38,022 nucleotides of DNA from an uncultured Armatimonadota bacterium (GTDB lineage: Bacteria; Armatimonadota; Armatimonadia; Armatimonadales; Armatimonadaceae), in contig CAIVZM010000047.1 in the NCBI GenBank assembly GCA_903910385.1, positions 1 through 38,022 on the forward strand. Reading direction: 5' to 3'. The notes below the pieces were generated by a model. That model did no database searches. It saw only the letters and a list, made by a program, of their open reading frames with translations, and was not told where the DNA came from. Numbering within the stretch: position 1 is the stretch's first letter; each line of letters starts with the position of its first letter. This document shows positions 1 through 38,022 of this stretch, piece by piece. The translations under genes and the position numbers were made by a program.

Positions 1-55
1 ACCAGCCTACGAAGCCGTCGCTGCACCTGCGAGACGTGGGAGCATTGACCCAACC

Positions 56-313
56 TTAACCCGAACTCACGTTAAAGAGATAAAAATCATCGCGACGATG
101 CGCAATCGCTTCGCCGATCAATTCCTCACTGCTGGGATGCTCTCCGCCGGAGTAGCATTCCGCCGTATCTATCACATTGAGACCGGAATCCAGGGCGGCA
201 TTGAGTAAACGGGAGACATCGTGCGCTCCGGTCTGCTCAAAACCTATTTCCGCGCCGCCGAAGCCGAGGACGCTAACCTGCATCCCTGTCTTTCCGAAGG
301 TTCGTGTTTCCAT
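56..313 (-). pseudogene. Aldo/keto reductase, N-terminal fragment
   Basis: The 85-residue product matches the start of the aldo/keto reductase family: it opens with the RTFGKTGMQVSVLGFGG strand and turn, then has a helix and NVIDTAECYSGGEHPSSEELIG, which holds the catalytic-type Asp and Tyr. Family members are usually about 300 residues. Similarity stops after the sixth-strand-like DDFYLF, where a stop follows five unrelated codons. None of the other two minus frames continues the family sequence in bases 1-60, so the rest of the barrel (catalytic Lys and His, cofactor site) is absent here. It lies 53 nt downstream of the DUF2071 gene on the same strand, probably cotranscribed. The likely reading is a truncated, inactive remnant. 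An assembly join at the window edge is possible. Confidence 0.6.
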
Positions 314-366
314 AATCGGAGGATTCCCAGTTTATGCGCGTTTCTCCTTCCCGTTTTTACTATCCA

Positions 367-1257
367 TTATCGCGAATTGCCACCGACACTGGCGGTACGG
401 AACGAAACAAGACGGGGCGGGCGCGAAAAAATGGTGAGAGCCGGTTGTAGCAGAACGCACAGGGGGCGTCCTAATTCTCCGGGCTTCAGGATTCCCGCCA
501 GCGAAAATGGAGTGAGTTTTGCGCTATTCACTTCTCCATAGATCGGGGTGAGCGGATCATGGGACTGAGCGAAGAGAGTGTACCGATGTTTCAGCAGGGG
601 AGCGTCCGCAAAGTGATCTTCCCGGAGGGTCAGGAAACCGACCATGTCCGTCAGAGAACCGAAAGGGATCGGAGGAGTGGGCGGTTCGGACAGAGCGCGG
701 ACTTCAATTTCAGTCTTCCCCAAATCGCCGACCGCACGCAGGGAATACTTCCGGTAAGCGGAGCGGGCGGGATCGCCATCGATAAAAAACGAGAAACGGG
801 CGTAATCCGCGTAATTGTCCAGAGCGCGTTTGGTGGCATGCGTTTCCGTCGTGCTCACAAAAGTGCGCCAGTGGAACGCGCCGCGCCGCTTTTCATAGCG
901 GGTCAAGATGCGGTAGGACGCCTGATGGAAACTGCGACCAACGCCCCCCGGCAAGGGCGACCAGCGAGCATCCTCGACAAACGCGGTCACAACCTGCACG
1001 AACGCCACAGGGTCACCCTCGAGACCGGGCAGAATTTCCGCCGGCAGACCAGCGGGAAGCGCCCCGACGACACGTTCAGCCGGTACGGTGTAGGTAACGA
1101 TCATCAGATCGCGTAAAATGCTGGTGGAGGTTGTCGCACCGCCCCTGGCGGAGGGTATCGCGCTTTCCGGGCTGTCTGTATCAGATTCCGTTTGCGCCGT
1201 CTCCGTCGCATCACCTGTCGCCGTATCGGCGTTCGTTCCCCATCGGAAAAATCTCAT
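367..1257 (-). CDS. DUF2071-like / acetoacetate decarboxylase-fold protein
   Basis: 296 residues. The first 45 are low-complexity, rich in Thr, Asp and Ser, without a signal peptide. The rest begins with a conserved-looking VTYTVPAERVVGALPAGLPAEI stretch and continues with alternating short strands, including FHQASYRILTRYE, FHWRTFVSTTETHA and YADYARFSFF. This resembles the DUF2071 (YqjF-like) family, whose fold is related to acetoacetate decarboxylase; no enzymatic activity is established for this group, and none is claimed here. The ATG has no Shine-Dalgarno sequence but is preceded by TACACT five bases upstream, suggesting a leaderless transcript. It is followed by the aldo/keto reductase fragment on the same strand. 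Confidence 0.55.
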   Translation of the reverse strand: MRFFRWGTNADTATGDATETAQTESDTDSPESAIPSARGGATTSTSILRDLMIVTYTVPAERVVGALPAGLPAEILPGLEGDPVAFVQVVTAFVEDARWSPLPGGVGRSFHQASYRILTRYEKRRGAFHWRTFVSTTETHATKRALDNYADYARFSFFIDGDPARSAYRKYSLRAVGDLGKTEIEVRALSEPPTPPIPFGSLTDMVGFLTLREDHFADAPLLKHRYTLFAQSHDPLTPIYGEVNSAKLTPFSLAGILKPGELGRPLCVLLQPALTIFSRPPRLVSFRTASVGGNSR

Positions 1258-1262
1258 ACTTT

Positions 1263-1268
1263 AGTGTA
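1263..1268 (-). promoter_or_regulatory. Extended TANNNT -10 box of the DUF2071 gene
   Basis: On the minus strand TACACT sits five bases before the ATG at 1257. There is no purine-rich ribosome-binding site between them, and no convincing -35 hexamer. A -10 box this close to the start implies transcription beginning at or next to the start codon. Confidence 0.4.
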
Positions 1269-1446
1269 CTGCGTTCCTCGCCCTGTCGTTACCTTCCCGA
1301 AAAAACTCCGGGGCAATTTGAAGCGGGTCTGAACCGGGCGTGTCATAGCAAATGGAAACTTCGGAGCGGATTTCGTTTCAGCCACGATTTCATTCCTATC
1401 GATTCAGCCTTTGGTGATTTAGCCACTTTTGTAAGGAACGACATTC

Positions 1447-2514
1447 ATGTATAACTCACGGCAATTATTTCTCCTGCGAGGAGCCGCAACCGTTATTCTG
1501 GCGGCAGGATTATGGCTGCCTACCGTCTCCGTATACGCTCAGAATAGCCGCGCCGCCCGTGTCGTCAATGACCCACTGGTCGATATCGTCGCCAATGGTA
1601 AAGGCAGAGTCAATTATAGCGCCGGCGTCGTCAAGGCGACGGGCTATGGCGCTCCGCCTGCGGCGGGAGTAGCATCTTCGGGGGCTCAAGCGAAATTGAT
1701 GGCGCTCGGTGCGGCGCGAGCGGACGCCCTGCGCACTCTTGCCATGACGGTATCTTCGATTCAGGTCACCGCAGAAACGAAGGTCAAGAACTATGTTCTC
1801 CAGAAGGACGAAGTTTCCACGCAGTTAGATGCGCTTCTGCAATCGCCCCGAATCGTTTCCGAAAGTATGCAGACGGACGGCACAGCCGTGGTAGTGGTGG
1901 AATTGCCGCTATACGGCAAAGACTCTATCGCTTCCGTCGTTTTGCCGGAAGTCCTGAAGTCGGAAGAGAATAACGCGGAAGTAGTGGAACCGGAAGTCGC
2001 CTACGCCCCGGTAGCCCCAGTAGGTGGCGCAGGAGCGACCTCCTCCGGCGAATTCCGTGGTCCCGCGCAACCAGCCATCCCGGTATCTCTGCCTCCTATC
2101 CCCAAAAGACCGACCTTGCCCCCCGGCGGCGAACCCGGTCAGACTCCCTTTTCCGATAATGGACCATTCACCAGCGTTTTGATCGATTGTCGCGGTCTGA
2201 ACATGGAAGCGGTAATGTCGCCGAAATTGTATGACACGACCGGACGCGAAGTCTACGGCACGATTCGGGTAACGCCTGAATATGCTATCGAAACCGGCAT
2301 CGTGGGATATCCACGCAGCATGGCGGAAGCGCTGAAGACGGCGCGTTGCGGAGCGCATCCCCTGATCGTTCGTGCTCTTCGGGTCGCTGACAAGCATCGG
2401 TTCAACCCTGTTATTTCGCTGGAAGATGCGGATCGGATTCTCGCCGCAAACAATCGCGACAAATTCTTGCAACAGACTCGCGTTATTTTTCTGGTAGACC
2501 CTGTAAGATATTGA
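1447..2514 (+). CDS. Exported LPP20-like protein (first gene of FlgT-like operon)
   Basis: 355 residues with an N-terminal signal peptide (hydrophobic stretch about 8-27, cleavage probably after VSVYAQ). Residues about 55-165 match the LPP20 lipoprotein-family pattern: a GVVKATGYGAPP strand, then a helix with AKLMALGAARADALRTLAMTV, then a strand with VVVVELPLYG. A proline-rich linker (about 215-240) leads to a C-terminal domain with the motif LIDCRGLNMEAVMSPKLYD and TGREVYG, which I associate with bacterial LPP20 proteins of unknown function. There is no lipobox Cys, so it is probably a soluble periplasmic or surface protein. AAGGA lies nine bases before the ATG. It heads a plus-strand operon with the next two genes; the shared domain families suggest one periplasmic assembly. 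Confidence 0.65.
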   Translation: MYNSRQLFLLRGAATVILAAGLWLPTVSVYAQNSRAARVVNDPLVDIVANGKGRVNYSAGVVKATGYGAPPAAGVASSGAQAKLMALGAARADALRTLAMTVSSIQVTAETKVKNYVLQKDEVSTQLDALLQSPRIVSESMQTDGTAVVVVELPLYGKDSIASVVLPEVLKSEENNAEVVEPEVAYAPVAPVGGAGATSSGEFRGPAQPAIPVSLPPIPKRPTLPPGGEPGQTPFSDNGPFTSVLIDCRGLNMEAVMSPKLYDTTGREVYGTIRVTPEYAIETGIVGYPRSMAEALKTARCGAHPLIVRALRVADKHRFNPVISLEDADRILAANNRDKFLQQTRVIFLVDPVRY

Positions 2515-2523
2515 ATATGCCTG

Positions 2524-2544
2524 GAGGGAAACCCAGTTTCCCTC
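2524..2544 (+). other. Intergenic hairpin inside the FlgT-like operon
   Basis: GAGGGAAAC (2524-2532) and GTTTCCCTC (2536-2544) form a perfect nine-base stem with a three-base loop in the 60-base gap between the first and second gene. The sequence after it is TTGACC rather than a T run, so it does not look like an intrinsic terminator. It could protect the 3' end of the first cistron or adjust relative expression. Confidence 0.5.
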
Positions 2545-2574
2545 TTGACCAGACCATAGAGGAAATCGCGGACA

Positions 2575-4590
2575 ATGCGGGTTTTGCTGTCTTTCCTGAC
2601 ACTGTTCTCCTTTGCTGTTGTCGCTTTCGCCGGACCGCCAAAGTCTGGAGAAGGCGACATTTTACGCATTTTTGAGAGTCAACGCGTCTATGTGATCACA
2701 AATGAAGAGCCGGAGTTGGCGAATTCCCTGCTTGATGGTTGTCATCTACGGCAAAAGTGTATTCTGACACCAGAAGAATGGGCGGAGATGCCGGAATCCA
2801 TTCGCGCTCTGGTAACTCGCGTTTATCTGATCAATCGTGAGAAACTGCCTTTCGGAACGATGCTTCCCGCCAAATGCCCTGCGGACAACGATGAATTGTA
2901 TACGCAGGTGGTTCGCAACGAATTTCGCTCCAGCACGACCTACGAGGCGATAATCTCCGCTCCGGATGGGTTCTATTTGCGTCAGGCGGCTATGTCATTT
3001 AGACGTCTGGCTTCTCTGCCACGAACGCCGATCAAGTTGAGCGTCCCCTCGTTAGCGATTGTCCCTGTCGGAATTGAGGCGGAACGAATCGCGAGACAAT
3101 CGTTCCTTAAGAGCGATTCAGCTCGTTTTCGCGCCGCACATATCCTGCGCCCGCAGGAGTACGCTCGCGTTCAACCACGACTGTACGCTTCTGACGAACT
3201 AATTTTGATTGATCGTAGCGTGGGTACTGTAGCAACCTCCCTTACCCTTACCGGATTGACCAGTGAGCACCCTATCAACGCGACGGAGACTGTAGCATGG
3301 CGTATCCGTAAGCAGGATGGCAAGATTCGCGCCGTCATTTCCGCGCCGAACGCCGCTCAGCTTACCAGCGCCGCCAAGGGAATCGGGGTTCTCACCGACC
3401 TGCCCGAAGAACCGACCATACTTGCCAATGCCCGTGATCTACGAAGCGTACGACGTATCGCTGTCGCCGGGATCAAGATGGGTAAATCTACGGAACTGGC
3501 GCGTCAACTGGCGGCGCGAGCCGCTTCGGACATCCGTGCATTGGATGCCTTCGAAGTTGTGGAACGTGAAGGGCTGTCGCAGATTCTCGGTGAGATTGCG
3601 CTCGGTCAGGCAGGAATCACGAAAGCCGGTGACCGTGTAAAAGTGCGTCAACTCGCCGCTGCGGATGCGCTTTTACTCGTGGATATCACTGGTATTGAAG
3701 CGCGTACCAACTATTCCGCCGCGCACAAACGACTGAGTCCAGCAATACCGCCGCCACCCGCACGCCCGAATGAACCAAGTCGTCTCAAGAACACGTTCGG
3801 CATCACTAATCAGGGAATCTTGAAGGTGGTGGAAGCGGTCTTCTCCCGGAATATCGGTACCAAAAACGAGGACGACTACCGCGATGAGTGCGATCGTTAC
3901 CGGAATGAGACATTACCACAATGGCAACGCCAGATGGAAGCCTATCAACAGGAACGGCGCAATCGACCCGTCAACTGGGAGCAAAAAATCGCCGCCCGAA
4001 GCGGCGTCCATGTCACCGGCAGTTTGCGTCTTGTCGATTTAAGCGATGGTCTGGTTTTATGGGAATCGCCGTTCGCCGCTTCGGATACCGAAGAGAGACT
4101 CTTTCGTACTGATACCCTGACCATTAACGGTGAAGATAGCCGTCCCGGCGCATTGGCTATTCCGGATTCCACGAATGCCGCTCCCGATGAATTGTTGTCA
4201 CGGGTCGCCGTTACGGCGTTACAGGAAGGCGTCTCTTCACTGCGCTCCACAGCGCTTTTACCCTGTAATCTTCCTGTCACCACCGTCAGCGCCGCTACCT
4301 CCTCTTCAGGAACCTCTGCCGCAAGCGCCAGTAGCATTTCTGTCGAAACGCCGCCCACCGCCAGCGGCAAGATTCTGGATGTAGACAACGACACGCTTCT
4401 GATCGGTCTCGGAGGAGGAGATGGTCTCAAGGTGGGCGATATTTTGACCATTTCTCTTGAGGATAAGAGCAAAGTCCAGGTTAGTGTCACCAAAATACGC
4501 CCCCGAACCTGTGATGCTATTTTTGCCGTCTCAGTGTCATCCCGGCAACGTGCACAGGTTGCGACGGGGCAAATGGTCACCAGGCGATAA
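2575..4590 (+). CDS. Exported CsgG-like protein with FlgT-C-like C-terminus
   Basis: 671 residues. A signal peptide occupies residues 1-19 (AVVAFAG at its end). The N-terminal third (20-280) is unrecognised, with paired cysteines at CHLRQKC. From about residue 288, RSVRRIAVAGIKMGK, then a helix, then FEVVEREGLSQILGE and LAAADALLLVDITGIE match the CsgG-type domain found in curli secretion proteins and in the middle domain of FlgT. The domain ends near residue 500 with SLRLVDLSDGLVLWESPF. A Ser/Ala-rich linker follows, then residues about 598-671 (GKILDVDNDTLLIGLGGGDGLKVGD) resemble the FlgT C-terminal domain. It probably acts in the periplasm or at the outer membrane. There is no lipobox, so true CsgG-pore behaviour is not implied. 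It is followed after 21 bases by the FlgT-N-like gene. Confidence 0.65.
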   Translation: MRVLLSFLTLFSFAVVAFAGPPKSGEGDILRIFESQRVYVITNEEPELANSLLDGCHLRQKCILTPEEWAEMPESIRALVTRVYLINREKLPFGTMLPAKCPADNDELYTQVVRNEFRSSTTYEAIISAPDGFYLRQAAMSFRRLASLPRTPIKLSVPSLAIVPVGIEAERIARQSFLKSDSARFRAAHILRPQEYARVQPRLYASDELILIDRSVGTVATSLTLTGLTSEHPINATETVAWRIRKQDGKIRAVISAPNAAQLTSAAKGIGVLTDLPEEPTILANARDLRSVRRIAVAGIKMGKSTELARQLAARAASDIRALDAFEVVEREGLSQILGEIALGQAGITKAGDRVKVRQLAAADALLLVDITGIEARTNYSAAHKRLSPAIPPPPARPNEPSRLKNTFGITNQGILKVVEAVFSRNIGTKNEDDYRDECDRYRNETLPQWQRQMEAYQQERRNRPVNWEQKIAARSGVHVTGSLRLVDLSDGLVLWESPFAASDTEERLFRTDTLTINGEDSRPGALAIPDSTNAAPDELLSRVAVTALQEGVSSLRSTALLPCNLPVTTVSAATSSSGTSAASASSISVETPPTASGKILDVDNDTLLIGLGGGDGLKVGDILTISLEDKSKVQVSVTKIRPRTCDAIFAVSVSSRQRAQVATGQMVTRR

Positions 4591-4611
4591 GCGTGTCAAA
4601 AGAGCGGATAA

Positions 4612-5742
4612 ATGTATCTTCATTCAAAAAATTGCTGGCTTGTTTTGCTGACTGTGTTGATAGCGCAGTCGCTAAATCCATTCACAATTGATTTATCTTT
4701 TGCCAGCGATGCGAATGACGGCATAACGCCCGTTGTCCGTATCGCGCCCATAGAAACAAAAGAGGTAATAGCGGAGGGACGTGCGGCAATCGGAGAAACC
4801 GGCGTTCCGGGCGCACGACAGGCGGCGACCGCACAGGCGCTTCGCGCCGCTGTGGAAAAGGCATTGGGCGTCTATGTGTCCTCCCGTACGTTGACCCAGA
4901 ACTACCAGATGGTGCGGGATCAGGTGTTGGTGCGGTCGGATGGTTATGCCACCCTGAAAGAAATCGTCAGCGAAAATATCGGGACTCAGGAAGTCCGCGT
5001 CACAGTTCGCGCCCTGGTATCTTTACGCCCGCTGGCGAAACAATTGAAAGCCATGAAATTGACTCGCGCTTGGCGAATCTACGTGGAATCCACTCCGGCA
5101 AACGATTCCTCGACACAAGCGAGCGTCGCCAGTGATGCAATCTCCGCTCTGGAAAATACGTTGTCCGATGCGGGGTTTGTCGTCGTCTCCCGAATCAAGG
5201 ATGCCGATATCACCGTCCAGATCGCACCTCGCTTCCAGAAAATCGCCGATATTCCCGCTGAGACGGGTAGCTTTTCGGCTACCATGCATTCGATCCGGGG
5301 AGATGTAGTCGCCAGAGCGATACGTGTTGGAACAGGAGAAGTGGTGGCATCGTTGTTCGCAACGCACACCAACTTCAATATCAATGCGGATGCGGCGCGC
5401 AGTCAGGCGACGACCGAAGCGACCCAGAGTCTCGCTCCCCAACTCACGGACGCTCTTATGGTACTGCCCGCCGCACAATCTCAGGCAATCACTCTTCAGG
5501 TTTCCGGTCTGAAAAATGTCACTCAGGCGGCGCAGTTAGAGGATGCTCTGAATTCACTTACAGGAGTCCAGAAAGTCACCCGTCGCGGCTATACGAACGG
5601 TTTTGCAAACTGGGAACTGGATATGCTGACCGATACCGTTTCTCAATTGCCTCGCGCCATAGAACAAAGCGGCGCGTTGCGCCGTTTCCGTCTGTCGGTA
5701 GCATCGGAGAATCGCTCCCGAATTATTGCGGCAGTTCGGTGA
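4612..5742 (+). CDS. Exported protein with FlgT N-terminal-like domain
   Basis: 376 residues. An N-terminal hydrophobic segment (about 8-31) acts as signal peptide or anchor. Residues about 50-145 carry the FlgT-N-like pattern: AEGRAAIGETGVPGARQAA, a helix ending in VEKALGVYVSSRTL, VRSDGYATLKEIV, then EVRVTVRALVSLRPL. In Vibrio this domain belongs to the H-ring flagellar protein FlgT. The remaining 230 residues show repeated strand-helix units (for example TLSDAGFVVVSRIKDADITVQI and TLQVSGLKNVTQAAQLEDALN) that I do not recognise. It is the third gene of the operon. No flagellar gene is nearby, so the shared fold rather than flagellar function is what can be claimed. It ends 20 bases from a convergent gene. 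Confidence 0.6.
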   Translation: MYLHSKNCWLVLLTVLIAQSLNPFTIDLSFASDANDGITPVVRIAPIETKEVIAEGRAAIGETGVPGARQAATAQALRAAVEKALGVYVSSRTLTQNYQMVRDQVLVRSDGYATLKEIVSENIGTQEVRVTVRALVSLRPLAKQLKAMKLTRAWRIYVESTPANDSSTQASVASDAISALENTLSDAGFVVVSRIKDADITVQIAPRFQKIADIPAETGSFSATMHSIRGDVVARAIRVGTGEVVASLFATHTNFNINADAARSQATTEATQSLAPQLTDALMVLPAAQSQAITLQVSGLKNVTQAAQLEDALNSLTGVQKVTRRGYTNGFANWELDMLTDTVSQLPRAIEQSGALRRFRLSVASENRSRIIAAVR

Positions 5743-5762
5743 AGCTGTCCGCCGCAACTCAG

Positions 5763-6077
5763 TTAAAGGGGGTCTGCTTCCACGACGGTATAGTGAGCGC
5801 CCTTACGGGGTTCCGCCATCATTTCCGCTACCGTATCCCGGAACTTGAGATAATGCGCAGTTTGCTGGTGGGCGGTAAAATCCTCCCGCGTTTTGTAGAC
5901 TTCGAACAGAAGATATTCTTCCGGGTCGTCCACCCCTGCGGCTTCCGCCGAGAGGAGGATATCGAAGCGAATGTTTCCGGGTTCATGGCGCGTCGCTGCT
6001 CTGTTTTCCTGAATCGCCTTCAGAAAGTCATCCCCCATCCCGGGCTTGACCTTGACGGTCACACAAACTATATGCAT
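5763..6077 (-). CDS. ABM-domain monooxygenase-like protein (LsrG/YgiN type)
   Basis: 104 residues forming one antibiotic biosynthesis monooxygenase (ABM) ferredoxin-like domain: VCVTVKVKPGMGDDFLKAIQ, EPGNIRFDILLS, EEYLLFEVYKTREDFTAHQ and HYLKFRDTVAEM. The order of strands and the YLLFEVYxxxEDFxAHQ-type motif match LsrG, YgiN and quinol monooxygenase relatives. These bind small carbonyl or quinol substrates, often without a cofactor; the substrate cannot be read from sequence. It starts 21 bases after the stop of the oligoendopeptidase gene and is probably translated from the same transcript. AGGGG lies twelve bases upstream of the ATG, a loose ribosome-binding site. Confidence 0.8.
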   Translation of the reverse strand: MHIVCVTVKVKPGMGDDFLKAIQENRAATRHEPGNIRFDILLSAEAAGVDDPEEYLLFEVYKTREDFTAHQQTAHYLKFRDTVAEMMAEPRKGAHYTVVEADPL

Positions 6078-6097
6078 ATGAGTTTATTTCCCCTGAA

Positions 6098-7915
6098 CTA
6101 AGCCGCGCTTAATTCCTCGAACTGACGGATATCATCGCGCAGTATATCGAAACTGGCGTTCCAGAACGACTCTTCGCGTAAATCGAAACCAAAACGGGAG
6201 GCGAGAGTCGCCGCATCATACATACCTGTAGCCGATAAAAGGTCGTCGTACCGGTCATGGAAACCGTCCGGCTTTTCCTGATACTGTGCGTAGAGTCCCA
6301 GGCCGAACAGCAGACCGAACATATACGGGAAGTTGTAGAATGTGGAGCCGTAATAATGCCCCTTTGCCGTCCACATATACGGATGCAGGTAGTTCTCATC
6401 CAATCCGTCGCCGTAGGTCTCTAATTGCGCTTCCCGCATTAGATCGCAAAACTCTCCGGCGGAAAGTTCCCGTTGCTGACGCGCTTCTAAGACGCGACGC
6501 TCAAAGAGGAATCGGCTGGTAATATCGACGACTACCTGACAGGTTCCCTGGAGGGACGCTTCCAGAATAGCGATCCGCTCCTCGTCTGTGCCGGTGGCAA
6601 GAGCGGCGCGTTTGATAATCGTTTCGCAGAAGATGCTTGCCGTCTCCGCCAACGTCATCGGCGTATTTCGTTGCAACGGCGTCCTGTGGGCGAGGCACAG
6701 ATTATGGTAACCATGTCCCAGTTCGTGCGCCAACGTTGACACGCCGCCGAACGCCGGTCGATAGTTTTGCATAATGCGCGATTCATCGCGGCGTAGCCCC
6801 ATGCAGAACGCCCCGTCTCGCTTACCGGGCCTCGGTTCGGCGTCTATCCACTTTTCGCGAAAAGCGCGTTCCGCGAAATCTTGCATCTTTGCGGAATATG
6901 CACCGAACTGTTCTGCGACGAAACGCTCCGCTTCATCCCATTGCCACGCCCGCGAAGAAGCCCCGACCGGCGCGAATAGATCATAGAACGCCAGACGCTC
7001 CGTTCCCGATACGAGACGCGCCTTTGCGCGAAGATAGCGACGGAAATCGGGAAATGATTTCCGGGCGGCGGACAGCATCGCTTCCAGGGTTTCTCGGTCG
7101 ATGTGGTTGTTGAAGCAGGCGGAATCTAATGGGCTTTCCCAGCGGCGCCGCGTCGCCAGTGCATTTGTCTCCTGCTTGATCGCGTTGAGAGCGGCGGCGA
7201 TGGGCAGAGCGTTACGCTCCCATGCCCCCAATTCCGCCTCATAAGCGCGACGGCGTATTTCAGGGTCAGGATCCGTCGCAAGAGCGCGTATGACACTGAT
7301 CGGTAAATCTTCCGGGGTATCACCGTCCCGCCGGGCAAACGGAACGGAAATTTGCGATGTCAAATCGCTATATAACCGCGACCAGGCGGAACCGCCGGAG
7401 AGAGTAAGCTCCGATGCCAGTTCTTCTTCCGCAGGCGACATCAAACGCGCCGCCATGATTTTCGCCTGCCGTAGATAGTAGGCATGATCCCCAGCGAGCG
7501 GAGACGCAGCGATAAGCGCTTCCACATCCAACCCGCCGATCCATGCCGTGAAGCGGGTGTCCAGATTATTGAGCGTGACCATCGGCCGGCGCAATTCACT
7601 CATTTTCGCCTGCGCCAGCGCATTGCGAGAATCGGTGGAAACGAACGAGGCGATATAAGCCCGGAGGGTTTTCACTTCCTCGTATATAGCGTTCAGTTCC
7701 CTCGTCACCTTCTCAAATCGGGCGAACAGAGCCGAATCGAGCGTGGTTGGAGACAACGGGGCAGCGATCGCTTCGGCATCGAAAAGCGTTTCCAGATCGG
7801 CTACCCGCTTGATGACGCTGTGGAATCCTTTTTCAAATTCCGGCGAGTCCAGCGAGGGGTAAACGACAGTCATATCCCAGTGCGGCATCGTACCGACGGT
7901 GGTTTCTGTACTCAT
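6098..7915 (-). CDS. M3-family oligoendopeptidase
   Basis: A zinc metallopeptidase of the pepF/M3B family, about 605 residues, cytoplasmic (no signal peptide), expected to cleave short peptides. The active site lies in LAHELGHGYHN: the HEXXH helix supplies two zinc-binding His and the catalytic Glu. The third ligand is expected in TLAETASIFCE about 25 residues later. C-terminal GHYYGSTFYNFPYMFGLLFGLGLYA, with its Tyr residues for transition-state contact, is also typical. An upstream ATG at 7936 would add seven residues. I prefer 7915 because TACAAT lies five bases before it, while neither start has a proper Shine-Dalgarno site. It sits between the SpoIIE-type phosphatase and the ABM gene on the same strand. 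Confidence 0.88.
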   Translation of the reverse strand: MSTETTVGTMPHWDMTVVYPSLDSPEFEKGFHSVIKRVADLETLFDAEAIAAPLSPTTLDSALFARFEKVTRELNAIYEEVKTLRAYIASFVSTDSRNALAQAKMSELRRPMVTLNNLDTRFTAWIGGLDVEALIAASPLAGDHAYYLRQAKIMAARLMSPAEEELASELTLSGGSAWSRLYSDLTSQISVPFARRDGDTPEDLPISVIRALATDPDPEIRRRAYEAELGAWERNALPIAAALNAIKQETNALATRRRWESPLDSACFNNHIDRETLEAMLSAARKSFPDFRRYLRAKARLVSGTERLAFYDLFAPVGASSRAWQWDEAERFVAEQFGAYSAKMQDFAERAFREKWIDAEPRPGKRDGAFCMGLRRDESRIMQNYRPAFGGVSTLAHELGHGYHNLCLAHRTPLQRNTPMTLAETASIFCETIIKRAALATGTDEERIAILEASLQGTCQVVVDITSRFLFERRVLEARQQRELSAGEFCDLMREAQLETYGDGLDENYLHPYMWTAKGHYYGSTFYNFPYMFGLLFGLGLYAQYQEKPDGFHDRYDDLLSATGMYDAATLASRFGFDLREESFWNASFDILRDDIRQFEELSAA

Positions 7916-7979
7916 GCGTGATTGTACCTTATGCATTAAGGATTTAGTTGCATCGAGCCCGGTGGAATCAGCAAAGAAT

Positions 7980-9848
7980 CTAGGCGTGCGGTTTCAGCGC
8001 CAGCAAAGCGATATCATCGTTTCGTTCGTCATGTACAAAATCGGCGACAGCAGCGTACAGGATGGAGGCAATCTCCTGAGCGGGCAGATGAACTGCGGCA
8101 TTAAAGGCGCGTTCGAGACGTTCCTGACCGAATTGCTCTTTTCCGCGTCGAGCCTCGACAACGCCATCTGTATACAACAACAGCGCATCGCCATGTTGCA
8201 GAGTGGTTTCGCATTGTGGATAATGTTGATCCTTGAGTAGACCGATCAGCATACCGGTCTCGACGCCCCATTCCGTACAGACCCGTGTATCCCCACGACA
8301 AATCAACGCAGGAGGGTGTCCAGCGCTGGCGATCTGGACGCGCCCTGTGGTCGGTTCTATCAGGGCATAGATCAGCGTCAGGTAAAGTGTCGCCTCACTC
8401 TGACTGCACATCGCTTCATTCAACCTACGCAAAACGGAGGAGGGTTCTGGATCCTCCAGTGCATACGCCCTCGCTATATCCCGCGCCAGAATCGCCACCG
8501 TCGCGGCCGCAGTTCCCTTGCCGGTAACATCTGCGACCAGCGCCGCCACGCGTCCGTCCCGCAATTTCAGCAGGTCGTATGTGTCCCCACCCACGGAAGA
8601 GGCGACGCTACCGGAGACATAAATCCGCCCAACTTCCAGACCATTCACCAGCGGAGGCAACTCCGGCAGGAAGGCTTTTTGCAATGTTTGAGCGATATTG
8701 TATTCCTGTTCGTAGAGTCGTGCATTCCGAATGGCGACGGACGCCTGATTGGCGAACGCGGTCAGCAGTTCGACATCGGAGTGCAACGGCCCGCCGACGC
8801 TGGCATAGTACTGTTCCAGAATCCCCAGCGGACGGTCACCGGAAAATAGAGGAATGCAAAGCGCCGCTCGCGTTTCTACGACCTGATCCGAAGCAAGCCT
8901 CAAGGTCGGAAATGGTTGTGCGCTATACCGGCGTGTGTCAGGTATGATTTCCGCCTTGCGAGTCTCAAAGGATTGCCGCGCGTAAGGCGGTACGGCGATT
9001 GCCCGAAAGTAGCGCATGGAGCGTCGATCAATTCCCTGAACGCCCATCAATCGCAACCCTACTCCCTCACGTTCGTCCTGAAGCAGATAAACGGCGCCGG
9101 CATCCGCTCCCGTCATGCTAACGGCGAGTCGGACGATGAGCTTGAGAGTTTCGCCAATGTCCAGTGACGTGGAAAGCGCTTCTCCTACACGCTGAAACGC
9201 CTGCCGCAGTTCCTGAGAATGACGTTTAAGAGTCTCATAATTCCGCGCATTGTTCAGAGCGGTCGCACCCTGACCTGCAAGCAGGGAGAGGACAAAAGCG
9301 AAATCTTCCGAGAAATGTCGCGAACGACGCATATACAGATTCAAAGCGCCAACGGAGACGCCACCGCTGATCATAGGAACGCAGGCGGTGGAAACAATGC
9401 CTTCTCCCACCGCCCAGGAAGCGATATGGGCATTGTCCGATTGTCGAAGATCCCATGCCTGTAACATCCGTTCTTCTTTCAAGGCACGGGTGACTATCAC
9501 TTCAGAAACGGGGCCGGACAGCATTTTCGCCGCTTCGACGGACAACCCGCCGGATGTTTGCACTCGAATGCGCCCATCATCCCCGATCAGCAGGACTGAG
9601 GCGGCATCCGCTTCCAGAATCGATAGCGTCTGTTCACACAGGATTTCCGCTACACGCGCCGGATCACGCAACTCCGACAGAGCGCGGGAAGCGGATGCTA
9701 ACCGTTCAAGGTACTTGAGGCGGCGTGCATGAGCTGAGATCGGTTGCGGGGGAAGGCCATTACCGTGGCTCGCCAGCACTTCCGGCGGTAGAGATGATGT
9801 GATCGGGAAGGTTTCCTGCATGACAAAATAGGGCGGGACGCCTAGCAT
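7980..9848 (-). CDS. GAF-GAF-PP2C (SpoIIE) protein phosphatase
   Basis: 622 residues, cytoplasmic. Residues about 50-210 and 225-385 form two GAF sensor domains (LSILEADAASVLLIG with IVSTACVPM; VSMTGADAGAVYLL with RAALCIPLFSG). A short coiled linker (IAQTLQKAFLPELPPL) precedes a SpoIIE/RsbU PP2C domain (about 400-620). Metal-binding motifs are visible: GGDTYD near residue 417 (usually GGDFYD), LVADVTGKGTAAA, LYTDGVVEAR and the terminal DDIALLALK. Such phosphatases dephosphorylate STAS-type anti-anti-sigma proteins in partner switching, but no partner gene is in the window. Start choice is awkward: a good promoter (TTGACC, 18 bases, TACAAT) ends eight bases before this ATG, and a hairpin covers it. 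An ATG at 9821 is the alternative. Confidence 0.9.
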   Translation of the reverse strand: MLGVPPYFVMQETFPITSSLPPEVLASHGNGLPPQPISAHARRLKYLERLASASRALSELRDPARVAEILCEQTLSILEADAASVLLIGDDGRIRVQTSGGLSVEAAKMLSGPVSEVIVTRALKEERMLQAWDLRQSDNAHIASWAVGEGIVSTACVPMISGGVSVGALNLYMRRSRHFSEDFAFVLSLLAGQGATALNNARNYETLKRHSQELRQAFQRVGEALSTSLDIGETLKLIVRLAVSMTGADAGAVYLLQDEREGVGLRLMGVQGIDRRSMRYFRAIAVPPYARQSFETRKAEIIPDTRRYSAQPFPTLRLASDQVVETRAALCIPLFSGDRPLGILEQYYASVGGPLHSDVELLTAFANQASVAIRNARLYEQEYNIAQTLQKAFLPELPPLVNGLEVGRIYVSGSVASSVGGDTYDLLKLRDGRVAALVADVTGKGTAAATVAILARDIARAYALEDPEPSSVLRRLNEAMCSQSEATLYLTLIYALIEPTTGRVQIASAGHPPALICRGDTRVCTEWGVETGMLIGLLKDQHYPQCETTLQHGDALLLYTDGVVEARRGKEQFGQERLERAFNAAVHLPAQEIASILYAAVADFVHDERNDDIALLALKPHA

Positions 9849-9859
9849 CCCACCCTATT
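9827..9859 (-). other. Hairpin over the start codon of the phosphatase gene
   Basis: On the minus strand AATAGGGTGGGA pairs with TCCCGCCCTATT: twelve pairs including one G-U, around a nine-base loop. On the plus strand the wobble becomes an A-C mismatch, so the minus-strand RNA folds better. The ATG at 9848 sits at the stem-loop junction, and the hairpin would be at the extreme 5' end of the mRNA. Confidence 0.6.
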
Positions 9860-9886
9860 GTACGTCTCCCGGCAAAAATTGGTCAA
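9857..9886 (-). promoter_or_regulatory. Sigma-70-type promoter of the SpoIIE phosphatase gene
   Basis: On the minus strand TTGACC (9886-9881) and TACAAT (9862-9857) are separated by 18 bases, close to housekeeping consensus. The predicted transcription start, about seven bases after the -10 box, falls at or just before the ATG at 9848. Confidence 0.6.
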
Positions 9887-9946
9887 TGCTTTTCTGTGCA
9901 TTCTTGTAAAAAACTAAGAAAAAACGCAAACGAACCGACTGAAACC

Positions 9947-10276
9947 TTAACTGACAACCGCCCCGGCGCCCACTACTGCCGATACCCGTTCCCACAATGC
10001 GACATCAAAGGCGAACTGCCATGCAAACGGCTTCCCCTTTTTATCCAGATAAACCGCCATCGCCGCTTTGGTCAACGCCTCTTCTTTGCTGACTTTTCGC
10101 ACTTCTTCCTGCACCTTGCCCAGGGTTTCTTTCAACGTTTCTGCAACTTCACGACCCTCCACATAAGCAATCGCTCGTCGTGTGCCATCTTTCCAAACCC
10201 GGCTTCGCATCGTCATCGCCCTTCCATTCCCATAATCAAACACAAGTTTACCAGAGAACTTCAATTTGTCCAGCAT
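9947..10276 (-). CDS. Small conserved-looking protein of unknown function
   Basis: 109 residues, no signal peptide. I do not recognise the family. The sequence is rich in Lys, Glu and Val; it begins with strands (LKFSGKLVFDYGNGRAMTMRSRVW, TRRAIAYVEGREV), has an amphipathic helix (LKETLGKVQEEVRKVSKEEALTKAAMAVYLD), and ends in a strand or helix (FAWQFAFDVALWERVSAVV) with a hydrophobic tail. An excellent Shine-Dalgarno sequence (AAGGAG, five bases before the ATG) supports it as a real gene. It stands between the FAH-family gene and the phosphatase gene on the same strand, separated by 170 and 98 bases, so it may be its own unit. Cytoplasmic location is likely. Confidence 0.65.
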   Translation of the reverse strand: MLDKLKFSGKLVFDYGNGRAMTMRSRVWKDGTRRAIAYVEGREVAETLKETLGKVQEEVRKVSKEEALTKAAMAVYLDKKGKPFAWQFAFDVALWERVSAVVGAGAVVS

Positions 10277-10446
10277 AATACTCCTTAAAAAAAGAGAATA
10301 CCGGAAGTATTTTCTTGCCCGGAAGGTTTTTTCGAAGTAAGCTGTGCTCGCAGTCCAAAAGATGATCTGAAATTACGCTTCAAAAGCCCTGGCGGTTGAT
10401 AATATTATTCGCAATTATCTTCTGCTGGGACAGGCTAACGCTCCGA

Positions 10447-11358
10447 TCATGTCCCGGCGATGATATCATTCGTCAATTTTCCGAGACCTGTAATTTCGAT
10501 CTCCAGAAAATCGCCTGGAACGATGGGTCCGACGCCTGCGGGCGTTCCCGTGGCGATAATATCCCCCGGTTCCAGTTTGAACCATCGTGATAGATACGCG
10601 ATCAGATACGGAATGCGGAAATTCATACCTTCCGTGGAACCGTCCTGCTTTGTCTCCCCGTTCACTTTAAGAGTGATCTGCAAATTATGCGGGTCGGCAA
10701 TTTCATCGACGGTAACCAGAAACGGCCCGAGCGGCCCGAATGTATCCAGAGATTTGGCGAGGAACCAGGGATGCTTCTTCTCTTGTGCGGCGCGTTGTTT
10801 GTCCCGCGCCGTCACATCGTTGAAGATTGTGTAAGCAGTGACATGTGAAAGAGCGTTTTCTTCCGAGATATCCTTCCCACCTTTACCGATGACGACCGCC
10901 AGTTCCGCTTCGAAATCCACCCTACCAACACCGTCCGGAATCACAATCGAATCTCCCGGCCCGATAACGCACGACCCGGGCTTCATAAAGACAATCGGTT
11001 CTTCCGGTACGGCGTTTCCAAGTTCCATAGCATGAGCGCCATAATTCCGCCCGATAGCAAGAATGCGGTTCGGACGGGGAATAGGCGCTATTAGCGCAGA
11101 AGCCGATGGATACAGGCAATCCGTAAACGCAGAGTCCTCTAATTCACTTGTCGCCAGTCGTAAAGCGGTGACTGTTTCCAGAGCGACCAGAGCGAAATCC
11201 AGCGGCGATGGATTGTTGAAACTGACCGAGGATTCGCCGCCCGATGCTTTCACCCACTTTTCGATTGCGGAGGCAATGTCCAGATACTCCCCGTTACTTC
11301 GCCGAAGCGCCGCCGCCGGCTTGCCCCGTCGTGTTTCCCGTAGATATGCCAACTGCAT
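10447..11358 (-). CDS. Fumarylacetoacetate hydrolase (FAH) family protein
   Basis: 303 residues. The FAH fold begins after a variable N-terminal domain of about 95 residues. RILAIGRNYGAHAMELG and PIVFMKPGSCVIGPGD are family signatures, and VDFEAELAVVIGKGGKDIS supplies the Glu and Asp ligands for the divalent metal. KSLDTFGPLGPFLV and LEPGDIIATGTPAGVGP complete the barrel core. Members hydrolyse or decarboxylate beta-diketo and 2-oxo acids in aromatic and sugar-acid breakdown; the exact substrate is not predictable. Six bases separate it from the DsbA-like gene upstream, whose final codons contain its AAAGGG ribosome-binding site, so the two are translationally linked. The pairing hints at a small catabolic or detoxifying unit, which is inference. 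Confidence 0.85.
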   Translation of the reverse strand: MQLAYLRETRRGKPAAALRRSNGEYLDIASAIEKWVKASGGESSVSFNNPSPLDFALVALETVTALRLATSELEDSAFTDCLYPSASALIAPIPRPNRILAIGRNYGAHAMELGNAVPEEPIVFMKPGSCVIGPGDSIVIPDGVGRVDFEAELAVVIGKGGKDISEENALSHVTAYTIFNDVTARDKQRAAQEKKHPWFLAKSLDTFGPLGPFLVTVDEIADPHNLQITLKVNGETKQDGSTEGMNFRIPYLIAYLSRWFKLEPGDIIATGTPAGVGPIVPGDFLEIEITGLGKLTNDIIAGT

Positions 11359-11364
11359 CTTTAA

Positions 11365-12030
11365 TTATTTCCCTTTAAATCGCTCGATTCGCACCAGATA
11401 CCGCTCGACAGCATGGGTGAGATCGCTGTAATAAGCTTCCGCCAATTGTTCTTCGCCGTTAAAAATGAACGTCGGAACGTGGCGTATTCCCTTTGAATAT
11501 GCCGGATCATCGAATTCCAGAATATTTTCCGCATACCGTTCCGCACGTACAGAATCGATCAGCGCGTTGCCATTCAATCCCGCCGCCTCCGTAAGGCCGC
11601 ACAGGGCGTCAAAATCGGATATATTGATATGGGCTTCCCAGAATCCCCGGTATACCGCCTCATGGTACGCCTCGGCAGCCTCTTTCCCCTCCTCATAGAG
11701 CGCATATTCAGCTCCTAACAGGGCTGCATGAGAACGGACAAAGCGCGGACGAGGCGACGCTAACGGTATTTGCTCCACTTCCAGAAACAGGTCAAATCGT
11801 GACGGAGGTTTCGGCAGTTCATTCGGGTCTACAGGTTTCGGCGCAGAAGGTTCATAGTGCATCGAAGGCGGGACCAATTCCGTCCCACGCCAGTCAAAGA
11901 CCACTCCATATTCAGCGGCAAGACGTTTCGCCTGATGCCATCCTACCCAGCACCAGGGACAGATATAGTCATGATAAAGCAGAATGTTGGTGTGCGTCGC
12001 ATCAGGACGCAAGGTAAAGATGTCGCTCAT
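11365..12030 (-). CDS. DsbA-family thioredoxin-fold oxidoreductase (FrnE/HCCA type)
   Basis: 221 residues, no signal peptide, so cytoplasmic. A thioredoxin-like strand (NILLYHDYICPWCWVGW) carries the CPWC redox motif (Cys24, Cys27). An all-alpha insertion follows (RFVRSHAALLGAEYALYEEGKEA, AYHEAVYRGFWEAHINISD), then the cis-Pro loop and final strand (KGIRHVPTFIFNGEEQLAEA). This arrangement is that of FrnE-like DsbA proteins and 2-hydroxychromene-2-carboxylate isomerases. A thiol-disulfide or glutathione-like role is expected. It is the first gene of a tight pair with the FAH-family enzyme. No good ribosome-binding site precedes the ATG. A divergent glycosyltransferase gene starts 157 bases away, across a promoter with a palindrome. 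Confidence 0.85.
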   Translation of the reverse strand: MSDIFTLRPDATHTNILLYHDYICPWCWVGWHQAKRLAAEYGVVFDWRGTELVPPSMHYEPSAPKPVDPNELPKPPSRFDLFLEVEQIPLASPRPRFVRSHAALLGAEYALYEEGKEAAEAYHEAVYRGFWEAHINISDFDALCGLTEAAGLNGNALIDSVRAERYAENILEFDDPAYSKGIRHVPTFIFNGEEQLAEAYYSDLTHAVERYLVRIERFKGK

Positions 12031-12092
12031 GATTATTCAGAACCGTCATAAGTAGCGGTCGTTCCCGGAAAACAGGAAACAATAGCCCCCAT

Positions 12093-12108
12093 TCAACCTA
12101 TAGGTTGA
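12093..12108. promoter_or_regulatory. 16-bp perfect palindrome, candidate operator
   Basis: TCAACCTATAGGTTGA reads the same on both strands. It overlaps the -35 hexamer TTGACT of the glycosyltransferase promoter and lies 62 bases upstream of the divergent DsbA-like gene. The position is what a dimeric repressor would use to block the rightward promoter. No regulator gene is adjacent. Confidence 0.45.
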
Positions 12109-12132
12109 CTACACAGTGCAGTGAGCTATATC
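12105..12132 (+). promoter_or_regulatory. Candidate promoter of the glycosyltransferase pair
   Basis: TTGACT (12105-12110) and TATATC (12127-12132) are 16 bases apart. Shifting the -10 box by one base gives ATATCT with a spacing of 17. The leader to the GTG at 12188 would be about 48 bases and contains AGGAG. Confidence 0.45.
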
Positions 12133-12187
12133 TACTATTATTAAGCATAGCAGGGGACCTCATTCTAAACAGTTCAGGAGAAGAAAA

Positions 12188-13510
12188 GTGCACGCACTTA
12201 ACGATAACAACAAAAGCCTTCGCCACCAGGAGATTGCACCTAACTCAGCGAAGGCGGTTCTTCCCGCGAGGGAAGTTACCAACAGGTCTGTCGCAACGCG
12301 CTCTCCTCTTGCTAACCTGCGTATTGCTCATGTGGGCACCTTCCCTCCCCGGAAATGCGGTATTGCAACTTATACTCAGGACACGCTGAACGCCATCCAG
12401 AAATATGCTCCTGCGGCGTCTTCTTTTGTCGTAGCGATGACCGATCCGAGCGAAGGAGTTCATTACGAATTTCCTGTGCGTTATGAAATCCCGGAGAAGG
12501 AAGAGGCCGCCTATACACGAACAGCGCAGTTGCTCAACCGCTCCGGTACCGACCTGATCAATATTCAGTACGAACATGGAATTTTCGGCGGCGAGAACGG
12601 GATTTTCTTATCTCAGTTTCTGGACTCGTTGAATATACCTTCAGTGGCGACGCTCCATACGGTGTTACCGGATCCATCGGAAGGAATGATTCGCGCTATT
12701 CGTGAGCTCGCGGACAAGACAGATCATCTGATCGTACTCAACAGCCGAGCGATTCCTCTGTTGCGCCGAGCCTACGGAGTGACGACTGAACGAATTTCGG
12801 TAATACCACATGGGACTCCCAATGTGGTTCCAGCCCGTCGTCCGATCGTTCGCAAGAAACTCGGTATTGAAGCGCAAACGGCGCTGACGACTTTTGGTCT
12901 GATCAGTCCTGGCAAAGGGCTTGAGTTCGCCATTGATGCAGTCGCCAGGGTGGCGGCAAGCCATCCTACCCTGCACTACTATATTCTGGGGGCGACGCAT
13001 CCTAATATTATTCGTCAAAGCGGCGAACTATACCGGGATCACCTGAAAAAGCGGGCAGCGGATGCGGGCATTGAAGGCAGAGTGCATTTTGTCGACCGAT
13101 ACCTGTCTCTCAGTGACCTGACAGACTGGTTATTGGCGACGGACGTTTACGTGACGCCCTACCTTAATGCCAACCAGATTGTATCGGGCACGCTCGCTTA
13201 TGCAGTGGCGGCTGGGAAATCCGTTATTTCTACTCCGTACCTGCATGCTCAGGAATTACTAAGTGACGGACGCGGTTTGTTGACGCCCTTCCGCGATGCC
13301 GATGCGATGGCGTCCAATATTGCGTTCTTGCTGGATAATCCTGCCCGTAAAACGGACATGGAACGGCGTGCGTGGGCTTTCGGTCGGACTTCACAGTGGT
13401 CTGAAGTAGCTCAACGATATGCGGAAGTCTTTGAAAGCATCCTCACTGCGGGTCGTCAATATTCAGCGGAAGACAAGGTTTTCAAGTCCCGCTTCACTTA
13501 TGCTTCCTGA
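12188..13510 (+). CDS. GT4-like glycosyltransferase
   Basis: 440 residues, GT-B fold, cytoplasmic or peripheral. The start is a GTG with AGGAG seven bases upstream. After about 45 polar residues, LRIAHVGTFPPRKCGIATYT gives the N-terminal nucleotide-fold glycine loop. The C-terminal domain has TTFGLISPGKGLEFAIDAV and VTPYLNANQIVSGTLAYA, followed by AAGKSVISTPYLHAQELL, the region that binds the nucleotide sugar. The classical EX7E motif is changed: the first Glu position reads Gln-Ile in NANQIVSGTLAYA. The neighbouring gene encodes an alpha-barrel, glycosidase-like protein, and similar GT plus barrel pairs occur in mannose-linked clusters, so a role with mannosides is possible but not shown. 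Confidence 0.85.
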   Translation: MHALNDNNKSLRHQEIAPNSAKAVLPAREVTNRSVATRSPLANLRIAHVGTFPPRKCGIATYTQDTLNAIQKYAPAASSFVVAMTDPSEGVHYEFPVRYEIPEKEEAAYTRTAQLLNRSGTDLINIQYEHGIFGGENGIFLSQFLDSLNIPSVATLHTVLPDPSEGMIRAIRELADKTDHLIVLNSRAIPLLRRAYGVTTERISVIPHGTPNVVPARRPIVRKKLGIEAQTALTTFGLISPGKGLEFAIDAVARVAASHPTLHYYILGATHPNIIRQSGELYRDHLKKRAADAGIEGRVHFVDRYLSLSDLTDWLLATDVYVTPYLNANQIVSGTLAYAVAAGKSVISTPYLHAQELLSDGRGLLTPFRDADAMASNIAFLLDNPARKTDMERRAWAFGRTSQWSEVAQRYAEVFESILTAGRQYSAEDKVFKSRFTYAS

Positions 13511-13550
13511 AGCGTGAACGAGTGAGGACATTTTAGAAAGCGGTTCGTTT

Positions 13551-14612
13551 ATGGCAGAGGATTCATCCCTATTTCCCATCGAACGGGATAATACCCGGCA
13601 GTCGGAAACGCAGAGCGCTTTCAATCTGCATTATTTGAAGGCAATGACAGATGATACGGGGCTTATCCAGCATGGAGTCGGCGGAGTCCCTGATCCCGTT
13701 ACCGGCTATACCACCGACGATAACGCCCGCGCCTTTCTGGCAATGGTACGTTTATGGCGAGCGTTCCCCGAGCGACGCCAGGAGACGGAACCACTCCTGA
13801 GGCGTTACCTGCAATTTATGGTCTGGACACAACTACGATCCGGCGATCAGGCGGGGAAATTTGTGAACTTTGTTTCTTATGATCGAAAGTTCATGGAGCC
13901 GTTCGGGAGCGACGATTGCCAGGGTCGTTGCGCGTGGGCTTTAGGAGAGGCGGCAGGCGGTCCGCTTCCTGCGGGTTGTGACCTTGCAGTTAGCAGGCTC
14001 TTTCATGCAGTCTTGCCTCATGTGGAAAAGTCACCATCCCCTCGCGCCACTACTTATGCATTGCTGGGAATCGCTGCGGCGCTTCCACAGGATGTACGTC
14101 TTCTGTATCAGTTTTCCGAACCCTTACGATACCTGTGGGAAACCAACCAGAACAGTCATTGGCGATGGTTTGAAGAGTATATGACGTACGATAACGCTCG
14201 TATGGTCGAGGCGGTGCATCGTGCAGGAGCGTTACTCTTCGATGATGGACTGTTGCGAATCGCCCGCGAAGCGAAAGAGTTTCTGACGGAACGGTCTTTC
14301 GCCACAGATAGCACAATCGGGGGTTATCTGGAGCCTGTAGGTTGTCAGGGATGGTTATATCGTGGAGGAGAAAAAGCGCGTTTCGACCAGCAGACGGTGG
14401 AAGCGGGAGCTTATACGGAACTGTACCGACTCTTCGGCGATACCGAACACGAGCAAATATCGAGAGACTGGTTCGCCGGTCGAAACACGCATGGTTTACC
14501 CCTTTATGATCCAGATACCGGGGGCTGTCATGATGGGATCACTCGCGAAGGAATCAACCGGAATCAGGGAGCGGAGTCGATCCTGTCTTTCCTGTTGACT
14601 GTAACAGGCTAA
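13551..14612 (+). CDS. (alpha/alpha)-barrel, six-hairpin glycosidase-like protein
   Basis: 353 residues, no signal peptide. The protein is almost all alpha-helical, with repeated helix pairs. Conserved-looking loops include HGVGGVPDPVTGYTTDDNAR near residue 45, DDCQGRCAWALGEA near 120, NSHWRWFEEYMTYDNARMVE near 205, and GCHDGITREGINRNQGAES near the end. Acidic and aromatic residues gather in these loops as in six-hairpin glycosidases or glycoside phosphorylases, but no family-specific catalytic pair can be named. It begins 40 bases after the glycosyltransferase stop, without a clear ribosome-binding site, and is probably cotranscribed. The likely role is trimming or sensing the glycan made by its partner. 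Function is inferred from architecture only. Confidence 0.6.
   Translation: MAEDSSLFPIERDNTRQSETQSAFNLHYLKAMTDDTGLIQHGVGGVPDPVTGYTTDDNARAFLAMVRLWRAFPERRQETEPLLRRYLQFMVWTQLRSGDQAGKFVNFVSYDRKFMEPFGSDDCQGRCAWALGEAAGGPLPAGCDLAVSRLFHAVLPHVEKSPSPRATTYALLGIAAALPQDVRLLYQFSEPLRYLWETNQNSHWRWFEEYMTYDNARMVEAVHRAGALLFDDGLLRIAREAKEFLTERSFATDSTIGGYLEPVGCQGWLYRGGEKARFDQQTVEAGAYTELYRLFGDTEHEQISRDWFAGRNTHGLPLYDPDTGGCHDGITREGINRNQGAESILSFLLTVTG
14591..14608 (+). other. Small hairpin at the 3' end of the glycan gene pair
   Basis: CCTGTT and AACAGG form a six-base stem with a six-base loop just before the TAA at 14610. A second inverted repeat, CGTGAGA (14635-14641) with TCTCACG (14660-14666), lies between the two convergent genes. 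Neither has a T run, so termination here is uncertain. Confidence 0.3.
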
Positions 14613-14661
14613 GCGATAATCAACGAGCTCGAAACGTGAGAGTGTATACATTACCGGAGTC

Positions 14662-15321
14662 TCACGCTCGGGCTTCCGCTTTGAGTTCGATATCGTCCAT
14701 GACGATTCGCAGACGTTCAGCAGCCGCTTCCAGAGTCTCGTCCGACGATATGTAGAATGGTTCGCCCAGAATCATCCGAACGCGCGAGAAAGGTCGTGGC
14801 ACCATGTATTGATCCCACGACTTCAGCTTCCAGTTGGGAGTGGCATAGATACCTCCCGGAATGATAACTTTCCGGGACTTTTTCGCCAAAAAAATGATGC
14901 CGGGTTGAACGATATGACTGGGTCCACGCGGTCCGTCCGGCGTCATCAGCATGATCCCTCCCTGTTCGAGAAAGGTCAATGCTTCGCGCGCGGCAAGAAC
15001 GCCTCGTCGCTTTGTAGAGCCCCGGATCGTCTTCATTCCCAGATTGCGCTGGTACTGCGCCATCAAACTCCCATCCCGAGACATGGAAATCAGAGTCCCG
15101 TAGCCACGTCCCCGGAAATAGTCGGTCGGTACCAGTGTGCGTCCGTGCCAGCAAACGAGAAATCCGCCGTCGCTTTCCTGCAACGCTTTCATCGTCTGTT
15201 CTTCGCATTCCACCGTCAGGCGTAAGGTAGCGCAAAGCAAACGAATCACCACGGTCAAAAGACGGGCGATGAAGCGTTCCTTAAAAGTTGGCGAACGGAT
15301 TTCTTCCGCAATCACTCCCAC
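14662..15321 (-). CDS. DUF374-type lysophospholipid acyltransferase-like protein
   Basis: 219 residues, membrane-associated by an N-terminal hydrophobic helix (LLTVVIRLLCATLRLTV). FLVCWHGRTLVPTDYF corresponds to the HX4D-like block of the acyltransferase superfamily, with His but a shifted acidic residue. MLMTPDGPRGPSHIVQPGIIFLAKKS is the hallmark of DUF374 proteins. These are found in lipid A loci and are suspected late acyltransferases or lipid-modifying enzymes; I am not aware of an established reaction. The start is a GTG with AGGT seven bases upstream, nine bases after the msbA stop. It is the last gene of the minus-strand outer-membrane cluster, which fits a role in finishing lipid A. 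Confidence 0.75.
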   Translation of the reverse strand: MGVIAEEIRSPTFKERFIARLLTVVIRLLCATLRLTVECEEQTMKALQESDGGFLVCWHGRTLVPTDYFRGRGYGTLISMSRDGSLMAQYQRNLGMKTIRGSTKRRGVLAAREALTFLEQGGIMLMTPDGPRGPSHIVQPGIIFLAKKSRKVIIPGGIYATPNWKLKSWDQYMVPRPFSRVRMILGEPFYISSDETLEAAAERLRIVMDDIELKAEARA

Positions 15322-15330
15322 AGATTTACC

Positions 15331-17193
15331 TCATGCCGGCGACAGAACGAGAGTTTCCGTTGAGGCGCGACGTTGCGATTCGTAAAGAGCGGCATAGACT
15401 CCTCCGATTGCCAGCAATTCGGCATGCGTCCCAACTTCCGCTATTCGTCCGCCGCGCTTCAGTACAACGATTTTATCCGCTTGAACGATAGTGGATAGGC
15501 GATGTGCGATGACAAAGGTCGTGCGTTCCCGCATCAGTGTTTCCAGAGCATCCTGCACCATCGCTTCCGTAGCGGCATCCAGGGCGGAGGTCGCTTCATC
15601 CAGTATGAGAATACGCGGGTTCGCCAGTAGAGCGCGAGCGATCGCGATACGCTGACGTTGCCCGCCGGAGAGAGTTGTTCCTCGCTCGCCCACCCAGGTT
15701 TCGTATCCGTCAGGCGTCGCTTCGATGAAGCCAGCGGCATTTGCCGCTCGCGCCGCCGCTTCCACTTCCGCATAAGATGCATCGCGCTTGCCATAGGCGA
15801 TATTGTCGCGGATAGAGCCTGACAAAAGCAATGTTTCCTGTGGCACAATCCCAATCTGTCGACGCAGCGATTCGATAGTCACGGTTCGGATATCAAAGCC
15901 ATCAATCAGAATAACTCCGGAGACTGGATCATAGAAACGCGGAATCAAATCCGCCAGCGTCGTTTTTCCTGCCCCGGTCTCTCCAACGAAGGCTACCATC
16001 TGACCGGGTTCTATGATCAGATTGATATCGCTAAGAACGGGTTGTCCGGGCTCATAAGCGAAGGAAACGCTGCGAAACTCGACGCGCCCGTTAATGGGTG
16101 GCAACTCCTTTGCATTCGGGGCGTTCTTTATTTCCGGGGTCATATCGAGGACATCCGAAAAGATACGATCCGCCGCCCCCATCATTTCTTCCCAGCCGCT
16201 TTTCAGGCTTCCGATAGCGTTAACGCTGTTAGCAACCTGTGAGACCAGCAGTAAAAAGGCGAATAATTCGCCCGTTTCCATCTTTTTGTTGATTACCAGA
16301 GTCCCACCGTAATAAAGCGCGGCGGCGACGCCGATAGCTCCCAGAAGGTCAACAATGGGTCCTAGACGCGCCGACCGCCGTATAGTGCGTAGTTTACTGT
16401 CCACTACACGCTTGCTTTCGCGTTCGAATCGTTCAATCTCATATGCCTCCGCTGAGAAGGCGCGGACAATACGCGGCGCGGCGAGGGCTTCTTCCATGAC
16501 GGAAGCCGCATCCGCCATCCGTTCCTGCGTTTGCAGAGAGATGCCCCGCAGGCGTTTAGTCAGACTCTGTATGATAACTGCCATCACTGGCACCACCGCA
16601 AGCGAGAAGCATGTCAATTGCCAGGAGATTTTGAACATGAACCCCAGATAGATCAATGCCTGCACCGGGGTCGCAACGACATCTTTGAGCATCATGGCGG
16701 CATCCTGCAGTTTTGGGATGTCATTGGTCAGGGTGGACATCAACGCCCCGGTGCGACGCCGATTGAAGTAAGACAGGGAAAGACTTTGAAGATGCGCGTA
16801 AACATCACGGCGCATATCCAGCCCCACTTGTTGCGCTACTGTCGCCAGCAGAACGCTCTGCCCATACTTGAGCGCCCCCATCACTCCATATAGGACAACG
16901 ACCAGAAGGCAGGCAAGCATCAATGCAGGAGGATTCGGATTGACCAGACTGTTGACGAACAGCTTGATTTGATTGATGAAATACGCATTGGCGACTCCTA
17001 CCAGAATACCGCAGAGCAGTCCGCCGGCCAGCAGGACGAGATGACGCCGTAGGTATCCCAGCAACACACGGTAAATTCTTTGTTGCGTGAGAGGTGCGGA
17101 CGAGACTACCGGGGGGTCAGGAATGAGCATCCCTTTCTCGGGAGGAACGGCGGAAGGTTTCGGAGCGCTTTCAACAGTCACCTGGGTTGACAT
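15331..17193 (-). CDS. msbA: MsbA-like ABC exporter (lipid A flippase family)
   Basis: 620 residues, a half-size ABC transporter. After a 45-residue polar N-terminus, six transmembrane helices are visible (for example LVLLAGGLLCGILVGVANAY, LTCFSLAVVPVMAVIIQSL, LLGAIGVAAALYYGGTLVI). The nucleotide-binding domain (about 370-600) has Walker A GETGAGKTTL near residue 402, signature LSGGQRQRIAIARALL near 507, and Walker B ILILDEATSALD followed by the H-loop AHRLSTI. In the MsbA family such dimers flip lipid A-core across the inner membrane. Similar sequences also include multidrug exporters, so the assignment rests on position between lpxB and the DUF374 gene, with only 12 bases to lpxB. The initiation region lacks a strong ribosome-binding site. 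Confidence 0.85.
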   Translation of the reverse strand: MSTQVTVESAPKPSAVPPEKGMLIPDPPVVSSAPLTQQRIYRVLLGYLRRHLVLLAGGLLCGILVGVANAYFINQIKLFVNSLVNPNPPALMLACLLVVVLYGVMGALKYGQSVLLATVAQQVGLDMRRDVYAHLQSLSLSYFNRRRTGALMSTLTNDIPKLQDAAMMLKDVVATPVQALIYLGFMFKISWQLTCFSLAVVPVMAVIIQSLTKRLRGISLQTQERMADAASVMEEALAAPRIVRAFSAEAYEIERFERESKRVVDSKLRTIRRSARLGPIVDLLGAIGVAAALYYGGTLVINKKMETGELFAFLLLVSQVANSVNAIGSLKSGWEEMMGAADRIFSDVLDMTPEIKNAPNAKELPPINGRVEFRSVSFAYEPGQPVLSDINLIIEPGQMVAFVGETGAGKTTLADLIPRFYDPVSGVILIDGFDIRTVTIESLRRQIGIVPQETLLLSGSIRDNIAYGKRDASYAEVEAAARAANAAGFIEATPDGYETWVGERGTTLSGGQRQRIAIARALLANPRILILDEATSALDAATEAMVQDALETLMRERTTFVIAHRLSTIVQADKIVVLKRGGRIAEVGTHAELLAIGGVYAALYESQRRASTETLVLSPA

Positions 17194-17205
17194 TACGTTT
17201 CTGTA

Positions 17206-18570
17206 CTACCCTGTTTTGGAAAAAGACGTTCCGTCTCTTCGCGATTGGGCAAGCTCGATAGCCATTTGCGCGGTACGGGTCGCACCGCCGGGTTCACCCA
17301 AAAGCTTGACGGTGGCTCGCAGATCAACGCGCATACGTTGCAATGTATCAGGTTCGAGAAGCAGTCCGACGATAGCGTCCGCAATATTTTCCGGCGTCGC
17401 TTTTTCCTGAATCAGTTCCGGGCAAATCTCGCGCTCCGCGAGGATATTGGGCATTCCTATAAACCGTGGCAATTTTTTCTTGACGAATTGATACTCCAGC
17501 CAGTTCGATTGCGCCAACCGATACATAATCACCATGGGACGCCCCAGAATCGCCGCTTCCAGCGTTGCGGTTCCGGAAGCGCAGATCAGCACATCCGAGA
17601 GCACCATCAGGTCATAGGTCGCCTCTTCGATAATCGCCAGCGGAAAATCACCGGAAGGCGGCGGAAGTTCGGCGGCGCGTCGTAACCAATCGGCTTGCCG
17701 ACGCCCGAAATCATCGGTTTTCGGCACGCCATTGCCCCCGACCGGAATCGGTACAGCCCCCGGACGATTCGTCCCCTCGTCCTCATGACAGCGCAGAGCC
17801 GGATTTGGCGCTTCCGTCCGACGCGCTTTTTCCACATGAGCGATCACCTCTTCACGGTCTACGGTCGGCGCAAGCGCGAGAACGAATTGAACGCCATGCA
17901 CCCGTTGATGAATAATCCGCGCCGCCGCCAGTTGCGCCGGGAGAATGTGCGTAATTTCCTGAGACCGGCTTCCCGGCAGGATTCCGACAATGGGACGTTC
18001 CGGGTCGATACCATGCTTTTCCGCAAAAGTTTTCAATGGTCCGGACGGATGCACAAGATCAAGCAAAGGGTGGCCGACAAAGGTGGCATCCACGCCGAAG
18101 CGGCGCAGTTCCGTCTCGCTCCACGGAAAGGGCGTCGCTACTTTATCGGCAAGAGCGCCCAGTGAAGACCCCTTCAGCGTTCTGCGCCACGAGCCCGGCG
18201 GAAAGTAGTAGAGAATGCGTGTTTCTGGGAGACGACGGCGTGTCCAGGGACAAAGTCCCTCAATACCGGGGAAGCCGATGTTGAATGCGCCGGCGTCTAC
18301 CGGGATCAGGACGTCCGGTCGGCGTTGCAGCAGGATCGAATGCAGTTGACGGCGGGCGGCAAGGATACGCGGCAATAATCCGATTGCGGCGGCGACTCCC
18401 ACTACCCCCCATCGGGTGGAATCGATCACCACCTCCGCTCCCGCGTCTCTAAGAAACTTTCCGCCTGTGCCCCAGATCGTTGCGCCAGGATGTAGCCGTC
18501 GAATTTCTTGCGCGAGTTGTCCGCCAACCCGGTCGCCGGACGCTTCCCCGGTAATGATCGCTATCTGCAT
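17206..18570 (-). CDS. lpxB: Lipid-A-disaccharide synthase, divergent with insertion
   Basis: 454 residues, longer than the usual 370-390. LpxB joins UDP-2,3-diacylglucosamine to lipid X at the inner membrane. Family marks are IITGEASGDRVGGQLAQEI at the start, FVGHPLLDL near 164, GILPGSRSQEI near 196, and SDVLICASGTATLEAAILG with PMVIMYRL near 325-350. Two regions differ: PVDAGAFNIGF replaces the usual Asp-containing PDFN motif, and YYFPPGSWRR replaces the SPSVWAWR type. About 58 residues (250-308), Pro, Arg and Glu rich, are inserted before FPLAIIEEATYDLM. The start ATG at 18570 follows an intergenic hairpin and lacks a clear ribosome-binding site. Position between lpxA and msbA supports the call. 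Confidence 0.88.
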   Translation of the reverse strand: MQIAIITGEASGDRVGGQLAQEIRRLHPGATIWGTGGKFLRDAGAEVVIDSTRWGVVGVAAAIGLLPRILAARRQLHSILLQRRPDVLIPVDAGAFNIGFPGIEGLCPWTRRRLPETRILYYFPPGSWRRTLKGSSLGALADKVATPFPWSETELRRFGVDATFVGHPLLDLVHPSGPLKTFAEKHGIDPERPIVGILPGSRSQEITHILPAQLAAARIIHQRVHGVQFVLALAPTVDREEVIAHVEKARRTEAPNPALRCHEDEGTNRPGAVPIPVGGNGVPKTDDFGRRQADWLRRAAELPPPSGDFPLAIIEEATYDLMVLSDVLICASGTATLEAAILGRPMVIMYRLAQSNWLEYQFVKKKLPRFIGMPNILAEREICPELIQEKATPENIADAIVGLLLEPDTLQRMRVDLRATVKLLGEPGGATRTAQMAIELAQSRRDGTSFSKTG

Positions 18571-18577
18571 CGGCTCT

Positions 18578-18613
18578 ACAGGGGAAGGAAACTCAACATT
18601 TGCCTTCCCCTGT
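18578..18613 (-). other. lpxA-lpxB intercistronic hairpin
   Basis: ACAGGGGAAGG and CCTTCCCCTGT form a perfect eleven-base stem with a fourteen-base loop in the 50-base gap between lpxA and lpxB. The stem ends eight bases before the lpxB ATG. No T run follows. It could slow lpxB translation or mark an mRNA processing site. Confidence 0.55.
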
Positions 18614-18620
18614 CCCTCCT

Positions 18621-19418
18621 TTACCGCCGCCGGGGACGGTCATTCGCCCTGCCAAATCCGCCTTCGCCGATTTGCTTGATGAACTCGACCAGATAAGCGA
18701 CTTCAGGGGTGATTTCCACCTCATCCTCAATAGCCTCTAACGCCTGCGTCACGTTCAGATTGGATCGGTATAGCAGTTTATACGCCTGTTTGAGAGCGGC
18801 GCGTGAGGCAGGCTTTATATCGGCGCGACGCAGACCACGGACATTCAGGTCTAGGATATCGGCAGGACGACCATCAGAGAGCATAAACGGCGGTACATCC
18901 TGCACTACCTTGGAGTATCCGCCCAGCATGGCAAGACGACCTATCCGCACAAATTGATGGACTCCGACCATGCCCCCGATAACGACATTATCCGCAACGG
19001 TAATATGCCCGGATAGGCCAGCATAGGAGGAAATCATGGCGTTGTTGCCGATGTGACAGTTATGTCCTACATGGACATACGCCATGATCAGGTTGTCATT
19101 GCCCAGTTCCGTCGCCTGGTCTTCGCCTGTCGCCCGATGAAGAGTTACAAATTCCCGAATCTCGTTGCGGTCGCCGACGCGAACATAGGAGCGTTCGCCT
19201 TTGAATTTGGCATCTTGCGGCGGCCCGCCCAGCACTGCCGCCGGGCGTATTTTGCACTGACGCCCAACTTCAGTGTACCGTTCCATAACAACATGCGGCC
19301 CGATGACGGTTTCATCGCCAATGACGCAATCGGGTCCAATGACGCTATACGCCCCTATTTCCACATTCTCCCCAACCTGAGCGGTTGGGTCAATGATGGC
19401 GGAGGGATGAATTTTCAC
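18621..19418 (-). CDS. lpxA: UDP-N-acetylglucosamine acyltransferase
   Basis: 265 residues, the usual LpxA length. It transfers a 3-hydroxyacyl chain from acyl carrier protein to UDP-GlcNAc, the first step of lipid A synthesis, in the cytoplasm. The N-terminal two thirds are hexapeptide repeats (IHPSAIIDPTAQVGENVEIG, VIGPDCVIGDETVIG) forming a left-handed beta helix. MAYVHVGHNCHIGNNAMI carries the catalytic His region, and MVGVHQFVRIGRLAMLGG is a family signature. The C-terminal helices (ALKQAYKLLYRS) contribute to trimer contacts. The start is a GTG with a purine-rich stretch (AGGGG then GAAGAG) in the 16 bases after fabZ. It is read from the same strand as its pathway neighbours. Confidence 0.95.
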   Translation of the reverse strand: MKIHPSAIIDPTAQVGENVEIGAYSVIGPDCVIGDETVIGPHVVMERYTEVGRQCKIRPAAVLGGPPQDAKFKGERSYVRVGDRNEIREFVTLHRATGEDQATELGNDNLIMAYVHVGHNCHIGNNAMISSYAGLSGHITVADNVVIGGMVGVHQFVRIGRLAMLGGYSKVVQDVPPFMLSDGRPADILDLNVRGLRRADIKPASRAALKQAYKLLYRSNLNVTQALEAIEDEVEITPEVAYLVEFIKQIGEGGFGRANDRPRRR

Positions 19419-19434
19419 TTCTCTTCAGTCCCCT

Positions 19435-19923
19435 CTATCCCGCCGTCTCACCGGGGGTGATTAATGCAAACGATAACTCGGCCTCACAGACGAGTTTATT
19501 ACCCACGTAAGCGGTCGCCTTGACCCAGCCGACGTTGCCACGCGATTTACCCATGATAATTTCCGCACGCAATGAATCGCCCGGCAGAACAGGTTTGCGA
19601 AAACGCGCCTTTTCTACGCCCGCAAGATAGGCGAGTTTTCCCTTATGCTCACTGGTGGTCAGCAACATGACACCGCCAACCTGCGCCATCATTTCGAGGA
19701 TCAGTACGCCGGGCATAATCGGGTTGCCTGGAAAATGTCCTGTAAAAAAAGGCTCGTTGAAGGTCACGCACTTTAATCCCACAACGCGTTTGCCCGGTTC
19801 CAGTTCCAGTATACGGTCTACCAGAAGGAACGGATAACGGTGAGGCAGAATATGGAGAATCTCTTTCGCTTCTATAATGCCTTCATGCGTCACACCGATT
19901 GTCCCTGTTTCATCCGTTTCCAA
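19435..19923 (-). CDS. fabZ: 3-hydroxyacyl-ACP dehydratase
   Basis: Dehydrates 3-hydroxyacyl-ACP in fatty acid elongation, competing with LpxA and LpxD for the same acyl donors. The single hot-dog domain shows ILPHRYPFLLVDRI and TGHFPGNPIMPGVLILEMMAQVGG; the catalytic pair is His63 and Glu77 in this numbering, 14 residues apart as in known FabZ. The frame is open back to an ATG at 20001, but that would overlap lpxC by 65 bases and add a foreign-looking N-terminus. I place the start at TTG 19923, with AGGG eleven bases upstream, 13 bases after the lpxC stop. GTG at 19893 is an alternative. lpxC and fabZ are fused in some bacteria and separate here. Confidence 0.92.
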   Translation of the reverse strand: METDETGTIGVTHEGIIEAKEILHILPHRYPFLLVDRILELEPGKRVVGLKCVTFNEPFFTGHFPGNPIMPGVLILEMMAQVGGVMLLTTSEHKGKLAYLAGVEKARFRKPVLPGDSLRAEIIMGKSRGNVGWVKATAYVGNKLVCEAELSFALITPGETAG

Positions 19924-19936
19924 AACGTCTTTATCC

Positions 19937-20797
19937 CTATTCTGTCGCCCATGCCGGAGAACTAAAAAGGCGTTCGTGCAGTTTTGCGGCGAATGCCGCA
20001 TTAAGACGGTGGCTGGGCTTCACGGCAATTATATCAGCAGGCGGCAACGCCCCGACGCCCGCCAGTGAGAGATCGCCAATTACATCAAGGAGTTTGTGCC
20101 GCGCCAGTTCGTTCTCAAAGCGCAAGGGGACGGAGTAACGGTCAGGATAGATAACGACAGCGTTTTCCAGAGTTCCACCGAGAGCCAGACCTGCCGCCCG
20201 CAACGCTTCCACTTCCTCAATAAAGCCAAATGTGCGTGCAGGAGCGATATCACGGGAGTAATCATTTATATCCGGTTCGAATCGAGCCAGTTGAGTCCCG
20301 ACAAGCGGATGCCCGAAAGAGATTGCGACGGTCAGACGAAACGAGGTAGCAGGATAGGCAGCGATAAAGGCGCCATCCTTGCCCGTCACTATCAAGGGCG
20401 TATCCAGCAGGGGAAAAGTCCTGTTACCTATCTCGGTCAATCCCACATCGTGGATTCCGGCAACCCAGATTTGCGCGCCGCCATCGCCAATGGGCAATTC
20501 CGGTCCCTGAATCTCAATCCGTACATCGGTCACGCCCAGCGCAGAAAGCGCAGAAAGCAGATGCTCCACCGTCGAGACGGAAGCGCCATCAGTTCCCAGA
20601 ATGGTGCAGCGAGAGGTATCGATGACATTCCCGGCATGGGCTTTTATTTCGATATTGTCGCGCAAAAATGTAATTCCCGCTCCAGGTTCAGCGGGGAATA
20701 ACGTTACGGTGGATTCCGCTCCGGTATGGATTCCGACGCCCCGGATGGTAATGGAATCCGTTAAAGTCCGCGCGGTCTGAGTAAACGATGATTTCAT
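19937..20797 (-). CDS. lpxC: UDP-3-O-acyl-N-acetylglucosamine deacetylase
   Basis: About 286 residues. LpxC removes the N-acetyl group from UDP-3-O-acyl-GlcNAc, the committed step of lipid A synthesis, using a catalytic zinc. SITIRGVGIHTG opens the first domain. VSTVEHLLSALSALGV supplies the first zinc His with the neighbouring Glu. The second domain has RTFGFIEEVEALRAAGLALGG and HKLLDVIGDLSLAG, with the second zinc His and Asp. The frame is open back to an ATG at 20836, inside lpxD. I chose ATG 20797, seven bases after the lpxD stop, because its N-terminus (about ten residues before the conserved RTL) fits known LpxC length; neither start has a clear ribosome-binding site. Confidence 0.93.
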   Translation of the reverse strand: MKSSFTQTARTLTDSITIRGVGIHTGAESTVTLFPAEPGAGITFLRDNIEIKAHAGNVIDTSRCTILGTDGASVSTVEHLLSALSALGVTDVRIEIQGPELPIGDGGAQIWVAGIHDVGLTEIGNRTFPLLDTPLIVTGKDGAFIAAYPATSFRLTVAISFGHPLVGTQLARFEPDINDYSRDIAPARTFGFIEEVEALRAAGLALGGTLENAVVIYPDRYSVPLRFENELARHKLLDVIGDLSLAGVGALPPADIIAVKPSHRLNAAFAAKLHERLFSSPAWATE

Positions 20798-20804
20798 CAA
20801 GGAA

Positions 20805-21875
20805 CTATGATTCCGATTCAGAAGCGTCCGATTCATCCGTCGCTTCTAATTGCTGAAGACGCCGCTCCATTTCACGTAACTTTTTGAGCATATCCGGCAA
20901 TTGATTGACCGCCGCCATCGTTTTGAGGTGTTCCTTATGAGGCCGAGCGCCGTACCCGGAAACATAAGCGCGAGCGGGAATATCTCCCATAACGCCAGTT
21001 TGTGCGCCGATGACCGTATTCGCTCCGATCTTGACCTGTTCCTTGACTCCTGACTGACCGGCGATAATCACATTTTCGCCCACTTCGACGCCTCCTGCCA
21101 GACCGACCTGCGCCACGATAATACAGTTTTCGCCAATCTGGCAGTTATGCCCGATATGCACAAGATTATCTATTTTCGTGCCTCTACCAATGCGCGTTGA
21201 GCCTGTTCGCGCCCGGTCAATTGTCACATTGGCGCCGATTTCGACGTCGTCATCAACCCTGACATTGCCGATCTGGGGGACTTTGCGATGTTTCCCTCCC
21301 AGAGTCAAATAGCCGAAACCATCCGCGCCCAGCGCTGCACCAGCATGAATGACTACATTGGCTCCGATGATCGTCCCACGCAACAGAGTGACATTGGGAC
21401 CGATAACGGAATTGTCGCCCACTTCTACATCATCGCCAAGGTACGACAGAGGATGAACGATGACATTTTCACCGAAGCGCACGTTCTCTCCCAGAACGCA
21501 ATTCGCTCCGATGGAAACATTTCCTCCGTTGCGGAAATCGCTTCCGATGACCGCCGACGGATGGATTTCACGGGCGGTATATTGCTCCGGTGCGAACAGA
21601 TCCAGAATTTGCGCAAAAGCGAGGCGCGGATTAGCCACCTGAATCATGGTTTTCGTCCCGCCTTCCGCACGAGCGGATTCCGGAGCGATTATAGCGGAAG
21701 CGGGCGACTGCACGGCATCGTCGAAAAACCGCATGCTTTCGGCAAACGTTATGTCGCCATTTTGCGCTTGATCGATTGAAGCAATACCTCGAATCACCAT
21801 CTGCGGGTCGCCATAGACACGCCCTTTTACGACAGCGGCAAGTTCGCCGACCGTCCTTTGTCGCGGTTCTTTCAC
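20805..21875 (-). CDS. lpxD: UDP-3-O-acylglucosamine N-acyltransferase
   Basis: 356 residues. LpxD adds the second 3-hydroxyacyl chain, to the amine of UDP-3-O-acyl-glucosamine. The N-terminal uridine-binding domain ([37 protein letters not shown]) precedes hexapeptide repeats ([30 protein letters not shown] and onwards). The catalytic His is in [38 protein letters not shown] and a C-terminal helix ([19 protein letters not shown]) match the acyl-carrier-contacting end. The start is GTG, overlapping the upstream stop as GTGA, with GGAGG six bases before it, so translation is coupled to the lipoprotein gene. Order lpxD, lpxC, fabZ, lpxA follows. Confidence 0.95.
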
Positions 21876-23206
21876 AAGCGTCCTCCCTTTACGGCGCTAG
21901 AAGCAGGAACGCCCGCAGCCAGCCTTTTTTGAAATTCCAGGGTCATGTCTTTTCTGTTGCTCAGGGTCGCTCGCTGAGTTGGATTACCTGCACTGTTATC
22001 CACGATAACGACATTCGTGTCTTGGTTCCGAGCAATATCCTTCACCGCATCAGAGACCACAATTCTTATTAATGATTCCAGTTCCTGACGTTGCGCTTTC
22101 AGGCGCGTGATCGCTCTTTCCGTAGAGAAAGCGCCAGGCGGTACGAATTTGATTCCCGGAAGCGATAAGTCCAATCCTCGATCAGCGTTTTGATTTTTCC
22201 CTATCATCGCGCTTTCCTGCATAGCGGCATCTTCCGCTACTAACACCGACTCCAGCGCCTGCCGTTGCGCCCGAAGAATCTGAGCGATTTCCATGTCATC
22301 TCGAAAAGCGTCCAACTGCGCTTCGATCTCCGCGAGTCGTCGCGCACGGGCATCCCGTTCCGCAACCGTCAATTCGTTCCTACCTTCGCCTTTGATACGG
22401 CGGATTTCGGTTTCGATCCGTTGCAATTCGCCCAGTTCACGCAGACGGTACGCTTCCAGACGTTCCGCCATCGTCGGAAACAGCGTAGGGCTTGCCGTTG
22501 TTCCTTTGGTTTGATCCGCCGCGCCGGCGCCTGGCAGGATCGGCGCCCTGACACCAGGCATCAATCTTCCTGGAGGCGGAAGATTTCTTACATTCACTCC
22601 CGGCGGAACAATGTAATCCACCGGGCGATTCAATTGTCCGGTGTAAAACGCAAGATACTTGTAAACTTCTAATTTCGCATCTCGAATTTCGTTAATGCTT
22701 TTCAGAGTCTGCGCTTCTATATTTTCTCTTTCACGTTGCGCTCTGGCTGCATCTTTCGCCGTTGCTACCCCGAGCAGCTCCGCGCGTTGCTGGTCGAGTA
22801 ATCGCGCCGTCCGGGCTTGCCGTTCTGCAATGTATTGCGCTAACTGTGTCTCCACCGTTTTCCGAAGCGCTTCCCGCTCACGTTCACGACGTTCCAGCGC
22901 TGCCGCATTCATCCCGCTTACGCTTCGATTATTGGGCAATGCTGGCAATTGCTCTGTCGCATTCAAGATGTTCGTCACGGGCGGCATCAACGTTTTGAGA
23001 CGCGCTTCCATCGCCCGTAACCGACGCACTTCACGCTGTAGCGGATGTTCCGCGATCAGCGCCGCCAGACGTACATATCCCATAGCAGGCGCAACATCGA
23101 CCTCATATTTTATCGATGGTGTCGTTGAACAACCCACCATCGATAAAATTAAGATTCCGCCGACGCCTAACGCAGAGGCGCTATTTATTGATCGATTTAA
23201 TGACAT
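21872..23206 (-). CDS. Coiled-coil lipoprotein, OmpH-like at its C-terminus
   Basis: 444 residues from the ATG at 23206. The frame is open upstream to 23368, but only the shorter form gives a lipoprotein signal: a hydrophobic stretch ([17 protein letters not shown]) with Cys after Val-Gly. The mature part is charged and helical, rich in Ala, Arg, Glu and Gln, with long coiled-coil stretches ([41 protein letters not shown]). Near the end, [22 protein letters not shown] resembles the last helix-strand of OmpH/Skp chaperones, which the upstream neighbour also has. I infer a membrane-tethered periplasmic chaperone relative; this is not established. It overlaps ompH by 26 bases and lpxD by four. 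Confidence 0.7.
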
Positions 23207-23831
23207 CCTGTGTGATGTCGTTGGCTGTATAAATAGCAACCTTACTATCGAATACAACCGCCAGACCCTTATCCTGAGCGATCTTACCGATAACTTGCTT
23301 GATAGCAAGCACTGTTTTGTTCGACAATTCCACGTTCTTAGCATCCACGACCCGGGAGAATTCATCATTTAGATTCTTCAAATACCCTTGCCCCTTTTGC
23401 TCTTGATCATTCAGATCCGCGTATTGCTTCTTCTGTTCATCCGTTGGAGCCGCCGTATTTTCCAGTCGTCGCTTCAGACCGATCTTATCCTGCCCCTTCG
23501 CCTCGAAATCAGCGATACGTTTCTTGTCTGCATCCGTCACCGGGCGCTTCTGGTACAGATCCGCCAGTTCTTTCAATTCCGGTTCTGTCAGGAAACGACC
23601 ACCATTTTCCTGCACCTTCATCATTACATCGCGCAGACCATTCACGATACCGTTGAGCGTACTGATGTCTTGCTGTCGCGCTTTAGATTCGTTTAAGACC
23701 TGATCTACATCGACGCTACCGAAAGCGGGAGCTACGCCTCCCTTTTGAGCAAACGCCGCCGGGGCGAGAGCAAGAACCGAAAGAACCATCAGGAACCATG
23801 TGGCGCGGCGGTAGCCAATATAACCACTCAT
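23181..23831 (-). CDS. ompH: OmpH/Skp family periplasmic chaperone
   Basis: 216 residues from ATG 23831, preceded by AAAGGAG about nine bases upstream; a longer frame to 23897 lacks this. The signal peptide (ATWFLMVLSVLALAPAAFAQ) ends at an AFAQ cleavage site. The mature protein starts with the OmpH strand (FGSVDVDQVLNESKARQQD), followed by charged helices that form the tentacles of Skp-like trimers, and ends with VLAIKQVIGKIAQDKGLAVVFDSKVAIY. OmpH/Skp binds unfolded outer-membrane proteins in the periplasm and hands them to BamA, the next gene upstream. It is slightly longer than E. coli Skp, mainly in the helical part. Confidence 0.88.
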   Translation of the reverse strand: MSGYIGYRRATWFLMVLSVLALAPAAFAQKGGVAPAFGSVDVDQVLNESKARQQDISTLNGIVNGLRDVMMKVQENGGRFLTEPELKELADLYQKRPVTDADKKRIADFEAKGQDKIGLKRRLENTAAPTDEQKKQYADLNDQEQKGQGYLKNLNDEFSRVVDAKNVELSNKTVLAIKQVIGKIAQDKGLAVVFDSKVAIYTANDITQDVIKSINK

Positions 23832-23957
23832 TTGGAATTTCTCCTTTATAGAAAGTTTCTTGAATTCAATTTTCATTAACGCGGGAAGCGCCCCCATACT
23901 CTTTATGCTGGTAAATGATCCGCAGGAGGTGGGGTTGCCTCTATATTTGTTTAGGTA

Positions 23958-25964
23958 TTAGAATGCCTGTCCGATAGAAAAGTGCGTTCGTTTCGTTTCG
24001 CCAATTCCATAATCCAGTCGCACCGGTCCGACAGGCGTCTTCACCCGGACGCCGAATCCAACGCCGAAGCGAGGGGAAAAGCCGGAAGTCTGGGAAAAGC
24101 CAGGCACATTACCTTTATTCGCGCCGCTTGCTCCCCAGGCGGATCCAACATCGGTAAAGAGAACGCCGGTCACCGTACCGCCTTTATCGACAGGAATTCG
24201 AAGTTCTACCGAACCCAGAAAGATATTGTTTCCCCAGAAACGGTCATCGTTGAAACCGCGCAATGTATCCGCACCGCCGATGAAATACTGTTCGGAGAAG
24301 CCGATATTGCCTGTCGCCGTTCCGACAAGAAGGCGCGTCGCCAACGTCTTTTTGGGATCCCGGATATTGGTTCGAGGCGTCGGGCTCAAACGGATGTAAC
24401 GCCGGGTATCAGCGCTCAATTTGGTAAACGGCCCGCGGCGGGTCTGTTCTTCCACCAGTACACGAGGAACATTGGGGGTTGCGGTATCACTGATATAGTT
24501 GGGATTGATATACGGCTTCTGCGTGTCGAATTGCCCCGTTCCGATCTCGAAAATCGGCGTGAAATAGTAACCGGCTGCGGGATCTAACTCATTATCCCGA
24601 GTATTCGTCACACTCCGCAAAGAAATCGCCTGAACATGCCCATTTTGTACCAAACTGCCGCGAATGCTATTGATTTCCTCGTTGGTCAGTTTATTCCAAT
24701 CCGGCTTGACATCACTATTCGCTTTCACGCCCTCAACCCGTAGGGAGGCGAAAACGCGACTAAACTCGCTCACGGGACGCCCCAGTGAAAGCGTCACACC
24801 TTTATTTTCTTCATAATACTGCTTGTCGGAATTCGATCCGATAGCGTTGGAAAGCGCAGAGTTAAAACGGAAATTCAGGCGGTCGTAGACGTTAACGCTC
24901 AACGATGTATTATTTTTGTCTACCCAGGGTTCGGTAAATCCGAAATCGTACTGGTTCTTGGAAACGGCGCCGCTGACCGTCCAGGAGGCGGTCACCGATT
25001 GACCTCGCCCCCGGAAGTTATTTTCGCCCAGTTCCAGAGTTCCTGTCAGTCGCTGCCGTTGCGAGTAACCGAAGCCGACCTGTACCTGCCCCGTTCTCTG
25101 TTCTGCAACCTGAACGGTAATTTTGACTTTTCCTTCTTCCAGTGGTTCGATACGCGGCTGTTCGACATTACCGAAAAGACCGGTATTAAAGACACGTTGA
25201 ATATCTCGCTGAAGAATGTTAATGTTGAGTGGTTCGCCGACCTTGGTGCGCATTTCGCGGGTGACGACTTCCGTGCGCGTCTTCTTCAGACCTTCGACGA
25301 CAATGGAATCGACCACCGTTTCCGTGACTGGGAATGTCAACGTCCCTGTCTTGGTATCGAAAACTTCCTGCAATTCCGACAAATAGGCATCATACCCAAG
25401 ATTACGATAGATACGCTGGATTTTGCGGGCGTCATCACGGACGGTATTGACGTTGACGACTTCGCCCGGTTTAGAGTCGAGAAACGGCAAAATCTGGCGT
25501 GTAGGATCAATGATCTTGCTGTTGCCGGAGACTGTAACGCGTGTGATTATCGGATTCTCGAAGATATCGACGGTGAGCGTGACTCGCTTATCTCCCGTGA
25601 TTTCTGAGCGAAAATAGACTTCGGTGTAGAAACCTTTATCCAAAATAGCGCGGCGGGCTGCCCCCAGAAGGTTATTTCGGAATATTTGCCCTTCCTTGAT
25701 TCCGGCATTGGTCAGGGCGTTACGGACGATGTCCGGGTTTGTCCGGGCTTGTTCCGTCGTCTTGACCTGTACGACGCCAAGTGGCAGACCTTCTCCAGGC
25801 AATACGGGTAATGGCTCATCGGGCGTAGCGGGTGTGTTGGCAGGCGGCGGCGTGGGAGCAACCTGCGCCAGAACTGGGGAACCCATCGCCAGAGAAAGCC
25901 CAACTAATAAGACGCCTACCACTAATGGGACGGCGGGTCGGAACGTCAACTGATTTCGCGTCAT
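23958..25964 (-). CDS. bamA: Outer membrane protein assembly factor BamA
   Basis: 668 residues. A signal peptide (VVGVLLVGLSLAMGSPVLAQ) is followed by a short Pro/Thr-rich linker. POTRA-type domains span about residues 60-335, for example VTVDIFENPIITRVTVSGNSK and TLTFPVTETVVDSIVVEGLKKT. The C-terminal barrel (about 340-668) has alternating strands, LRGF near residue 565 (the conserved VRGF/LRGF loop), and a terminal aromatic residue in FSIGQAF. The protein inserts beta-barrel proteins into the outer membrane. Fewer POTRA domains than the five in E. coli are visible, perhaps four. A sigma factor gene lies upstream and ompH downstream, 126 bases away. No Bam lipoprotein is present in the window. 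Confidence 0.93.
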   Translation of the reverse strand: MTRNQLTFRPAVPLVVGVLLVGLSLAMGSPVLAQVAPTPPPANTPATPDEPLPVLPGEGLPLGVVQVKTTEQARTNPDIVRNALTNAGIKEGQIFRNNLLGAARRAILDKGFYTEVYFRSEITGDKRVTLTVDIFENPIITRVTVSGNSKIIDPTRQILPFLDSKPGEVVNVNTVRDDARKIQRIYRNLGYDAYLSELQEVFDTKTGTLTFPVTETVVDSIVVEGLKKTRTEVVTREMRTKVGEPLNINILQRDIQRVFNTGLFGNVEQPRIEPLEEGKVKITVQVAEQRTGQVQVGFGYSQRQRLTGTLELGENNFRGRGQSVTASWTVSGAVSKNQYDFGFTEPWVDKNNTSLSVNVYDRLNFRFNSALSNAIGSNSDKQYYEENKGVTLSLGRPVSEFSRVFASLRVEGVKANSDVKPDWNKLTNEEINSIRGSLVQNGHVQAISLRSVTNTRDNELDPAAGYYFTPIFEIGTGQFDTQKPYINPNYISDTATPNVPRVLVEEQTRRGPFTKLSADTRRYIRLSPTPRTNIRDPKKTLATRLLVGTATGNIGFSEQYFIGGADTLRGFNDDRFWGNNIFLGSVELRIPVDKGGTVTGVLFTDVGSAWGASGANKGNVPGFSQTSGFSPRFGVGFGVRVKTPVGPVRLDYGIGETKRTHFSIGQAF

Positions 25965-26020
25965 TCTTCGATTCTTTCCCGGTTCCGAGGCCGCGCCGTT
26001 GATCCAATTTTCCGTCTTGC

Positions 26021-26779
26021 TTATCCGCCGCGTGAAATGTACCCCCGATAATAGGGTTCCAGACGCTGGCGCACCCGGTTTCTTGCCCGGTGCAGACGGG
26101 TCTTAACAGCCTGAACGGTTAACCCGGTAATCCGCGCTATGTCCTCGTACGATAAATCTTCCTGCTGTAAAATCAGCACCGTGCGATATTCCGGAGGCAA
26201 AGCCTCCACAGCACGCCGAATCTGCGCAGCAAGCTCCTGATCCAGCAGGACGCGTTCCGGCGCATCGCGCCAGTCAGCGACTTCCCGGGTCAGTTCGCCC
26301 GAATCCGTCTCAATGGAATCATCCAGAGAAATCGGTTCCCGTTCCCGTTGCCGGTCACGCTGTTTGAACCGATTCTTGCAGTTATTAACGGCGATCTGGT
26401 ACAACCAGGTAGAAACGCGAGCCTCCCCTCGAAACCTTCCCCATGCGCCATAGGCATTGATAAAGGTTGTCTGGGTCAGGTCTTTCGCATCCTCATGGTC
26501 GCCCACGACGCGCAGGATCAGGTTGAAAATCTTATCGTGATATTTTTTGTGTATCTGATCAAACGAAAGACGCCGATCGTCATCTATCGCTCCGGAGAGC
26601 GTACGAACGGGAGTTTTTGCGGGAGACGGTTCCGCCGCATCTTCCGTCTGGCCTGCGATCTGGCCTTGATCCGCATCTCGTTCTGGCGAAATCGCGTCAC
26701 TCTCCCCGATTGCGTCTTCTGTGTAGACAGCATCAATCGGCGAAAGTTTCTCCTTCCTCAAGGTGTTTGAGGCTTCCAT
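26021..26779 (-). CDS. ECF-type RNA polymerase sigma factor
   Basis: 252 residues from ATG 26779, chosen because GAGG lies six bases upstream; an ATG at 26833 lacks a site. Residues 1-70 are an acidic, low-complexity extension unusual for ECF factors. Region 2 (FDQIHKKYHDKIFNLILRVV, EDAKDLTQTTFINAY, RFRGEARVSTWLYQIAVN) contacts core polymerase and the -10 element. Region 4 (ALPPEYRTVLILQQEDLSYE, ITGLTVQAVKTRLHRAR) reads the -35. Sequence places it in the SigW/RpoE-like group. No membrane anti-sigma gene is next to it. Its site, between tamB and bamA, suggests control of envelope genes, as RpoE controls bamA, skp and lpx genes in E. coli; this is inference. Confidence 0.92.
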   Translation of the reverse strand: MEASNTLRKEKLSPIDAVYTEDAIGESDAISPERDADQGQIAGQTEDAAEPSPAKTPVRTLSGAIDDDRRLSFDQIHKKYHDKIFNLILRVVGDHEDAKDLTQTTFINAYGAWGRFRGEARVSTWLYQIAVNNCKNRFKQRDRQREREPISLDDSIETDSGELTREVADWRDAPERVLLDQELAAQIRRAVEALPPEYRTVLILQQEDLSYEDIARITGLTVQAVKTRLHRARNRVRQRLEPYYRGYISRGG

Positions 26780-26907
26780 AGCCGACCTCTTCAAGGAGAA
26801 GAAGGAATCTTTTCGCGGAAAATCAATAGCCATAACGAGATTTTTCTGAGGACGTGCTAGAACGTAGACGCGCCACTCGTAAAGTCATATTATCTCAAAT
26901 AGACGCT

Positions 26908-29900
26908 TTAGAACGAAATAGTTCCCCGGGTGAAGTATGTCACAGTCCCCTGCTCGTCGCGATCTACCCCCAGTTGGATGCGCGGTTGTATTTTATCGGA
27001 AGCACGGAACTGGAAAATTTCGTAACTACCGGAAAAACGGAAAGGTTCCGTCTGCTGTACAGATGTATCCTGACCGAACGTACGCGACACATCGAAAATA
27101 ATTCGGTCAAACGGTTTACTAAGCCGTTTCAGGAAGCGGACGCGGACTGGGGCATTGGGAGTATATTCCACCCCGATGCTTTCCAGTCCCAGAGAATTGG
27201 CTAATGAGTCTGTAATCGGCGCCAGATAACGGGGCAGATAGCTGGAGGTCAGCGCCTGCGCGGCGAACGCCCGTAATGCATCCTCAGTTTTGCCCTGCTG
27301 TCCCAGAGCGAGATAAGAGGAACCAATAACCAGACCGAATATCTCCCGTTGAGACAGGGGAGGATCAGAGGTTAGAGTAAATACGCTGGTTGATGCAGAA
27401 GCGAGGGAACTATTATCGGATAGTTCTGCATTACTGCTGATGATATTGTCCAACGGCCCATTGAGCGTCAGTGTTATCTTGTAAGTGTTGGTGCCTGAGC
27501 CAAACAACGCCTCTGCACCAATGGGGGAACCGCTGGCTGAGGTCGTACCTCGTGCAGTAATGCGACTGGTCGCCACAACATTCTGCGCGACCAGACCCGG
27601 ACTAGCAGTATTGAATCGCGCCTGAATGATGCCATTCTTTGCTACACGCAACAACGCCGTCGGGAATTGGATAAATCCCCCGTTGGTACGAACATTAGAT
27701 GTCACTCCCAGCGCCAACGACCCGGCAGTCGGTCCATTTGCGACAAAAAGCGGGCCAGTCAATTGGGCGTCCCCTTGCAAATCGAACTGATAAGGGAGGA
27801 AAGTTTGTCCCGCAATCAGACCGCGCAGTGTCGCCTTACGAGGAATAGAGATCGCAAGGTTGAAACTGGGATTGAAGGAGACGGCAGGTTTGGATTCGCT
27901 CTTTGTAGCCGAATCCAGCGGCAAACGGATTTCTGAATCCGTCAACTCGAGCGGATCCCCTACCGTGGAGATTTCAGGAGTCAACAACCGTCCAGCGACT
28001 TTCAGGTTACCGTTCGCTTTGAGTTTGAAGGCTTCTCGAAGCTTGAAAAGATTTTCTGCCACCGGGCGGAAATTTTTAAGTTTTACATCCAGATCAAATC
28101 TTCCATCAATGCCGGGAGCGTCTGTAGCCGTCCCCCGGCTGAGGAGACGGCGAAGATTTTCCAGCGTATTGATCGCTACTGAGCCTGCCACTTCCATCGA
28201 GCCGTAATCGCCTCGTTGTCCATTAAGACCTCCCAGCGTGAGACGGAACTGATCGAAAATGATCTGGTTGCCATCCAGGCGCAAAAGCGCATCGAAGGAT
28301 CGAACCGGGCTGACTTTATCACGGTCGCTCCCCGGTTCACGCGCCATTCGGTACCGCCCATTCACCAGAGAGACGGCGCCATCCAGTTGCGGTTGGCGCA
28401 AGGTGCCTGAAATCGCGACATCTGCTGCAAAGGTTCCTCCGATGTCAGTGGTCGCCGCTTCCAGAGCCGCCGCCTGCGCCTTCGCTGAGTTAGCAGCGGC
28501 TCTTTCAGGCCGTGTCAGGGCTTCAGGATTAGGCGGAAGGACTGCGGCAGGAACAAAAAGGGATCGAAGCGAGGAAAGATCCACCCGGGGCAGACGAGCG
28601 GAAACACGAATAGGTCGCTCCCCCAAGGTAGGATCATTCTCATAAGAGAACGGCAACTGGGCTGCCGCACGCAGTTGCAAATCTCCACGCTGAATATACA
28701 GACCGTCTTCGGGAACTATGATGTTATAACGTCCCTGTGCGTCCTGCTCCAGAAAGGCTTCCAGACGGGTCAATGGTATCGTGATTCCCTGCTCGTCCTG
28801 CGGCGAAGCGGTTGTCGAGGTTCTCATAGCGGAGTTTGTCACGACAAACAAATTGCGTCCCTGAAGAGATAGTGCAAGGCGAGGTTGCTTCGCAGATCCT
28901 TCGGCAGTCAGTGAAAACGACTCCAGCGATCCCCTTATCGGAAAACTTTCCAGTCCACGAATAGAACGAATAAAGTCCAGTGAGAACTCGTTGGAATCCA
29001 GAGACGCTTGCACCATGCCGTTGGGATCATATGTCCCCTGTCCTCGAATAGTCGCTCCGGGATGCGTAATGACCAGTGACGGAATGGTAATCTTTTCCCC
29101 CTCAAGGGACGCCTGCACATTCAAGGAATCCGCTGTGAATTCGCCCAGTTTCAATTCACGCGCCGCCAGGGAGCCAGCAGCCCGAATCTCGCTCACTTTT
29201 CCGTTGACAAGTTTTGCGCTTGCGGTCAGGTTTTCAATATCGAACTTTGCATCGGTTGGGTACGGTAACTGCGCCAGCCCTCGGACAATCGTAGCGCCTC
29301 CTGCGGTCTGGCTGATTCCCGAACGCCGTATTGTGTCCAGCAAGACTTCGAAATTGCCATTCTTAACATCCAGTGTCCCACGCAATTCACCAGTACTGAA
29401 GTCTGCGTAAAGTTTCCCCGCCTGTATCTTTGTTTTGTCACGCCCTATGGACACAGACGGAATTTCCAAAACGTAACGCTTTGCATCCAGGTTCGCGATA
29501 AAGCGCAATTGATTGACCAGAAAGTCGGTATAGGTAGTTCCGGCGAGGGTCAAAATCGGCGAGCTGAAACGGGCTGTGATAATCGGGCGTTTTATCGTTC
29601 CCTGAAAGGAGCCTGAAGCGGAAAGAGCGCCCTGAAGGTTGCCCAGATCACCCATCAAGTAGGTGACGCGACTGATATCCAGCGCAGGTGCGGCAAAATC
29701 GCCGTTGATGGTTCCATCCCCACGTAATGTCGCTTTTCCGATCAGATTTCCCACGGTGGCGTTTATAGTCACATCGGTCAGGACAGTCAGTTGCGGCGTG
29801 AACGAAAAAGCTAACGATGCCCCCTGAAGCGGATAATTCGCTACCTGCAAGTTTCCAAGCGTCGCCTTGCCACGTACATTCGGTGCGGTAAGTGTGCCAT

Positions 29901-32430
29901 TAATGGCGAAATCGGAATACAATATCGATCCGGAGACCGGCGGAAGATCGCGCACCAGCGGCAGACGGGCGGAGTCTCCTGCTCTTACAACCAGGCGTCC
30001 CTGATTCCAGGGAGTAAGTTCCAGACCTGCATTGAGGGGAGTAAGGCTGAATCGGCGCGTCAGTACCGATTGGGGCGATGTTGCGGCAACACTCAGTCCC
30101 AATTGACGTTCTATCTCTGAGTAATCGAGATTTTCGAGCCGCGCCGTCAATCCCATCCGTGGATTGAACGCTTTCCCGGTCGTCGGAATCAGTCCCGTAA
30201 CGGTTCCGCTGACAGCGAGAGAAGCGGGAAATCGACGAACGATCAGAGGATTTGTTGGCGGGATGAGGAACCGATCCCGCGTGATGGTCAAATTTGAAGC
30301 GGAGATGGCATCAATGGCGAACTGTCGGGTTGTCCCACTGTTATCGAGACTGATGTTTGCAGATCGACTGGCGCCCCTCTCCAGCGGGATACCTACCGAT
30401 GGAACGGGGGCTGCGAATCGCAGATTGATTCCTTCAAGTCGTGAAATACGTGCGATAGGGTTACGTATATCGCCGGAGATACTTCCGGAAGCGGAGAGTA
30501 CGCCATCGATCCCGGTTTGCCCGAAGGCAAGGGAGAGACGCTTCAAATCCAGTGCGTTCAACGCGTATCGGAGGTTCAAACGTTCGCCTGCGCCAACGGA
30601 ACCGTCGACGCTGGCAATCCCAGCAGGCGATTCGATGCGAGCGGTAGTAACTCCGAACTGGTTGTCTATCGACACAACGCGAGCGTTCGCCACCGGAAAG
30701 GGTAGGTCACCCACACGGAGGTTGCGGGTAGAGATATTCGCCGCTGCTGTCAACTTGCCGCCAACGTTCCTACCGACCGCTTCTACGTCTGCGATCCCGG
30801 CAAGCTGTAACCGTTGATTTTGATTTGAACTCAGGCTTTTTAACGCCGTTAACTCCGACAGATCGACATTGTTAATTTTTGCGGAGAAGACGACATCGCC
30901 CTGCGACTCTTTTTGCCCGGTCAGTTTCGCCGTCGCGGAACCCGCAATCGTCCCGGCGCGACCCAACCGGGCGGAAATCCCCGTCAATCGCAACGTTCCC
31001 GCCGCTAACGCTACCTGTGAGGTCGCCTCGCTTACCGAGGGAAAGTCCGTGTAGGAACCGCTCAATCCACGGACGGTTCCCGTGGCGTACAGGTCTTCGA
31101 TACGTCCGGTCGCACGACCGGCGACTGTCCCCATGACAGCGGCAATCCCTCCCACTTTCAGACCAACCGGTAACGCGCCTTTTCCGTTGGCGGGAGTCAC
31201 AAAACGGACAACATCACCGACAGGCAGCGAGGGAGCGCTGACAGCGACGGAAAACTGGGGACGAGTCGAAGCGCCTGGCGCAGGCAGATCCCAGATCGCT
31301 CCAGAGGCGGATACCGGGGCATTCAGCGTTGTTCCATTTATATCAATCAGTAATGCGCCTTCACGGAAAGAAGCGGTTCCTGCCAGATTCTCCGCAGTAA
31401 GGGGTCGGGGCAAATTTGTCGCTGTAAATCGCCCGTTTCGGAAACTTGCCTCGATACCGACGACTGGCGGCGCTTCGGGGCCGTTTTCGACATAGGGTTG
31501 ATAGATATCGACCGTCGCATCGGTGCGTCCCGCTTCGATGCGGTACCCGGACTGACGGATGAAATACGTCGTCCAGTAGGCGACATCGGCATCGGTGATT
31601 TCTAAGTTCGCCAACAGGTGCGGCGCTCCTGCTCCGGGTCGTTCCACCGCCTGACCTTCGTCCCTTCTTGTCGTTCCGTGCGCGATTAACCGCCCCCCGA
31701 AGTGCGCGACCGTCGGCGACCCGGGCAACGCCCTCCCCTCCAGTGCGAATCGATAGACACGCACCCCTGTCATGTCCAGCGAAGCGGACGGGACGGAGAA
31801 AGCGTTCTGCGCTGGCAACGATGCAGCAGGGAAGAGGGCAAGATAATCCCGGAAAAAGAGTTTGCCGTTTGTAACTTCTATCTGAGTCCGGAAGGGAACC
31901 ACCGGTTCTTCAGAGGGGGGTTGGGGCGGGACGATGCGGGTGACATTGAGAACGCCTTTAGGATCACGCACCAGAATAATGTCCGGTGACTCGACCACAA
32001 CGCGCTTCATGGCTTCCTGGTAATTCCCGGAAAGAAGCCGAGGAACGGATGCAAGAACAGTGACACGGGGAACGGTAGCAAACAAAGGACGTCCCGCCAG
32101 ACGCGCTTCCGTCGCAGTGTTAGCCACGGTGATATCGGTAATCGTTATCGGCAGGCTACCGAAATCATTCGGGTTTTGGAAAATGCCCCAGAGCCTCTGC
32201 AGCGTCAGCCCCGGCGTAATTCTCCCGATAGTAATTGTGCGACCCAGCGCCTGAGACGCTTCAGAGGCGACGATTGGCGCCGCCTGTGACAGGTAGTAGT
32301 CCGTCCGATTCCAGAGCGCGATTACGCCCCATCCCATCAGGATCAAGGGAGGAACGACGCAGATTATCGCAGAGACAATCCACCCCATCAACACATTGGA
32401 ACCTGAGAGCCCGCGCATCAGGAGACGCAT
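26908..32430 (-). CDS. tamB: TamB-like AsmA/DUF490 protein
   Basis: About 1840 residues from ATG 32430, which has GGAGG four bases upstream; a frame to 32475 lacks a site. One transmembrane helix near the N-terminus (VLMGWIVSAIICVVPPLILMGWGV) anchors it in the inner membrane. The rest is a long repetitive beta-rich region, with many short strands and SASGSISGDIRNP-like turns, typical of bridge-like AsmA proteins. The last 400 residues match the DUF490 domain (ALTSSYLPRYLAPITDSLANS, LSKPFDRIIFDVSRTFGQ) that docks to a BamA-family barrel. Family members are proposed lipid conduits to the outer membrane. It sits between lipA and the sigma factor, upstream of bamA, and is much larger than E. coli TamB (about 1260). 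Confidence 0.9.
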   Translation of the reverse strand: MRLLMRGLSGSNVLMGWIVSAIICVVPPLILMGWGVIALWNRTDYYLSQAAPIVASEASQALGRTITIGRITPGLTLQRLWGIFQNPNDFGSLPITITDITVANTATEARLAGRPLFATVPRVTVLASVPRLLSGNYQEAMKRVVVESPDIILVRDPKGVLNVTRIVPPQPPSEEPVVPFRTQIEVTNGKLFFRDYLALFPAASLPAQNAFSVPSASLDMTGVRVYRFALEGRALPGSPTVAHFGGRLIAHGTTRRDEGQAVERPGAGAPHLLANLEITDADVAYWTTYFIRQSGYRIEAGRTDATVDIYQPYVENGPEAPPVVGIEASFRNGRFTATNLPRPLTAENLAGTASFREGALLIDINGTTLNAPVSASGAIWDLPAPGASTRPQFSVAVSAPSLPVGDVVRFVTPANGKGALPVGLKVGGIAAVMGTVAGRATGRIEDLYATGTVRGLSGSYTDFPSVSEATSQVALAAGTLRLTGISARLGRAGTIAGSATAKLTGQKESQGDVVFSAKINNVDLSELTALKSLSSNQNQRLQLAGIADVEAVGRNVGGKLTAAANISTRNLRVGDLPFPVANARVVSIDNQFGVTTARIESPAGIASVDGSVGAGERLNLRYALNALDLKRLSLAFGQTGIDGVLSASGSISGDIRNPIARISRLEGINLRFAAPVPSVGIPLERGASRSANISLDNSGTTRQFAIDAISASNLTITRDRFLIPPTNPLIVRRFPASLAVSGTVTGLIPTTGKAFNPRMGLTARLENLDYSEIERQLGLSVAATSPQSVLTRRFSLTPLNAGLELTPWNQGRLVVRAGDSARLPLVRDLPPVSGSILYSDFAINGTLTAPNVRGKATLGNLQVANYPLQGASLAFSFTPQLTVLTDVTINATVGNLIGKATLRGDGTINGDFAAPALDISRVTYLMGDLGNLQGALSASGSFQGTIKRPIITARFSSPILTLAGTTYTDFLVNQLRFIANLDAKRYVLEIPSVSIGRDKTKIQAGKLYADFSTGELRGTLDVKNGNFEVLLDTIRRSGISQTAGGATIVRGLAQLPYPTDAKFDIENLTASAKLVNGKVSEIRAAGSLAARELKLGEFTADSLNVQASLEGEKITIPSLVITHPGATIRGQGTYDPNGMVQASLDSNEFSLDFIRSIRGLESFPIRGSLESFSLTAEGSAKQPRLALSLQGRNLFVVTNSAMRTSTTASPQDEQGITIPLTRLEAFLEQDAQGRYNIIVPEDGLYIQRGDLQLRAAAQLPFSYENDPTLGERPIRVSARLPRVDLSSLRSLFVPAAVLPPNPEALTRPERAAANSAKAQAAALEAATTDIGGTFAADVAISGTLRQPQLDGAVSLVNGRYRMAREPGSDRDKVSPVRSFDALLRLDGNQIIFDQFRLTLGGLNGQRGDYGSMEVAGSVAINTLENLRRLLSRGTATDAPGIDGRFDLDVKLKNFRPVAENLFKLREAFKLKANGNLKVAGRLLTPEISTVGDPLELTDSEIRLPLDSATKSESKPAVSFNPSFNLAISIPRKATLRGLIAGQTFLPYQFDLQGDAQLTGPLFVANGPTAGSLALGVTSNVRTNGGFIQFPTALLRVAKNGIIQARFNTASPGLVAQNVVATSRITARGTTSASGSPIGAEALFGSGTNTYKITLTLNGPLDNIISSNAELSDNSSLASASTSVFTLTSDPPLSQREIFGLVIGSSYLALGQQGKTEDALRAFAAQALTSSYLPRYLAPITDSLANSLGLESIGVEYTPNAPVRVRFLKRLSKPFDRIIFDVSRTFGQDTSVQQTEPFRFSGSYEIFQFRASDKIQPRIQLGVDRDEQGTVTYFTRGTISF

Positions 32431-32487
32431 ATCGCCTCCTCCGTTTGCATTTTCAGGAAGAAGCGTAGCGCCCAATCACGGGTCTGG

Positions 32488-33504
32488 TTATTGTACGGCA
32501 AGCGGTAGTTCGAGGCGGCGCAGACCGGGGAGAGCCGGTCGATTCGTTGTCGCCCGATCCTCACCATCGTTTCGCAGGTACTTGTCTGAAAAGTCAATCG
32601 CATTATAAGAAGAGCGCACGAACGGCGCCGAAGCGACATACAGGAACCCCATTTCCTCAGCGATTTCCTTGTAGCGCTCAAATCGTGTCGGGTGCAGGTA
32701 TTCGACCACATCGAGATAGCCTTTGCCGGGTTTGAGGTACTGCCCCAGTGTCACCGCATCCACTCCGGCGTCTTTCCAGTCGTTGAATACCTGAATCACT
32801 TCTTCCTCAGTCTCACCCAATCCCAGCATTATCCCGGATTTTGTATAAATAGAGGGTTCGATTTCCTTGATTGTTCGCAGAAAATCTATCGAACGCGCAT
32901 ATTTCGCCTGTGGCCGTACAGTCCGGTATAACCTCGGAACCGTTTCAGTGTTATGGTTGAAAACATCCGGACGGGCGCGACAGACGATTTCAATAGCGAA
33001 TTTCCGTCCCCGAAAATCCGGCGTCAATACTTCCACTGTCGTGTTGGGACATTCCCGACGCAAATGTTCGATGACGGAAGCGAAATGCGACGCTCCCCCA
33101 TCATACAACTCATCTCGATTGACCGATGTGACAACGACATGCTTCAAACGGAGCGATGCCGCCGCTTCTCCGACACGACGAGGTTCATCCGAATCAAGGG
33201 GAAGCCCTCGCCCGGTCTTAACCGCGCAAAAGCGGCAGGAGCGGGTGCAGGTGTCGCCCATGACCATGAACGTCGCCGTCCCTTTGGACCAGCACTCGCC
33301 AAGATTGGGGCAACGCGCTTCCTCACAGACAGTCACGAGACGGTTTCCGCGCACCAAATCTTCCACACGACCGATATCTTTTGAACGGGGAACTTTGACC
33401 GTCAGCCATTCAGGAATCCGTCGCTTTATCACAGGCGAAGGAGAATTCTCGGTAACAATGACATCGGCGGAAATGCCGGAAAGGGGTTTTTCTGTAGCGC
33501 TCAC
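32488..33504 (-). CDS. lipA: Lipoyl synthase
   Basis: A radical SAM enzyme inserting two sulfurs into octanoyl groups of lipoyl domains, in the cytoplasm. Two cysteine sets are visible: CEEARCPNLGEC (auxiliary cluster) and CTRSCRFC (SAM cluster), then HVVVTSVNRDEL, GIMLGLGETEEEV, TLGQYLKPG and FVRSSYNA, matching LipA throughout. The frame is open to ATG 33531 (347 residues), but TATACT lies six bases before a GTG at 33504 (338 residues), which I take as the likelier start, possibly leaderless. Cluster position is 57 bases from the tamB start. A divergent hydrolase gene starts at 33551. Lipoylation has no obvious link with outer-membrane assembly, so lipA may merely lead the transcription unit. 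Confidence 0.95.
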   Translation of the reverse strand: MSATEKPLSGISADVIVTENSPSPVIKRRIPEWLTVKVPRSKDIGRVEDLVRGNRLVTVCEEARCPNLGECWSKGTATFMVMGDTCTRSCRFCAVKTGRGLPLDSDEPRRVGEAAASLRLKHVVVTSVNRDELYDGGASHFASVIEHLRRECPNTTVEVLTPDFRGRKFAIEIVCRARPDVFNHNTETVPRLYRTVRPQAKYARSIDFLRTIKEIEPSIYTKSGIMLGLGETEEEVIQVFNDWKDAGVDAVTLGQYLKPGKGYLDVVEYLHPTRFERYKEIAEEMGFLYVASAPFVRSSYNAIDFSDKYLRNDGEDRATTNRPALPGLRRLELPLAVQ

Positions 33505-33510
33505 GGAAAA

Positions 33511-33516
33511 AGTATA
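33511..33516 (-). promoter_or_regulatory. TATACT -10 box upstream of lipA
   Basis: The minus strand reads TATACT six bases before the GTG at 33504. No Shine-Dalgarno sequence lies between. It would make the lipA-tamB transcript leaderless. A -35 sequence is not clear. Confidence 0.4.
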
Positions 33517-33538
33517 CCGCTTCACCACCATTTCGCGC

Positions 33539-33544
33539 TAAGAT
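33539..33544 (+). promoter_or_regulatory. TAAGAT -10 box upstream of the hydrolase gene
   Basis: TAAGAT is six bases before the ATG at 33551. It is back to back with the lipA box, 22 bases away, so divergent promoters would share the same short DNA. Confidence 0.35.
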
Positions 33545-33550
33545 AGAGCT

Positions 33551-36049
33551 ATGTTGTTTTTTCTCCGCTTGCTCTGTCTACTTTTTTTCTGCCAATTTAC
33601 CCCTGCACTCTTTGCACAGACTCCACCCGAATTCCGGGAAGGTCTGGCGATTTCCCGCGTCGCTCAGGGGGGACGTCGCCCTTTTTCACCGGATGCCATC
33701 GCGGCGCAGATGACTCGCGGAACTTTTGGATTTCCTCAACTGGGAGATAAGGTTACCGTTGCCGATGGACAGACGAAGTCATGGGAACACGTGGAAGCTG
33801 ATGCCCAGGGAAGTTTCGATCTCAAATCTTTTGCGGGAGGTTACCTGTATCTGACGGCAGAGGCGCCCGTCGCACGAATCGCAATTCTGGAAGCCACCGG
33901 ACAGGCGATGGTCTATGTCAACGGCGAACCTCGGGCGGTAGCCGCTTACGGAAGCGGGCGACTGAAGGGTGACGGCGCGGACGCTCCGATACAGATGCCG
34001 GTTCTGCTCAATGCTGGCAGGAATACCTTCCTGTTCGCCGGAGGTCGCAATTCCATTGCGGCGCGATTGAGTTATCCTAAAAAGCCTCTGTTCTTTCAGG
34101 CACAGGAATCGACTTTACCGGATATACGGGTCGGTGAAACAGGCGAAATGTGGGCGTCTTCCGTCGTCGCCAACGCTACGGAAAAGACAACGTCCCGCCT
34201 GACAATTTCCGCCGTCATCGAAGCGGGCGGGAAAAGTAGGACTGTACAGACCACGATTCCGCCGATTGCGCCGCTGACGGTACGCAAAGTCGCCTTCCGC
34301 ATCGCCGCTCCTCCGGGGTTGACCACAGGCGAGCCAAAGCTTCAACTGGCGCTGGTGAAAGAGAGCGTTGTGCAGGATACCTCGTCGCTTTCGCTGAGAA
34401 TCCGAAAGCCGGAGGAAACCTTTAAGCGCACCTTTATCAGCCAGATCGATGGTAGTGTCCAGTATTTTGGCGTTCGCCCCGCTCTCAAGCCCGGTTCCAC
34501 CAATGGTCTGATCATTTCCCTGCATGGCGCAGGCGTGGAGGCTATCGGGCAGGCGGATGCCTATGGACCGAAGGACGATATCACTATAGTCGCCCCGACG
34601 AACCGTCGCCCCTTCGGGTTCGACTGGGAGGACATTGGGCGGCGCGATGCGCTCGAAGTCATTGATATTGCACGGCGCGAAATCCAGCATGATCCAGCGC
34701 GGGTCGCTCTGACCGGGCATTCTATGGGAGGACACGGGACATGGGCGCTGGGCAGTCTCTTCCCCGACCAGTTCGCCGCCATAGCGCCTTCGGCAGGTTG
34801 GGTATCGTTCGCCACTTACGCCGGTGGCGTTTCCGCGCCTGTGACAATTTCCGCTTCCCCCGAGACTCTGGAACAAACCCTCCTGCGGGGAGCCAATCTG
34901 CACGATACGGATCAACGGGTTCGGAACCTGTTGAATTTCCCCATCTTCATTTTGCATGGGGATGCGGATGATAATGTGCCGGTTACCGAAGCGCGTCATA
35001 TGCGACAATCGCTACTGGAGCAGGGACATAAACGCGTCGCTTACCATGAGGAATCGGGCGCAGGTCACTGGTGGGACGCTTCTCCTGCTCCCGGCGCTGA
35101 TGCCGTCGATTATGCCCCGATGATGATGTTGCTATCGAATTCGCGTATCGCTCCCCCGCAGGAAAGATATGAAGCTTCCCTGACAACCGCCAATCCCGCC
35201 GTTTCCAGCAGGAACGGATGGCTAACAGTAGTTCAGCAAGAATCTTCTCTCCATTTTTCATCGGCGCAATTCGTCATTGACGGGATAGACCATATCCTGC
35301 GCGGCAGTTCTCGTAACGTCCGCCGTCTTCGCATCGACTCCTCGCTTCTGCCCACTGTAACCAATAAGCGCATGGTAGAAATTGACGGACAAGTTATTCC
35401 GGTTAGCGCAAAAGGATACTGGGATTTCCAGAAAAAAGACAAGATATGGAAGTCGTCAGGTCCGGTTCCCTCTTCCGAGAAGAATACGGCACGCGGAGGG
35501 TCATTCAAGGAAGTCTTCGCCAATCGCATTGCGCTGGTCTACGGCACCAAAGGGACGCCGGAGGAAAACCGGTGGATGCTCGCACGCGCACGTTTCGATG
35601 GTGAAATTTTCCTGTATCGCGGCAATGGCTCTCCGGATATCCTGTCCGATAGCGAATACCTCGCGCAACGTTCGAGTGGATCGCGCAATGTTCTTGTCTA
35701 TGGCAATAAAGATGCGAACGCCGCCTGGGCGGCATTGTTGAGCGATAGCCCGATTCAGATGACACGGGGACGAATCTCCGGCATCGCCATGGAAGGGAAG
35801 AGCGACAATCTCGCCATCGCCTTCGTTCGTCCCGTACGAAATTCCGATACGGTTCTGGTCGCTGCGGTCGGAGGAACCGATATTGTGGGCATGAGGGCGA
35901 CTGATCGTCTGCCCTACTTCACTTCCGGTGCGGCTTTCCCGGATTGGGTCGTTTTCGATGCCCGTGCGGTCGAACAAGGCGCTTCGGCGGTCTTAAAGGC
36001 AGGATATTTCGACCCAGAGTGGAAATTGCCCGGTGAGAAACGTCCCTGA
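33551..36049 (+). CDS. Secreted alpha/beta hydrolase, S9-peptidase-like
   Basis: 832 residues with a signal peptide (LRLLCLLFFCQFTPALFAQ). Residues about 25-300 form a beta-rich region, probably Ig or jelly-roll type, without a named domain. The alpha/beta-hydrolase domain follows (about 310-530): oxyanion loop SLHGAGVEA, nucleophile elbow GHSMGGHG with Ser391, Asp473 in LHGDADDNVP, and His506 in GAGHWW. The pattern fits the prolyl oligopeptidase or esterase class; the substrate is unknown. The C-terminal 300 residues (about 540-832) are unrecognised, with repeated strand-helix units such as NRWMLARARFDGEIFLYRGNG. The stop and the ATG of the next gene overlap as TGATG, so the two are coupled. 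No ribosome-binding site precedes the start. Confidence 0.85.
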   Translation: MLFFLRLLCLLFFCQFTPALFAQTPPEFREGLAISRVAQGGRRPFSPDAIAAQMTRGTFGFPQLGDKVTVADGQTKSWEHVEADAQGSFDLKSFAGGYLYLTAEAPVARIAILEATGQAMVYVNGEPRAVAAYGSGRLKGDGADAPIQMPVLLNAGRNTFLFAGGRNSIAARLSYPKKPLFFQAQESTLPDIRVGETGEMWASSVVANATEKTTSRLTISAVIEAGGKSRTVQTTIPPIAPLTVRKVAFRIAAPPGLTTGEPKLQLALVKESVVQDTSSLSLRIRKPEETFKRTFISQIDGSVQYFGVRPALKPGSTNGLIISLHGAGVEAIGQADAYGPKDDITIVAPTNRRPFGFDWEDIGRRDALEVIDIARREIQHDPARVALTGHSMGGHGTWALGSLFPDQFAAIAPSAGWVSFATYAGGVSAPVTISASPETLEQTLLRGANLHDTDQRVRNLLNFPIFILHGDADDNVPVTEARHMRQSLLEQGHKRVAYHEESGAGHWWDASPAPGADAVDYAPMMMLLSNSRIAPPQERYEASLTTANPAVSSRNGWLTVVQQESSLHFSSAQFVIDGIDHILRGSSRNVRRLRIDSSLLPTVTNKRMVEIDGQVIPVSAKGYWDFQKKDKIWKSSGPVPSSEKNTARGGSFKEVFANRIALVYGTKGTPEENRWMLARARFDGEIFLYRGNGSPDILSDSEYLAQRSSGSRNVLVYGNKDANAAWAALLSDSPIQMTRGRISGIAMEGKSDNLAIAFVRPVRNSDTVLVAAVGGTDIVGMRATDRLPYFTSGAAFPDWVVFDARAVEQGASAVLKAGYFDPEWKLPGEKRP

Positions 36050-36666
36050 TGGAAACGTTGGACAGAGAAACGTTGGACAGAGAAACGTTCTGCGCTGACG
36101 CGTTTAGAGATGAATGGGAGGGCGTTTGGAACGCCCTCCGGGACGGCGTCGCAACGCGTAAGAGTCCGTTTCATACCTTCACTCTTGCCACTGTCAATGA
36201 AGAAGGCGAACCGGACGCCCGCACCGTTATTCTCCGGGGCGCGGATGAAACGGAACGCGTCATTGCCTGTCAGGGCGATATCCGCTCTCCGAAATTTCGT
36301 CAGATTCGCCTTCATTCCACAGTGGTCGCCGTATTATATAGCGTTCCTGACAAACGTCAGATTCGACTGCGCGGCAGCGCGGAAATCCGGCACGAGGATA
36401 CACATACGGAAGCGAGATGGAGCCGGATGTACCCGATGAGCCGTGAAGTCTATCGGACTCCCTTCGCTCCCGGCGAATTGTTATCCGGCGATTCTTCCCA
36501 GATTTCTGACCCAGTTCCGCTGGAGCAGGCTTACCATCACTTCGCGACGATACAGATCAAGATCACCGAAATCGATACGCTTTTCCTTTCGGCGGACGGT
36601 CACCGCCGAACGCGCTTCGATTGCTCAACGGGGCATCCGATTACCGCGCATCGTATCGCCCCATGA
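36049..36666 (+). CDS. Pyridoxamine 5'-phosphate oxidase-like flavoprotein
   Basis: 205 residues, cytoplasmic. The split-barrel FMN-binding fold shows FHTFTLATVNEEGEPDARTV, VILRGADETERVIACQGDIR with RSPKFRQIRLHSTVVAVLY, and RQIRLRGSAEIRHED; these are the strands and phosphate contacts of PNPOx-type proteins. The final GHRRTRFD may contribute to cofactor binding. Members range from true PdxH to uncharacterised FMN or heme-binding proteins; the sequence does not carry all PdxH residues, so I do not assign pdxH. The first 15 residues (METLDRETLDRETF) arise from a 15-base tandem repeat. It is coupled to the hydrolase upstream by TGATG, and tgt starts 54 bases downstream. Confidence 0.8.
   Translation: METLDRETLDRETFCADAFRDEWEGVWNALRDGVATRKSPFHTFTLATVNEEGEPDARTVILRGADETERVIACQGDIRSPKFRQIRLHSTVVAVLYSVPDKRQIRLRGSAEIRHEDTHTEARWSRMYPMSREVYRTPFAPGELLSGDSSQISDPVPLEQAYHHFATIQIKITEIDTLFLSADGHRRTRFDCSTGHPITAHRIAP
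36052..36089 (+). repeat. 15-bp tandem repeat at the PNPOx-like gene start
   Basis: GAAACGTTGGACAGA occurs at 36052-36066 and 36067-36081, followed by a partial copy GAAACGTT at 36082-36089. The unit is a multiple of three, so each copy adds five residues without changing frame. It overlaps the translation start region. Confidence 0.85.
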
Positions 36667-36709
36667 CATATTGGATTGTAGTCAGGGCAAGGGGTAGCGG
36701 TTAGTTGTA

Positions 36710-36715
36710 TAACGT
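36710..36715 (+). promoter_or_regulatory. TAACGT/TATAAC box upstream of tgt
   Basis: TAACGT lies five bases before the ATG at 36721, within TATAACGT. No ribosome-binding site is visible. It may serve a leaderless tgt transcript or be a chance match. Confidence 0.25.
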
Positions 36716-36720
36716 ATCCG

Positions 36721-37857
36721 ATGAGCATTTTTACTTTACATAAAACAGCGTCCGACTGTGCGGCGCGACGTGGAACGCTTCAATTGCCACACGCAACGGT
36801 CGAGACGCCGGTGTTTATGCCGGTCGGGACACATGGAACGGTCAAGGCGATGACGTTCGAAGATATCACGGAACTGGGGTATCGTCTGATCCTGGGCAAC
36901 ACCTTCCACCTGTATCTGCGCCCCGGTTCCGGACGAATCGCCAACTTTGGCGGCCTACACCGTTTCATCGGCTGGGATGGGGCGATGCTGACCGATTCCG
37001 GGGGCTATCAGGTGTTCTCACTCAAGGATTTGAGGAAAATCACCGAGGAGGGAGTCCGTTTCCAATCCCCGCTGGATGGTTCGTACCATGACTTTACACC
37101 GGAAAATGTTATGCGGATCGAACATGAACTGGGTGCGGATATTATTATGGCGTTCGATGAATGCCCTCCGTACCCTGCGACCTGGGAATATGCGCATGAT
37201 TCCATGCTCCGCACCCATAGGTGGATGGAGCGTTGCGTCGCGGAACATGAGCGGTTGGGCGGAGATGCCTCCGGTTCTCTGCTGTTCGGAATCGTTCAGG
37301 GCGGGGTTTATGAAGATTTGCGCCAGCAGTCCGCCGAGTTTATGGGCTCAATACCGACCCCCGGTATCGCTATCGGTGGCGTCTCGGTAGGTGAGCCTCC
37401 AGAGGAGATGAGACGCGTCCTCGATCTGACCATGCCATATTTGCCAAGTGATAGACCGCGATACCTGATGGGGGTCGGGACTCCAACCGATCTTCTGGAT
37501 TCCGTGATGCGCGGCGTCGATATGTTCGACTGCGTCTTACCCACACGCATCGCACGGAATGGAACGCTTTACACCTCACAGGGCAGAGTCAATATCGCCA
37601 ATGCGAAGTGGGCGAATGAAGCGGGTCCGATTGATCCTGCCTGCGCCTGTCGCGTTTGTCGTCGTCATTCCGCCGCTTACTTACGCCACCTGCACCAGTG
37701 CAACGAAATTCTGGGAGCTCAACTGGCGACATACCATAATCTGCATTTTTACGCCAGACTCATGGAAGGTATCCGAAGCGCCATAGAAACCGATAGCTTT
37801 CTAACATTCCGAGCGCAATGTCTGGCAAACTGGTCTACGGACGAGGAAAAGAAATGA
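36721..37857 (+). CDS. tgt: Queuine/preQ1 tRNA-ribosyltransferase
   Basis: 378 residues, a TIM-barrel enzyme that exchanges guanine 34 of Asp, Asn, His and Tyr tRNAs for preQ1 (bacterial type). Asp92 in LTDSGGYQVFSL is the general base, and Asp270 in FDCVLPTRIARNG the nucleophile. GGVSVGEPPEEM binds substrate. The zinc site is Cys308, Cys310 and Cys313 (CACRVC) with His339 in HNLHFYARLM. The length and all key residues are intact. It starts 54 bases after the PNPOx-like gene, and no other queuosine gene (queA, yajC) follows within the window. Confidence 0.97.
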   Translation: MSIFTLHKTASDCAARRGTLQLPHATVETPVFMPVGTHGTVKAMTFEDITELGYRLILGNTFHLYLRPGSGRIANFGGLHRFIGWDGAMLTDSGGYQVFSLKDLRKITEEGVRFQSPLDGSYHDFTPENVMRIEHELGADIIMAFDECPPYPATWEYAHDSMLRTHRWMERCVAEHERLGGDASGSLLFGIVQGGVYEDLRQQSAEFMGSIPTPGIAIGGVSVGEPPEEMRRVLDLTMPYLPSDRPRYLMGVGTPTDLLDSVMRGVDMFDCVLPTRIARNGTLYTSQGRVNIANAKWANEAGPIDPACACRVCRRHSAAYLRHLHQCNEILGAQLATYHNLHFYARLMEGIRSAIETDSFLTFRAQCLANWSTDEEKK

Positions 37858-38022
37858 AGCGCGATATTCTACCTTCATAAATATAACGTCAGTTCGGGAT
37901 AAGGATTCATATCAACTGGCGACGAAGAGAGTTTTTACCTCTCAATATTGCTGATGGTGAACTCGGTATTCTTCGCCCGACAGGTGATAAATTCGTGGTG
38001 CGGTGTCGCTTCGCCCGCAAAG
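37858..38022. other. Window-end stretch, no assignable gene
   Basis: 165 bases after tgt. A weak inverted repeat GAGAG/CTCTC lies near 37926-37943. Beyond 37945 several frames on both strands stay open to the edge, so the end of a neighbouring gene may lie here, but no frame shows a recognisable motif or a start with a ribosome-binding site. Confidence 0.3.

Follow-up and report, generated by a model that had tools for sequence, protein, structure and literature searches.

FlgP, FlgO and FlgT have been treated in the open-licence literature as accessories of the flagellar motor, FlgT in the H-ring of the Vibrio polar motor and FlgP, a member of the LPP20 family, in the basal disk or H-ring of Campylobacter and Vibrio. 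A hairpin insert in the FlgP family correlates with ring formation (PMC12222027). Treponema pallidum Tp0624 is an OmpA-family protein with a proposed role at the cell wall, whose central D2 domain had no structural analogue as of 2016 and had not been seen apart from D1 and D3 (PMC5104382). Here we describe three exported proteins, P1, P2 and P3, with relationships to these families and to CsgG, the curli secretion channel; we found no description of an operon of this kind in the open-licence literature. We show which domains the proteins carry, that their genes are linked and in places fused, that they are under purifying selection and that they occur independently of flagella. We further propose, at what we would call even confidence, that the trio forms, at the outer membrane or on the cell wall, a non-flagellar periplasmic ring, disk or scaffold that would resemble an H-ring or basal disk.

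The window, by which we mean the whole stretch of 38,022 nucleotides that was analysed, belongs to an Armatimonadota assembly of 4.47 Mb that is 95% complete, and the named close relatives are Armatimonadota MAGs. The three genes that an earlier note had placed at 1447-5742 are real, intact open reading frames on the + strand, separated by gaps of 60 nt (P1-P2) and 21 nt (P2-P3). Opposite-strand genes flank them on both sides, DUF2071 upstream and a monooxygenase-like gene downstream, and the three appear to be a self-contained operon, laid out as follows.

1447..2514, + strand: P1, 355 aa
P1 residues about 58-165: SHS2 domain of FlgP/LPP20 type with the ring-forming hairpin (profile match)
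P1, between the SHS2 and Tp0624-D2-like domains: Pro-rich linker
P1 residues about 230-352: Tp0624-D2-like domain (profile match)
2575..4590, + strand: P2, 671 aa
P2 residues 28-148 and 149-278 (window 2656-3408): two tandem N-terminal alpha/beta repeats (hhalign)
P2 residues about 290-560: CsgG/FlgT-middle domain (Pfam, Foldseek)
P2 residues about 387-464: Pro-rich and helical insert in the middle domain (model)
P2 residues about 595-671: FlgT-C-like beta barrel (model)
4612..5742, + strand: P3, 376 aa
P3 residues 48-140: FlgT_N, SHS2 with hairpin (Pfam, model)
P3 residues 150-288: FlgT-middle/CsgG-like domain (model)
P3 residues 290-375: ferredoxin-like C domain (model)

By inspection, each of the three proteins starts with a hydrophobic export signal, and a pattern scan found no lipobox in any of them, nor in the aligned homologues of P1; some Helicobacter FlgP proteins likewise lack one (PMC11756786). 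The trio lies outside a flagellar locus, as the earlier note had it: a Pfam scan of the window proteins, which did not include every small ORF, showed no flagellar, curli or pilus gene. A curli or secretion locus was rejected for want of partner genes among the scanned neighbours of the operon. Elsewhere in the window, an envelope cluster on the - strand (17206-32475) encodes TamB-like, Omp85, LpxD, LpxC, LpxA and LpxB proteins and is consistent with an LPS-type outer membrane. Other loci of the host genome hold a tandem of three secretin-domain genes (G000:C14:32592-36735), a second CsgG protein joined to a P3-type C domain (G000:C33, L087:9608-10786) and a second P1-like protein (G000:C2, L081:6854-8107).

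P1 is FlgP-like, FlgP being an H-ring/basal-disk family separate from FlgT. In a profile search of solved structures its N domain matched Campylobacter FlgP (9hmf, E 9.6e-18), gap-free through the hairpin insert, and Vibrio FlgP (8z5n, E 1.9e-6), while with Pfam P1 scores 20.3 bits for LPP20, under the cut-off of 25.9, and 16.6 bits for FlgT_N. The C domain was matched in the same way to Treponema Tp0624 (5jir, E 3.5e-16, 56.4 bits); the region concerned is D2, the match to D1 reaching only 3.6 bits, and Pfam finds no OmpA domain in P1. The N domains of P1 and P3 are themselves homologous (profile comparison, E 8.9e-14).

The two protein models, built on 18 and 28 sequences (pTM 0.54 and 0.65), give fold matches that are good domain by domain; their domain packing is not. 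A sequence search of solved structures with P2 gave no meaningful match. In Foldseek, its model (pLDDT 85) places FlgT at ranks 1 and 2 (1.6e-8, 3.0e-8), with CsgG next at 4e-4, and the alignment spans the middle and C domains of FlgT; Pfam recognises FlgT_C in two of 28 P2 homologues. The N-terminal part, an 'unfamiliar extension' when the locus was first read, consists of an alpha/beta domain of ~120 aa in two tandem copies (hhalign E 1.2e-8), for which there is no Pfam family. Weak Foldseek rows for these repeats (5bxr, 1mqq, 6pv4) hint at a possible glycosidase-accessory-like fold.

The model of P3 (pLDDT 79) also finds FlgT first in Foldseek (6.2e-9, 4.9e-8), here across the N and middle domains, and contains a hairpin after the SHS2 helix, ahead of the next strand, modelled with low confidence (pLDDT under 50 at residues 88-93 and 103-108). 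Against Pfam FlgT_N, P3 scores 25.3 by hmmscan, under the cut-off of 28.8, and passes at 29.4 in a whole-genome scan; its C domain bears a faint similarity to copper-chaperone folds. Profile homology between the middle domains of P2 and P3 is undetectable, though the FlgT fold matches both. Structure prediction and the Pfam CsgG match thus bear out the FlgT and CsgG folds that the earlier note had recognised by eye, and the domain matches to FlgP, FlgT, CsgG and Tp0624 are far beyond chance. Its picture of FlgT domains spread over three genes holds in outline as a domain list but needs redrawing: P3, assigned to FlgT-N, does carry FlgT_N and, by the Foldseek alignment, a middle domain too; P2 supplies a second middle domain and the C domain; and P1 is FlgP-like. 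Because there are two middle domains and P1 is of the FlgP kind, we reject the idea that one FlgT was divided among the three genes. Instead, the FlgT domains have been redistributed and partly duplicated.

Neighbourhood comparison confirms that the three genes stay together, both in the host's family, where all six carriers are compatible with the order P1-P2-P3, and, as adjacency or fusion of P2 and P3, across the phylum. Three of the six are collinear (G000, G009 and G007, the last with one extra small ORF); in G001, G002 and G003 a contig ends in or beside the cluster and the remaining gene lies at the end of another contig. Among 291 genomes of the phylum, P2 is matched in 69 and P3 in 72, weak single-domain matches counted, and P3 comes immediately after P2 at 18 of the 34 strong P2 places; several of the remaining ones are at contig ends. 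P2 and P3 are fused in family f16 (1401 aa in G045, 636 aa in G222). In distant clusters (f5, f9, f13) P2 is replaced by CsgG-like proteins, among them some with the Tp0624-D2 domain, with FlgO matches above cut-off and with SLH cell-wall domains; in relatives the D2 domain stands either behind a CsgG domain or alone. At two such sister clusters (L080:7572-12038, L099:8707-11341), SLH/FlgO-matching CsgG-like proteins lie beside P3-like and P1-like ones, an arrangement that resembles a wall-attached FlgO/FlgT/FlgP set. The neighbourhoods revealed no conserved client gene. In three relatives, P1 is downstream of DUF350, spermine-synthase-like and unknown membrane genes (L069:10763-15062, L070:1095-7172, L094:5151-10551; DUF4178 also in L070). 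The membrane gene found upstream with DUF350 and spermine-synthase genes (G002, G005, G009) was considered as a conserved partner and rejected as not general, because it is absent from the host genome.

We propose that P1, P2 and P3 are secreted to the periplasm, where they would build a heteromeric ring or disk, either on the wall or against the inner face of the outer membrane. In P1 and P3 the SHS2 domains would polymerise by way of their beta-hairpins, in the manner of FlgP in the basal disk. The CsgG/TolB-N-like domain that P2 and P3 each carry could form a second tier, the part taken in the H-ring by the corresponding domain of FlgT. The C domains (Tp0624-D2-like in P1, the barrel in P2, ferredoxin-like in P3) may then contact wall, membrane or a client machine, and the whole would serve as an envelope scaffold or collar unconnected with the flagellum. 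We favour a periplasmic ring or disk because two of the three proteins have the hairpin that is correlated with rings in the FlgP family and two of the three have the FlgT-type middle domain. Envelope proteins often have the middle-domain fold (PelC, TolB, LptE, TraT), which by itself implies no ring. A point against a ring is the lack of a lipobox in all three, when CsgG and many members of the FlgP family are lipoproteins. The SLH domains of the sister clusters, together with Tp0624, suggest that the trio may be linked to the cell wall.

The FlgP- and FlgT-like parts raise the question of whether the trio is instead the H-ring/basal-disk set of a flagellum since lost, or serves a flagellum elsewhere in relatives. 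FlhA is present in 204 of the 291 phylum genomes, and in family f18 some 10 kb separate flhA and flhF-like genes from a P1-like gene and one encoding the Tp0624-D2 domain alone (L085:13568-15211, L086:8889-10466), so a flagellar use of that paralogue is possible. Against this stand several observations on the trio itself. A search of the host genome (95% complete) for the flagellar export gene FlhA and the MS-ring gene FliF found neither, in agreement with the non-flagellar setting described in the earlier note. In a genus without FlhA the trio is intact, and dN/dS between two of its genomes, about 0.11 (P1), 0.17 (P2) and 0.24 (P3), shows purifying selection, though the values are rough given dS >1. 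In flagellated relatives, the genes scanned around the trio or around sister clusters are non-flagellar, the separate f18 pair excepted. Uncorrected for shared ancestry and with some genomes incomplete, FlhA occurs in 42/57 strong P3 carriers versus 162/234 others (p = 0.63), and in 15/24 genomes with strong P2 and P3 versus 189/267 others (p = 0.48). Across the 291 genomes there is no sign that the trio depends on flagella, and a phylum-wide association was rejected on this test. We consider a flagellar relic or detached part highly improbable.

Two other explanations keep the trio in the envelope while giving it a different task. P2 might be the CsgG- or PelC-like part of a secretion or polysaccharide-export pore at the outer membrane, with accessory rings formed by P1 and P3. 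The Pfam CsgG score of P2 lies above the cut-off (28.6 bits against 20.8), the P2 middle domain by VIA-align is equally close to PelC (Z 12.5), CsgG (Z 12.2) and FlgT (Z 12.1), and P3 is followed in family f18 by a gene for polysaccharide biosynthesis. Once the C barrel is included, however, FlgT ranks far above CsgG (1.6e-8 vs 4e-4), and curli and Pel genes were not seen among the scanned neighbours. A pore is also made less likely by the lack of a lipobox in P2 and by the monomer model, in which the Pro-rich, helical insert shows neither of the two CsgG-type membrane hairpins; taken together, we regard an export apparatus as unlikely. The trio could also be a small complex without a ring that tethers outer membrane and peptidoglycan together or regulates wall synthesis, in the manner of LpoB or TolB. 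The CsgG proteins of the sister clusters match LpoB and TolB_N in addition to their SLH domains, and Tp0624, which shares the C domain of P1, is proposed to work at the wall (PMC5104382). Most diderm Terrabacteria reportedly use OmpM and are without the well-characterised outer-membrane attachment systems (PMC10628300), which also counts in favour of this reading. The trio in the window, by contrast, has neither SLH nor OmpA domains by Pfam, and signal peptides are its sole membrane anchor. We think this tether or wall regulator rather unlikely and retain the ring or scaffold as our working proposal.

In a bacterium that apparently has no flagellum, these ring-type parts seem to serve a non-swimming job of their own, and the orphan D2 fold of Tp0624 gains a second, recurring context. 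An intact, conserved FlgP/FlgT-like operon in apparently flagellum-less bacteria makes it testable whether such rings were first general envelope structures that were later recruited to the motor. A more far-reaching and doubtful version of the proposal sees in the trio a periplasmic ring machine that is widespread in Armatimonadota and independent of the flagellum. Such a machine would be kin to the stock that supplied flagella with their H-ring and basal-disk proteins, and would brace either the outer membrane or an unknown machine.

P2 has the core fold of CsgG, but differs from that channel in lacking a lipidated cysteine and, in the model, membrane hairpins, in carrying extra domains on either side and in having no curli genes among the scanned window proteins. 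In Tp0624 (5JIR) the order is D1-D2-OmpA, whereas P1 is without OmpA and has its match to the central D2 behind a FlgP-type domain. That N domain is like FlgP of Campylobacter and Vibrio (9HMF, 8Z5N) down to the hairpin insert, and unlike it P1 adds the D2-like domain, has no lipobox and sits outside flagellar genes. Vibrio FlgT (3W1E, 8Z5N) holds its N, middle and C domains in one chain, whereas here they are spread over P2 and P3 with extra domains, in a host genome without detected FlhA or FliF. FlgT is nevertheless the first Foldseek match of both proteins, P3 sharing its N and middle domains and P2 its middle and C domains.
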